Below, piece after piece: positions 1-64,000 of a stretch of DNA of 64,000 nucleotides (position 1 is the first letter of the stretch; every line of letters starts with the position of its first letter). A program made the position numbers and the translations under genes. The stretch comes from Strigamia acuminata (lineage: Eukaryota; Arthropoda; Chilopoda; Geophilomorpha; Linotaeniidae). Location: the NCBI GenBank assembly GCA_949358305.1, contig OX442314.1:47438581-47502580 (forward strand), given 5' to 3'. Under the pieces are notes generated by a model, which was not told where the DNA came from, searched no databases, and was given only the letters and a program-made list of their open reading frames with translations.

Positions 1-857
1 TTCATATTCCTCGGAACGGGCGGAAATAAGTATTCACCGGTCGCCAATTCGAACGCCACGCACGCCGTACTCCACACGTCCGTATTCGCTCGGTATTCAT
101 TTCCCAAAGTGATCTCGGGACTGCGATAAATTAGTCGCGTTTGAATGGCATCCTTATTGTCGGTATTCACCCAACACGCACGTCCCAGATCGACTAAAGT
201 GACCGCTAGATTGTCCTCACCGTCCGACTTGTTTTGCGGAGACGAGAGGTTGACGTTGACGCCCGCCTTCTCACACATTGCACTTTCCAATTCGAAATCT
301 TTGGTTTCGTCCACGCAAATGTTTTCCGGCTTTACAGCTTTGTGGATAATTTTACAAGTCGTGTGCAGGTAGTCGAGCGCTTCGAGTATCTGCCGCAAGA
401 TGCTTTTGACGATGGGCAGCGGGAGGCTTTTCTTTCCAGAGTCTTTGATCATTTCCTTCAGATTGGGACCGAGGGTTTCGAAGACTAAACAAACGTGTCT
501 TCTGTCGATGAGAAGAGATAAGAGATCCGCGGCGGGAATCGTGAATCTGTCGAGTAGTTGAACGACTTTGTGCGGCTGGGGATCGTCGGAGCGGCATCGT
601 TGCACGCAGTCGTGGAATTGAATCTCGCGTAAAGCGGCGTCAATGCAGTGGTCGGCGCTTCGGACGATTTTCAAGGCGACGAATTGTGAATTTTGTTTGT
701 CCCAGCAGAGCCATACGGTCGAAAAGGCACCGCAGCCGAGTTTCTGAAGCACGAAATACTTGTCGTGATACGTGTTGCCGATTTTTACTTCGAGGTAGCC
801 GTCGTCTCTTCGTGCGAGCTCGCCGTAAATGTTTACGTTTTCCGGTTGCGCCGCCAT
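1..857 (-). CDS. SRPK-like (SR-protein kinase family) kinase, probable pseudokinase; 3' part outside window
   Basis: Family role: SRPKs phosphorylate Arg/Ser-rich splicing factors in cytoplasm and nucleus. A single uninterrupted reading frame runs from the ATG at 857 to the window edge (about 285 codons). Seen: glycine loop GCGAFSTVWLCWD (residues 41-53), the ATP lysine in FVALKIV (K63), HVCLVFETLGPNL, the C-helix/hinge pattern of SRPKs, VDLGRACW (D223 in the DFG position), then IQTRLIYRSPEI and DVWSTACVAFELATGEYLF, all SRPK signatures. Odd: the catalytic loop reads IIHKAVKPEN where SRPKs have IIHTDIKPEN, so the catalytic Asp is Ala174. The spacer between kinase lobes typical of SRPKs cannot be judged because the C-lobe is cut. 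The lack of introns, beside intron-rich neighbours, suggests a retrocopy. It is divergently transcribed from GART. The family call is secure; inactivity is inferred from one residue. Confidence 0.85.
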   Translation of the reverse strand, partial: MAAQPENVNIYGELARRDDGYLEVKIGNTYHDKYFVLQKLGCGAFSTVWLCWDKQNSQFVALKIVRSADHCIDAALREIQFHDCVQRCRSDDPQPHKVVQLLDRFTIPAADLLSLLIDRRHVCLVFETLGPNLKEMIKDSGKKSLPLPIVKSILRQILEALDYLHTTCKIIHKAVKPENICVDETKDFELESAMCEKAGVNVNLSSPQNKSDGEDNLAVTLVDLGRACWVNTDNKDAIQTRLIYRSPEITLGNEYRANTDVWSTACVAFELATGEYLFPPVPRNM

Positions 858-1698
858 TTCAAGCCGATTTCACTGCGATATATGTGTTGGGAAATAAAAT
901 GACACACGTTAGTGTCGGGATCAAATTGATAAGTGTTTTGTTACAAATATTCACAAGGTTTAAACACCAAAAAAAGATTAAACAAAATACACGGATTGGC
1001 TAATCACTAAATCACGCCTCGTGTACGTGATTTCACCATTAGATTGTATCGACGCGCCTTTCCGTCCGCGGTGGTCGATCGTTGCATTGTTGGTCCGTTC
1101 GAAAAATACGAGGAACAATAATAATAATTCCCAAAAAATTTTATTCGTAATAGTAATAGGTACACACAAATAAAACTAATTTCATAAAAGTTTTATCGTC
1201 CTAACCCAAAATCTGCTGCATGAAAACAAGAAAACTAGGTCTGATTACTCAGAACTGAAGTTGAACTTCTGCTACTAAAAAAAGTAGTTCCCTATGATTT
1301 TTAGTCTTTTTCAGTGGAGTAATGATTGAAATGATGTACTACATTTAATGTTACTCTAGAATAAACAGTAATTTCCATTTAAAAAATAAAGTTTTGTGTT
1401 CTTTTTATTTTAAAATGCATGTCTGACTGTTTTCCTCTTTATTCCAAAAACGGTTCATTTTTGCTTCGAAATGTGTTCAAAACTTTGGGTTTTCAGATTT
1501 CTAAATGGTCTTGTGGTGTTCGCCTCGCCACTTTGATCAAACAAGTAACTGTATTGCTGCTTCAAGACCCGGATCGCAGCAGGTTATTTGAAATTTTTTT
1601 CAAATTGTCCGCCAATTTTACCATGCGGTCGCCAGCTACGATCATCAAAAAACGCACCTGTTGAAGAAACCCGAGTCCAATCGAGGCGCTGAGCCAAG

Positions 1699-1724
1699 TG
1701 CGCATGCGCAGATGAAACCACGTG
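1699..1724. promoter_or_regulatory. Candidate promoter sites: NRF1/ewg-type palindrome and E-box
   Basis: The interval 858-1933 separates two divergent start codons and has no convincing coding sequence. It holds the perfect palindrome TGCGCATGCGCA at 1699-1710, which matches the known NRF1/erect-wing consensus, and a CACGTG E-box at 1719-1724. Both sites are common in housekeeping promoters and lie 210-235 bp upstream of the GART ATG. A TTGTTTTAG|A acceptor-like site near 1909 may mark a 5'-UTR intron. The rest of the interval is AT-rich with no recognised feature. Confidence 0.4.
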
Positions 1725-1933
1725 TTAGACTTTCTCCTGACCTTGCTATCTGTGTAAATAGGGTGACTCAAGGAAATCGAGGTCAAAGGTCTATTGACAG
1801 CATCAAGTGGCCACATTTCAAGCGAATCAGACGGTGAGATTGTTGCTGAAAAAACCAAAACCGAATTTTTCCTTTAACTAAAACTGTTACTTGCTTTATT
1901 GTTTTAGACTGGAAATTATTCATCTTTCGCCAC

Positions 1934-4900
1934 ATGGCATCTGTTCTAGTAGTTGGCAGTGGTGGTCGAGAACATGCTATTGTTTGCAAGTTGTGCGAGT
2001 CACAGAATGTGAAAAGCGTGTATGTTTGTCCAGGAAATCCAGGTTGTTATGAAGAAAGCAAAGTTGCTAGTTTTGGTAAGTTTAGTCTCACATTAACATT
2101 TACTCACAACATACCAGGCTTGTTTCCCGACGTCATTTTTAAAACATCCCGCAACACGATACTGGATTGCCGGTATGCAATTTCAAAGTCTCAAAATTCA
2201 CAAAACATATTATTTTTCAGCTTTTTGGGGACATTTAGATACTATTTTAGACACTTAGGTAACATATTTATAACGTTTCGGTCATTTTTCGTGACCAAAA
2301 CGTAACCAAAGTGCACGAAAAATCATTAAAGTGCCAAAAACGTGACCGAAATGTCACCAAAAAGCTGTTTTGGGATTTTTGCGAATCTTAGCGCTATTGT
2401 TTTCATACCCGACAAGCCTATAACAATAAAAAATTTATTTTATTACGCAATAATAATAATTTTTTCTTTTGTTTCAGATGCAAACATCAATAATAGTAAT
2501 GAAATTATAAACTTATGTGACAAATATCAAATTGATTTAGTCGTTGTTGGACCAGAACAACCGCTTGCGAATGGTAGATAAAAATGTGGAATATCGAGTT
2601 TAACTATTTAATTTTGCATTATTTCAGGTCTAGTGGATGATTTAAAAACAAATGGGATCAAATGTTTTGGGCCAAGTAAAAATGCCGCTCAATTGGAATC
2701 GAGTAAACATTTTGCAAAGCAGTTTATGCAACGCCACAACATCCCAACAGCTCAATGGCAAAGTTTCACAGACTACGAAACAGCGAAGACGCACATTCTA
2801 CAGTAAAAGAATATTCAAAATCAAATAGTTTGAAATTTAATTGTCTTTTTGATTGTGTTTAGATGTTCCTACGATGCCCATGTAATTAAAGCCAGTGGTT
2901 TAGCTGCTGGCAAAGGAGTTATAGTTGCAGCTACAAACGACGAAGCAATTGCCGCAGCGGATTTAATTTTAAGGAAAAAGTCATTCGGAGAGGCCGGCGA
3001 AACAATTATAATTGAAGAACGTTTGGAAGGCGAAGAATTTTCTGTAGGTTGCAATTACAATTTGCTAAATATTTTGCTAATTTTGAATTTCTAGTTTCTT
3101 GCATTTTCTGATGGACGCCAAATTTCTCTGATGCCGGTTGCTCAAGACCATAAGAGATTGCTTGATGACGACAGAGGGCCTAACACCGGTGGAATGGGTG
3201 CTTATACACCTTGTCCTCAGGTATATGACAATTGAGTGACCGTAAAGTAAATCATTCAATGTGGCGCTAGGGTTTCTCAACCGGTATTTTTTAAGAAAAT
3301 ACTGAATACCAAATACCGTCTTTAGTTCGGCATTTTTTTAACATAAAAATGTGAATTTTTCATTTATTATGCGTAAAAATTAGAAATTACGTAATCGATT
3401 TTTTCCCACATAAAAATAAGAATTTTTTGATATTTTAGCTTAAAATGTCAATTTTTCGATTTTTATACGTAAAAATTAGAATTTGATCGTTTTTTTTTCC
3501 ACATAAAAATGAGAATATATCGATTTTGTAACTTAGAAATGAGAATTCATCGAATTTCTTAACTTAAAACTCTTATAAACTCTCAATTTATCAATTTTTT
3601 TAAAAAACATTCAATCTTAACGGGGTGGCGGATGTATCGCGAAAAAAGAAATCGCGAAAAGAAGGAATCGCGAAAATCGGGATTTGTTTTTTTATACGGA
3701 AGTAGGCGCGAAAAAAGGAATCGCGAAAGAAAAAATCGCGAAAAAAGAAATCGCGAATCAAACTTTAGCGAAATGTTACAAAAAATTCGAAAAAAGAAAA
3801 CGCGAAATTAAGAAAACGCGAAATTGGAAAAAAATGGAAAAAATGAAAAAAATGGAAAAAATGAAAAAAATTGAAAAAATCGAAAAATTGCAAAAAATTG
3901 AAACTATTTATTTAACTTATTAACAAAATGAAACAAAGAACGAACAGAAAAACTTTACAGTGTTGCCGAAGCTCGGCCACGTCCTCGCCCACGCCCTTTT
4001 TTAAATTTAAGGAAGTTGGTGTTTGTGGCCGGAAATTTGTCTTCGGAAATGGTATGACAAGTTTCGTAAAATACTTTAATAGAACGCGGGTGTCATATTG
4101 ACAGAACTTTGATTTTATCACAATGTTTTTGTGTTCTTGATCAATTTAGATGTTTATTTTAGTCGTTTTGTTCAATTCAGGTATTTATTTTAGTCGTTTC
4201 GTTGACTCGATTATTTGCTGTTTGTGATGTTTGTGTTTTTTCGCGATTTTTCGCGATTTGTTTTATTCGCGATTGGTTTTATTCGCGATTTTTCGCGATT
4301 TATTTATTTCGCGATTGCTTTTTTCGCGATTTTTCGCGATTTGTTTATTTCGCGATTGCTTTTTTCGCGATTTTTCGCGATTTGTTTATTTCGCGATTGC
4401 TTTTTTCGCGCGTGTCCAATTAGCGCCAGTTTGAGTTCGCGCCAGTGAGAGTTTGCGCTAACACGATTCGCGATTTCACAAGTAGCGATTTCAAATGTCG
4501 CTTTTTTTGGGATTCGCGATTTCTTTTTTCGCGATATATCATGCGCCTCAATTTTAACTACCTTAACAATTTCTAAAACCAACACCTGATAACATAACAA
4601 CCCCACATTCATCAAACTCCTACAACCCATTTAAAATAATATTTAAAAAAAAATAAACCAAAATTACCATTAAAACATTACAATTAAAATAAAAAATATT
4701 TAACATTGCAGCTATTTTATTTTACTTTATTACCGAAAAATACCAGTTTACCGGTTTTTTGAACATTGAGTACCGAAATACCCTTTTTACCAAAAGTCCC
4801 AATTTGGAGAAACCCTAAATGTGACTAATAATTAATTTTTAAATATTTTAATGTTTTAGATAAGTGAAAGCCAAGTGAATTACATAAAAACTGAAATTAT

Positions 4901-7900
4901 TCAGAAAACTATTGATGGTATGCGAGAAGAAAATGAGCCTTTTGTTGGGATTTTGTATGTCGGCATAATGGTGACAGCTGATGGACCTAAAGTGCTGGAA
5001 TATAACTGTAGATTCGGTGATCCTGAAGCTGAAGTTTGTTGTTTTTATTAATTGAAATATGAAAATTTTGTAAATCAATGCAATTACATTTATTTCTAGG
5101 TTTTACTTTCACTTTTAAAGAGTGATTTGTATCTGACATTACGAGCTTGTGTTGATGGAAACTTGGAACTAGTGCTCCCACAATGGCACATTAATACCTA
5201 CAGTGTTGGTGTTGTTCTGGCGAGTCAAGAATATCCAATATCAAGTGGGAAAAATCAATTAATTGAAGGTAAAGTGATTTTAATCGACGAAGTAAATGAA
5301 AATAATTTTTTTTCTTGTTTGTGGTTTGCATTTAGGTATTGAGAATGTTTCCAATCTTGGAAATGTGCACGTGTTTCACGCAGGAACTAGAAGAACGGAA
5401 AACAAGTTGTTTACTAACGGTGGACGTGTACTTGTCGTTGTCGCCAGCGCATCTTCTTTAACCGGTGCAGCAGTTTCCGCTCAGGCGGCTGCGAAGAAAA
5501 TAACATTTGCAGGAAAACAACACAGATCTGACATTGCATTTAAAGGAATATTCAGGTATTTATTGCCAAAAATTGTAAAATTATACTTTTGTTGAACTCA
5601 AAAAGGCCCCCAAATCCCATTGGTCAAGCCATTTTAGTGGTTTAGTGATCCAAAAAAAATAGAACCAAACACCAGAATTGCATTACAATGTACAGGCATT
5701 GCAAAATTTAAAAATTATGTGCTTTCCAGACAAAGCAACCACTAAACAGAATAAACATGAGTTTTACATGTGCATAAAACTAAGGTGCTCACAAAAATAT
5801 TATCACGGTGTTAAAATTTACCAAATTGTTGTGTTGGCAATGATAATGACGAGGAATTACAATGAAATCATGTTTATTATTAAATAATATTTTTATTTAC
5901 ACTGCTACGCAGTAATATTTTACTGAAATATTGAAATTTCTGGCATTTGTAGATTTTTACTTGCACAAAATTATTATCACGCATTGTGAAAATTGCAGAT
6001 TTATACATTTTTAATACCCTGTGATACCTCCCTTATGTTCAATTAGTCTATCTATACATTCAATCTTTCATCCCATCAATTAGTTTTGAAAGAACCATTT
6101 GATCAATTTCTTCCCACCAATGTTGCCTTGAATACATGGATGGGAGCATTACCTGTTGAAAGATGGCCTTTTGTCCAGCAATTCTTATCATCCAGGGCTT
6201 TAAATGGGAATTAAACACATCTTAATACGTACCAGAATACATCCTACCAGAAATAAAGGCAAGGGGGGTCTTTCTCTTACAGCGGAATGCACCCCAAAAC
6301 TTAACATTTCCACACTAAAATTTTAATGAAATTTTAATTTATTGCAGGTGCACATACGTTCGTGAACACGTGCACATGGTGCACAGTACCTTTTCCAACT
6401 CTTTTAAACATGCAATAAATTAAATTTTTATTTAAATTTTAGTGTTTTTAATTTTTTTTCTAATTTGTTTCATTAGAAAATCGGCATTTTTGGTTTTTGT
6501 CCGGACTACACAGCGATTTTTCCCTATACGGGACGCATCGCTTAGTCCGGATTCCGGAAGGGGGAGCTGTCCGGACCACAGAGCAAATTTAGCATTGCTC
6601 CTTATTGGTTGGGTCCGGGCCCAGGCAAACTTGTCCGGACCACATAGCTGTCCGGTCGGTACTATGTCCGGGCTACGCAGCCTACACTGTAGTAGTAATG
6701 AGGGTCGACCAATGGGATTTGGGGGCCTTTTTGAGTTCAACAAGAGTATAACCGTAAAATTCAGCTAATAATTATAATATTAATGTTTCTAGCCAAGTGA
6801 CGGATAAAAGCTTAACATACGCTAGTGCTGGTGTTGATATTGACAAAGGAGATCAATTTGTCGAAGCCATAAAATCTTCGGTTGCTGAAACACATCGAAA
6901 AGGAGTTTTGGGTTCTATTGGTGGATTTGGCGGTTGCTTTAATCTAAAAGCAGTTGAGAAATTTCAAAATCCGATACTCGTGGCTGGCTCAGACGGAGTT
7001 GGCACTAAATTAAATGTAATTTATTGAAAATAATTTTCCATGCAATATTTTAGTAAAACTGACGTTTATTGTTTTTTAGATTGCTCAAGATGTTGATCAA
7101 CATAAGTCAATTGGAATTGACTTAGTAGCAATGTGTGTTAATGATATTTTAACACACGGCGCAGAACCATTGTTTTTTTTAGATTATTTTGCTTGTAGTC
7201 ATTTGGTGATGGAAATGGCTAAAGATGTGGTAGAAGGAATAGCAAAAGGTTGCACAGAAGCCGGTTGTGCACTGGTGGGAGGCGAGACGGCTGAAATGCC
7301 TGGAATGTATAAAAATGACCACTATGACATAGCCGGGTTTGCAGTTGGTGTTGTCGAGCAAACTCACCTGCTACCAAAAAGGGATATTTCACCTGATGAT
7401 GTCATCATTGGTTTGGCGTCATCTGGAGTTCACAGCAATGGGTTTAGTTTGATAAGGAAAATTATGACTGGTCAAGGAATGGAGTTGAATTCACCGGCAC
7501 CTTTTAATATTCAAACAAGCTTAGGTGAATAAAACATTTTAGCCATTTCAATTACCGGTACAGTATGTATAATTTTCTATTTTTTTACGGGGGTTTAGCG
7601 GAAGAACTCTTAAAACCTACCAAGATATACGTAAAATGTATGTTGCCACTTCTGGAAAAGAAATTGATCAGAGCAGCTGCACATATTACCGGTGGAGGAT
7701 TAACTGGGAATTTACCACGAATATTACCTGAAAACATGACGGCCATTTTAGATGCAAATAAGTGGGACATACCGTCTGTTTTCGGATGGTTGGCTGTGAA
7801 TGGTAAGACATGCTATGAGAGGCCATCCATAAATTACTTACCATAATGCTAATTTTTGAAATTTTAAACCCCCCTTTCCCCTGTAACAAAGTCATAACAA

Positions 7901-9964
7901 ATACACAAACCCCCCTAGAAAATTACGTTACTAAACTAACCATCCCCCAATTTTTGATATATGGTAATTTTCAATTTTTTTTTTAAAAAAATGACTTTTT
8001 AATATTTTATACATTTTCACACTTACATTTATGTTAATAATTGTTAAAATGAATATTTTGACTTTAAACTTCATCTTCCCAAGGGAAAAAAAGAATAATA
8101 AATCATGAAGAAATTATTTAATTAAAATTTTCAAATTTTCAATAAGGTACGTAACTTATTGCGAACCCTCCTCCCCCATCGTAACAACCCGTAACAAAAT
8201 TTGAAACCCCCTCCCCCTAACTGAATTCTGTATAAATATAAATAAATTAAAATATGCTTCATTTTTAGGGGTATCGGAAACAGAAATGTTGAAAACTTTT
8301 AACTGCGGCATTGGAATGGCTCTGGTTGTCCACAAGGATGATGTAAATGAGGTTTTAGATAGTTTGCATGTTTTCAAACAACAAGCATGGGTCATTGGAC
8401 ATATTCTTGTTCGAGGTAAGTCTAAAATTTTCTAGTAAATAGAGAGTTTGCGGCAGGTACATTTCCCTTACAATTATGACATTTTCTACACGATATTTAG
8501 TGTAAGGTAAAAGTATTAAAGTTTGGTTTGCGGTTGAAGTTTCATGTTATAGTTATAAAATTAGATTTAACCTTATACATGTCACGTGATTACCGAAACT
8601 AGTATTGTCTTGTTCGCATAAAAAGAGATAATTCTTGTTTTTAAATGTTTTAATACAATGCTGCAACTTTATTATTGTGAATTTAAATGAATTCAAAGCA
8701 GAAACAATTAGATAAACCGTGAATGAAGCGGAGGATTCAAAATGGCGGCGAAAGAGGTAATTGATAATCCAAGTTTTTGGTCTGTGATGTAAATAGTGGA
8801 AAACTACCGGATTGGCTACGATATTTTCAGAAATAGTGTAAGCTCCGGTGGAGTTATAAGTTTTCCACTATACTTATAGGCATGATGGGGGTTTTTATAA
8901 GGGAAAAATACCTGTCGCAAACTCTCTAATACCAAACCACACATTAGGCATTACCATACCACTGTATAATTAAAACAATTTTCAGGTATCATTACAGAGA
9001 AAGTTGTTGTTCTAAACACAAAAGCGGCATTGCTAAGATCTCTCATAAGTAGTGACGTTGACCCAAATTCAATAACAAAGATTGGATTAGGAAAAAGAAG
9101 AGTTGCTGTTCTGATATCCGGAACAGGAACAAACCTACAGGCTTTAATAAATTCCACCAACAGCCCGTTCAGTTCCAGTACAATTGTTTTGGTCATTTCC
9201 AACATACCCGGTGTCAAAGGACTGGAAATCGCTCAGAAATTCAATATCCCCACACGAGTAATTTCTGTTTATAAACCGATTTATTTAATTCGTACGAATT
9301 TGTTCACGTATTTCAGGTCATTTCGCACAAAGAGTTCCAAACTCGTCTTGCTTTTGACCAGGCCGTCAACAAAGTGTTAATTGCAAATGAAATTGAAATT
9401 GTTTGCCTCGCCGGATTTATGAGAATTCTAACTGGTATAAATTTCCTTAACTGTTAAAACTAAACCGCAAGAATTAAATCTGTTGTAATTTAGGGGAATT
9501 TGTTCGAATATGGCGAGGAAGATTGCTCAATATTCACCCATCTTTATTGCCATCATTTCCAGGACTAAATGCTCATAAGCAAGCATTAGAAGCAGGCGTA
9601 CGCTTTACTGGTTGCACAGTTCATTTCGTAGTGGTAAGTACTTTAATAGAAAACTCCCAGAATTTGCGCACGATAGGCAGAACAACTTTGCAGAAGGCCA
9701 ATTCTAAACCGTGCAAATCGAGGGATTGCTGTGTATTTTACTTACTTGTTGTACTGTAAATATTAGGAACAAGTAGATGCTGGTGGAATAATTGCTCAAG
9801 AAGTAGTTCCAGTGCTTCCATTTGATAACGAGGAAAGTTTAGCCGAGCGTGTAAAATTAGCCGAACACCGAGTGTATTCAAAAGCCTTGGATTTATTGAG
9901 TAGAAGACAAGTCAGACTTTCAGATGACAATAAAGTGGTTGTGAGGAATTTATTGTCAATCTAA
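1934..9964 (+). CDS. GART: Trifunctional purine biosynthesis protein (GARS-AIRS-GARTF), 16 exons, complete
   Basis: Catalyses three steps of cytosolic IMP synthesis: GAR synthetase, AIR synthetase and GAR formyltransferase. Exons from GT-AG sites: 1934-2075, 2478-2573, 2628-2802, 2863-3043, 3095-3220, 4860-5033, 5100-5268, 5336-5555, 6793-7015, 7080-7524, 7599-7802, 8269-8415, 8986-9257, 9317-9434, 9494-9633, 9767-9964. They total 3030 nt, i.e. 1009 aa plus stop, nearly the length of human GART (1010). GARS (about 1-430) starts with [13 protein letters not shown] and has the ATP-grasp stretches [10 protein letters not shown] and [14 protein letters not shown] (about 432-800) has [21 protein letters not shown] and [16 protein letters not shown] (about 804-1009) has [11 protein letters not shown], the catalytic [17 protein letters not shown] (Asn, His) and [10 protein letters not shown] (Asp). 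There is one AIRS copy, unlike dipteran ade3, where AIRS is duplicated. Introns 1, 5, 8 and 12 carry transposon relics. Confidence 0.95.
2218..2367. mobile_element. MITE in GART intron 1
   Basis: A 150-bp segment whose ends are inverted repeats: CAGCTTTTTGGGGACATTT at 2218 and its near-perfect reverse complement ending at 2367. A second internal inverted pair (CGTTTCGGTCATTTTTCGTG near 2274) makes almost the whole segment a foldback. There is no coding capacity. The target duplication is not clear and the superfamily is unassigned. Confidence 0.6.
3268..4817. mobile_element. Non-autonomous hAT-like element in GART intron 5
   Basis: The ends are TAGGGTTTCTC (3268) and its reverse complement GAGAAACCCTA (ending 4817). 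Flanks AATGTGGC (3258-3265) and AATGTGAC (4818-4825) look like an 8-bp target duplication with one mismatch and two extra bases, as expected for hAT. The inside has no transposase. It is AT-rich and holds two arrays of a TCGCGAAA-type repeat (see separate entry). Subterminal ACCGGTATT and ACCGAAATACC motifs recur at both ends. Confidence 0.6.
3637..4418. repeat. Inverted arrays of TCGCGAAA-type simple repeat
   Basis: The left array (about 3637-3790) repeats ATCGCGAAAA. The right array (about 4229-4418) repeats the complement, TTTTTCGCGATTTG and variants. The arrays face each other across about 450 bp and could pair as a long imperfect hairpin in the pre-mRNA of GART intron 5. Open frames here translate into repetitive hydrophobic peptides and are artefacts of the repeat. 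Confidence 0.8.
5581..6751 (-). mobile_element. Degenerate Tc1/mariner-like transposon in GART intron 8
   Basis: A 1171-bp segment with long inverted ends. TTATACT(T/C)TTGTTGAACTC continues into about 35 bp that match perfectly between 5591 and 6742. On the minus strand, roughly 6310 to 6080, interrupted frames read like the catalytic core of Tc1-type transposases (a VKFWGAF / FISGRMYS / HLKPWM pattern). Many stops make it a pseudogene. Superfamily assignment rests on this weak protein similarity. Confidence 0.55.
8440..8928. mobile_element. MITE in GART intron 12
   Basis: A 489-bp segment ended by TAGAGAGTTTGCGGCAGGTA (8440) and the reverse complement of TAGAGAGTTTGCGACAGGTA (ending 8928), which is one mismatch in 20. 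There is no open frame of note and the target duplication is not resolved. The remaining parts of introns 11 and 12 are AT-rich, with runs of C that show nothing I recognise. Confidence 0.6.
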
Positions 9965-10167
9965 AGAAGGAAATCTTCTTTCATTTGCAAAAAGAAGGAC
10001 GGACTTCAAGAATACTTCATCGGTATTGAATTTTTACATATTGATTGGATTAAAAAATGTTAGATTTCTAAAAACTGGTGACATTTCTTATTATACTCTT
10101 TACACGTTATTGTAGCGTACTACTTAATTTGTTGACAGTTTGTCTGATATTAGAAATATGTTTTCTT

Positions 10168-10173
10168 AATAAA
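10168..10173 (+). terminator. Candidate GART poly(A) signal AATAAA
   Basis: The canonical AATAAA hexamer lies 204 nt after the GART stop codon. No other AATAAA is closer. Confidence 0.5.
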
Positions 10174-10184
10174 AAGGATAAAAC

Positions 10185-10560
10185 TCTTTATTAGTTGGAA
10201 GTTGGTAGAAAAGTCTGTCACTTTACCAGAAAAACTGAAAGTGCTGACAATGCATCTAAATCTAATGATGGTAAAGTATTAACGTTGGGTGGGGCAATTT
10301 TTCGGTGACCTAAAATTTGACTTCGGGATGTTCCTTCAAAGTCATTGGAAAATTATCTTGGAAACCGATAGAGAGAGACAGAAATTTCCAATTGTAAACT
10401 TGTAGAGCAACATTTATTTAGTCTAAAAATAACTACTACTCAAATCTTTTGTACTAAATTTTTTTAAGAAAATGGCCAAAATTGAAAAGTGTCAAAACGT
10501 GCTGATACTGCTGATTAGATGTAAAATGACCAAAAACATCGATTCCCCCGGTTGAAATAT
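10185..10560. repeat. Dispersed repeat, copy 1 (related to 12692-13390)
   Basis: From about 10185 to 10560 the sequence closely matches 12700-13085. Shared stretches include AAAGTGCTGACAATGCATCT, TTGACTTCGGGATGTTCCTT and ATCTTGGAAACCGATAGAGA. This copy lacks the recognisable ends seen in copy 2, so it is a truncated member. The rest of 10561-10930 holds nothing I can assign. Confidence 0.7.
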
Positions 10561-10930
10561 TCATTTTGTACTTTCATTGCCCATCTAGCCAGTCGTCCAG
10601 ACGGATTTTCACATGAAATCTGGGATTTGTTCATTTAGTTGACGGTTGTTTAGTCGACTATGTTCATTAGGCGACGTTGTTTTGTCGACGTGTTAAATGT
10701 TGGATCATTTTCACGTACGTTTCACGTACGTTTAGTTAAGGCATCACTTTGTCGACAAATGTTTAGTCGACGTAATATTTTTTCGCCCACATACCAAAAT
10801 TTCAACATTGGTAATCGATTTACTTTAACTCATTTCCTATCTACTCGACACGTTCATGAACTAATGAACTATAGTTCGTGTTCGATACAGTACTGGACTG
10901 GCCCGGCAAGATAATCGGGAACGGGAATTG

Positions 10931-11156
10931 ACTTTATTTATTTATAATTTACTTTATTTAGTTATAATTTACTTTATTTAGTTATAATTTACTTTATTTA
11001 TTTATAATTTACTTTATTTAGTTATAATTTACTTTATTTATTTATAATTTACTTTATTTATTTATAATTTACTTTATTTATTTATCATTTACTTTATTTA
11101 TTTATAATTTACTTTATTTATTTAAAAAAAACTTTATTTATTTATAATTTACTATT
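10931..11156 (+). repeat. AT-rich minisatellite, 20-bp unit
   Basis: About eleven tandem copies of ACTTTATTTATTTATAATTT. Variants have GTTATAATTT in place of TTTATAATTT, and one unit has decayed to TTTAAAAAAA. Confidence 0.9.
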
Positions 11157-11195
11157 TATTAATTTACTACATTATCTGTATAATTGAGTTACACG

Positions 11196-11400
11196 GTGCG
11201 TCTCGGGCGCATGTCAACACATACAGACTATAATTACCTGCTTACATATTCCATTAACGTGACTTGCGCCTGTGTCAACACATACAGACTATAATTATCT
11301 GCCTACATATTCCATTAACGTGACTTGCACCCGAGTCAACACAAACAAAATATAATTACCTGACTATTTATTCCATTGACGCGTCTCGCGCCCATGCACT
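11196..11400 (+). repeat. 61-bp tandem repeat, about 3.3 copies
   Basis: GTCAACACA recurs at 11213, 11274 and 11335, exactly 61 bp apart. It is followed by a conserved ATATAATTACCTGC.TACATATTCCATT...GTGACTTGCGCC body. It directly follows the 20-bp minisatellite and ends about 120 bp before the gene A start codon, so it lies in the gene A promoter region. Confidence 0.85.
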
Positions 11401-11517
11401 ATTGAAACTTGTAGGCACACGCAAACTGTAGGCCAAGTAAATTAGAACAAACAGAGAGTTTTCAACTTTTTAAACTAGAAATTTCAAGTTTCTTAAAGTA
11501 CCACAATAAGGATTGCA

Positions 11518-14500
11518 ATGAATAGGAAACCAGCTGCGGTAAAGTATAAAATCCGTAAAATTGTACAACAACAAATTCCACGCCTTTGGATGTTTGAGAA
11601 ATCATTTCCCGAATTACAAACGTTAATTGATCCCATGAAAAGCTCTAAAATCAAATTTGTTTGGAGTTTACTTCTAATGTGCTGCCTTGCAATCTCTTGC
11701 TATCAAACTGGGCAGAAAATCAAATATTTCTTTTCAAACCCCACCGCTACTGACGCATATACGAGAGACGCAACCGAGATGTCATTTCCAGCTCTGAAAG
11801 TGTGCACGCGAGAAAACACATACATACGACATGCGTGGAAATTTTTTTTACACTCAACACCAAAAACTGTGTTCGAGTGTGACGATATTCTGATGCATTT
11901 ATTTGGAAATGAGAATGTCAACATTTCTGCATTATGGGATATTGATATTCCTGTATTAAACAAAACGGAATTTATTTCAGTAAGTAAATCTCGATTTATT
12001 TTGCCCACTGAAATGTAAAACACTACCAGACTTCTTACAGAAATCTAAGGAGAAACCAAACATTCAAATAGACAAAGAATTGACCACATATGGAACCTGC
12101 GCTGTGATAACGGTTGGTAAGTTATGATCGACCATTAACTGCAATAAACTCCTACTATGGAGTCATTTGGTGTTTTCTAGAAAATATTACAGGTCAAAAT
12201 TTATACGGCAAATTGAAAATGTGGTTCAATCGACCACAATTCTGTCCCCCAGGCACACTTTACGTAAATATATTGACAACAATGACAAAAGCAAATTTCA
12301 AACATTAAAACTCATTAAAATTATAGGTGTCAAGCCCTATAGCAGGTAGATTTGATTTAGCAACCTCTGCGAATTCAAATGAAGTAATAAGAAGTAAATT
12401 TAGTTTACAAGAGGTATTTACCATCACCATTTGATTAATTCCCCTACCATCTTCCCCAAGGTGTTACATTAAATACATTTTATGAGTAGATTAGTATGAT
12501 ATTTGTTAAAAGAAACAACGAGAAATTATAAAAATGTAGGAAAAATAGTCACAATGTTGAAAAAAATAGTTTTAGGGTCCAGACAAGCAATGTTACATCC
12601 CCTCTCCGATCCAGACAATATCCTGGGACCCGTTCTGTGTCCGAGCTACAGAGTACATATCAGAGTGTTTTGCTATCAATGGCGTGATATAATATATAGG
12701 GTGGAAGAAAAGTCTTCACTCTACTAAATATTTTTGAAAGTGCTGACAATGCATCTAATCTAAAGATGGTAAAGTAATAAAGTTGGGTGGGGCAATTTTT
12801 TGGTGATCCAAAATTTGACTTCGGGATGTTCCTTTAAGGTCATTGGAAAATTATCTTGGAAACCGATAGAGATAGACAGAAATTTCCAATTGTAAACTTG
12901 TAGAGCAGCATCTATTTAGTCTAAAAATGACTACTCCTCAAATCTTTTGTACTAAAATTTTTTAAGAAAATTGCAATTTCCTAAAGTAGACACAAGTCAA
13001 AGGCTAACCTATGGAAAATGGCCAAAATCGAAAAAGTGCCAAAAACGTGCTGATTAGACGTAAAATGACCTAAAAAATCAATTTCCCCGGTTTTGCACCA
13101 TTGCAAAGATATGGGCAGAAAACCAAGTTTTTAACGGTAAGTAAGATAAGTTGGATAGTACTAATTTGATGGTGCTCTACAACTTTATGGTTGGAAATTT
13201 TGCTCTATCTCGACCAGTTAACGAGTTAGCCAATGAAAAGTGCATTGTTGCATGTCTGGCATAAAATTTGATTGCACTATTGGATTTGTCCTCCCTACTT
13301 TGCTGTAGGCTAGTCTACTTGGTTTTTTAAAAAAACAGATACTTATTCTGGAAATTGACTGTAACGTCTTAAATGAAACACCCTGTATATGTATATCTTG
13401 GCGGAACTGGAAATGACGCATTATGCAAATTAGTTATTCTAATTTGTTCAGTCTCTCGCAGAAACGGATTGGTTAACTGCGCTAACACAATAAATACTAG
13501 AGTCTAGTTAAGTTTATATTAAAAATACAAATAATTATTCATTTATTTATTTATTTATTACATGAATAAAACACTTCTGGTGATCCGGAATAACCACAGT
13601 GTCCATGTAATCCTTGGTTCATAGTACATTGCAAATTTTGATTTTTTTACTTATGTAAATAAAGTTTATATTTCTGAATACATCATCTCATCCATGCATT
13701 GACGAAAAGGAATTTATCAAATGTCACGAGAAATGCCTTCAAGATTTTTACAGTCAACAACCTTGCAGGTGAGGGATCAATTTACACACAGGAATAACCA
13801 TTCAAAATGAATTTGTGAACAAACATAATACTAATATAATTAAATATTATTGTTTATTTAGATTGCCATTTATGAGTGGAAAGACGGGTGATATATGCAA
13901 TACTTCTATTACACTTAGTCTGTACATCACCATTCATTCTAAACTATCGAAAATGAACTCAGAATTAAAGTGCTTGTGCAACCGAATGTGCACTCAAATA
14001 GAAGAGCACATAAAATTCTACACATCTACTACATCAGATGCCCTGTTGACAGAACGTGAAAACGAAGCAGCATCAACTGTTATTGAAGTCATCAAAGAAA
14101 GATATGCTTATGGATTTGTCAATTTACTCATTGATGCAGCCGGAAACATTGCCCTTTACCTCGGGATGTCGATACTCTCAGCTTTGGATTTGATCACATT
14201 AATCATCAATTATCAAAAATGTAATGCAACATCACGAAAAAATAGTAGAATTCACTTTAAAGTATGGCATTATCTGCAAAAGACTAACGGCCATTTCTCA
14301 CGCCTACTGAAAGAAAAGGAGCCAATTCTTTGCAGCGGTATTCAAAACAAATCGGAAAAGGTTGTTTACCTCGGGTGCACCTCTCTGTTTCTGGTCATGA
14401 TCTGTTTCAAATTGATGACTTACATGGCATATCCCATACGAGTAAACATTGCAGTCGCAGACGAAGCAAATGTAACGTTTCCAAACATAACAGCTTGTGT

Positions 14501-17500
14501 AATAACGAATCCGTCGATTATTGAATCGGAGAAGATGTATGCTGATGAAAATAATCTGAGTCAAAGTGATTGTCCCATTCACATGTTGAGCCTACTAGAT
14601 CTAAAAGGAGAAAACCTCACAATAGAAGAACTATGGGAGCAATCTTCCTCTTCAGAAGGTGTAATCTTACATGATTATGTAAGTAGGATTATGCAACTTA
14701 CCAGAAAGTCATCTATATAAATGTTACCTTTTGGCAGGTACAGTTATCAGACATTGAAATAAATACTCCAAGAGGAATATGTACACATTACTTAATTGGT
14801 GAGTCTTTAACTATTCATGCTGCAGTAAATGATTGCCAAAATTACTTATTATTATTACCTTCCCAAGGAGTTGCACAGTATTGGAAGCAAACTTGTTATT
14901 ACAATCGACACCTCAATACAAATCATTTATTGCATCGAGGATTGTTGATAAATTCTTTCAATATTTTTCGATCTATACCATTTAACTCAGTTTCCTTCGA
15001 ATTCTTTTGTTTTTAAATATCATTTTACATTACCGTATTTTGCAGATCATAAGATGCACTTTGAAAAGTCTACCAAAAGTTGGGTGTGGCTTATAATTCA
15101 AACTTGTGGCAAATCTGAGGAATTCCATAAAAATAATTTGGGCATTCCCATGAAAATAATTTGGACAATTATGAAAATCATAATAAAAAATTAAATTTAA
15201 ATTTTTATATTTTTATATTTTAAAATTTTAAATATTTTGGTCCTATGCATCTTATTATTCAAAAGTTTTTTTTTCTAAGACTTGACAGATAAATTTGGGG
15301 TACATCTTATGATCTAACACATTTTATCATCCACAAAATATGCAAAATGATTGAATGATGGATTTACTGAAAATGAGTGAATGACAATTTAATCTTTTTT
15401 CTAGATGAAGCTCCGTACAACGGCAAAGCCACAATGCTTCTGAAATTATACGAGACTTCTAAATTGATGTTATGTGACCAATACTACGAGGTAAAAAAAG
15501 CACATCAATCAGACATTTAATTTTGTATGTTAATTGATTGTCATGTATTACAAAGTTTTTCATAACAACAAGAGAAGACCAAGATTTGGATTTGACTTCA
15601 AATGGATTATTACCATTCAGTGGTGGCATCTTTGTAATTGTTGGGTATCGCATGATAAAGGTGAGGAAACATGAACACGTCATACTTTAGTCAAACACAT
15701 CAATTGGTTGCAAACTCAAAAAGCCATTTTCCTGACTGCTTTTATACAGCGAGTAGTTTTTATGGGTCAAAACGGGTCGCAAAGAAAAATTTTGTTTTTG
15801 AACATTCAAATAGAGAAAACCACGAGGGATGCATGTCAGGAGACTAGGTCCCGAACTTACGAAGGAGTATGGTTCCGAGAACTTGTTCAATGGGGAAAAA
15901 TTGTTCAAACTAATTAAAGAATACATTATTAATCTTATTTTTTTATTATAAATAATAAAGGTTAAAATTAAACAACATTAGATGACAATGAGAGTGTGGG
16001 TTTTGCGCTTGGCCTAAGTAGTTACAAATTGGTAGTTCATATCTATGAAAGTTCATAACTTATTCGATGTTTTATAAATGGCATTGTCAAGTCTAAAGTG
16101 TGAAACTGGCGTTTTACAAAGGGTTCGCATTCTCTTTAATGCATCATTTTTATTTTCTGATGTTTTTAAATATTTACATTCCAGATTTGTTTTCATTTGA
16201 CTTAATTTTATAGTGTTTAGCATTATCAAACCTTATTTTATATCTGATTAATAAATTTAATGGGTTAAATTTTATTTGTCATTTTGGTTTGGCTTCAGCT
16301 CCCCAACTTTGGAATGTAGTTGAAGCAATTACCAGAGCTCTTTTGTACATATGGTACTTTATGTTTAATACTTTAATGCCATGTTCACACTTGAATCACT
16401 TGTCTACATAAGTACTCAACTTTTAAAAGCTCTTGTGTTCACACTTGTTCTAGTTTTCTACAACTGAGAACAAAATGGCGACTCTTTTGCAACTCAGAAC
16501 AAAATGGCCACTCTTCTACAACTTAAATTGTAGAAGTGACTTCTATAACTTGATTTCAAAACTCTAAGTCCCGCTGGATACTTTCAGCATTAGAATAAAG
16601 TTCTTTTGAATGCATAAAAAAAGCACAAGTTTTTATATCTATCAGTTCGTGAAATACAAGCGTAAATGCATTTCGGTAGCTTCAGTTAGAGTGGAAACAA
16701 GATCATGACCTTTGTTTTGGCCCCAAAATCATCTACCGTAACTCCTCGAATAAATGCCGCGGCATTGATTAATTTTCTCAACCCGACCCCCGGTTCAGCG
16801 TGGCGTGCTGTGCAATAAACGCCCCGGCGTTTAAACGAGTCCCGGAGCCTATTTAAACACAGCGTTTATTCGTGGCAGTAGTGTTCTTTAAATGCAAATA
16901 AAGAATTTTAAAAATATGTCGGTTTACTAAACTGGCTTCTGTCTTTTATTTAAAAAAAAAGAAGAGGTTTCTATCTTTAATGGTTCATTATCTACAAGTG
17001 AAAAAGCAAACCCTTACCCTTCAGTGGACAACATTTTGCCAGGCATAAACAATCTTACTAGTTACATTTATGTAGAGGTGCAATAGTTAATAATCCTAGT
17101 TATAAACGTCACTGATTTCTATAAAACTAATCCCTATGTGTGAATGGTCTTAAAATAGACCGTTCAAACTTGTAGAAATTAGACTTTCTAAAAGTCACAA
17201 CTTCTACAAAAGTTGTTCAAGTGTAAACTTGACATTAGACAAAATAAAACTTCAACCCCAGTGAATACACAACTTTCATGATGGACACTTCTTACCTAGT
17301 TTTTTCTTCAACTTGCATTTTATCTTCATACGAAGCTAAGGACTTTTAGGATCGTGATCAACCACGAGACTCATCATAATCTGAACCTCAACCACATTTT
17401 GCCTAGGACAACAAGTCTCGACCATATCTCAAAACTTAAGTTGTTGGGTCGAGAGACATTTTTTTCCAAAAAGTTGGGTTGACATAAAAAAACATTAAGT

Positions 17501-20500
17501 CATATGGGTTAGCCTAGGCCCCAAAAAGATGCCCAGTCCACACTCCACAAAGTCCAGTCGGAGTAGTTTGAGCTTTGTTATCTGCGGCGATCCGGGTTTT
17601 TACTTATTAAATTATATAAATTCAATAAGCAATCGTCGGTGAGATGCCGTACAGGACTTCTACTCTGTGGCTAAATGGTTGTCTAGGGGAATGATTTTTA
17701 CACGGAGAGTAAAAGGAAAAATTAGATTGTTTTAATCGTTCTAAATACACTTGATATATGCAAAGGGAAAATAATAATAGTGTAATGACTGGGTCGATCT
17801 GGCTTCTCTTTGTACTTGGGCACTCACAGTTGACCGTTGGTTCCAAGATGGCGTCGATGGCGTCGTGTGAGCGCGGGATTTTAGCGGAGTAAACTCGACG
17901 CTAAAATACGTTGCTAGATATACTAAAATCCTCGTGGAGCACGCTCGACACGAGAATACTTCTCACACACAGTGAAAGTGATTATTACGGAGCAAGCTCG
18001 ACGTAACAATCCGTCTTAACACACAGATTCCTTTGTGGAGCAAGCTCGACACAAAGAACTACAAATTGACAGAGCAAGCTCTATGTCAATTCCACACAGA
18101 AATGGCTTAAATTACGCGTAGTAATTCAAGCAGTGAAAGCGCTATTCCGTACAGTGGGTACAGACCAGCAATGAAACTCAATTTGTCCAATATCACAGAT
18201 CACACTTAGCAGTTTTTGGCATAAGTTTGACACGGTTGTGAACAGTTTGGGGGCAGAATCAAGAGTGCGGGAAGAGTGGGCCAAAACCGTTTGGCTCACT
18301 TCTAAATCTGCTCAGAAAAGCTGCGCAGATGACGAGTTGCATGAAGATCACACACGGCCGCCTTCGGGTCGTGTGCAACAATCGAGCCGGGCACGCGCGA
18401 GGGGAAGGGATGCTCCGCCCAGGCACACGCCTAGCAGCATCATCAAAGCAATGCACGCTGCAGCGCGATTGGTTGACGCTGTTGCTGGGCCAAAACTTGC
18501 TGCAAAACACAATATTATTTGGGTAATATTGTGTCTTGTTTTATATTTTATTAATGTATGTTTTATTTCAATTTACATTGAAACAAAACATATAAGCTTG
18601 TTGAATATGTTTATAAGACAATTTGGAAATATGGTGCGCACTCAAATAGGAATATTTGAGGTCACCACACTTCCCCCCCTTTTAAGAAAGAATCTTATTC
18701 TTTTCCAAAAAGAGACAGGTAAGTATAGGAATAAATACACAAGGTTTCAAAGTAAAATGGAACAGGATATATATTTATTCTTTTTTATTACAATATAAAA
18801 ATAAAAAAGGAATTATTTTTAATGAACGGGCGTGTTCCCTAATTATTTCGGCAACATGTCCGTCGAATGATCGTTTGGATCTTTGTGCTCGGTGACGGTG
18901 CACAAAGGTCGGCCGGCGTTTGGTCCTGACCGGAAGCCAGGGTTGATGTGGAGCCACACTTGCTTGATGCGGTCCACACCATCCCTTCGTCCAAAACCCA
19001 TCTCGAAATACTCCTGCGGGTCTTGAGGCGTAATTCGAGCGAACACCAGACGTTGATGCAGGATCCACGGCTGTTGTTCCTTGATATGGTTTTCCAGCCA
19101 CGCGAGGACTCGGTTGCATAAATCCTCGCTGTTCTGGAGAATCGTTTTCGTCGCGCTCGTTATGTAGCAAAAAGCGTATAAAGAGCGCAAACGTTGATAG
19201 GCAGTGAGGTAGGTGGCCATTTTCGATCCCCTATCTCTCGGCGGCGAATCCTTTGGAGGAGGCGGCGGTGGCGGCGACTTCTTGCAGATCGAGAGGGATC
19301 TGGATCTGCGCGAAGCCGGGGTGCGCGTCTTTGGTCTGGCACCGCTGGCCACAGGCACGACGAACTCGCGATCGTCGCTGTCGAGCCACTCCATCGGAGA
19401 CGAGACGTTGCAACTCGGTGCCTCGGTTGCACGGGAAACACTCGACGTTGCCGTGATGGCAGCGTGGAGTGGAGCTGCGGATGACGGTGGTGCGCCAGCG
19501 GGACGGGCGGTGGCTCGTTCCGTTGCGCGCTGCTGCTTTAGTGTAGCCCATTCCTGCCGTAGTCGAATGGCGGATCCAGCCGGAGTTTCGCCAGTCGCCT
19601 CGGCTTGTTGCGTCAATTCGGCGAGCATCGTTGGAGGATCGGGGCGAACTGACTCCCAATCGCCCAGCAAGGCTCGTGGAAGCCCTAACGGCACGGTCCA
19701 CAATCGAGTGGCGGCGGCCAGAGCAATCTGTGGGTCAGGAAAGACTCCTTGGAACAGGATTCGAAGAAATCCTTCCGACAACTTCCTGTTCATCCTCTGC
19801 AGCGTCCGTTGCAGTTGCTTGTCGGACTTGCACGACGCAAGCTCTCGCGCAAGCCATTGCCATTCTTTCTCACCTTCGCGGATCTGAGCGAGTTGGTATT
19901 CGTCCAGATGCGCGAGGTACATCGCTTGGGCTGTCTCGGGAAACGATGAGAATCGCCTCCAGAGATCAGCGCACTCCTGTGCGGGAAATGGTTCGTGAGA
20001 GACGTATCCCTCAAAACGGATGACCGATGTCACTTGTGGCACGGGCACCGATGGGTCTGGTCGCATGTCGCTGGTAACTGGACGGCAAGCAAACGGCAAA
20101 GAGGTGTTGACGTCTCCTTGACCGGCTTGCAATGCGGCGATGCGTCGGTCTTCCTTCGCTACCTCGTCCGTCCAGTCAATCCGGCCGGAGGAGGAAGCGG
20201 TAAGCTGCGAAGCGTTGGATCGTTCTTCACGCGACGAGAGTGAACTCCTCGTGGAAGATTGGCGCGATTGCACTCGAGGTCGGCTTCGGGATGTGGGTCT
20301 CGACACGGACTTCGAATGTCTTTTTGGCGGCGTCGACTCGCGTCGGTGATGTGAGCGATGACGAGTCTTCTGGAGTGGAGGTAACCCTCCAATGGCGCCT
20401 TTCCCCGACGACTGGGTTGGGGAGGAGCGACGGCCACTGTAGGGCGACCTCGATGATCGTGACCTCGACGTGGAGCGCGGTGGCACCACGTGGATGGTGG

Positions 20501-23500
20501 AAGCGACCTGTACCCGGGGCTCAGGCTCTGGATACGGGTTTGGCACGAAATCAGCATGGAAACATCCGCCCATGGCTAGTTGATGCATCTCCGATTGGCA
20601 TGTCGGCACCCAACGTTTCTTTCCGTCTGTAGTCACACGGAAAGATTCGTGGTAGAGGCGCACAACCTCGGCTTTGGTTTGGTCCAAGCGTTGGAAAATG
20701 TCCTCCAAAATCTGTCGGCGCTCCCACGCAGGAGCGTTGAAGTAACGGCGATGGTCTCGCGTTTCTTGAGCGATCACTGTGAAGGCGAAGTTGAGCAACA
20801 CGTTTCGCAGTGGTCCGAAGGTGTCGCGCTTCATTGCCCACTCGAGGGCGTCGCGATGACCGAATCCATCGATTAAGTAGGCGATCCGAAACTTCGTTCC
20901 CCATCGCTTGTTTAAGGCCTTGGAGAATTTGTGTCGGGCCGCCCAAAACGTCAGTCTTCCTTTGGACTTGATGATTTCTGGCGGCAATGCATGTCGCCAG
21001 ACACCAGGAGCGGTCGGAACATCGGGGTGCAAGTCGAGATGCGTCTCCCGAAGTTGGATGATCTGTAAAATATTCGAAGAAATAATTAAAATCCATTTTT
21101 TCGTGTAAAATAATTATTTCCGAATTTTCAGTGAATAAAATCACGGGTGAGATTTCATTCGGCAGTTTAGATTCGTTAAATTTTTCAAAATATTTGAAAA
21201 ATCGTGAAAAGCGTTGTTTCCGACGGCTATGTTTCAGTGTTTGGAGCGTTGCCGTAGCAACGCCTCAAAAATGAGACACAGCGCTATCTGATGATAAAAA
21301 TGGCGGCGCCTCCTCGCGAAGGCGTTACCAACAAACTTTTCGCTTTTTCTGAGTGAAAATGCACTTTTAATTACTTTTCATGACTGAAAGGTAATTTTAT
21401 TTTAAATTATTTACCCGGTCGTGTCTCTGTGCACGAGTTTCGCCGTTTGGATCGGCGAATAGGCCTCCTCGTAGTCGGGGCTGAGACGGCGTGACTGGCA
21501 AACGGGCAGCAGCGTCGGCCAGAGCGGCTTGAGCTTCGGCGGACGCTTCGGCGGACTCTTCGGTGACATCCACGGATGTATTCGAAGTATTTGCGGAACC
21601 AAGCAGCGTCGAATTTGTTTCTAATTCGAGGCTGTTGGCGCCGGCTTCGCTTCCTTCTTTCGGTTCCTCTCCTTCCATTTGAACGACTAATCCAAATGGA
21701 AAAGAAAAACGAAAATTAATTTATTAGTTTTTTCCTTGGAAAATTCCAAAGAAAAAACTACTTACAATTGAAGATTCTCGTTGAAATAATCCGGTTGTTG
21801 CTTTTGGTTTTTTGGGAGATGAGCACTTAGCACACGTGTGAGATCGAAGTGAACTCAGACGCGAAGTGATCAGTTCAAATACCGGAAGTTACGTTTGGGT
21901 AACGTCGCTGTTAGTGACGTCATCCAATCTTACTGTTTGAATGGTTTGAGTATGGCTTGAGGAATTGCTCCTTACGTCATACGGCTGATCCCTGGATCTC
22001 GAGGTTAGCGAGGGGAGAAGACACATGTTGTTTTTTCCTCTCGGTTTACGAGTCCGAAGATTATATCTCTTTGTCGGCGAGGGATTTATTGTATTTAAAT
22101 CGCCGTCTTCATTGTCATCGGAGACTGAGTCAGATGAGTCTTTTATTTCAGATGTTTTTTGTTTCTTTTCTAAAAACACCTTTTTATTTAATTTTTTAGC
22201 AATTTCAAGTTTTTTGAAACTGTCACGAAGCTCAACGTCGTTATTCACGAGGTCTGACTCCATTTGTGGTTTGGATGAATTATCGACAGGTATTTTCTTT
22301 AATTCATCGTCATCTAACGTATTAATTATATTTTCAGTCTTTTGACCGACTTCTTCGCCTTCTAACCATACTTCCTGGTCGAAACTCGGGAAATACGGAG
22401 TTAATTCAGACGAATGGACAGCTGGAAATATTTCGTTATTCTCTAGCTTTCTCAATTCTACCGAACCTCCCTGTAATACTTTGGTTATTACATAAGGTCC
22501 TGTTCTTTTATCAGCGATGCCAGCTGCAATGCCGCGGGCAGCGCTCGACAAAACATGAGAATCTCTCCAAACTAAATCGTTTAATTTAAAATTGGAGAAC
22601 TTCTCACCTTCTTTTTTAAGATTAACTCGTCTGCGCAAATCTAACACGTGTGACATCATGTGCTGATATGTTTCGGCGATAACGGCTTCTAATTTTTGCA
22701 CGTATAAATGTGGGTTTTTTGGATCTACGACCAAAATTCCTTCAGGTATTCTTGGATCCCAAGGTACTCTGAGTTCGCGAAAAAAGTTAAGAAATGCAGG
22801 AGAGAAGTCTCTTCCTCTCGTCACCGTAGTTCTCAAGCTAAATGCAAATTCACGCAAATATTCGTCCCATTTGGAATGAATAGATGAATAAATTGCAACC
22901 AAATATTTGATGTCACGGTTAACCCTTTCAACCGGGTTAGCTTGTGGGTGATACGTTGAAGTTGGTGTTGGAACCATCTTGAACTTTTCACAAAATTTTT
23001 TGAAGACTTGGGCACGAAATTGTGGGCCGTTATCAGAAATAATTTTACGAGGGAATCCCATACTCATGGAAAGGTGATAAATGCAATTTGCTACTTTTCC
23101 AGCAGTGGGGTTACACATTGGATATAGTTCTGGCCAATGAGTTGCCACGTCAAGTATGACTAAAATATGTGTGTTGTTTTTGCGCGTCCGAGGTTTCGGG
23201 CCGGTCAAATCAACACTTAGACAGTCAAATGGGCTGTACGGACCCATTTGCGCTGCTTCAATTTGTCCTTTCGTTCGAGGTTTGCAAGCTTGACAGCGCT
23301 CGCAGTGTCGAATGAATCTCGTAATGTCCGATTTCATGCCTTTCCAGGTATAAATTCGGCGTGCTCGATAAAGAGTCCTTGCAATTCCTGGGTGGCCAGA
23401 AAGTGGGTGGCCATGCATCAGCCAAATAATTTTATACTTCAATGTCTGAGGTATAAAAACTTTGAGTGCTCTCCCATCCTCCCCCAATTCATCAGACATT

Positions 23501-26500
23501 GTGGGATGAAATTGCATTAATAAGTCATCTTCAATTAAGAAGGTGGTTGCGTGTTTTCTATATTGTTTCCTCTGTAGTCGCGTTGTGACGTCAGGCGGAA
23601 ATTGATTACAATTTAAAAAGTTACGCATCAATTGGCAAACTTTATCTTCTTTCTGCGCCTTAATTATGTCTTCCCTTGTGGGAGGTTCACAATCAAGACG
23701 TTCTACAATTTTGGCGACAAATGCTTTTATTAAAACATTTGACGAAGGAACTTGGAATTTCCTTGAAATTTGCGCTCTTATGACGTCATCTGATTCCTCA
23801 GAGGGGTCATAGATTTTAGTCCAATAGTTGACGAATTCATGATCTTCCTTTTCCTCCAGCGTGGAGACAGGAAGTTCATGAAATTTTCCCATTTTCCAAT
23901 TTCGTTGAGGTGATGGACAGTAAGATAATAATTCGTCATTATCTCCATCATCTTCAGGATTTTCCGGTTTGTCAATCGGTGATCTGGATAAAGCATTCGC
24001 TAAAACATTTAGTGGACCTTTAATATATTGTATTTCAAAAGAGTAGCGCATCAGCTCCATTTGCCAACGCGCTAACCTTCCGGCAGGTTCGTCCAACTGC
24101 ATCAACCATTTTAATGCTTGATGGTCAGTCCTTACTATGAATGTTGTAAATTCCAAATAATGTCGAAATTTACGTAATGCCCAGATTACCGCTAGGCACT
24201 CCAATTCTGTGGCGCTGTAATTTATCTCAGCAGGTTGCAAACTTCTGCTGGCATAAACACAAGGCACTTCGATATTTTGATCATCGATTTCTCTCATTTG
24301 CATAAGCGCGGCGCCTAGTCCTTTTCTGCTGGCGTCGGTATGCACAATAAATGGTTCTGTCAAATCAGGCATGGCCATTGTTTCTGCATTTGTTAAAGCA
24401 TCTTTTATTTGATCAAAAGCTTCTTGATGAATTTCTGACCAAATAAATTCCACATCCTTTTTGAGTAAAGGACGTAGAGGTTCTGTCATTACTGCCAGAT
24501 TTTTAAGTAATTGGTGAAAAAAGTTCACCATTCCCAAAAATCTTTGCAACTCTTTTAAATTTGAAGGAGCTGGCATTTCTTTAATGGCGGCGACTTTTTT
24601 AGGGTCGACACTAACTCCTTGAACACTTAACTTGTAACCAAGAAAAGTTAATTCTTTTCTGCCAAATTTCGATTTTTCTGGATGAACATGAAGATTTGCA
24701 TTTTCAAGTTTACTCAGAATTTCTTCCAGATGTATCATGTGTTCTTCAAAATTTTTTGATATTATAATTATATCATCGAGGTATGCCCATGCGAATTTTC
24801 GATAGGCGTCCCCCAAAATTTTTTCTATCAACTTTTGGAAAGTTGACGGCGCATTTACGAGACCAAAGGGCATGACTCGAAATTGAAGTCGACCCAAAGG
24901 GCTCCAAAACGCAGTTTTAGCACGGTCGTTCGGATGAACCTCTATCTGCCAATAGCCTTTTGACAAATCTATTGTTGTGACCCATTCAAATCTTCCGAGT
25001 TCTCGCAAGATTTCCTCAATGCTGGGCATTTGAGGAGGGTCGTATAATGTATGTGCATTGAGTGGTCTAAAATCAATGCAGAGTCTCGGATCACAATCCG
25101 GACGCATCACTAGAACTATTCGCATTCCATAGTCTCCAGTGGCTTGTTCGACGTACCCATTATCCAACATATCTTGACAGATTTGACGGATAATTTCACG
25201 TTTCTGTGGATTTACGCTTTTAAACGGAACTCTAATAGGAACTTTAGTGTCCAGTTTAATTTCATGCCTAACGAGGTGTGTTCTACCTGGTCGGCGAGAT
25301 AAAATCTTTTCATGTTTCTTTAATACTTTTTCAAGCATTAAATTATTTTCCATTGACAAATTAGCGTCGCTAACAAGTCTTTGTACTATATTTTCTTCAT
25401 CGGCAACTTTAGCTTGACATGCAGTGGCGGAACCAGCTTTCATGTGATTTGCTTTAATAAAGTCGTGTTTCATGATTTCTTCGGGTGGATCAAGGAACTC
25501 TTGATAACGATCAAGAATCGCTTGAGGAACAAAAGGTAAATCTTCTTTCAAAGACTTGACAAAATTCCAAGACATGGTCTTAGGATTTGGTTGAATATTG
25601 AGTCGATTCATGAAATCACATCCTAATAAAATAATAGGATATTTATTTCTTAAAATTATGAATGGATGACTTAACATCCCGTGTGTCCACGCAAAAGAAA
25701 GTAGGAGAGTTCCTTCAGGGACTACATCTTCTGAAGCAGTCGTAACTCTCACATCCGGTCCAATTGGTCGAATTTCACCTTCCAGTTTCAGCGAAATTAC
25801 TACGGAGTAGGCCATGAAACTTCGATTAGCTCCAGAGTCTAACATTCCTGTTATCATACCGTTTGCCGTCTGCAATCGAATTGTCGGCAAATCATTGCTG
25901 TTTGGTATGTCCGCGTACTTGCATTTAAAACGTCGCGGTGGCTTAATTTCTATCGGCGGATCCAATGGTAATTCGTCCAATAAATCATTAGTGACTAGCG
26001 TTGTAGCCATTAATTTTTCAATGCAATCGTCAAGACCAGGTAAATCAATTTTACCTGACCTTTCAACAATTTCAGGTGTGGGCCTAGCTTTTCCATCTAG
26101 TAAAGTAACAGCATCTTTTATTTTAGATTCCCAATCAACTTTTATTTGTTGAACTTTTTCTTTAAAAAATTCCTCAGTGATGTTTTCACTTTGTAGCACA
26201 AGCTTTAAACTGGAAACATCAATTTTTGGAAATATTAAATTATTTTCGATTTCTAATTTAATCTGAGTATTCAAAAATTCATCTAAAATTTGAGATGGTG
26301 TTAGTTCATTTTCCGAGGCGGTAGGCGTCGCATCCACTAGACCGTCTGGATGCGCGCTTACAAGTTTTTTAGAAGTTCGCCGATTGATTTCATCGATTTT
26401 TCGAACTCCTCAATGATCTTGTCTTTGCTCGATTTTCTGTCAGGACATTCTTTAGCCCAATGTCCCAATTTTTTACAAATATTACACGGGTCAGTAGCAG

Positions 26501-29500
26501 GCGATTTCGCGACTTTTGGCGAAGGCGAACTTGAACGTTTGGCTTCGTCCTTTTTAGGGGTCGGCGACTTCGATCTACTGAGCGCGTCTGTCTTTGGTGA
26601 ACCAAAAGTAACGTTTTTAGGCGCCATCTTTGGTCCAAATTTTCGAGCTACTGCGTTATTACGGGCTAATAAAGCAGCTGCAGCCTCGCTTTCTGGTTCC
26701 GAGTCAGATTTCTCTGGTTCAGAAGCAGTTTCCATTTCTGTCACTTCGGCTAAGTGAGCTTTAGGGGTTGGATGTGGATTTTTCCCATCCGATCCCTTTT
26801 TAGATTCCTTAGCAGTCTCTGCCAAAAAATCTCCTCGTTTTGGGGGTTGCAAAAGAGGGGTGTTAGCAAAACGTGTGTCTTTTGCCAACTCCTTTCTCCG
26901 TTGCTGTCGCTTAGCGTACGCAACTTTTTCATCAGCTGGTAGGTAAGCTTTGTAATTTTCATCAATTCTTATCTGGTTAGCTCGCATAAATTTGGCTAAT
27001 TCAGCGAAACCACCCGGATAAGGTGCTCGTACTGAAAGTAGAACATTTTTTGAATAATCGGTCAATCCACGACGGAATTGACGATCAATGGCTGCGTCTC
27101 CCATCGTATAAGGGAGAGTGACCAATAAATCCTCAGTCCTTCTTAAATAAGAGCGAAGACTTTCGCCTTTGTTTTGAGAAAGATTATCCCACATTTGTAG
27201 TAAGTCTTCACTTGACTCTCCATACTCAGTCATGAATTCTTCTACAAAGTGGTTCCAATTTTGAAATTGTTTAGAATAAAACCATTTCTCAGCTCGATCT
27301 ATAAGAGCTTTTGGTACTACTCTTTTCAAAGCAGTGTGACATGCAATGCCATTCAACCTTGAAATTCGTAAAACTTCATCTAAAAGAGTGGATCCAGCTT
27401 CCCATTCTCCATCGAATAAAGCGGGTTTGATGTGATCCCATCTAATAGTTCTTTCATCAACTAGATCGTGAGTCCAGTTGTTGGCAGTGTATTGTGCAAT
27501 TTTCTGTCGTAATGCAATGTCAGCATTATCGGCAGTAGCGTCAGATCGATCAGAAGATCGACGATCAGCTAATAATCGATCAATTTCTTCAGCAGTGTAA
27601 TAATGTGTATTACGCCGAGAAGAATGGCCTCGATGTCGACGTCGATGAGATCGATGTCGATTATCGCGTTCTTGTTGCGCATTCACATCAGAATCCGACC
27701 TTGAATCAGATTGTGAATTTGAAGGCGTGTTAAAATGTGGTGTTTCAGGTGGGTCGGGTGGGTCGCCGTCATCGTCTGGCGGTCGACGTCCACCTCCAGG
27801 TGGTCCATCTCCATGTCCATCTGGATTTCCTCCATCTGGTGGATTTCTCCTATACTGACCCCCACCTGGCGGGCTTTCATGTCCGTCCGGCGGTTCGCGT
27901 GCTGGATTGGTGTCTCGTCGACTTCTTTTCGACGCATCTTGCTGCTGAGCCAGTGGTATCGTTCGGGCAACGTGAATACCTGTTTCATGTCGTCTATTTC
28001 GATCGTCTACCATCCCCAACAGTCGGTCACTGTTGTGAAAAATTGGATTTCGATTGCCAGGAAGTGGATTGCGATCAGCTCTCCTTTCCTCGGAATCTGA
28101 AGGACGTTTTCTTTTTGAGCGATGGCGGCGACGCGAACGTTGGTCGTCATCACTTGATAATCCAGATTGGCTACTTAACTCTGAAACAACAGAAATTGTT
28201 ATCGTTTCGGGAGTCAAAATAGGAACAGTTGGCGCAGCCATTTCTGGTTGCACCAATTGGTCAGTATAATTTCTTGCTTGCAAACGATCTTTCATTTCTG
28301 CAAGCTCTTCTTGAGCGCGCAACAAATCAGCTCGGAGAATTTCATTCTCATTTATTTGATTTTGCGATTCTCCTGGTTGTAATCGCTTAGCAGAGTCGCT
28401 AGACTTGACTTGTCCGCTCGTACTGGGTTGATCCAGCGAGTGGAAAATCTCGTCTTCACGCTTAGCTATTTTGCTTTCGCGAGTACGCTGTGTTTTAGCA
28501 CGTGTGTCTAATTCAGCAGCATATCTCACTAGTTGATTATGATTGCGTTGGTAGTGATCTGCCAAATCAATCAATTCTTTATTTTTCTGCTCCAGCTTAC
28601 TTTTGGTAAGCTCGAGCTGTCTTCGCGCCTCTTGGTGTGAGCGAATTGAAAGTTCATTTCTAGTATTCATTTTAGAAAGATCTTCCACTTCACCTTTTAA
28701 TCGGTATTCTCTAGCTTTTTGGGCTAGAAATTCCTCATTTTGTCGATTGAGTTCCATATGTTGGAGCTCAACCTCCGCTTTTTGTTGTTGAAGCTCGGCT
28801 TCTTTTCGTTCCATTTCAAATTGTAAATTTGAAACGGCTCGGTCAGTGTGAAGTCGTATCATGGCGCGATGAATCTCTTCCACCGTCATGTCGTCCGTTA
28901 TTTGGGCGCCATCCTGGCGTGCTTGATTTCTCAAAGCATCCAGCATGGTCATGCGAGGAGGTGATTCGTGAGACGATTCACTTTCCATTTCACGTAACGT
29001 ATTTTCCACTTCCTCCAGTGGAAGTGGCGGGAGTTCTTGTTCGTTAGAACTCGCACTTGATGCGCTCAGGGCTCGAGCAACTTCATTTTCAGCATCCTTA
29101 AGTTGTTTCGGATCTGGAACTGGTGTTATTTCTTCAGAAATAATTTTCTCCATAAGCATTTCAGGCTCGAGAGCCGGCAAAACCGTCGCTGATCGTTTCT
29201 GAGTGCTTGGTCGACCTCTTTGTCGTTTTACAATTTGCATTGGCGTCGCCATTTTGTCAAATTGAAAAAGAACAATGGAAATAAAGGATCTTTTTGCAAA
29301 AATCGGATTTTAACAATCAAAACAATCCCGGCCGGGCCCCCAAGTGCGGCGATCCGGGTTTTTACTTATTAAATTATATAAATTCAATAAGCAATCGTCG
29401 GTGAGATGCCGTACAGGACTTCTACTCTGTGGCTAAATGGTTGTCTAGGGGAATGATTTTTACACGGAGAGTAAAAGGAAAAATTAGATTGTTTTAATCG

Positions 29501-32051
29501 TTCTAAATACACTTGATATATGCAAAGGGAAAATAATAATAGTGTAATGACTGGGTCGATCTGGCTTCTCTTTGTACTTGGGCACTCACAGTTGACCGTT
29601 GGTTCCAAGATGGCGTCGATGGCGTCGTGTGAGCGCGGGATTTTAGCGGAGTAAACTCGACGCTAAAATACGTTGCTAGATATACTAAAATCCTCGTGGA
29701 GCACGCTCGACACGAGAATACTTCTCACACACAGTGAAAGTGATTATTACGGAGCAAGCTCGACGTAACAATCCGTCTTAACACACAGATTCCTTTGTGG
29801 AGCAAGCTCGACACAAAGAACTACAAATTGACAGAGCAAGCTCTATGTCAATTCCACACAGAAATGGCTTAAATTACGCGTAGTAATTCAAGCAGTGAAA
29901 GCGCTATTCCGTACAGTGGGTACAGACCAGCAATGAAACTCAATTTGTCCAATATCACAGATCACACTTAGCAGTTTTTGGCATAAGTTTGACACGGTTG
30001 TGAACAGTTTGGGGGCAGAATCAAGAGTGCGGGAAGAGTGGGCCAAAACCGTTTGGCTCACTTCTAAATCTGCTCAGAAAAGCTGCGCAGATGACGAGTT
30101 GCATGAAGATCACACACGGCCGCCTTCGGGTCGTGTGCAACAATCGAGCCGGGCACGCGCGAGGGGAAGGGATGCTCCGCCCAGGCACACGCCTAGCAGC
30201 ATCATCAAAGCAATGCACGCTGCAGCGCGATTGGTTGACGCTGTTGCTGGGCCAAAACTTGCTGCAAAACACAATATTATTTGGGTAATATTGTGTCTTG
30301 TTTTATATTTTATTAATGTATGTTTTATTTCAATTTACATTGAAACAAAACATATAAGCTTGTTGAATATGTTTATAAGACAATTTGGAAATATGGTGCG
30401 CACTCAAATAGGAATATTTGAGGTCACCACATATCTGAACTAAGATTGATTGATTGAATCCTGTTCACTGTGTAATTATTAGAAAAATATAAACTTACAT
30501 ATATTTTTTTAAATTTATTAATAGTTTGATCGCATAAATACACCAATAAGAAAATGTAGGCCACCAAACGATTTCTATCAGTGCAAAAAGGAATGTTACC
30601 GCAAAAAACTGAATGAAAAATTAACATGCCGGTATGTTTGTATGGACATACAGTATATGCAGATTATATGCACCCAGTCATAACAATATCAAATTTCTTA
30701 AACCAAACATTAGAAAAAATATTTATTCATTTCTTTCACACAAATTCTAGTTATTGTTTAGGCAACAAATTATTCATTCCCCATCTTTGACTCATTTTAC
30801 CCCCAAGAAGGACTTAAAGTCTTGCAAATAAAAATTTTGATCTCCTCTAATATTTATTTTCTTGAATAAAAGGTTTTACACCCCAACATTTCCCCCAATT
30901 ACTGCCAAAGTACCACAATTCTTATTTTTAATTTTATTGTGAACACTTATCATTTGATGGGCATATCCTCGATGGTGTTTCTGACGATGGGAACAGTTTT
31001 TGCCTCTGGTGGTAGGACAATCATATCTTGAAAATGTACATCTTTGTAAACACGGGTCATGTGCAAGTTACAGTCATCGTTTTCAATCTTATCTTGCCAC
31101 AAATGATTTTTTCAATAGATATGATTTGGCCATCCAATGCCTAACCAAAATTCATTTGTGGCGTATCAAGATTGAAAATAATGACTAAACTATGAAACAT
31201 GCAAATGCCCAGTGTTTGCAAAGATGTATATTTGCAAGATATTGTTGTCGTACCCCCAAAGGAAAAAAACTGTACCCACTGAACAGAAACATCATCAAAA
31301 GCTATGAAAGCATTGTGTTTACAATAAAAATAAATATAAAAGTTGGGATACATTTGGCAATAATTAGGGTAAATATGTTGGGATATGAAACTTTTGTTTG
31401 GGGAAATATACATTAAAAAAGAACTACTCATGTAGGTTTCTTTTTGAGTGGGGAGATTCATCTTGGGTGGAAAATAAGTCAAAGATAAAGGATTATTAAA
31501 TCGATTCTTATTGTTTTAGACTGAAACTTTCAGATCAATTTTATAGTGATAAACAGAGCACACATATTTCACTACGAATACTGAAGACAGATTTGTAAAA
31601 CGTACAAACTACTAGATCATATAGCTAACAAAATTTTTTTCTCCCTAGATTACCGTACATCGACCAACTGCAATATCCCATGTGCAACACTTCTCAATCG
31701 GCGAAAATGACTGATTATATCTACAAAACAACTTTTCTTGCCACAAATGTTAAAGATGAATGTCAATGTCACATTCCCTGCAAAGAATCTAAGTACTCTA
31801 GCTTGGCACAATCTACACGTTACAGAAGTCTTGTGACCAATGTAATTGGCCATTTTTTTGAAACAAACAAAATTCAAATTTTTATTGACCGGCTTGAATA
31901 CGACATTATCTCGTTCATATGTGACATCGGAAATATTTTAAGTTTATCGCTAGGTCTGTCAATATTGAGTGTGGCAAGAAAAATAGAAAATATTTCTACA
32001 TCAACAACAATATCATTCGGATCATGGGTTTGCAACATGAGAAAAAAATAA
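11518..32051 (+). CDS. DEG/ENaC gene A: two channel subunits fused in one protein (796 aa, 11 exons)
   Basis: Predicted plasma-membrane sodium or cation channel of the degenerin/ENaC/pickpocket family. Exons: 11518-11979, 12041-12116, 12181-12263, 12327-12413, 13665-13768, 13862-14678, 14738-14798, 15405-15490, 15556-15660, 30525-30631, 31649-32051. They sum to 2391 nt with every phase matching. Unit 1: TM1 about residues 45-62, Cys-bearing ectodomain, TM2 about 355-387 with the GxS filter (GMS, 372-374) in GNIALYLGMSILS. A basic linker of about 50 residues follows, then unit 2: TM1 about 438-459, a second ectodomain, and TM2 with IGNILSLSLGLSILS. TM2 of unit 1 and TM1 of unit 2 lie in the same 817-bp exon, so the fusion does not depend on a splice guess. 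Intron 4 holds a MITE and intron 9 the 12.85-kb element 1 in antisense. Expression is unknown. Confidence 0.82.
12692..13390. mobile_element. MITE with TATA(C)AGGGTG ends in gene A intron 4
   Basis: It begins ATATAGGGTGGAAG and ends CACCCTGTATAT, inverted ends that differ by one base. This resembles the CACCCTGTATA-ended repeats often met in arthropod genomes. The interior matches the truncated copy at 10185-10560. No transposase is seen. The remainder of intron 4 (12414-12691, 13391-13664) is AT-rich and unassigned. Confidence 0.55.
16375..17236. mobile_element. Foldback/MITE element in gene A intron 9
   Basis: The ends AATGCCATGTTCACACTTGAA and the inverted CAAGTGTAAACTTGACATT form imperfect terminal inverted repeats. 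Inside, 16741-16878 is a second, nested foldback with CTCGAATAAA(T)GCCGC facing GCGTTTATTCG. Neither encodes protein. The rest of 15661-17582 is AT-rich; I see no missing exon there. Confidence 0.45.
17583..18669 (-). repeat. Element 1 LTR (3' LTR in element orientation)
   Basis: 1087 bp, TG...CA ends (minus orientation TGTGGTGACC...ATCGCCGCA). It carries the hairpin array at 17878-18090. Antisense open frames in it recur identically in the other LTR and are not genes. Confidence 0.95.
17878..18131. repeat. Hairpin array in element 1 LTR (copy also at 29640-29893)
   Basis: Five hairpins in a row: 17878-17907, 17931-17954, 17981-18010, 18031-18056, 18065-18090. Each has the form stem, GAGCAAGCTC-type palindrome, GA or TA, stem complement. 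Stems: ATTTTAGCG/CGCTAAAAT, CTCGTG/CACGAG, TTACG/CGTAA, CTTTGTG/CACAAAG, ATTGACA/TGTCAAT. In the first, the core is GAGTAAACTC, a paired change that keeps it palindromic. A sixth hairpin without the core follows at 18105-18131 (AATTAC/GTAATT). Different but always matched stems imply selection on folded RNA or DNA. In the element strand the array is about nt 579-792 of the LTR. Confidence 0.85.
18843..21678 (-). CDS. Element 1 third gene: acidic leader exon spliced to Arg/Ser/Pro-rich ORF3 (function unknown)
   Basis: Proposed exons 21415-21678 (ATG at 21678; 88 codons, Glu/Ala/Ser-rich, starting MEGEEPKEG) and 18843-21062. The donor is GG|GTAAAT and the acceptor TTTTACAG|A; both sides are in phase 0. 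The large exon has no suitable ATG of its own, since its first homologous residues precede any Met, which supports splicing. The product would be about 827 aa. An N-terminal helical region ends in MHQLAMGGCF. An RS-rich middle (about 280-400) follows, then a second helical block (QIREGEKEWQWLARELA to PDPPTMLAELTQQ), PPPPPPP, and a C-terminal domain ending QVWLHINPG.RSGPNAGR.LC.V.E..DP. No signal peptide, membrane helix or env motif is seen. The same gene occurs in elements 2 and 3. Confidence 0.7.
21889..26370 (-). CDS. pol: Element 1 Pol (protease-RT-RNase H-integrase), made by -1 frameshift from gag
   Basis: The open frame has 1482 codons from 26337 and stays open upstream through the slippery site at 26364-26370, so a Gag-Pol fusion is expected rather than a separate start (no ATG at 26337). 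Domains: aspartic protease LDSGANRSF (166-174), reverse transcriptase with LCIDFRPLN, MPFGLVNAPSTFQ and AYLDDI (YLDD 519-522), RNase H HTDASRKGLGAAL (from 666) with TELECLAVIWALRKF, integrase HHCC finger (HGHPLSGHPG...CERCQACK, about 985-1030), DDE core with LSVDLTGPKP, ISDNGPQF and NPVERVNRD, and a basic C-terminal tail with YNLRTRKPRG. I see no chromodomain. All catalytic motifs are intact. Confidence 0.95.
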   Translation of the reverse strand, partial: KKLVSAHPDGLVDATPTASENELTPSQILDEFLNTQIKLEIENNLIFPKIDVSSLKLVLQSENITEEFFKEKVQQIKVDWESKIKDAVTLLDGKARPTPEIVERSGKIDLPGLDDCIEKLMATTLVTNDLLDELPLDPPIEIKPPRRFKCKYADIPNSNDLPTIRLQTANGMITGMLDSGANRSFMAYSVVISLKLEGEIRPIGPDVRVTTASEDVVPEGTLLLSFAWTHGMLSHPFIILRNKYPIILLGCDFMNRLNIQPNPKTMSWNFVKSLKEDLPFVPQAILDRYQEFLDPPEEIMKHDFIKANHMKAGSATACQAKVADEENIVQRLVSDANLSMENNLMLEKVLKKHEKILSRRPGRTHLVRHEIKLDTKVPIRVPFKSVNPQKREIIRQICQDMLDNGYVEQATGDYGMRIVLVMRPDCDPRLCIDFRPLNAHTLYDPPQMPSIEEILRELGRFEWVTTIDLSKGYWQIEVHPNDRAKTAFWSPLGRLQFRVMPFGLVNAPSTFQKLIEKILGDAYRKFAWAYLDDIIIISKNFEEHMIHLEEILSKLENANLHVHPEKSKFGRKELTFLGYKLSVQGVSVDPKKVAAIKEMPAPSNLKELQRFLGMVNFFHQLLKNLAVMTEPLRPLLKKDVEFIWSEIHQEAFDQIKDALTNAETMAMPDLTEPFIVHTDASRKGLGAALMQMREIDDQNIEVPCVYASRSLQPAEINYSATELECLAVIWALRKFRHYLEFTTFIVRTDHQALKWLMQLDEPAGRLARWQMELMRYSFEIQYIKGPLNVLANALSRSPIDKPENPEDDGDNDELLSYCPSPQRNWKMGKFHELPVSTLEEKEDHEFVNYWTKIYDPSEESDDVIRAQISRKFQVPSSNVLIKAFVAKIVERLDCEPPTREDIIKAQKEDKVCQLMRNFLNCNQFPPDVTTRLQRKQYRKHATTFLIEDDLLMQFHPTMSDELGEDGRALKVFIPQTLKYKIIWLMHGHPLSGHPGIARTLYRARRIYTWKGMKSDITRFIRHCERCQACKPRTKGQIEAAQMGPYSPFDCLSVDLTGPKPRTRKNNTHILVILDVATHWPELYPMCNPTAGKVANCIYHLSMSMGFPRKIISDNGPQFRAQVFKKFCEKFKMVPTPTSTYHPQANPVERVNRDIKYLVAIYSSIHSKWDEYLREFAFSLRTTVTRGRDFSPAFLNFFRELRVPWDPRIPEGILVVDPKNPHLYVQKLEAVIAETYQHMMSHVLDLRRRVNLKKEGEKFSNFKLNDLVWRDSHVLSSAARGIAAGIADKRTGPYVITKVLQGGSVELRKLENNEIFPAVHSSELTPYFPSFDQEVWLEGEEVGQKTENIINTLDDDELKKIPVDNSSKPQMESDLVNNDVELRDSFKKLEIAKKLNKKVFLEKKQKTSEIKDSSDSVSDDNEDGDLNTINPSPTKRYNLRTRKPRGKNNMCLLPSLTSRSRDQPYDVRSNSSSHTQTIQTVRLDDVTNSDVTQT
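26358..29252 (-). CDS. gag: Element 1 Gag (964 aa)
   Basis: Structural protein of the intracellular particle. It starts with ATG at 29252. A long Glu/Gln-rich coiled coil covers about residues 60-340. An Arg/Gly/Pro/Ser-rich stretch lies at about 370-580 (DGHGDGPPGGG, RHRSHRRRHRG). A retrotransposon gag/capsid domain follows at about 600-760 (FDGEWEAGSTLLDE, WNHFVEEFMTEYGE, ESLRSYLRRTEDLL). A CCHC zinc knuckle CNICKKLGHWAKEC sits near residues 923-936, just before the end. The frame ends at TAA (26358), two codons after A AAA AAC. It is larger than typical Ty3/gypsy Gag because of the coiled coil. Confidence 0.92.
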   Translation of the reverse strand: MATPMQIVKRQRGRPSTQKRSATVLPALEPEMLMEKIISEEITPVPDPKQLKDAENEVARALSASSASSNEQELPPLPLEEVENTLREMESESSHESPPRMTMLDALRNQARQDGAQITDDMTVEEIHRAMIRLHTDRAVSNLQFEMERKEAELQQQKAEVELQHMELNRQNEEFLAQKAREYRLKGEVEDLSKMNTRNELSIRSHQEARRQLELTKSKLEQKNKELIDLADHYQRNHNQLVRYAAELDTRAKTQRTRESKIAKREDEIFHSLDQPSTSGQVKSSDSAKRLQPGESQNQINENEILRADLLRAQEELAEMKDRLQARNYTDQLVQPEMAAPTVPILTPETITISVVSELSSQSGLSSDDDQRSRRRHRSKRKRPSDSEERRADRNPLPGNRNPIFHNSDRLLGMVDDRNRRHETGIHVARTIPLAQQQDASKRSRRDTNPAREPPDGHESPPGGGQYRRNPPDGGNPDGHGDGPPGGGRRPPDDDGDPPDPPETPHFNTPSNSQSDSRSDSDVNAQQERDNRHRSHRRRHRGHSSRRNTHYYTAEEIDRLLADRRSSDRSDATADNADIALRQKIAQYTANNWTHDLVDERTIRWDHIKPALFDGEWEAGSTLLDEVLRISRLNGIACHTALKRVVPKALIDRAEKWFYSKQFQNWNHFVEEFMTEYGESSEDLLQMWDNLSQNKGESLRSYLRRTEDLLVTLPYTMGDAAIDRQFRRGLTDYSKNVLLSVRAPYPGGFAELAKFMRANQIRIDENYKAYLPADEKVAYAKRQQRRKELAKDTRFANTPLLQPPKRGDFLAETAKESKKGSDGKNPHPTPKAHLAEVTEMETASEPEKSDSEPESEAAAALLARNNAVARKFGPKMAPKNVTFGSPKTDALSRSKSPTPKKDEAKRSSSPSPKVAKSPATDPCNICKKLGHWAKECPDRKSSKDKIIEEFEKSMKSIGELLKNL
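26364..26370 (-). promoter_or_regulatory. -1 ribosomal frameshift heptamer A AAA AAC (element 1)
   Basis: The minus strand reads CTA AAA AAC TTG TAA in the gag frame, which contains the canonical X XXY YYZ site A AAA AAC directly before the gag stop. The -1 frame is open across it and leads into pol. Downstream G/C-rich sequence could form a stimulatory structure, not modelled. Confidence 0.8.
29325..29344 (-). other. Element 1 primer-binding site, tRNA-Pro-like
   Basis: Just inside the 5' LTR (minus strand) the sequence reads CT then TGGGGGCCCGGCCGGGAT, matching the known tRNA-Pro primer site TGGGGGCTCGTCCGGGAT except at two positions. Confidence 0.6.
29345..30431 (-). repeat. Element 1 LTR (5' LTR in element orientation)
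   Basis: Same length (1087 bp) as the copy at 17583-18669, and I found no difference in the stretches compared. The hairpin array is repeated at 29640-29852. TSD TATC follows at 30432-30435. Confidence 0.95.
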
Positions 32052-33217
32052 AAGCATTACCTCACAAATTTACCAAAAGTTTTTAAACATTGTCCATTTG
32101 CACACAAATATTTGATAGCAATTATTGAAATTAGACTCAACCTAATTCATGCAATTCTAACAAAAATCACGAACAATTTATTCTTTCATAAATCACAATA
32201 ATAATTTATTCATTTTTTAAATATTTATCTTATTAAAACTATTTCTTTATTGAGCCATTTTGCTCTCTTTCTTTGATTCACAGATAAATGTCAATACTTT
32301 AAGTCTATCACTAGGTGTGTGAATATTGAGTTTGGCAAATAAAAGAATGAGGAAAAAATTGTTTTTCAACATCAGTTTTTATATTCAGAAAAGAACTAGA
32401 GCTTAATCTTGTTAATTCTATCACACTGCAAGTTTTCCAAAACTTCAAATCGTCTCGTAACAATAAAGTGTCGCCTGTTATTGTTAATCGTTCGCGTTTA
32501 AAATCGATTTCAAGTTAGTCTCAACTTGAAAAAATGTAAAAGTTCACCCAAGGAAAGAACAACACGTCCACTCGATCTGGTTACAAAGTTTACACTGGTT
32601 CTTTATTCGTTTTTAGAATACAGATTAAAAGATTAAAATAAAACAAAGGAAAATTCCAAATATTCATGACACGTTAAAATATGCTAATTTCGTCATCCGT
32701 GTCATATTCAAATGTGGGTCATCACACCAAATTCATGAACAATCAAAGGTCAAATACTAAACAGAAACAATTATGCATTAAACATTATCAAACACTTGGT
32801 GTGTTCTGTGCGTGGATGACTTCGGATTCCCGTGGAATCAATCGGATTGTGTTGGAGGTGGTAAAGGAACGAGGCAGTACGTACAGGAATATTTGCATAA
32901 GTGAATTTATTACCATAAACATACAGGTGGCGCTGTACGTGATCTCGTAATGTCACGAGAACGCGACATGCGCCACAATTAAAGAATGAAGATGGAGTGC
33001 AAAACACTCCAACACTCATAACTTTAAAACCGAATAAAAAAAATCAATAAAATCAAGAAAACAACATTTTACAAAAACACTTTCAAATTCTCAATCTTCA
33101 CAAATCTGTACATATTTAATTACGATTTTAAATATTACTTCATATTTATTTGTATACTAATAGTTTCTAGCAAAATTGAGTGTTCCAATCTTATTCATAT
33201 AATTCTAACAAAAAAAT

Positions 33218-33508
33218 GTGTGTTTCTTCAATTCTCAAGCACCTAAAATTTGTATAACATTTTTTACACTAATATCTGTTATTACACTCGAATTTGAGTG
33301 CTCCGAGTATCCAACAAATTTCCCATACAATTGTAACTCCAATTTATTCATACACAATGATTGTATCAAACAGCATATAAAAAAAGCAAAGAAAATTGAA
33401 GCACAATCGGGCTCATTTGATCGCCTAAACGTGTTCAAATTGGACGTGGAATATGAGAAGACCAAAGACATTCTGGAAGATGCGAGCGACAAAGAAAGTG
33501 TTAGATAG
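33218..33508 (+). other. Uncharacterised 96-codon open frame
   Basis: ATG to stop, starting MCFFNSQAPKICITFFTLIS, with a possible short hydrophobic N-terminus and a charged second half. No family is recognised. It lies between DEG/ENaC genes A and B, so a decayed channel exon is conceivable, but no DEG/ENaC motif is present. The neighbouring stretch 32052-33217 is AT-rich with scattered low-complexity sequence and no gene that I can support. Confidence 0.15.
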
Positions 33509-33736
33509 AATCACACATTTGCAGTAATAAATGGTTTTTTACTGCTTCAAACAAAAACTGGTTAGATACAGTTGAATCCAAAATGGCGAGTATAGAGAAA
33601 AACAACACAGCGCCAACTGGTGGCGATAATCAAAAACACGTTAAATTTAACATCTATCCCACAATATCCCTGTACAGTACCGCGTACCGTGCCCGACACA
33701 GCCCAACACAAAGTTGCCCTAACTCTTATTGCTTAA

Positions 33737-34138
33737 CCTTCCCATAGCCATGGTAGGTCAAAAAAATTACAGAAGTGGAAAAATCACTGTAATTCTTTTT
33801 TTTCTGATAATTAATTATTGAGGTTAACTTGTATTCCTCAAAAACTTTTTTTTCTTATTTTATAATGTCTAAATACAAATAGTTTTTCAATTATTATTAA
33901 GATAATTTAATATTTATAACATAAAACACCCTTAATGGGAGCGCCGTACACTGCTTTGCCATCTGTTTGCACTAGGTGGCGTATTAAAATTAGTCCTAAA
34001 ACATGTGCTTTTACCAGGAAAAATGCGATTGCACCAGGAAAAATGTGATTCTGCACATGCGCAGAAGCATTTTAAAAGAAGGCCGATTTGACCGACCTTA
34101 GCTAGCAATGGTGGAAACTAGGCTTGGCTATGGGAAGG
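33737..34138. mobile_element. piggyBac-type MITE, copy 1 (402 bp)
   Basis: Bounded by TTAA on both sides (33733-33736 and 34139-34142), with perfect terminal inverted repeats CCTTCCCATAGCCA...TGGCTATGGGAAGG. TTAA target duplications and CCY...GGG ends are the hallmark of piggyBac elements. There is no transposase. A second copy in opposite orientation is at 57796-58383. Confidence 0.8.
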
Positions 34139-34388
34139 TTAAGCCGGTTTACGCCTAACTGGGGACTGTGCTTCTACTACGTGGAAAAGTAGTTTTGTTT
34201 ATTTTCAATGAATTTCAGTGTAAAAAGTGATTAGAATGATGGATTTTATTTATTTGATAATAAAATGTTGATGCGTATAGGGCGCGACATAGCGGGGCGC
34301 GACATTGTGATTCTCGCCTAGCAATGGGCATTATATTGATAGTAATAGCTGAACGCGACAACTACTGTTTGCGGTGGTCCGTATTAGT

Positions 34389-34524
34389 GTGGCACGACAC
34401 GTTAGAATAGCGTGACGCGACACGGGCTAATGTGGTGCGACACGTCCGAATAACGTGACGCGACACGTCACAATAACGTGGCGCGACACGTCACAATAAC
34501 GTGGCGCGACACGTCGTATATAAG
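34389..34524 (+). promoter_or_regulatory. Tandem 23-bp repeats leading into a TATA box
   Basis: GTGGCGCGACACGTCACAATAAC and variants repeat about five times from 34389 to 34515. TATATAAG follows directly at 34517-34524. Looser copies of GGCGCGACA start at 34280. Some 55 bp downstream, a small ATG exon (ATGCAAGCGACTCTG) runs into GTAAGT at 34592. The arrangement looks like operator-like repeats upstream of a core promoter, or the U3/R part of an unrecognised retroelement LTR. Confidence 0.4.
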
Positions 34525-34669
34525 GAGGACAGTGCATTCAATCAATCATTCAATCAACAATCAGCGATCAGCGAACGATGCAAGCGACTCTGGTAAGTGT
34601 TCGTAGGTAATTAGGCCTTCCGAAGGCGATTTATTTAACGACATTGAATTTAGAAATAAAAATGTTGGC

Positions 34670-35077
34670 CGAATCTCGTGGTTTTCCTCACACAAACAAC
34701 TCAAAGTCGTCTCGCACAATTCCATCTGGATGAACGTGTGCTTGCTGCTTTTCCACGATTTATAGAATTTTAAAACGTTCGGAAAGTCCGGCAGCTTCTG
34801 GAACTGATTCACCTCCAATTCCAGAAGCTGCCGGACCATCCGAACGTGATAAAATTCTATAAGTCGTGGAAAAGCAGCAAGCACACGTTCATCCAGTTGG
34901 AATTGTGCGAGACAACTTTGAGTTATTTGTGCGAGGAAAACCACGAGATTCGTTGGTTTGGAAATATTTGATTGATTTATTCATGGCGCTTAAGCACCTT
35001 CACGACCACGATTTAGTCGAAAGCAGCCGACATTTTTAGTTTAGGGATCACCATATTGGAATTGGCGTGCGATTTTA
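34670..35077 (+). pseudogene. Myt1/Wee1-type kinase pseudogene with inverted duplicate
   Basis: On the plus strand (34783 onward) the frame reads a Myt1-like N-lobe: QKLPDHPNVIKFYKSW, FIQLELCETTLS and CEENHEIR. A stop and frame change follow, then HDHDLV and directly SLGITILELACD, so the catalytic loop and activation segment are missing. The minus strand of 34670-34810 encodes the same piece again (KLPDFPNVLKFYKSW, FIQMELCETTLS). The two arms form an inverted repeat of about 140 bp centred at 34811. No functional product is possible. Sequence 35078-35579 shows no gene. Confidence 0.75.
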
Positions 35078-35579
35078 GTTTGTTTGTTCTTTTGGCAGGT
35101 AACAAAGATTTACTTTTTTATTGGTTGTTTTGACTAGTAGATTACATTTCTGGTTTCAAGAAAGGTCTGTGACGAGATACACATTGAAAAAATAGTTGAT
35201 GATATGATGAAAAATGATATAAATTCAACAGTTTTGTACTTTATTCCTCACTCAAAAACAACCATGATGAATCATACTTTTAAAATATCAATATTTAATT
35301 ACAATTTTATGACTTTAGTTCCTCTTTTACTGCTGCTCACAAATTGAAAACAAACATTATTTTAGAAAATTACATTTCTGTATTTTAGTATAAAATTTTT
35401 TTTCAACAAAAATTCAGTCGAAAGAAAATTAATTTTTGAAGTTTTACAACCATAATCATTCAAGTGGAAAACAAGTTAAATTAAATTAAAGTTAATTAAT
35501 TTTTTTCCATCATTTATGTAACATCGATTTCAAACTACATATAACTTACGTAGTTTTATCTTTTAAACTTGTAGACAAA

Positions 35580-38500
35580 ATGCCCGCTCCTTTGCGCATC
35601 CGCCGGCTCCGTATCCGTACTCTCCAATTTGTGCGACAAGAATTGCAAACTTCACCGTCGGGCAAAGATAGTTTTCAATTTATAAACAAAGTTCGCGAGA
35701 ACACTGGAATAGTTCGTGCAGTTTGGTTAGTTGGTTGGTTGGTTTGTTTAGGCATTTGCGGTTATCAAACATGGGAAAGATTACGCTTCTACATGTCTGG
35801 ACCCTTCAAAGTTGAAATTGATTTTGTTCCAACACAAGAAAGCAGATTCTCTGAAATCAGATTCATGAACCTTGATACTCCTCTGATGAGGGAGTACTGG
35901 AACAAAATACCAGAACCTAACACAATTGATGATACAAAAGAGAGAATGAGAGCTTGCAGGGTCCCAGTGAGAGGAATCATTTTGAACAAAGTCAAAGTTG
36001 AAAATTACACACACTTGTGGGAACGTTCCAACATTTCAGAAAATATGCAGCACTTAAAGTTCAGACAGGTTGTTGTGACCCGACTGGACCGGGGTCAACG
36101 AAGAGTTTCTCTCGTGACCTCGTTTCGGGTGTAAGGGGAGCCGCAAGCGCGTCTCCCTTCCCTCAGTGCATTGACATCTAGTCAATGGACAGGCGTCTGC
36201 CCTGAGGGAGTGGGGATGGCTCGTCCACCCCACCATTGGGTGATTCCGGTCACCTGTCAACCCCGCTTTGTGCAAAGGAATGTGCCTTGCACTGAGCGGG
36301 CAGAACCAACACAACCATCAAACGAGAAACACACGTAAAACCCGTCGTCCTACAAGATCAGGCCCAAGTAAATATACTGGGATTGACCAAGGACAAAGGA
36401 CAATTTACCGTGAGTACGTTTGGTCAGTGTCAAACTCCGCAGAGTAACCTGCGAGATAAGATTACCACACTATTTTAGCACACCAGCTAGAAATAGTAAA
36501 AACCACTCCAGTTTAGCGAGTTGTGCAGACAAACGGTCGCACAAGCCTAAACTGCAGTAAAACCACGACGAGCGTTCCCGCCGCTGTGTGACCGCCGGGA
36601 GCCAGAAGAGTCCGCCGCTGTGTGATCGCCGGACACCACACAAAAACCTAGACAACAGCCCGAAGTAAGCCTTTTAACTAAGCATTCACTCGCGCCCGAC
36701 CAGCGTGAGCCCGAAGGACCAGCCAGAGACGAGCCGAGGACGCCATATTGCCACGCCGGCCCAAGACGACACCACGTTGCTACAACGAGGACGCCATCTT
36801 GGACACGCACGAGACAACAGACGACCTCGCCGATTCCAGCCAGCTTTCATCTTACCTTTGCCTTTCCATTTCCCATCACCCATTCCGATTTACATTTTAC
36901 TTACCCTTTATAGATATATATATAAGATATATCTGTACATTGCCCCGCAGAATAAATCTATATTATATTTTACCTTTTATATCTGTGTAATCATTTCTTT
37001 GGGTAAACCGCTTGAGCAAAGCGGTAGTGAGTTAGTCGAATTAAGTAATCAACCCACGAGTTAGCGACGGTTAGAGTTGAGCGCGACACGTGGGGGCCTG
37101 TCCGGGATCAAGTCGAATAACTGATTCTAACCTGTGATTACATCATACCCAAAGCAAGAAATGGCAGATAATACCCGAGTAACAGATTCCGACTCCGACG
37201 CAAACAAGAGAGCCGGCAGTCGTAAAGGCGCCGACTATCACTTGCGATCTGGAGGTCCCTTACCCAAAGCCTCAGCGCACGAAGCGAGGCAAAAACGGCG
37301 TAAGCCTAAACCCGATCGTAGAAGCGCATCCGAGGCATCGCACCCGTCTCGCACCGAGACGAGGCAGCGATTGGACGAGACAGAGCGGGGTGAAGAGCAA
37401 TCTCACTCCAAACTGCCGCGTTCTAACCGTGACGGCGAGACGAGCGGAAACGAGGTTTTATCCCGTAACCAATCGCCTCGTCTAACGCACGACACCGAGG
37501 TGGGCAGTCCGAAAGCAGCGTCTCCGATACAAAAGACGGCCTCAAATACGACCGCTAATTCGGCACTAAACACGCCAATTACGCAAAGCCGCCCAGCTTC
37601 GGTCAGGTCCGAAGGACACAAGTCCAACTCATCCTCTGTCAAGCGTGTTTCGAGCCAGCCTTACAGCGTCTCGGGCACCTTGATTGATGCGATGCAATTG
37701 GCACAGGCGGAAGGAGTGAGATACACCCTTCCGACGGGGAAAATTACCGTGTACGAAACGTTACAGATCGTACGTGCAGCTTTAAAAGCGCACAGTGTAT
37801 CCCCACAAATCACCATTGTTGAAGGTGCACACGCTCAACAATTGGTTGATTCCGCTCAATTTGAAGCGGATGCAGAGAACGAGGCTCGTCAAGCCATTCG
37901 CGAGAGACGGAGGAAGCTGGCGGAAAGAGAAGCGCAAGCTCTCGAGTACGGCAGAACCCAGCCCAATCCGACTACTCCCGAGGAGGTAGAAATAGTTGAC
38001 CGAGCCCTGAGAGCACATCGATATGCTTTCCACTCGCAACAAGAAGCAGAGCGAGCATTTATGGCCAGATTGCGACGAGATGACCCGAAATCCGTCCGCA
38101 AACCAGAGGTCAGTTCATCCGAGCTGTCCGACGAGAGCCTAGAGGGAGACCCAAAGCGCACGCCGAAGGCCAAACCCAAACCCCAGCCGGAGAGAGCAAC
38201 ACCAGCTACTCCGCGCAAGAGAGATGCGTCGGCCAGAGAACAACAAACTCGGCCCCGCATGCAAGCTCTCGATTCAGCCACAAATAATGCGATAACGCGA
38301 TTAATCAACGCTAATAATGCTAGGCGAAATGAAGAGCAAGCTCTCACAAGCCAACAGCATGATAATCCACAAGGGACTGAGTGGCAACAACCAGTGCCCA
38401 TCCTTAAAGACGACGAGTCGTCAAGGAGACAATCGCATGATCGCACCTCTTCGCGAGAAGAAGGCAAACGCGATGAAAGACCGAAATATTTTCACTACGG

Positions 38501-41500
38501 AAATAGTGATTCGTCGTCAGATGGACTGGAGTCAAATGCACCCAGTCATCACGATTCGGAGAGAGGTTCCGGAGAAAGACGAAGGGAAAGAGAACGCGAT
38601 GAACGCAGAGAAAGGGAACGTGACGACCGTCGTAGGGGCCGGAAAGAGTCAAACTCTTCACGGCGCAACCCGCCACGCCGCTCACCGTCTCCCGACCCCA
38701 GCTCCGACCCCTCATCCAACGACGACAGACGAAAGGAAAAATCAAGTAATCGCCGGAAGAGATCCAACTCTCCGCGCGATAGAGAGAAACGACGTCGATC
38801 GGAAAATAGCGACCACCGACGGGAGGAGTTTCAGGACCTTCCCCGACAAAGCGCGTTTACCGATTCGACGGGTCGGCAGTATACGATGGGAGAGCTTGGA
38901 AGAGCCCTACTCGGCTCGTTAAAAGCCGAGGGAATTGATCTGAGCAAACGAAACGATCGTAATCGTAGCACTGGTGACCGCGTAAAGAAAAAATACGCTG
39001 TCTCCCGACGTGACACCATGAGTGTTACCGGGAATATTAGGTGGCAATTTTATATTCAGAACCGTTTCGACGGGTCATGGAAAGCGGGAGATCGCTTCCT
39101 TGACGAAGTAATTCGAATTAAGACTGCCACTAAAGCCACCGTAGGAGACATGCTCACCCACGGTATTGTCGAGCTAATGACAGGCTCGGCACGTGAGTGG
39201 TACCAAGGATTGAAAGGCGTCAATTGGGACGACTTTTTAATGAGATTCGACCTGCGCTACGGCGAGACACCCGAAGAGGTGAGCCGAAAGATGCGAGGTC
39301 TTCGCCAGATGCCTGGTGAAACCATAATGGATTACGACATTCGCGCCAGATTGTTGTTCGAAAAGGCCCCGATGGAATTTCACGCCACGGGATTCAACCT
39401 TTTCTTTCTCGGCGGTTTGTCGGAATACTCGCAAAGGGTGCTACTTGAAGAAAGGGCACCGACAGGAGGTAGCTACGAGGAGATGAGCGCCTTCCTGTTC
39501 GAGAACACGATAGATATCGAGAAGAGATATTATTCCGCTTTACCAGAAGCGGAGAAAGCAGCGACCGCAAAACGTCTCAAGTTGAGTGCGGAAAGATATG
39601 GGGCGACAGATAAGATTATGCGCCCTACTGAATATCTTAGCGGTATAATGGAGCTGGCAGAAGCTAGCGTTGGTTTGCAAATAAAAAATAAACTGACATC
39701 CCCGCTGCCTTCCAACCCTTTGGCCGCCCCTAAAAAGGCACCGACAGCGTCAGCCATGCAAGCGACACTGGAGGAGGTCAAGGAGGGGGAGGAAGCCGAA
39801 CAAAATGTCGGAAAATCAGACGAAAAAGAAGAAAAAGACGATGATTCGACGGACGAAGAAATACGAAGCTATCGCGATACCTTATCAACGGGTTGCGATG
39901 AGGAAGGACCGCTAGTACATCTCATCCATCGAGATAGAGCGGTAGAAGAATTTCGCGCCAGGTTAAAACCAAATGCCGGTCGAATTCCGAAGTATTTTCG
40001 GAAAAATTACACGCCACCGTCGAAAGCAGACCCTGAAAAGAAAAAATCGACTGAAGCCCCAAGAGACAAATCAAATATTCGCTGTTTCAAGTGTAACCAA
40101 CCGGGCCACTACTCCAATGAGTGCCCAAGAACAGCGAAAGAAGACGCTAAGTTTGACGCGATAATGAAGCAGATGGCAGAGATTAAACTCGCCATGGCAA
40201 AAAACGAGTCAAAAAACGAGTCAGCGCAGGCGGCGAAGAAATAATTTCTCGACCGTCTGCGCCATTCATGAAGAAAAAGGGGTTTAACAAAGGGTTCGAT
40301 AAGCCGCCACCAGTCAAAGAAATGGGTAGTGACATAGCTAACGCCCAAATTCAAGACAGGGCCAACAACGCTTTGCAGGTAATTACCGCAAACGCTGAGG
40401 CTGAGGCGGAAGAACCGAACCTACTGCTTGAAGAATTACCTCAAGTAGTCGAAGACACAGAAGAATTTCGTGTTTTCATGTGCAACGTGGCGGTCGAATA
40501 CACCAACCGCCTATGTATGTTGCCCATGACAATAGAACGTGAAAAAATTATGGGACTACTAGACTCGGGAGCAGATCGCTCGTTCGTTTCCGAAGACATA
40601 GTAGCATCATTGGGTCTCACCGATAAGATAAAAGGCGTTAATAAAAATATACGTCTAAAAACCGCCAACGGAATGGCGCGTCCAAAAGGAGTTATATTAT
40701 TGACCATGGAGTGGCTCGGAGGAGTAGAACAGCACCCTTTCCTGGTCCTGCCCACATGCGACAGAATTTTTCTGTTGGGCTTAGACCTCATGGCGTCAAT
40801 GGAAATACAACCCAATCCAATAACGAAATCTTGGAATTATATCAGAAATGATAAGGAAAGACCCGCAATTGTCGTGCCACCAGCTCTTGTAAAAGAAGCG
40901 GCCGACAAGACACAGTGGGAGAAAGGCCTAAAGAAATTCGTTCAAGATTACGATTTTAAAGCATTCGTAACAGAATTGCAACGGGACAATGTAGTGGAAA
41001 CGCTTGTCGCCGACGCCGCTTTAGAATTAAACGAAGCGGCAGCCCTACGAAGGGTCCTACTTAAATATGAGGGGATCCTGTCGAAAAAACCGGGCCGAAC
41101 GAATAGGGCTATTCACGAAATTAAATTGACGGATAATAAACCTATACGAGTTGCGTATAAGGGAATGAACCCGCAAAAACGTGAAATAGTGCAAAAAATG
41201 TGCCAAGAAATGCTAGACAGTGGCATTGTCTCCGAGGCCCAGGGAGAATACGCGACGCGAGTTGTGCTCGTGATGCGCCCGGGCTCGGACCCACGCCTAT
41301 GCATTGATTACCGCCCATTAAACGCGGTGACAGAAATAGATCCCATACAGATGCCGTCTATCGAATCCATTTTGAGAGAGCTTAGCCCCTTTTCTTGGGT
41401 TACGACGATGGATCTGTCGAAGGGATACTGGCAAGTTGAGATGAGGCCAGAGGATAAGTTAAAAACAGCATTTTACTCGCCAATTGGACGGTTGATGTTC

Positions 41501-44500
41501 AACGTCATGCCATTTGGTTTAGTGAATGCTCCCAGTACCTTTCAGAGACTAATCGAAAGCGTATTGGGTGATATCCTGCATCAGTTTGTGTGGGCATACC
41601 TAGATGACATAGTTATTGCCTCTAAAACATTCGAAGAGCACATTGAGCACATCGACCAAGTGCTCACCCGGCTGGCAAAAGCTGGGTTACACGTGCATCC
41701 GGGCAAAAGCAAGTTCTGTCGAAAGGAGCTTGCCTTCCTGGGTTATCGCATTGGAGTCAATGGTTTAGCTATTGGCCCCGAAAAAATCGATGCGATTAAT
41801 CGTTTCCCACCACCCGAGGACGTTAAAGGTGTCCAACGGTTTATGGGAATGATAAACTTCTTCGGCAGGTTGCTACCGGGTCTAGCTGAAGTGGCAGCCC
41901 CAGTTACCGACCTCCTGAAGAATGAAAACGAATTTGTATGGTCAAATGAGTGCAACATCGCATTTAATGCAATAAAGAGGATGCTGACGGAAGTCGGCGT
42001 AATGCCTCTACCCGACTTAAACCGGCCGTTCATATTACACACGGACGCCAGCAGAGTTGGGTTAGGAGCGGCGTTGCTCCAAACACACGTGCGCGACGGA
42101 GTCGAACAAGACCTGCCGTGCATGTTTATAAGTCGCAAACTCCAAGGCGCTGAAAAGAATTACAATGCCACCGAGTTGGAGTGTTTGGCCGTTGTGTGGG
42201 CCATAAGGAAATTCAGAGATTATCTCGAATATACCAAATTTGTGGTCCACACAGATCATCAAGCGTTACAATGGCTGATGAAATTAAAAGAGCCAGCCGG
42301 TCGACTAGCCAGATGGCAGTTAGAACTGATGGCATGCGACTTGACCATTCAATACAAGCCCGGCAAATATAACGTCGTGGCTGACGCTCTGTCACGGGCA
42401 CCAGTGTCAGATCCAATCGACGCTGACGATGATGGCGAGGATGACTCCCGCATCATTTATTGCCCTACGAGTTGTCACCGTTGGGATTTAAGGAAGATGA
42501 ATGAAATTCCCACCGCGTCTCCGGCAGATGTAAAATTCTGTGGATTTTGGACGCGGTTATACCAACCAGCTGCTGACAATTACCCAAATGCAAGGAAGGA
42601 ATTTAAGCTAGAGCGGAGAATAAATGACCCGCTTCTAAGCGCCTTCCACGCTCATGTCGGCGAGCAGATGCAAAGCAGTCCCCCGACAAGGGAGGAAATA
42701 ATTGTGCAACAAAAATTAGACAAGAAATGTCAGGACAGAGCTAGATTCGTACTGACAGGAAAATATCCGCCCAATCTAACCAGAAGGCAGAAGCGTCGTT
42801 ATGCACACGAATCCATAGATTACCTATTGGATGACGGCCTTTTAGTGAAACATCACCCAAATCACCAAGATGACTTGAGTGAATCGGACACCGCAGTAAA
42901 GGTAGTAATACCTGCTTCCTTAATCGGTCGCGTGCTGTGGTTGTTACACGGGCACCCGCTTGCGAGCCATGCGGGAGTAAGCAGAACACTCTATCGTGCT
43001 ACACAGCTTTTTCACTGGACAGGGATGAAAAAAGATATTGCTCTTTTTGTCCACCAATGTCAGCGATGTCAAGCGTGCAAGCCGAGGAGTAAATCACCAT
43101 TCGAAACTATTTTCTTAGGGCCTTACGCGCCTTTTGATTGTTTAAGTGTCGATGTGATGGGCCCAAAACCCGTTACGGGAAATAAAAATGCGTACATTAT
43201 CGTTATAATGGACGTGGCAACTCGTTGGCCCGAGTTGTACGCCGTCGCTAGACCTTCAGCAGAGAAAATCGTTGAATGTATCTACGACGTGGCGTTACGT
43301 TACGGATTTCCACGTAAAATTATATCCGATAACGGACCCCAATTTATCTCGAAAATTTGGGGTAAGTTTTGTGAGAAATTCGGGATTGTGGCGTCACATA
43401 CTTCGACCTACAATCCCAGAACAAATCCCGTTGAGCGACTCAACAGGGACATTAAATATGCACTAAGCATATTCACTGACATCCACAATAGGTGGGATGA
43501 ATACTTGAGGGAGATCGCGTTCAGCATACGAACAACAGTCTCGAGGACGAGAGATTTTTCTCCGGCCTACCTCAACTTCGCCCGAGAGCTACGAGTGCCT
43601 TGGGACCCACGAGTGGCAGAGTCGGTAAATGTGGTGGACCCAGAGAAACCACATGAGTATGTGTATAAATTGGAGCAAACAATTTCGAACACATACAAGC
43701 ATATGATGGCGCACATTTTTAACATGCGCGACCGCATTTTACAAGATAAAAGCGGTGGAAAATTCGTGAATTTCGAGATCAATGATTTGGTGTGGAAAGA
43801 TGCACACACCCTCTCAAATGCAGCGAGAGGGATCACCGCCAGCTTGGCCGACAAGAGAGATGGTCCGTATGTAATCATCGGCAAGCATGGCGGTAACGCG
43901 TATAAATTACGCAAGCTCGAGGACAACACCGAGCAAAAGTCGATCCAGGTACGAGAGTTAACTCCGTACATTCCGGAATTCCCGCAAGAAATGTGGGCCA
44001 AGGGCCAAGTCAAGTCTAAAACTGACGGCCAAATCGTCGATATGTTCGCTGGCGAGTCGGAAAAAGCACCGCCAAGTGACAACGAGGAGTATTTCGACGC
44101 CCCTTCACCTCCGGTAAACGAGATAGTTGAATCCGTTCCGGATCCAATTTTGGTCGGGGGGGAAACAGGAGAAACTCCTGAAACAAACACAAAAAACACG
44201 GATAAAAAAGAAAACAATAATGAGGAGGTACAGACACAAAAAACAACAAAAAATATCGTACCTGCCTCGATCCGTAACCTGCGACCAAAAAGAGATAATC
44301 CGTTCATAAAAGGCGGAAAGGTCGTAGGAAAGAAGTAAAATAAATTACGAGTCGATGGCGGCACTAAAAATAAATGTAATCGACCGATAGTGCAAGCCAT
44401 CACGTCGCAGAAAATTTCGCTAAGTCCAACAAAGCGGATATCGGTCGAATTCGCGTCACGAGATGGCGTGGAAACGCGGGACCCGTAGCAAAATTATCGG

Positions 44501-47500
44501 CACGGGTCGGATACCGCGTGCAAAAGACCCCGTAGCAGCAATCGCGCACGGGAGTGAGAACAAAGGAGACCCGTAGCGTAACATGCGCACGGGTAGGTGC
44601 GCACTAGTCTCAAACACCCGGGTTCTGGAGTATATTACCCAGAATCCATCGCGATTACCTCGTGTTCACACAGACTTCCGCTTTTCACAGCTGATCGCTG
44701 CATTCGTGCGTGATCCTCGTTTTTAACGTTTTACCGAGTTTTTCACCGAGTTTTTGAGATAGTTTTATCATCCTTTTTAAATCGTGATTGAGATTTTTGT
44801 GCGCGCTCCTCGCCATGGACGAGGAAGAGAACGACGTGCTGGCCATCGAGCACGAGGACGAGGAAAACTGGGACCGCGATGTAAACCAAGTCCAGCCCGA
44901 TCAGGTAGAAGTCGGCATCGGCACATGAGAACTAGTTCCGTGCTGCTGAAGAAGAAATTTTGTTGACTAATACCTGACATGAGTGCTTTGCACTCACAAT
45001 AGCATATAATTAATTATTAACCGCGATCGCTCACACGATCGTATTTTTTTCCTTGTTAATTTGTTTTCGAGGTGCGAGCACAGACTTCACGTCGCCTCGC
45101 GTCTCGAAAATTCCTCATGACTTGAGTCACGAGCGAGACAATGGGCTCGAGCCATAAATAATTTTATGACAAGGGGAGAATATTCTGTAAAAGAATATTT
45201 TTCTCCACAAGTAATTTGACGCATCGAATTGATGCAACTTAACATTCGTACGATGAATTTTTCGGTGTGTTGGATAAATTTAATTTGACTTTAACTTTTT
45301 AAAAAATTAGACAAAGTCCGACTTCGGAATAATTCTTTATTAGGTTTATTTATTTAATAACATTTCGACAAGCACATTTATTGTGCGATTTTAGTAATAA
45401 TTTACACCCGACGAATTCTTTTTACGAATGACTGATAATTATTAATTTAATTATTAGTAATGTTCTAATTAATGTTAGAATTAATTTGAAGTAAAATCTG
45501 ATGATAAGAATCCAGATTAAAGGCTCGATTCCGTCTCGCTGTGCGTTTTGGACATGAGACAGATTTTTCACGTGATGACTTCTTTTTTTTTCTATCCGAC
45601 GAGGGACAATTCGTCCTACGTTTGCACCGATAGACAGGAATCGGTCTCGACGGACGGCTGCACGTACTGGCAACGTCCCTCGAAACCAACCATTTATCTA
45701 CGTATTTAAATATTAACTTTTTATTAATTGTTTATTTCTCCATCCTTCCAGATGGCACTACGTAAAACATGGGGACCATTAGACCCCGCTTGCATCACTC
45801 GTGGCGGGATATTTCGAGGCGCGCTGCCCGATTTTTACCGACGATGTTTCGGCGAAGACGCCGACCCTTGGCGCCTGCGAATACTACATTCCCGATGCAT
45901 CGCCCGACGTTGGGTACGAGACTGCACGCTCCTGGATACGTTCCCGGAGGGAATGCGCGAAGGCATCGCCACAGAGTTAGCTCGTGACGATGACCCGAAA
46001 TCGCCGATTTTCCACCCCGGATTGTCAAGTCAGTACACTGGCAACCCGGCGGAGGAACACGTGCTGCATGCGTGGCGAGCAGCCGAGACAGAAGAGGCCC
46101 GTGAGGCCATCTACCAGCATTATAGACAACAGCTGGTGGATACCGCTACGGCAGTGGCCGAGCGCATCCTCCAAAACGAGGGGATGACCGCGGATGATAT
46201 TCATCTGTGGTTTGAGAGGCTGCGATTGGGAGAGAGTACGCCCCAGTGGAGACCTCGGATGGGAATTTTGACGTCCCAAGCCGAGATGTGGCAGCTCCAC
46301 TACCTGGGGATTTTGGGGCCCAAGAGCAGCTACCCGCGGAAGCGCAAGCGCTCCAAAGGCGCCGGGGACAGCCAGTCGCGTTCCCCAGCGACAACCAAGA
46401 AGCAGCGTGTCGCTCAAAACACGACTGAAGGCAACGAAGCTGGGCCATCCACTAGTACGGTGCGTGACCCTTCGCAGTATTCCCGACCGCGAATTTTCAT
46501 AAACCGTCAGATTAAAGACGGTAAGGAGTGCAAGGAGGTTTGGATGTCTGGTGACGAAGAGCGAGTCTCTCGTCCCAGCACTTCTAGACGTCCGCTGACT
46601 CATCGCGAGCAGCGGAAAAAAGATCGCAAAGAGCGATACTTCGCGAGGTGCGAAGCTCGGGGCCGTCCCATCCCCGAACCCGCCTACGCCTCCAAGAGAG
46701 CGGGTCGACGAAGTGGTAGCCAGTCAGGTGAGCGAAGCGTCCCAGCGGCAGATACGCGGGACCTTCGCGAGATTCTGACTCAGATGAAGCGGACGAAACT
46801 GACACGTTTCGATCCCGCGATGAAACACGCCAGGAAGATGGGTGTTGTCACCGACGGGAAGGTGACCCCACACGAGGTGGCAAGGTGGCTCGCAGACTAC
46901 ATTAATTCGCGACCACGACCCGATGGCATGCCAACCGCCATCGTGCAGCCTTCAGGCTCCGGACAACATCTCCCGGCGCTCCAAGTCGCAATGACTGGAG
47001 TGCAGACGACGGAGACGCCACCACCGCCGACGCAGCCAACACCACCGCTGCCGACGCCGACGCTGCCGACCAAGACGCAGCCGCCTCCGAACCTGCCGCC
47101 GCCGTCGTTGTTGAATTCGAGCGATCCGCCGGATTTACCCACCGACCGCTCAGTCCCTCCCCCCGTTGGACAGAGCATTGCGCAGGAATGTCGAGCCAAT
47201 TTGACCGGCATTTACAGGCCGAGCCAACCCCGATCCGGTTCCTCGGCCCTGTTTTTCGAGAGGCGAGACGAAGAAGCGCGACTCGCGAGAGAAGCCGCCA
47301 ATCCGACTATCTCCGAGCTCTCAGCGTTTCGCTTCGTGATGGAAGACCCAAGAGTCTCCGCGCCCGCCTTGCGAGGTGTGGATCAGGCCCAGCGATATTT
47401 CATCGAATGGGCAACGGCAATGATGAGTAAGCTCTCGTGTGCCTTCACTGCGGATTCGGAGCGATCGAATCCAGTGAATCGTCGCAGCCTACAGCTATCA

Positions 47501-49933
47501 TTGACCAAGGTCATGATGCAGCTGCTAACCCCAGCACTCTTCGGAGAAGGGCGTCAGGCGATGGCCGCATGGTCTGTCGTGGACAGAGAGGGTGTACAGG
47601 TTCCCCGTGCACTCCTCGCAGAGTGGAGCTCCATTCTGCCCGACCCTGTGTTGACTCGGTACGAGCTAACCAGGGATGTGGTAAACCCCGAATTTGAGGG
47701 GTACAAGTTGCGAAGCACGGCGTTTCGTTATACCTCCGCCACCTGGACAGCGGCGCCTACCCAACAACTGCGCGCCTTGACCATCCAGACGGAAGAATCG
47801 GCAGAGGATGTAGAAATGGTGATCTCGCCGACGAGCGGAGTTCCGATTCCGCCACCGATGCCTGCGGAGATATCCCCGCAAGGACCCGCCCTGTTCGAAG
47901 TGGCGGGTAAACCAAAGCGCTTGCTGTGCCGAACGCCACCCGTCAGGTCCGTCGAGCAAACGAAGCCGACACCGCCCGGGACCTCACCGGCCCGAGCGGC
48001 GACAACGACGCAAGCCGCTATTCCCGCGGCCACCCAGAAGCCGAAGCCGGCACCGCCTCCGCCAGACTATTACGGGCGAATCATCGAAGAGTTTCCCCAT
48101 CTCTCGATGACGACGGCGACCAGGAGGTTTATCCTCGCGCAGCGGGACAAAGGCAAATCAGTCTTCATCTGGCTTCACAACCAGATCCGGAAGACTAGAG
48201 ACCTCATCTTCCACCAGAGGTTGCTGAGAGCCCACCGTGTGCCAGTGACGCCAGCGGAAGCCAATGCCATCCGGCATACGAACACCGGCTTCTCCGCCTA
48301 CATCCCGAGCGTTTGGTTACACGAGAGGACGCGTGCCCCGCATGAGCCAGTTGACGGCCATGCATTATGCTTCATTACGGAGCATGAGGACCCCCGAGAT
48401 CGGTCCTCGGCGTTAGTAGGCGATCTACCCGCGCCACCCGGCACTCAACCGCCTGTCCCTGGAGTGAGTTACGCCCAGGTGACGGACTCAGTGTCGGGTC
48501 CCCCAGGAAAGAAGTGATCGCTCAGCCCCACGGTCTGAGCTCGGAGGGGGAAGTGTTGTGACCCGACTGGACCGGGGTCAACGAAGAGTTTCTCTCGTGA
48601 CCTCGTTTCGGGTGTAAGGGGAGCCGCAAGCGCGTCTCCCTTCCCTCAGTGCATTGACATCTAGTCAATGGACAGGCGTCTGCCCTGAGGGAGTGGGGAT
48701 GGCTCGTCCACCCCACCATTGGGTGATTCCGGTCACCTGTCAACCCCGCTTTGTGCAAAGGAATGTGCCTTGCACTGAGCGGGCAGAACCAACACAACCA
48801 TCAAACGAGAAACACACGTAAAACCCGTCGTCCTACAAGATCAGGCCCAAGTAAATATACTGGGATTGACCAAGGACAAAGGACAATTTACCGTGAGTAC
48901 GTTTGGTCAGTGTCAAACTCCGCAGAGTAACCTGCGAGATAAGATTACCACACTATTTTAGCACACCAGCTAGAAATAGTAAAAACCACTCCAGTTTAGC
49001 GAGTTGTGCAGACAAACGGTCGCACAAGCCTAAACTGCAGTAAAACCACGACGAGCGTTCCCGCCGCTGTGTGACCGCCGGGAGCCAGAAGAGTCCGCCG
49101 CTGTGTGATCGCCGGACACCACACAAAAACCTAGACAACAGCCCGAAGTAAGCCTTTTAACTAAGCATTCACTCGCGCCCGACCAGCGTGAGCCCGAAGG
49201 ACCAGCCAGAGACGAGCCGAGGACGCCATATTGCCACGCCGGCCCAAGACGACACCACGTTGCTACAACGAGGACGCCATCTTGGACACGCACGAGACAA
49301 CAGACGACCTCGCCGATTCCAGCCAGCTTTCATCTTACCTTTGCCTTTCCATTTCCCATCACCCATTCCGATTTACATTTTACTTACCCTTTATAGATAT
49401 ATATATAAGATATATCTGTACATTGCCCCGCAGAATAAATCTATATTATATTTTACCTTTTATATCTGTGTAATCATTTCTTTGGGTAAACCGCTTGAGC
49501 AAAGCGGTAGTGAGTTAGTCGAATTAAGTAATCAACCCACGAGTTAGCGACGGTTAGAGTTGAGCGCGACAAGGTAAATAAATAAAAGAGCTATATTAAA
49601 AAAATATTGTTGCTAATTACTACTTTTTCAGGGCAAAACTATCTTACTTGAGACCAAGATGAGAAGTGGCAATTACACAAACCAGGATACAACAGCTGAA
49701 TTAAAATACAAGAATTCTGTTTTCGGCAGTACACTGATTTTGAAAACAGGTAAAATTAATATACTGTAATCATATTTTCCATTTATATAATCTTTTTGGC
49801 TGTATTTTTTCTTTAAAGATTTACAACAGGCCCCAAAGAGAAAAATCCATATCCTTTATAAAAAAAATGGAACCTGTGACAAGCCAATGGTTGCGGTCAG
49901 TTCACTTTGTCAAATTGGGGATTCGTATTACGT

Positions 49934-49991
<58 letters not shown>

Positions 49992-52748
49992 GTTTACTAC
50001 ACTTCCGCCGTTTAATACTAGGTGTCTCTGAAGGATGGTGTCATGTCCTATCGATACACTTTGCCCGTGGAGATGGGAATTGAAGCTGAATTTCAATTTA
50101 TTTTGCGAAAAGTGAGTTAATTGTTTGTTTGTTTAGTTCTTGCAATTTATTCAACGATGCAGCAAGATTAGAGATATCTTGTGACAGTTATTAATTTGTT
50201 TTACAAAAATAGTGATATTGTATTTCGTTTCTGCAAGTATCAATTTTTGCCTTCAAGAAACCCTTACTGTAAGCCCAGCCTGATAAAGCAAACCCAATGT
50301 TACGAAGACTGTGTGACAAAACAAACTCTAAAAAAACATCCACAATGCAGGTCTGTAAATTTGGTTCACTGTAACAATTGATAATGCTGATTGATTGTTA
50401 ACTTAGGTTGCCTTACATGGCTGACAAAAATCTGCCAGACTGCAGTTTAGAAACGAACAAATCAATTGTGTTTAAAGTGTATGACGACTCCTACCATCCC
50501 GAAACATCCACGCTGGCGACAATTGAATGTGGTTGCTTAAGACCTTGTCAAACGAGTGTTTATATCCTAATAGTGCGGACCGATACTAGTTAAGTCAAAC
50601 AATATCATTTTAACGTATAACTATATTGAAATTATTCATCTTTAACTGCTAGATTTTGAAGATGAACCCAGTGATACAAATTCTACAAGTTTAAATTTTA
50701 AAGTAATGGAAGAAACATTTGTCAGAATGACAGAAATCTACATTTACAAAATTCCTAATTTGGTGTCCGATTTCGGTGATAATCTAGGATTTTCTTTGGG
50801 ATATTCACTCCTCTCTATAATCGAAATTGTACAGTTTGTTTCGCTTTTGTGCTACAAGTATATTAGACCTGTTCGACTACAAGCTCACATAAAAACAAGA
50901 GTCATTAAACAAATTAAAATGTCAAATTTGAAGAAAAAGGCTTTGCCTCAAACTCCGCCCATGCTGCAACGCACATTTTTCTTTCTCATTTTTATTTGCG
51001 TTTCCTTAGCAGTTTATGTGAGCAAAGAAAGAATTACATTATATCTGAGTGAACCAACAAGATATGTAGTAAATATTCAAGAAAATGACACATTATATAT
51101 GCCCAATGTTATTGCATGTATGGACGGACCCTTAACGACACGCTACAGGAACCAATATGCCAAAAACACAAGCATTCCAGAATGCAAAATTCACTTTGTT
51201 GATTTAATGAATACAACTATCAAAGAAAAAAAGCCATCAATGGAAGATGTATGGCGCTATCAAACACCTATAATGGATACTGTTACCTTGGACGCTTCTG
51301 CAAGGGTAAGTGTTTGATTTGATGTCTGAAAGTCTGAAATAACAGTAATCGTTGTCTTCATGTTTCATCCGTGGCAAAAAATGACATTAAATCTTGGTTC
51401 TTATTTTTCTAACAGAACCTAGGAATAAAAGCAAATGTATCTTGGAGCAAAATAGCTATGCACACAGGAACTTGTTATCAATCTCAAATAGGTAATTAAA
51501 AATTTGTAGAAAAATTATAAGTGCATAACAATTATGATGACATTATTTTCTTAGAGCCACTAAAATATGCAGGAGTTGCTTCATCAATATTTTTTAGTTT
51601 TCGACCAAACAGTCGTCAAATCTGTAAGCCAAATGAGTACGAGGTAATGAAAAAATTCAATTTTTTTATCAACTATTGAATTTTGCACAAAGTACGCAAG
51701 ATGCACGATACTTAACCATTGGACAGACAAAAGTCGACGTCAAGAGTTTTAGTAATTAATCTTTTTGAGAAGTTACTAAAGACACAGAGATGTAATGTAC
51801 CTAAACATGCTTGTATTTTTGTTAACTGTAGGGTTGATTGATCAGAACTGACTTCATGCTAAATATTAATAATATGATAACTGTAGTTTTCTTTCTGTAG
51901 GTGTACTTTAAACAAAGCGAAGCGACAATTCCATCAATTCCTTCAATACTCAGAAGCAGAAGAAGTATTAAAAGAGACACCTTTACCATTCTCACATTCA
52001 AAATGTTTAAAGTATGTTTGTAGACTACTATACTGTATAAACTAAACTGCTAAATTGATTGTTTTAATTTAGACCATTCGATTAAATCTGAAATCTCAAC
52101 CTTGCCTGGACCATGACAAATATACGAGATGCCAAGATAATTGTTACGAAAAAAAGATTTATAATATAATTCAGTGCAAGTGAGTATTTCTTTTTCTTTT
52201 TATATACAGTATATGTGACATTTAGGGAGTTATGTATGAGTGGTGTCATCACTTTTCACAGTTGTAAAAATCTGTGTTTTGGACATTAAGATAGATGAAA
52301 TTTTTAAACCTTACATTAAAGGCTTTGTGATGTAGTTTGTAATTCATTATATTTAAATATTTTTAGGTTACCATTTTTGGTCAACATCAATAAGAATAAT
52401 TGCACCAACTTTCAAGACATTAAAACTTCATTGGCATTGTTCATGAACCGGTCATTAACTACCAATACAATGATAGACTGCGGTTGCCATCCATCTTGTG
52501 AAGAGCAAGTGTTTGACACATTCGTTTTCTTTCAACACACAGAAGCATGGCCATTCAAGCCTCTCGCTATAATTCCAATGAACAACATAATTGAAGAGAT
52601 TAAGCAAATATTATCCTACACTGAAGTTGCATTGTGCTGTGACATTGGAAATTGTTTTTCACTAATGCTTGGCCTTTCAATTCTTGCAATTCCACAGCTG
52701 TCACAAAAAATGTTTTTGCAATTTATGCGACTGACCAGAAAAAACTGA
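35580..52748 (+). CDS. DEG/ENaC gene B: two channel subunits fused in one protein (840 aa, 12 exons)
   Basis: Paralogue of gene A, likely a membrane cation channel. Exons: 35580-36068, 49632-49749, 49819-49931, 50022-50111, 50238-50350, 50407-50588, 50653-51305, 51416-51491, 51555-51643, 51901-52011, 52073-52179, 52367-52748. Total 2523 nt, all phases consistent. Unit 1: TM1 about residues 45-64 (VRAVWLVGWLVCLGICGYQTW), Cys-rich stretch in exon 5, TM2 about 405-435 with FGDNLGFSLGYSLLS (GYS filter). After a linker of about 40 residues, unit 2 has TM1 about 475-492 (FFFLIFICVSLAVYV), a second ectodomain, and TM2 with IGNCFSLMLGLSILA. TM2 of unit 1 and TM1 of unit 2 share exon 7. Element 2 sits at the donor of exon 1 in the sense orientation, so its LTR poly(A) signals may truncate the transcript. 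Confidence 0.8.
36071..37088 (+). repeat. Element 2 5' LTR
   Basis: TG...CA ends (TGTTGTGACCC...GAGCGCGACA). It contains a long hairpin region about 36130-36215 (CCCTCAG.../...CTGAGGG enclosing CATTGAC/GTCAATG). A doubled CCGCCGCTGTGTGA(C/T)CGCCGG lies near 36580-36633, and an AATAAA poly(A) signal at 36953-36958. A 119-codon frame inside it is not treated as a gene. Confidence 0.95.
37091..37108 (+). other. Element 2 primer-binding site, tRNA-Pro-like
   Basis: TGGGGGCCTGTCCGGGAT lies two bases inside the LTR. It equals the tRNA-Pro primer site except for a CT/TC exchange. Confidence 0.7.
37161..40244 (+). CDS. gag: Element 2 Gag (1027 aa)
   Basis: Structural particle protein. I chose the first in-frame ATG (37161); the frame is open a little further upstream without ATG. 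It is highly charged. Ser/Arg/Glu-rich N-terminal 150 residues are followed by helical coiled-coil stretches (ENEARQAIRERRRKLAEREA) and an Arg/Asp/Ser-rich region (RRRERERDERRERERDDRR). A capsid-type domain lies at about 620-780 (RFDGSWKAGDRFLDEV, WDDFLMRFDLRYGE, GETIMDYDIRARLLFE). A CCHC knuckle CFKCNQPGHYSNEC sits near 975-988. The domain order equals that of element 1 Gag, but the two are clearly diverged. Confidence 0.92.
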   Translation: MADNTRVTDSDSDANKRAGSRKGADYHLRSGGPLPKASAHEARQKRRKPKPDRRSASEASHPSRTETRQRLDETERGEEQSHSKLPRSNRDGETSGNEVLSRNQSPRLTHDTEVGSPKAASPIQKTASNTTANSALNTPITQSRPASVRSEGHKSNSSSVKRVSSQPYSVSGTLIDAMQLAQAEGVRYTLPTGKITVYETLQIVRAALKAHSVSPQITIVEGAHAQQLVDSAQFEADAENEARQAIRERRRKLAEREAQALEYGRTQPNPTTPEEVEIVDRALRAHRYAFHSQQEAERAFMARLRRDDPKSVRKPEVSSSELSDESLEGDPKRTPKAKPKPQPERATPATPRKRDASAREQQTRPRMQALDSATNNAITRLINANNARRNEEQALTSQQHDNPQGTEWQQPVPILKDDESSRRQSHDRTSSREEGKRDERPKYFHYGNSDSSSDGLESNAPSHHDSERGSGERRRERERDERRERERDDRRRGRKESNSSRRNPPRRSPSPDPSSDPSSNDDRRKEKSSNRRKRSNSPRDREKRRRSENSDHRREEFQDLPRQSAFTDSTGRQYTMGELGRALLGSLKAEGIDLSKRNDRNRSTGDRVKKKYAVSRRDTMSVTGNIRWQFYIQNRFDGSWKAGDRFLDEVIRIKTATKATVGDMLTHGIVELMTGSAREWYQGLKGVNWDDFLMRFDLRYGETPEEVSRKMRGLRQMPGETIMDYDIRARLLFEKAPMEFHATGFNLFFLGGLSEYSQRVLLEERAPTGGSYEEMSAFLFENTIDIEKRYYSALPEAEKAATAKRLKLSAERYGATDKIMRPTEYLSGIMELAEASVGLQIKNKLTSPLPSNPLAAPKKAPTASAMQATLEEVKEGEEAEQNVGKSDEKEEKDDDSTDEEIRSYRDTLSTGCDEEGPLVHLIHRDRAVEEFRARLKPNAGRIPKYFRKNYTPPSKADPEKKKSTEAPRDKSNIRCFKCNQPGHYSNECPRTAKEDAKFDAIMKQMAEIKLAMAKNESKNESAQAAKK
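40199..40217 (+). promoter_or_regulatory. Two tandem -1 frameshift heptamers A AAA AAC (element 2)
   Basis: In the gag frame the sequence reads GCA AAA AAC GAG TCA AAA AAC GAG, giving two canonical slippery heptamers (40199-40205 and 40211-40217) 12 nt apart. The -1 frame is open from the first heptamer past the gag stop (40242-40244) into pol. Confidence 0.75.
40199..44338 (+). CDS. pol: Element 2 Pol (protease-RT-RNase H-integrase)
   Basis: First ATG at 40268, but the -1 frame is open from the slippery sites, so a Gag-Pol fusion is likely. Numbered from that ATG: protease LDSGADRSF (98-106), RT with LCIDYRPLN, MPFGLVNAPSTFQ and YLDD (444-447), RNase H HTDASRVGLGAAL (from 591) and TELECLAVVWAIRKF, integrase HHCC finger (894 to about 937), catalytic triad D962, D1021, E1056 (DD35E spacing). 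The tail is acidic and then basic, ending with a NLRPKRDNPF motif similar in place to YNLRTR of element 1. All catalytic residues are present, with no frameshifts or stops. Confidence 0.95.
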   Translation, partial: KKRVKKRVSAGGEEIISRPSAPFMKKKGFNKGFDKPPPVKEMGSDIANAQIQDRANNALQVITANAEAEAEEPNLLLEELPQVVEDTEEFRVFMCNVAVEYTNRLCMLPMTIEREKIMGLLDSGADRSFVSEDIVASLGLTDKIKGVNKNIRLKTANGMARPKGVILLTMEWLGGVEQHPFLVLPTCDRIFLLGLDLMASMEIQPNPITKSWNYIRNDKERPAIVVPPALVKEAADKTQWEKGLKKFVQDYDFKAFVTELQRDNVVETLVADAALELNEAAALRRVLLKYEGILSKKPGRTNRAIHEIKLTDNKPIRVAYKGMNPQKREIVQKMCQEMLDSGIVSEAQGEYATRVVLVMRPGSDPRLCIDYRPLNAVTEIDPIQMPSIESILRELSPFSWVTTMDLSKGYWQVEMRPEDKLKTAFYSPIGRLMFNVMPFGLVNAPSTFQRLIESVLGDILHQFVWAYLDDIVIASKTFEEHIEHIDQVLTRLAKAGLHVHPGKSKFCRKELAFLGYRIGVNGLAIGPEKIDAINRFPPPEDVKGVQRFMGMINFFGRLLPGLAEVAAPVTDLLKNENEFVWSNECNIAFNAIKRMLTEVGVMPLPDLNRPFILHTDASRVGLGAALLQTHVRDGVEQDLPCMFISRKLQGAEKNYNATELECLAVVWAIRKFRDYLEYTKFVVHTDHQALQWLMKLKEPAGRLARWQLELMACDLTIQYKPGKYNVVADALSRAPVSDPIDADDDGEDDSRIIYCPTSCHRWDLRKMNEIPTASPADVKFCGFWTRLYQPAADNYPNARKEFKLERRINDPLLSAFHAHVGEQMQSSPPTREEIIVQQKLDKKCQDRARFVLTGKYPPNLTRRQKRRYAHESIDYLLDDGLLVKHHPNHQDDLSESDTAVKVVIPASLIGRVLWLLHGHPLASHAGVSRTLYRATQLFHWTGMKKDIALFVHQCQRCQACKPRSKSPFETIFLGPYAPFDCLSVDVMGPKPVTGNKNAYIIVIMDVATRWPELYAVARPSAEKIVECIYDVALRYGFPRKIISDNGPQFISKIWGKFCEKFGIVASHTSTYNPRTNPVERLNRDIKYALSIFTDIHNRWDEYLREIAFSIRTTVSRTRDFSPAYLNFARELRVPWDPRVAESVNVVDPEKPHEYVYKLEQTISNTYKHMMAHIFNMRDRILQDKSGGKFVNFEINDLVWKDAHTLSNAARGITASLADKRDGPYVIIGKHGGNAYKLRKLEDNTEQKSIQVRELTPYIPEFPQEMWAKGQVKSKTDGQIVDMFAGESEKAPPSDNEEYFDAPSPPVNEIVESVPDPILVGGETGETPETNTKNTDKKENNNEEVQTQKTTKNIVPASIRNLRPKRDNPFIKGGKVVGKK
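44480..44594 (+). repeat. Three tandem hairpins between pol and leader exon (element 2)
   Basis: GACCCGT...ACGGGTC (44480-44508), CCCGT...ACGGG (44529-44552) and ACCCGT...ACGGGT (44569-44594) share the stem but have different loops; each begins CCCGTAGC. The positions, spaced about 40-48 nt, lie upstream of the ORF3 leader exon. The rest of 44339-44814 has no coding sequence. Confidence 0.7.
44815..48517 (+). CDS. Element 2 third gene: acidic leader exon spliced to Pro/Arg-rich ORF3 (function unknown)
   Basis: Exons 44815-44904 (30 codons, MDEEENDVLAIEHEDEE start, 12 acidic residues) and 45752-48517 (921 codons). The donor is CAG|GTAGAA and the acceptor CATCCTTCCAG|ATG, in phase 0, with a good pyrimidine tract. 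The product would be about 951 aa. The N-terminal helical part ends AEMWQLHYLGILG, matching MHQLAMGGCF of element 1 in position. A basic RKRKRSKGA stretch, a Pro-rich segment (PPPPTQPTPPLPTPTLPTK) and a second helical block (VPRALLAEWSSILPDPVLT) follow. The C-terminal domain has FIWLHNQIR, FHQRLLRAHRVP and VWLHERT...ALCFITEHEDPRDRSS. There is no membrane segment. This copy, unlike the other two, has an ATG at the start of exon 2. Confidence 0.7.
44905..45751 (+). other. Predicted ORF3 intron of element 2
   Basis: 847 bp, GTAGAA...TTCCAG, AT-rich (unlike the GC-rich exons around it) and without coding sequence. It begins with three in-frame sense codons and then further stops. The base-composition contrast supports an intron. 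Confidence 0.6.
48554..49571 (+). repeat. Element 2 3' LTR
   Basis: 1018 bp, matching the 5' LTR in all stretches compared. AATAAA is at the equivalent position (49436-49441). It is followed by the target duplication AGGT and the intact continuation of gene B intron 1. Confidence 0.95.
49936..49989 (+). repeat. Poly(A) run of 54 bp in gene B intron 3
   Basis: An uninterrupted A tract starting 4 bp after the donor GTGC of exon 3. It fills most of the 90-bp intron 49932-50021. Confidence 0.9.
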
Positions 52749-53284
52749 AATCTACCATCACATTTCCCAAATGATATACACTGATATAAATCAAAAATTA
52801 AACGACAAGTTAATCTAAAGCATACTCTAATAAATAATATGCACGTAAATGAATAAGTAAATAAATATAACAAAAAATCAACACACACAATGCAGCTGGA
52901 CTTTTCTATAAATCACCCACAAACTCAGTTACACTAAAGAAAGAACTTTAAATATGGAGTATCTTTTAATTTGACATAAACTCGGGCGACTTTGGTCAGC
53001 CAGGCATGTTTGACCACGAGCATAGCTTACTATTGTCTGTTTTCCACAAACTTTTAGTTGTTATAGAGTGGAAAAAGATCTTTAAAGATGTTTAAAACGT
53101 AAAAGAGTGTCATTACAGAAGAATTTAGTCTCTCGGATTGAATTTTAACACATTAATTTTTCAACTACTACTACTGTAATATAATATTTTACCTATTACT
53201 TGTACATCATGCTATTATGGATTTTACTTATGTATATTTTTAATCTTAAAAATTGATCATCCGATAGGATGAGTGGGCTAACTA

Positions 53285-53470
53285 GTTATGCTATCGTATT
53301 ATGCTGTGCTATTATACTATATTATTCTATATTATTATACTATCATTCTATATTATTGTACTATTATTCTATATTATTATACTATTATTCTATATTATTA
53401 TACTATTATTCTATATTATCATACTATTATTCTATATTATTATACTATTATTTTATATTATTATACTATT
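53285..53470 (+). repeat. Microsatellite-like repeat, ACTATTATTCTATATTATTAT unit
   Basis: A 21-bp unit built of TATTATACTATTATTC repeats about eight times. It yields three overlapping spurious Ile/Tyr/Leu-rich open frames. The neighbouring 52749-53284 and 53471-53584 are AT-rich and hold nothing I recognise. Confidence 0.9.
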
Positions 53471-53584
53471 ATTGCTGACGTTTTTCATTTCAGCGTTTTT
53501 GTGATGTTAAATTGATTTTTTCAGCGTTATTAAATGTAGCGTTTTAATTAAACTTATTTAATAAACAAAATTCCAGAAGGTAAT

Positions 53585-53920
53585 TCATTTGAGGATACAA
53601 AAGAGAGAACGAGAGGTAGCAGGCTCCCAGTAAAAGGAATCATTTTGAAGAAAGACAAAGTTAAAAATTACACACATTTGTGGAAACATTCCAACATTAC
53701 AGAAAATTTGCAGCACTTCAAGTTCAAACAGGCAAGTAACCTTGGATAAATAAAAGAGCTATATTAAGTCTAAAAATATTGTTGTCAGTATTTTGCTAAT
53801 TACTACTTTTTCAGACCAAGATGAGATGTGGCAATTACACAAACCACAGAAAACAGTTGAATTAAAATACAAGAATTCTATTTTCGGCAATACACTGATT
53901 ATGAAAACAGATAAAAACTA
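53585..53920 (+). pseudogene. Partial copy of DEG/ENaC gene B (end of exon 1, intron 1, exon 2)
   Basis: 53598-53731 matches the last 135 bp of gene B exon 1 (GTCCCAGT.AGAGGAATCAT; AATTACACACA.TTGTGG.AAC) and 53815-53918 matches exon 2 (AATTAAAATACAAGAATTCT.TTTTCGG). The intron between them has no LTR element. Exon 2 of the copy runs straight into a stop. It abuts the 3' end of gene C, so it is a duplication fragment rather than a gene. Confidence 0.8.
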
Positions 53921-54239
53921 ACGAGGAAAAGGACTGATAAGCGATTATAGGGCAAAGTGAGATTGCTTATTTTTTCCCGTGGTCCATTTGGTTGAGAAGT
54001 TGGTGCAAATAATTCAACACGGATAAAAGGGAAAATCCAAGGAAAAGTCCAATGCTGCCTCCAACATCAGACACCAAACTGGACAAAGGATAAGCGTAAA
54101 ATTCTCTAACGATTTGCCTCGTATTTTTCTTGTAACTGATTACAATGTTGGCGGGGCCGCCGTGATGTCCAACATCACCTGTAGTTACGGCATACTCGGT
54201 TTTGGAGCATGGGCGTCTGCAGTTGCTCTTTTGTTGTAA
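53771..54239. repeat. 469-bp direct repeat, left copy (flanks LINE)
   Basis: Matches 55709-56177 base for base where compared. It contains the gene B exon-2 fragment and the last 295 bp of gene C. It ends ...TTTTGTTGTAA exactly where the LINE begins. Confidence 0.9.
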
Positions 54240-55708
54240 GTTATTTGAACTATCTGTGCTTGCCAGGATGAGCTCGTGGGTAGATGGATTTACTACGGAT
54301 GCCCAGTTTGGTTTTACATGTGGGAAGTCTGTGGAGCTGAATCTCCTGAATTTTTATAATGAGGTATTCGACTCTTTTCATACCAGGGGCCAATTTGATG
54401 TCATCTACTTGGATTTCGCGAAGGCTTTTGATCGAATTTGCCACGATCTACTGTTGATCAAGCTGGAGTTTTACGGTTTGTCCCCGCGTTTTATTAAGTG
54501 GTTTGCTAGTTATTTAGGTCGGAGGAATAACTTTCTTAAGTGTAATGGGGTTACTACGTCAAGTTGTTACGTGACTAATTCTGGTGTCCCACAGGGTTCT
54601 ATTCTGGGTCCTGTGTTGTTCAAGCTGTTTATCAACGATTTATCCTACTTTCTTCGTGGTCTGTCCCACTCGTTCTTTGCGGATGATACCAAGTTGGGCC
54701 GCAGCATTGATACTGTTGGGGATTGCGAGGATCTGCAGCGTTATTTGAATAGAGTACAATGTTGGACTGATGCAAACTGCATGAGCCTAAATGTCAACAA
54801 GTCAGTAGTGCTTTCTTTCTCCCGTCGTGCTGTGAAGCTTTTGCATCCCTACACGTTGGGTGGTGTTTTGATTCCACGACGTTCGGTGATAAGGGATCTG
54901 GGTGTGACTTTCGATGATTGTTTTATCTTTAGAAATCATGTTAATCGATTGGTCGGTGAGTGTACGAGGGTTTTGGGCATTCTCTTCCGTCTCTCTTTTG
55001 TTTTTACGTCTCCGGGTCCGCTTCGCTTGTTGTTTATTTCTTTGGTTCGTTCTCGTATTTTGTTTTCGTCTTTGGTTTGGAGGGGCTGTGCTGTCTATCT
55101 GCTTAACCGTCTCGAGGGGCTGCAACGTAATTTTGCTTGGATGATTTATAGGAGATATTTTTATCACCTATTTAATTATTCTTATTCGGAGGTGCTCGTG
55201 GCTTTGGGTTTGCGTTCTGTTGGTTCCCATATGATTCTTCTTGACTGCATTTTCGTTTTTCGTTTGATCAGTGGCAAGGTCGTGGCTCCCTGTCTGTTAT
55301 CTTGCTTGCACTTTAATGTTCCTTGGGTGGGGAGGGAGTTGCGCACCCCACGTGTTACTTTCTCTGTTTCTAACTCTTACTCCCCTGTTGGGCGTTTATT
55401 ACGGAGCGTTAATGTCTTTTTGGGTGATATTGACATTTTTAATTGTACTCTCTCTGGTATTGAGCATGCTTTTGTTGTTGGGTCTTGATGCTGATTTAAT
55501 GTAATTTTAATTTTGATTTTTTGTTTTTGCTGTTGTGTTTCTTTTGATGTTCTATTTTGAATTATGATTTTTTTTTTTTTTTGATCTCTTTTTGTTTTTG
55601 TAATTGACGATGGTTGTTTAGGTGGTTTGATGGGTGTCCCCCCCCTGTAGGCTTCGGCTGTTGGGGGGCACCCTTCTTTTGGAAAATAAACAATAATAAT
55701 AATAATAA
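54240..55708 (+). mobile_element. 5'-truncated non-LTR retrotransposon (Jockey/CR1-like LINE) with reverse transcriptase
   Basis: An open frame runs through to a stop at 55488 with LINE RT motifs: VIYLDFAKAFDRI (motif A), NSGVPQGSILGPVLFKLFINDL (B) and FFADDTKLG (catalytic FADD), plus a thumb/C-terminal part. Endonuclease and the N-terminal RT are missing because the element starts mid-RT at 54240. After the stop there is a 200-nt 3' UTR with a G/C hairpin (GGGTGTCCCCCC...GGGGGGCACCC) and an (AAT)n tail at about 55690-55708. The RT catalytic residues are intact, but the copy is dead on arrival. It is flanked by a 469-bp direct repeat. Confidence 0.85.
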
Positions 55709-56177
55709 TAAAAATATTGTTGTCAGTATTTTGCTAATTACTACTTTTTCAGACCAAGATGAGATGTGGCAATTACACAAACCACAGAAAACAGTTGAAT
55801 TAAAATACAAGAATTCTATTTTCGGCAATACACTGATTATGAAAACAGATAAAAACTAACGAGGAAAAGGACTGATAAGCGATTATAGGGCAAAGTGAGA
55901 TTGCTTATTTTTTCCCGTGGTCCATTTGGTTGAGAAGTTGGTGCAAATAATTCAACACGGATAAAAGGGAAAATCCAAGGAAAAGTCCAATGCTGCCTCC
56001 AACATCAGACACCAAACTGGACAAAGGATAAGCGTAAAATTCTCTAACGATTTGCCTCGTATTTTTCTTGTAACTGATTACAATGTTGGCGGGGCCGCCG
56101 TGATGTCCAACATCACCTGTAGTTACGGCATACTCGGTTTTGGAGCATGGGCGTCTGCAGTTGCTCTTTTGTTGTAA
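55709..56177. repeat. 469-bp direct repeat, right copy (flanks LINE)
   Basis: The second copy of 53771-54239 starts immediately after the LINE (AAT)n tail and ends inside the last exon of gene C. Because this copy carries the true 3' end, gene C stays intact. Confidence 0.9.
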
Positions 56178-57517
56178 CGACAAAAGGTGCGAAATCTTTC
56201 TTCCCAACTTTTCCACTTCTGCCATCGAGTAGCACAGGGGCAATGTCGAGTTCATAAAGGGCCAACTAAGTTGAATTTGGAATTATTACTAAACACTTAT
56301 CGATTATACGATTAAGTATTAATCTGACCTGCATTTCACATCAGGAGTTTGTAATTGATCATGAAGCCATTGATTTTGGCACTCGACCTCTTCATCCTCA
56401 GTGCCGCAAGGGTTTTTACTCGTGTTTAAATATTCAAACTGCAACAATTATAAATTAAACAGTATTTAAATCCGGAAATTAAGTATTTGTTTACTTTTGT
56501 ATCTGACATCTCTAAACTATTATCCCTATTTCGATAAACGATTGATCTGCCAACGAACATGAGTTTGGTTGCAGCAGCTCCGTAAACATCAACCTAGAAA
56601 ATAAAAATTGTTATGTCAATTGTTTAACCGTCCCCTTAAACTTAGATTGATCTTACAAGAAATTCACCAACATCCACCGTTAGTGGTACAATCACCCAAA
56701 ACGTATAGATTTTGCCAGCAAAATACCACTGCAAATCTAAAATGATCAAATATTGTTTATTTTCTGGCCTCGGCTCATTTTTATGAAATGAAATAGATGA
56801 TTAGTGACCTGAGTGAAGAACTTGGCATGGACCAGCGACCGTGTCGACCTTCTTTTGTTTTAACCAGTCTTCGGTTTCACATTTGGTGGAATTGACCGCA
56901 TGATGACACTGAAATACCCAGTTGAGTTTATAAGGTCAAGTTACTATACCTGATGTGTTCTAACTTACTCTGGAAGATCTTCCCATCTTCATATTTTTTG
57001 TTGTGGGTTCCCACAGATCCCATAGTGTGATGCCGATGTTATCGAAAGAGAAATGGTCCCGGTCGTTCCAACGTGCGTTGCATGCTGCATGTCTTCTACA
57101 AACTTGATCAAAAGTTCTACGAAAGTCGTACGACGTGTCGTGGCTGCGTGGGCAAATTATAATGCCAGGTGTTGTGTATTGGCCGAAGCTTTCAATTTGT
57201 ATGCTCGTGCCCACTGGCTGTGAAAAGTACTTGTCGAAGCAAATTGACAGCTGCCAAACACACAGTGTAGTGCTCAGTAGCGCCGAAACAGTCCACAATA
57301 GTTTGTGCGCGCCTGCAATGTATCGCGCCTTAGTTTCGTGCGATTGGCGCGGTTTGAAGCCGAGATGATGTATGCGTGTGCGTGAGTGCGGAAAAACAAC
57401 GGGAGTGTGCGGATAAACAATTCTAAGTCCTGTTCTTCTACTATGGATATTCATTACACTTGAATTAAACTCCTCCAACGGGGTGAAAACAATTACTTGC
57501 TGAGAGTATAAGTTCAT
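55905..57517 (-). CDS. DEG/ENaC gene C: single-unit pickpocket-type channel (432 aa, 6 exons)
   Basis: Predicted sodium or cation channel subunit. Minus-strand exons 56969-57517, 56809-56908, 56657-56736, 56495-56593, 56329-56438 and 55905-56265 sum to 1299 nt with consistent phases. TM1 is about residues 72-92 (LLWTVSALLSTTLCVWQL), followed by a Cys-bearing ectodomain of about 300 residues (CRRHAAC, CETEDW, NPCGTEDEEVEC, CRRPCSK). TM2 near the C-terminus is VGGSIGLFLGFSLLS, with the GFS filter. It ends soon after TM2 (MDHGKK), so it is an ordinary one-unit channel in contrast to genes A and B. It is convergent with gene B. The 3' end was duplicated by the LINE insertion event but not broken. 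Confidence 0.82.
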
Positions 57518-57679
57518 GCACGCTTTGTAGGTAGATCTGACCTTACTTCATCTGCGGTTAAGCGGCAATCGCATTATGTCTCAATTCAAAATTCCATGCT
57601 AGCACAAAGCATTTTCAAAGAAGATTGTTATTCTTGAGACTAGACGTAGAAAATAAATAGTATGACATAAGATACATTA

Positions 57680-59243
57680 TGCTGCGATCCGGGTTTTTAT
57701 CCACTTAATTTCTAATAAATTAAGCAGAAACCGCAGGTGAATGCTATAAAAGACTTACAATCGGCGGCCTTAAATTATCTAGGGGTTAAGTTTAACCTTC
57801 CCATAGCCAAGCCTAGTTTCCACCATTGCTAGCTAAGGTCGGTCAAATCGGCCTTCTTTTAAAATGCTTCTGCGCATGTGCAGAATCACATTTTTCCTGG
57901 TATTTTTTTTTTCCCTGGTCAATTTATCGCTTAGTTATTCCTACCTTAGCAATGGAAGTTCACAGTACCATGCTGGATTGTGACTTTGAAAATATAAAGT
58001 CAGTGATTTTACATTTGATTTTGTACTGGCATTAAATAAAAATAATTTTTTTTTAGTTCACATGTTCCAAGAGAACTGATAAACCTTTTTGAAAGGTTTA
58101 AAAAGGATGGAACTAAATCCACGTGCGGGAATTTATAGCGCCATCTGGTGACAAAATACAGCAAAACTGATGTAAAGCGCTTGCACTAATGGTGTTTTTT
58201 AATGAAAATCAGCAATAACTTAATTATAAACAGGAAAAAAAATTTGATTAAGTATTCATAAATAGAAAAAAAATACATTCGAGGAATACCAGTTGGTTTC
58301 AAATATTTATTTTCACATAAAAAAAAGTTATGTTGATTTTTCAAATTTTTACATTTTGTTGACCCACCATGGCTATGGGAAGGTTAAGGAAAAGAAATAA
58401 AAAAGACAGTTTATAATATAAAAATCACAAATATGTATTTATTCGGTTTAATACAATAAAATATGATAAAAATGACTAGTTAAAATAATACAATGGCGAC
58501 AAGTCGCTGAATAATGGAGTAAAAAACAAAGGAAGGGCTTGCAACGACTGTTGCAAGCTACAAAGCGTCAGAAATGGCGCTTAAACAACACAATGTTGTT
58601 GAGCGAAGGCAAATGTCTTCGTTTGCTGAACTCACGAACGATGGTCGAAGACGATGGTTCTCGTGGGCTCCTTCTACGGCTCGTGCGACGGCTCGGCGGC
58701 GGTGGTTGACGGCTGTAGGCTTCCGGCTCTCGTACGATGGCGGTGGCTGTCGTTCGCGCGGCAGCGACGGCGATGGTTCACGATCGTCGGGAAACTTCTC
58801 GGTTACGATTGCTGGAATTAGCTTCGGCTAATTCAAGCAGGATAGCTGGCTTTGTAATTCGTTACAAAGCAAGCTGGTGAAACTTGACGGTTACACGGTC
58901 CACTGTCAATACGTATTGTCGGAGCAGATATCGCAGTGATGTTGTGGGTTGTGTATTTTTGTCAAGAGTCCCGATTTGAGCCAAGGCGCGAGCCCAGCAC
59001 GCTTCAATATTGCGCAGAAAACCTGCGCACTTAGCTCAAATGGGTGCAACTAGTGGTTATTACACCATATTGCACCATAACGGCTAATAACCGTTTTCAC
59101 CCCGGACAACCTGGGGTGATATGTGCCTAGAGAGGATTTCTCCCCTCGGTCACATGATCTGACTTGGCGTGTGCCACAGTCAAATTAATTAGAAGACAAT
59201 TAATTTTATCTTCTAAGTTGGTGAATATTTTGAGATCACCACA
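57680..59243 (-). repeat. Element 3 LTR (3' LTR in element orientation), interrupted by MITE
   Basis: 1564 bp with TG...CA ends, about 972 bp without the inserted MITE and its TTAA. It contains a series of perfect short hairpins: GCGAC/GTCGC 58496-58507, GCTTGCAAC/GTTGCAAGC 58537-58558, AAGCG/CGCTT 58563-58582, AACAAC/GTTGTT 58584-58600, CGAAG/CTTCG 58604-58621. This is an array similar in design, not in sequence, to that of element 1. Confidence 0.85.
57796..58383. mobile_element. piggyBac-type MITE, copy 2 (588 bp), inside element 3 LTR
   Basis: Flanked by TTAA (57792-57795, 58384-58387). The ends CCTTCCCATAGCCA and TGGCTATGGGAAGG are the same as copy 1 at 33737. The first 100 bp equal the reverse complement of the end of copy 1 (AAGCCTAGTTTCCACCATTG; GCTTCTGCGCATGTGCAGAA). 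No transposase. It inserted after this LTR. Confidence 0.85.
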
Positions 59244-59295
59244 CATCCCCCCATTTAAGACGAATCCTACATGGAGAGAAAATGAACGAACCAAT

Positions 59296-61946
59296 TTATG
59301 ATTCGTCCATGTTCTGAGTTCGCTCAGGCGTCAACGGGCGCATCATGTCCGTGGCGTCGTCCCTTGGATTGGACCGCTCATTGACGATACACAGGTCGCG
59401 ACCTGCGTTTGGTCCGGAGACCATTCCAGGGTTGACATGAAGCCAAACCTGGATGATTCTTGCCGAGTTCGCTCGGTTGAAAAATCCTAGCGCCGCAAAC
59501 TCTATCGGATCCTCTGGCGCCAATCGTGCTCTCAGGAGTCGGTCGTGGAGCACCGATGGTGGGCTTAACACCCGAATGTGGTCTTCGAGCCACATAAACA
59601 CCTGCCTCGACAACTTGTGATTGTTGCTAAGCAGTGTTCGCGTATCCGGCGTCAAATAGAAGTGCGGATACAGGCGCATCAGGGTCTTGAAAGCCGACTC
59701 TTTCTTCAGTGGCTTAACCGTCTTCTCCGGCTTGGTTGGTGGCGGCGGTGGCGGCGGCCGCGAATCTTCCGTCGTAGCATCGTCGAAATGGCTCGGCGAG
59801 CCCATGAAAACCAACGCGGGTGCGGAGGTTGGCGAGGGTGTGACGCCTCGTCCCTGCGTTCGACCAACTCCGGTGAGCTTACGGGGTTCGACTGCCCGTT
59901 GAACTCCGGCTGGAGTTTGAGAACTTCCGGCGTTCTCCTGCCAAAATGAACATCCAGCGCCTTCTTGGGCCGACTGGAAAACAGCTAGTGACGCTGCTGC
60001 TGTGGCGCTCGTAACTGGAAGCGGTGTTCTTCCGGCCATTTGCGCCGTGGCCTTCGCAAAGGACCACTCGGTTCGTAACCGAACGGCGGCCTCTTCTTCG
60101 GTCTCGCCGTTTGCTACGACTTGCTTAATGAGCTCGGCTAAGATCGTAGGCGGGTCGAGCCGGAGGTGGTACCACAGCTCGACTTTCTTCTCCGACAGGC
60201 CCATCGGCGCGGTCCAAAGGTAAGTAATGGCCGCTAACGCCTGTCCTGGCGAAGGAAGAACACCAGGGTACAACACCCTAGTCATCCCCGGAATTAGCTG
60301 ACGTTGAAAATCCATCAGGCGGGGATCATCAATGGTCTTGATGTCGGAGAGTTCTAGCCTTTCAGCTAGTCTCTGCCAGTCCTTCTGCGACTCGGCGATC
60401 TGGGCGCTTTGGTATGCGTCCAGCTTCTGGAGCACTTCCTGCTGCGCTCTAATGGGTTGCTGCTCGTAGCAGGTCCATTGTGGTCCGAATGACTCACTAA
60501 AAAATGGCCGGAGTTGCAGGTTGCTAACTCCAGCCGGCAAGCGGGAAACATATCCATGTTCGGGCAAGCGGCTAGCATGTCCAGGTACAGGCACGCTACA
60601 GTCGGGAGAGATATCACCGACGACACGTCTCATGGCGTATGGAGTAGCCGGGTTGTCCACTTTGAATGTGGAGACGGTTCGGCTACTTCGGGCGGACTTG
60701 ATTGTGGAGTCCGATTCGAAGCTTAACGAAGACGACGAGCCAAACATCTCTGGTGTCCGTCCTCGTCGCGACTGCGGGCGTGGTGGCTGCGCTTCAGTCG
60801 AATATGGGCGCGATCGCCTCTGTCGCTCTTCTCGATCGCGGCTCGATTCGCGGAACATCGGTCGGACTGGAACCGGCGGAGGGAGTTGCCCCACCCTCAA
60901 ATCCTCGTCTTGCGGCGGAGGATTGATGGCCGCTGGGGCCGGAATTTCATCTTCTCGATAAAAAGGGAGAGCGCAGCGCGCTTGCTCCTCTGCCTCCTGT
61001 TCTTGAGCCAGTTGTCGATTTTCGTCGACGCGAAGCTGCACTGCGGCAGCTCGGAGTGCTTTCGACGGGAAGAATCCCGGAAAATCATTGAAGCACCCTG
61101 CGAGCGCCAACTGGTGGAGCTCGGTTTGTGTGGCGGGAAGTTGCGGGTTCCCGTCACGAACGGACTTGCGGTACCGTTGCACGACTTCGCGTTGTGTCGT
61201 TTTGAGGTTCTTCCTCAATTGGGTGAGAGCACCGTAATTAATTCCGGTACTCTTTAGCGCTCTTCTGCGCTCGTGACGCTCTCGAGGCGTCACTGGCCAC
61301 TGGTTGTGCAGCAGCTCGGCAGCTAGTGGTCCTGGGGGGCTCTCGTCGAGCGTCCACTCGATTTCGTCGACACCGTCCACGTGAAGGCGCTCGATGAATC
61401 GGCCTTTTGCACCAAATCCTTGCAGCGCCGATCTGCTGAAGTCGTGGCGCAACTTCCACCACGTGTTGTTTGCCGTTTTCAGTCGCCTAATCTTTTCGGG
61501 CAATGCCGCTCGAAAAATCAGCGGGTGTTGGGTTGGCACATGATCGGGAAGCGCAAACGGCGTCTCTCGATCCCTCTCGATCTATATTCGAAAAAAAAAT
61601 AAATAAATAAATTAGTTTATTTTAAAAATAAACAAATAATTTCCATTGAAATATTTTTTTTAAGCTTAGCGCTTGTGGCCGTGAGCCACTAAGGGATGTT
61701 GGTTGTCATAGCAACTCCCTTCGCACATGCTTGAAGCACGTGACGTTTATAGCCGCCATTTTTATTTTTTAGCGGCTTGTGTTTGAAATCAGGAAAAGTG
61801 AAATTACTCAATTTTTCTGACTTAAACACTTGGTAAAATTTATTTTACTAATTTACCCTCTCTTGTAACGATAATTGGGCGTCGTTACCGGCTCCTTCCA
61901 TCGGCATTTCATTGTCCGCATGGAGGTTGACTTCGTCGTCTGCCAT
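59296..61946 (-). CDS. Element 3 third gene: acidic leader exon spliced to ORF3 (function unknown)
   Basis: Exons 61857-61946 (30 codons, start MADDEVNLHADNEM) and 59296-61581 (761 codons). The donor is AGG|GTAAAT and the acceptor CGAATATAG|A, both phase 0. Exon 2 has no early ATG, so splicing supplies the start. The product would be about 791 aa, closest to element 1: shared RET.....PDVPT / DHVPTQHP start, VVRLYHESFR versus VVQRYRKSVR, QLALAGCF, Arg/Ser-rich middle, SQKDWQRLAERLE to LDPPTILAELIKQ block, PPPPPPP, and the C-terminal QVWLHVNPGMVSGPNAGRDLC domain. No membrane segment. The intron 61582-61856 is AT-rich. Confidence 0.7.
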
Positions 61947-62288
61947 TCTCCTTCTTTTTCGCGTCGAAAAAGAAATTCTTTCGGCTAGAAAGAAGTAATA
62001 AATTATATTAAATATATTTATCGAATTTTTCTTTCAGAAAAATAACTTACAGTTTGCTGAATCAAGAAAAACTGTCGTGCTGTATCGGAGTCGATGCATC
62101 CACTTCAAAACTTATCGGAAAAGTGGCTAAGTTCGTTGATTGGAGCAACGAACTTGTTTCGGTGACACCGAATGACGTCACAAATTATAACGCATTGTGA
62201 ACGTTGTCATTCGAGTGTGGACTACGAATGACGTCACGAGATTGCTCTCTCGGATCTTTTGGGTAAACCCAAAAGCTGAAAGTCAACG

Positions 62289-64000
62289 CTATGTCTTGAC
62301 TCGCGGAACGCGAGATCTCAAGTTGTACTTTGACTTTCGCGAAGTACAATCCAACTTGTTTAGATTGTCATCAGCATCGTCTCCAATGTCAGATGAGTTA
62401 TTTTCTTCATTGTTTGAAATTTTCTCTTTTTCTAAAAACATTTCCTTTTCTAGATTTTCATCAAGAGAAACATTTTCAAGTCTCTTGTTTATTTCATCGA
62501 CTTCGTTATTTTTGAGTTTCGATTTTTCACTCGATTCCGTGTTTTCGACAGGAATTTTGGATAATTCAGCATCATCCAAGGTATTAACAATATTTTTTGT
62601 TTTTTGACCCACTTCCTCCCCTTCCAGCCAAATTTCTTGGTTGAAAACAGGAAAGTACGGCATTAATTCAGTGCCGTGAACAGCTGGATAAATTTTATTA
62701 TCACTCAGCCGTCGAAGTTGAAAGGCGCCTCCTTGTAACCTTTTGACAATTACATAAGGCCCATTCCTTTTTGGTGAAATGCCTGCTGCTATTCCTTTAG
62801 CGGCATTTGAGAGAATATGAGACTCTCGCCAGACTAAATCATTTTGTCTGAAGTTGTCGAATTTCTTATCTGATTTTCCAGCTTCGACACGGCGTCTCAA
62901 ATCTAAGACGTGAGACATCATATGCTGATATGTCTCTGCAATTATTGCTTCTAATTTCTGAACATATAAATGCGGATTTTTTGGGTCAATGACTAAAATT
63001 CCCTCCGGAATTCTTGGATCCCAAGGAATTCTTAATTCTCGGAAAAAATTTAAGAAAGCTGGAGAATAATCTCTGCCTCTTGTTACAGTTGTTCTCAAAC
63101 TGAATGCAAATTCGCGTAGATACTCATCCCATTGGTCGTGAATATCTAAATAAATCGAAACTAAATATTTAATATCTCGATTGGTTCTCTCCACAGGATT
63201 GCTTTGTGGATGATAAATCGATGTCGGTGTTCGCGACATGTCGAATTTTTTGCAAAATTCTTTATAGACCTGTGATCGAAATTGAGGTCCATTATCACTT
63301 ATAATTTGTCTCGGAAATCCGAAAGTTATTGATAAGTGATAAATTGTGTTGGCAACTTTCATTGCCGTTGGATTACACATTGGAAATAATTCTGGCCAAT
63401 GCGTAGCAACATCTACGATGACGCAAATGTGGGTATTGTTTCTTCTGGTTCTTGGTTTAGGACCAGACAAATCCACACTGAGGCAGTCAAATGGTCCAAA
63501 TGGTCCAATTTGAGCGCCTTCAATTTCGGTCTTCGATCTCGGCTTGCATGCCTGACATCCTTGACAATGTTGAATAAAACGTGTAATATCACGTTTCATA
63601 CCTTTCCAGGTATAAACTCTTCGAGTTCGGTACATTGTCCTCGCAATGCCTGGGTGGCCGGACAGTGGATGTCCGTGCATCAACCAAATGATTTTATAAA
63701 TCAATTTTCTTGGCACAACAACTTTAAGCGCCCTACCATCCTCTCCTAATTCATCGGTAGAGGTAGGATGATAATGGAGTAACATATCTTCTTCAATGAG
63801 ATAAGTACTCGCGTGTCTTTCAAAATTTCTTCTTTGAAGACGAGTTACTATGTAACTTGGATATTGCTTGTTTAACAAGTAATTGCGAATATGTTGGCAA
63901 AATTTGTCTGCTTTTTGCGCTGCAATAATGTCATCTCTCGTTGGAGGATCACATTCCAATTGTTTAGCAATTTTAGCTGCAAATGCTTTAATTAAAACAT
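62289..64000 (-). CDS. pol: Element 3 Pol, C-terminal part (integrase), continues past window
   Basis: The frame is open from the window edge to a stop at 62289 (about 570 codons). Integrase HHCC finger (HGHPLSGHPGIARTMYR...CQGCQACK), core motifs LSVDLSGPKP, ISDNGPQF and NPVERTNRD with the conserved D, D, E, a C-terminal domain (NGPYVIVKRLQGG), and an acidic then basic tail with YNLRSRVPRV. It is about as similar to element 1 Pol as expected for subfamilies and intact as far as seen. RT and protease would lie beyond 64000. Confidence 0.92.
   Translation of the reverse strand, partial: VLIKAFAAKIAKQLECDPPTRDDIIAAQKADKFCQHIRNYLLNKQYPSYIVTRLQRRNFERHASTYLIEEDMLLHYHPTSTDELGEDGRALKVVVPRKLIYKIIWLMHGHPLSGHPGIARTMYRTRRVYTWKGMKRDITRFIQHCQGCQACKPRSKTEIEGAQIGPFGPFDCLSVDLSGPKPRTRRNNTHICVIVDVATHWPELFPMCNPTAMKVANTIYHLSITFGFPRQIISDNGPQFRSQVYKEFCKKFDMSRTPTSIYHPQSNPVERTNRDIKYLVSIYLDIHDQWDEYLREFAFSLRTTVTRGRDYSPAFLNFFRELRIPWDPRIPEGILVIDPKNPHLYVQKLEAIIAETYQHMMSHVLDLRRRVEAGKSDKKFDNFRQNDLVWRESHILSNAAKGIAAGISPKRNGPYVIVKRLQGGAFQLRRLSDNKIYPAVHGTELMPYFPVFNQEIWLEGEEVGQKTKNIVNTLDDAELSKIPVENTESSEKSKLKNNEVDEINKRLENVSLDENLEKEMFLEKEKISNNEENNSSDIGDDADDNLNKLDCTSRKSKYNLRSRVPRVKT

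Follow-up and report, generated by a model that had tools for sequence, protein, structure and literature searches.

The window, a stretch of 64,000 nucleotides from Strigamia acuminata (contig OX442314.1, positions 47,438,581 to 47,502,580), harbours three genes predicted to encode DEG/ENaC channel subunits, named here A, B and C. Upstream of the channel genes, exon-like ORFs at 1850-9760 are GART-like (purine synthesis) by eye. An inverted repeat was also found at 34670-34952, with arms of 137 bases that are 93% complementary and lie 9 bases apart.

Gene A (11518-32051, + strand) was rebuilt from the raw sequence as 11 exons that sum to 2391 bases, or 797 codons including the stop, which is the exact total that a previous sequence-only reading had counted without phase error. 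All ten introns are GT-AG with consistent phases, and the predicted product has 796 residues, in frame throughout. The features of gene A, with its exons as rebuilt, are the following:

11518-11979, + strand: exon 1, N-terminus and TM1 of unit 1
12041-12116, + strand: exon 2, unit 1 ectodomain
12181-12263, + strand: exon 3, unit 1 ectodomain
12327-12413, + strand: exon 4, unit 1 ectodomain
13665-13768, + strand: exon 5, Cys-rich ectodomain of unit 1 (acceptor at the 72nd percentile)
13862-14678, + strand: exon 6, fused, with the end of unit 1 and its TM2 (GMS), the linker and the TM1 of unit 2
14208-14360, + strand: inter-unit linker, 51 residues, 11 K/R versus 3 D/E, without Met
14738-14798, + strand: exon 7, unit 2 ectodomain
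15405-15490, + strand: exon 8, unit 2 ectodomain
15556-15660, + strand: exon 9, unit 2 ectodomain (acceptor at the 71st percentile)
30525-30631, + strand: exon 10, Cys-rich ectodomain of unit 2 (acceptor at the 70th percentile)
31649-32051, + strand: exon 11, end of unit 2 with TM2 (GLS) and the stop

The make-up of exon 6 agrees with the one proposed before, where the linker had been given as about 50 residues. Splice sites were ranked as percentiles among the GT or AG sites of the same gene, and all twenty sites of gene A lie at least at the 70th percentile, the weakest three being acceptors at 70-72. Hydropathy of the gene A protein gave four strong helix peaks, at approximately 41-65, 355-389, 435-465 and 748-772. 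A fifth peak, at 603-628 within the second ectodomain, is weak. The TM segments of genes B and C were placed by alignment only. The Pfam ASC profile (PF00858, curated cut-off of 23.6 bits) matches the joined gene A protein with 91.9 bits in three stretches. Searched singly, both halves match above the cut-off (A1 49.8 bits, A2 53.1 bits). The main claim of the sequence-only reading for gene A, two complete ASC units in one unbroken reading frame, is borne out by the rebuild, the ASC matches and the open junction between the units.

Gene B (35580-52748, + strand) is the next gene after A and was not covered by the earlier reading, which dealt with gene A only. It is a paralogue with an equal plan, consisting of 12 exons that encode 840 residues and two ASC units:

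35580-36068, + strand: exon 1, N-terminus and TM1 of unit 1; donor cut by an LTR element
49632-49749, 49819-49931, 50022-50111, 50238-50350 and 50407-50588, + strand: exons 2-6, unit 1 ectodomain
50653-51305, + strand: exon 7, fused, with unit 1 TM2 (GYS), linker and unit 2 TM1
50850-50972, + strand: inter-unit linker, 41 residues
51416-51491, 51555-51643, 51901-52011, 52073-52179 and 52367-52748, + strand: exons 8-12, rest of unit 2

The last part of gene B (exons 8-12, to 52748) contains the unit 2 TM2 with GLS, followed by the stop. Searched singly against Pfam ASC, units B1 and B2 score 73.2 and 42.4 bits. The A and B proteins are 24% identical overall; by part, identical residues make up 92/364 of those aligned for unit 1, 9/46 for the linker and 84/346 for unit 2. 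Among themselves, the tandem units are 17.5-21.5% identical.

The third gene, used as a comparator, keeps the DEG/ENaC feature of one unit per chain, which is broken in A and B, with two units each:

57517-55905, - strand: gene C, an ordinary two-TM DEG/ENaC gene, six exons, 432 residues

Its stop lies 8 residues past the end of TM2 as set in this analysis. The last exon of gene C, which encodes TM2 (55905-56265, - strand), has a second copy at 53970-54242 (- strand), whose protein is 98.9% identical over 91 residues. Fragments like exons 1 and 2 of gene B were found beside these copies, at 53564-53912 and 55741-55850, and an ORF between them (54166-55488) is by eye similar to a non-LTR reverse transcriptase. 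Taken together, the copies, fragments and ORF point to a local duplication around a mobile element.

Intron phases 0,1,0,0,2 are common to all five units (A1, A2, B1, B2 and C). Introns 2, 4 and 5 fall in identical alignment columns (249, 325 and 367) in five out of five, and introns 1 and 3 lie within 9 and 12 columns, respectively, across the units. Unit B1 possesses one additional intron, before TM2. Five exons, one fused exon and five further exons give the 11 of gene A, and gene B has the same plan with its one extra intron. Since phases and positions are shared, the exon models are strongly supported; with five intron phases common to all units, each of A and B resembles two C-type six-exon genes fused together. 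The units also have seven invariant cysteines (121, 247, 256, 270, 283, 310 and 314 in A1 numbering). The GxS tract of TM2 reads GMS in A1, GLS in A2, GYS in B1 and GLS in B2, with G372 and S374 invariant in all five units. The HG motif before TM1 is absent from all four tandem units, as seen by eye in the alignment.

For both A and B, the sequence itself shows continuous frames, the TM segments, a pair of ASC matches in each protein, and intron phases and positions common to the units. We consider it likely that each encodes a fused tandem DEG/ENaC subunit, derived from the joining of two C-type genes. The predicted plan of both proteins is TM1, ectodomain, TM2, basic cytosolic linker, TM1, ectodomain and TM2.

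No stop was found between the units of A or of B, and the frame is open at both junctions. The methionines that flank the linker of gene A are residues 373, in the GMS tract of TM2, and 450, in the middle of TM1. None lies between them, and a separately started unit 2 would therefore lose part of TM1, barring an unseen exon. The linker of gene B has two methionines (458 and 472), so this argument applies to gene A only. In simulations with the non-coding composition of gene A (20,000 trials per length), the chance of an open frame was 0.0235 (about 2.4%) for 51 codons and 0.047 (4.7%) for 41 codons. An intron hidden in exon 6 of gene A was considered and rejected, because the frame is open throughout and an intron with a length that is a multiple of three would still give a fusion. 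Adjacent tandem genes are common in the DEG/ENaC family, and each predicted fusion could be two separate genes, with a promoter and a 5' exon that belong to unit 2, or with alternative processing at the end of unit 1. However, the unit 1 stop in both genes and the start of A2 must then come from unseen exons, there being no inter-unit stop in A or B and no methionine before TM1 of A2, and we regard two genes per locus as improbable. An assembly error that joined two genes is conceivable in a repeat-rich region. It was nevertheless rejected as highly improbable, given that the junction lies within one continuous exon and that the highly diverged locus B has a like junction.

The linkers have a net charge of +8 in A (11 basic and 3 acidic residues) and +11 in B (11 basic, none acidic), and from this positive charge they are predicted to be cytosolic. 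The likeness of the two linkers is not significant, their global alignment score being reached by 90 of 1000 shuffles and the local score by 802 of 1000, and for this reason linker conservation was dropped as evidence. Basic linkers could be sites of cleavage, in which case one chain would give two ordinary subunits, as a polyprotein with a fixed 1:1 ratio. Cytosolic linkers would not meet furin. The search for motifs revealed no NPGP (2A-type) sequence in the A or B protein. R-x-K/R-R sites occur only twice in the two proteins, at residues 6 and 659 of B, both outside the linker. Engineered ASIC concatemers did give smaller bands too, some of single-subunit size, according to the available text of PMC4529235. 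On balance, we think it doubtful that the chain is cut. Instead, we infer that each tandem gene would be expressed as one mRNA and one uncut chain.

Both A and B contain a large LTR retrotransposon with 4-base target copies:

17583-30431, no strand assigned: LTR retrotransposon in intron 9 of gene A; identical LTRs of 1087 bp, flanking tatc
36071-49571, no strand assigned: LTR retrotransposon in intron 1 of gene B; identical LTRs of 1018 bp, flanking aggt

An element with identical LTRs in an intron of each gene could indicate that A or B is a decaying copy, with no protein made. In gene B the element cuts the donor of intron 1, and this donor (36068) is one of three weak ones, at the 43rd-53rd percentile, together with 49931 and 50588, the last of which belongs to the extra intron. 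The far-side target copy reads aggtaaat, which suggests that the donor at 36068 was probably better once. Nonetheless, at 24% identity between the proteins, every exon (11 in A, 12 in B) is open and in phase, and the splice sites of gene A are ordinary, so decay appears unlikely. The three weak donors of gene B could mean that it is in decay or that its unit 1 has been misread. As far as the DNA can tell, gene A is the safer case, whereas in gene B the fused exon is clear and expression is less sure. A run of 54 A lies at 49936-49989, a few bases past the donor of gene B intron 3 (49931).

Among proteins with solved structures, the closest to the tandem units are the centipede channels PDPNaC1 and BRTNaC1; no insect relative was present among the solved matches, and the tree is mostly weak. 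The search with phmmer aligned unit A1 (query 41-398) with PDPNaC1 from TM1 to TM2, with an E value of 1.7e-15 and small gaps only, PDPNaC1 being the best solved match to A1 over the two-TM length. BRTNaC1 in this search matches only residues 626-778 of the gene A protein, in unit 2, and is the best solved match of this last part of A2 and of B2, as well as the nearest row to B1 by BLAST. PDPNaC1 is described as having a short ectodomain. Both centipede channels are short (421 residues in all for PDPNaC1 and 431 for BRTNaC1), so no exon seems to be missing from the tandem units. Similar to the four tandem units, PDPNaC1 lacks the canonical HG motif (available text of PMC12714832) and is a working channel, which indicates that HG is not defining in this group. 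Its pore tract is GAS, versus GMS, GLS or GYS in the tandem units. Unlike A and B, PDPNaC1 is described as a single two-TM unit, encoded by nine exons, that forms a homotrimer; BRTNaC1 is likewise described as a single two-TM unit that forms a trimer. By analogy with these centipede relatives, a channel with a tandem chain would be a sensory cation channel.

A tree was built from seven rows (A1, A2, B1, B2, C, PDPNaC1 and BRTNaC1), in which one out of four inner branches is well supported. The grouping of A2 with B2 received support of 98/97, although the tree has very long branches and the program flags this join as a possible long-branch effect. The grouping of A1 with B1 is present in the best tree with support of just 47/31. 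A1 with A2 (p-AU 0.028) and B1 with B2 (p-AU 0.043) were weakly rejected, and one clade of the four tandem units is neither supported nor rejected (p-AU 0.509). In the proposed origin, a C-type gene with six exons would have been present as a tandem pair that then became joined. Copy 1 would have lost its stop and copy 2 its start, so that the final coding exon of the former reads straight on into the initial coding exon of the latter. A single fusion would predate the divergence of A and B; one fusion before the A/B duplication is suited by the A2 and B2 grouping, though unproven.

DEG/ENaC channels are thought to consist of three subunits, and a chain with two units is therefore odd, as it cannot fill a trimer evenly. 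In K2P potassium channels and other repeated-pore channels, which like A and B have fused pore units in one chain, two chains fill a fourfold pore evenly; a threefold pore, by contrast, is indivisible by two. The sequence-only reading had concluded that three tandem chains make six units, that is two trimers, unless units are left unused. This account is incomplete, since it omits a trimer made of a tandem chain and one two-TM subunit, for example that of gene C. In such a trimer, two of the positions would go to one tandem chain and the remaining one to an ordinary two-TM subunit, be it C or another, so that the make-up would be set at 2:1. We tentatively favour this model because the ordinary gene C lies next door. 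With similar caution, we propose that the tandem family is older than the split of its 24%-identical paralogues and would form an obligate 2:1 heterotrimer with a two-TM subunit.

Engineered concatemers of ASIC and ENaC subunits resemble A and B in that they are described as head-to-tail subunits with a cytosolic linker. They are man-made, with added linkers such as N1Q7, in contrast to A and B, which are natural, with 41-51 residues between the helices and units that are 17.5-21.5% identical. According to the available text of PMC4529235, an engineered ASIC1a dimer concatemer gave typical currents in oocytes, with a pH0.5 of 6.35, and the tandem form alone is therefore no bar to function. The same text describes typical currents for ASIC1a concatemers of two, three and four subunits alike. 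Since the two- and four-unit forms work, and a trimer then needs spare or partly used units, tandem chains could also pair mutually, either as two chains with three units in one pore and the fourth outside, or with three chains forming two linked trimers. We see this as possible though rather unlikely, because it would waste units in a natural gene that has persisted as two paralogues with 24% identity, and because an ordinary partner gene, C, adjoins. Alternatively, two tandem chains would evenly fill a tetramer of units. Crosslinking was used to argue that ASIC1a on the surface of cells is predominantly tetrameric, but chicken ASIC1 crystallized as a homotrimer (both in the available text of PMC4529235), and PDPNaC1 and BRTNaC1 are trimers as well, which makes a tetramer quite improbable.

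The sequence-only reading had stated that no natural concatemer is described in this family. This holds in so far as no natural two-unit DEG/ENaC protein was found among the matches listed from the open-access literature (titles and starts of abstracts). It needs qualification, as two-ASC proteins are listed as predictions in domain databases, though many of these entries may stem from faulty annotation. Profile searches of a protein database gave no match for the A and B alignment or the five-unit alignment (E <= 0.001), nor for residues 290-436 of B (E <= 1). Even the single-unit profile found no DEG/ENaC protein at all, so these negatives are uninformative on the rarity of tandem genes.

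How many subunits make up an ASIC or ENaC channel is described as controversial (PMC4529235) and has been probed with man-made concatemers; a natural concatemer would make assembly directly testable. If the proposed fusion is true, it would hard-wire the order and number of subunits in a threefold channel, and the linked units would be free to specialise. The retention of a natural concatemer in two diverged genes would demonstrate that the order of subunits in a trimeric channel can become fixed by evolution.
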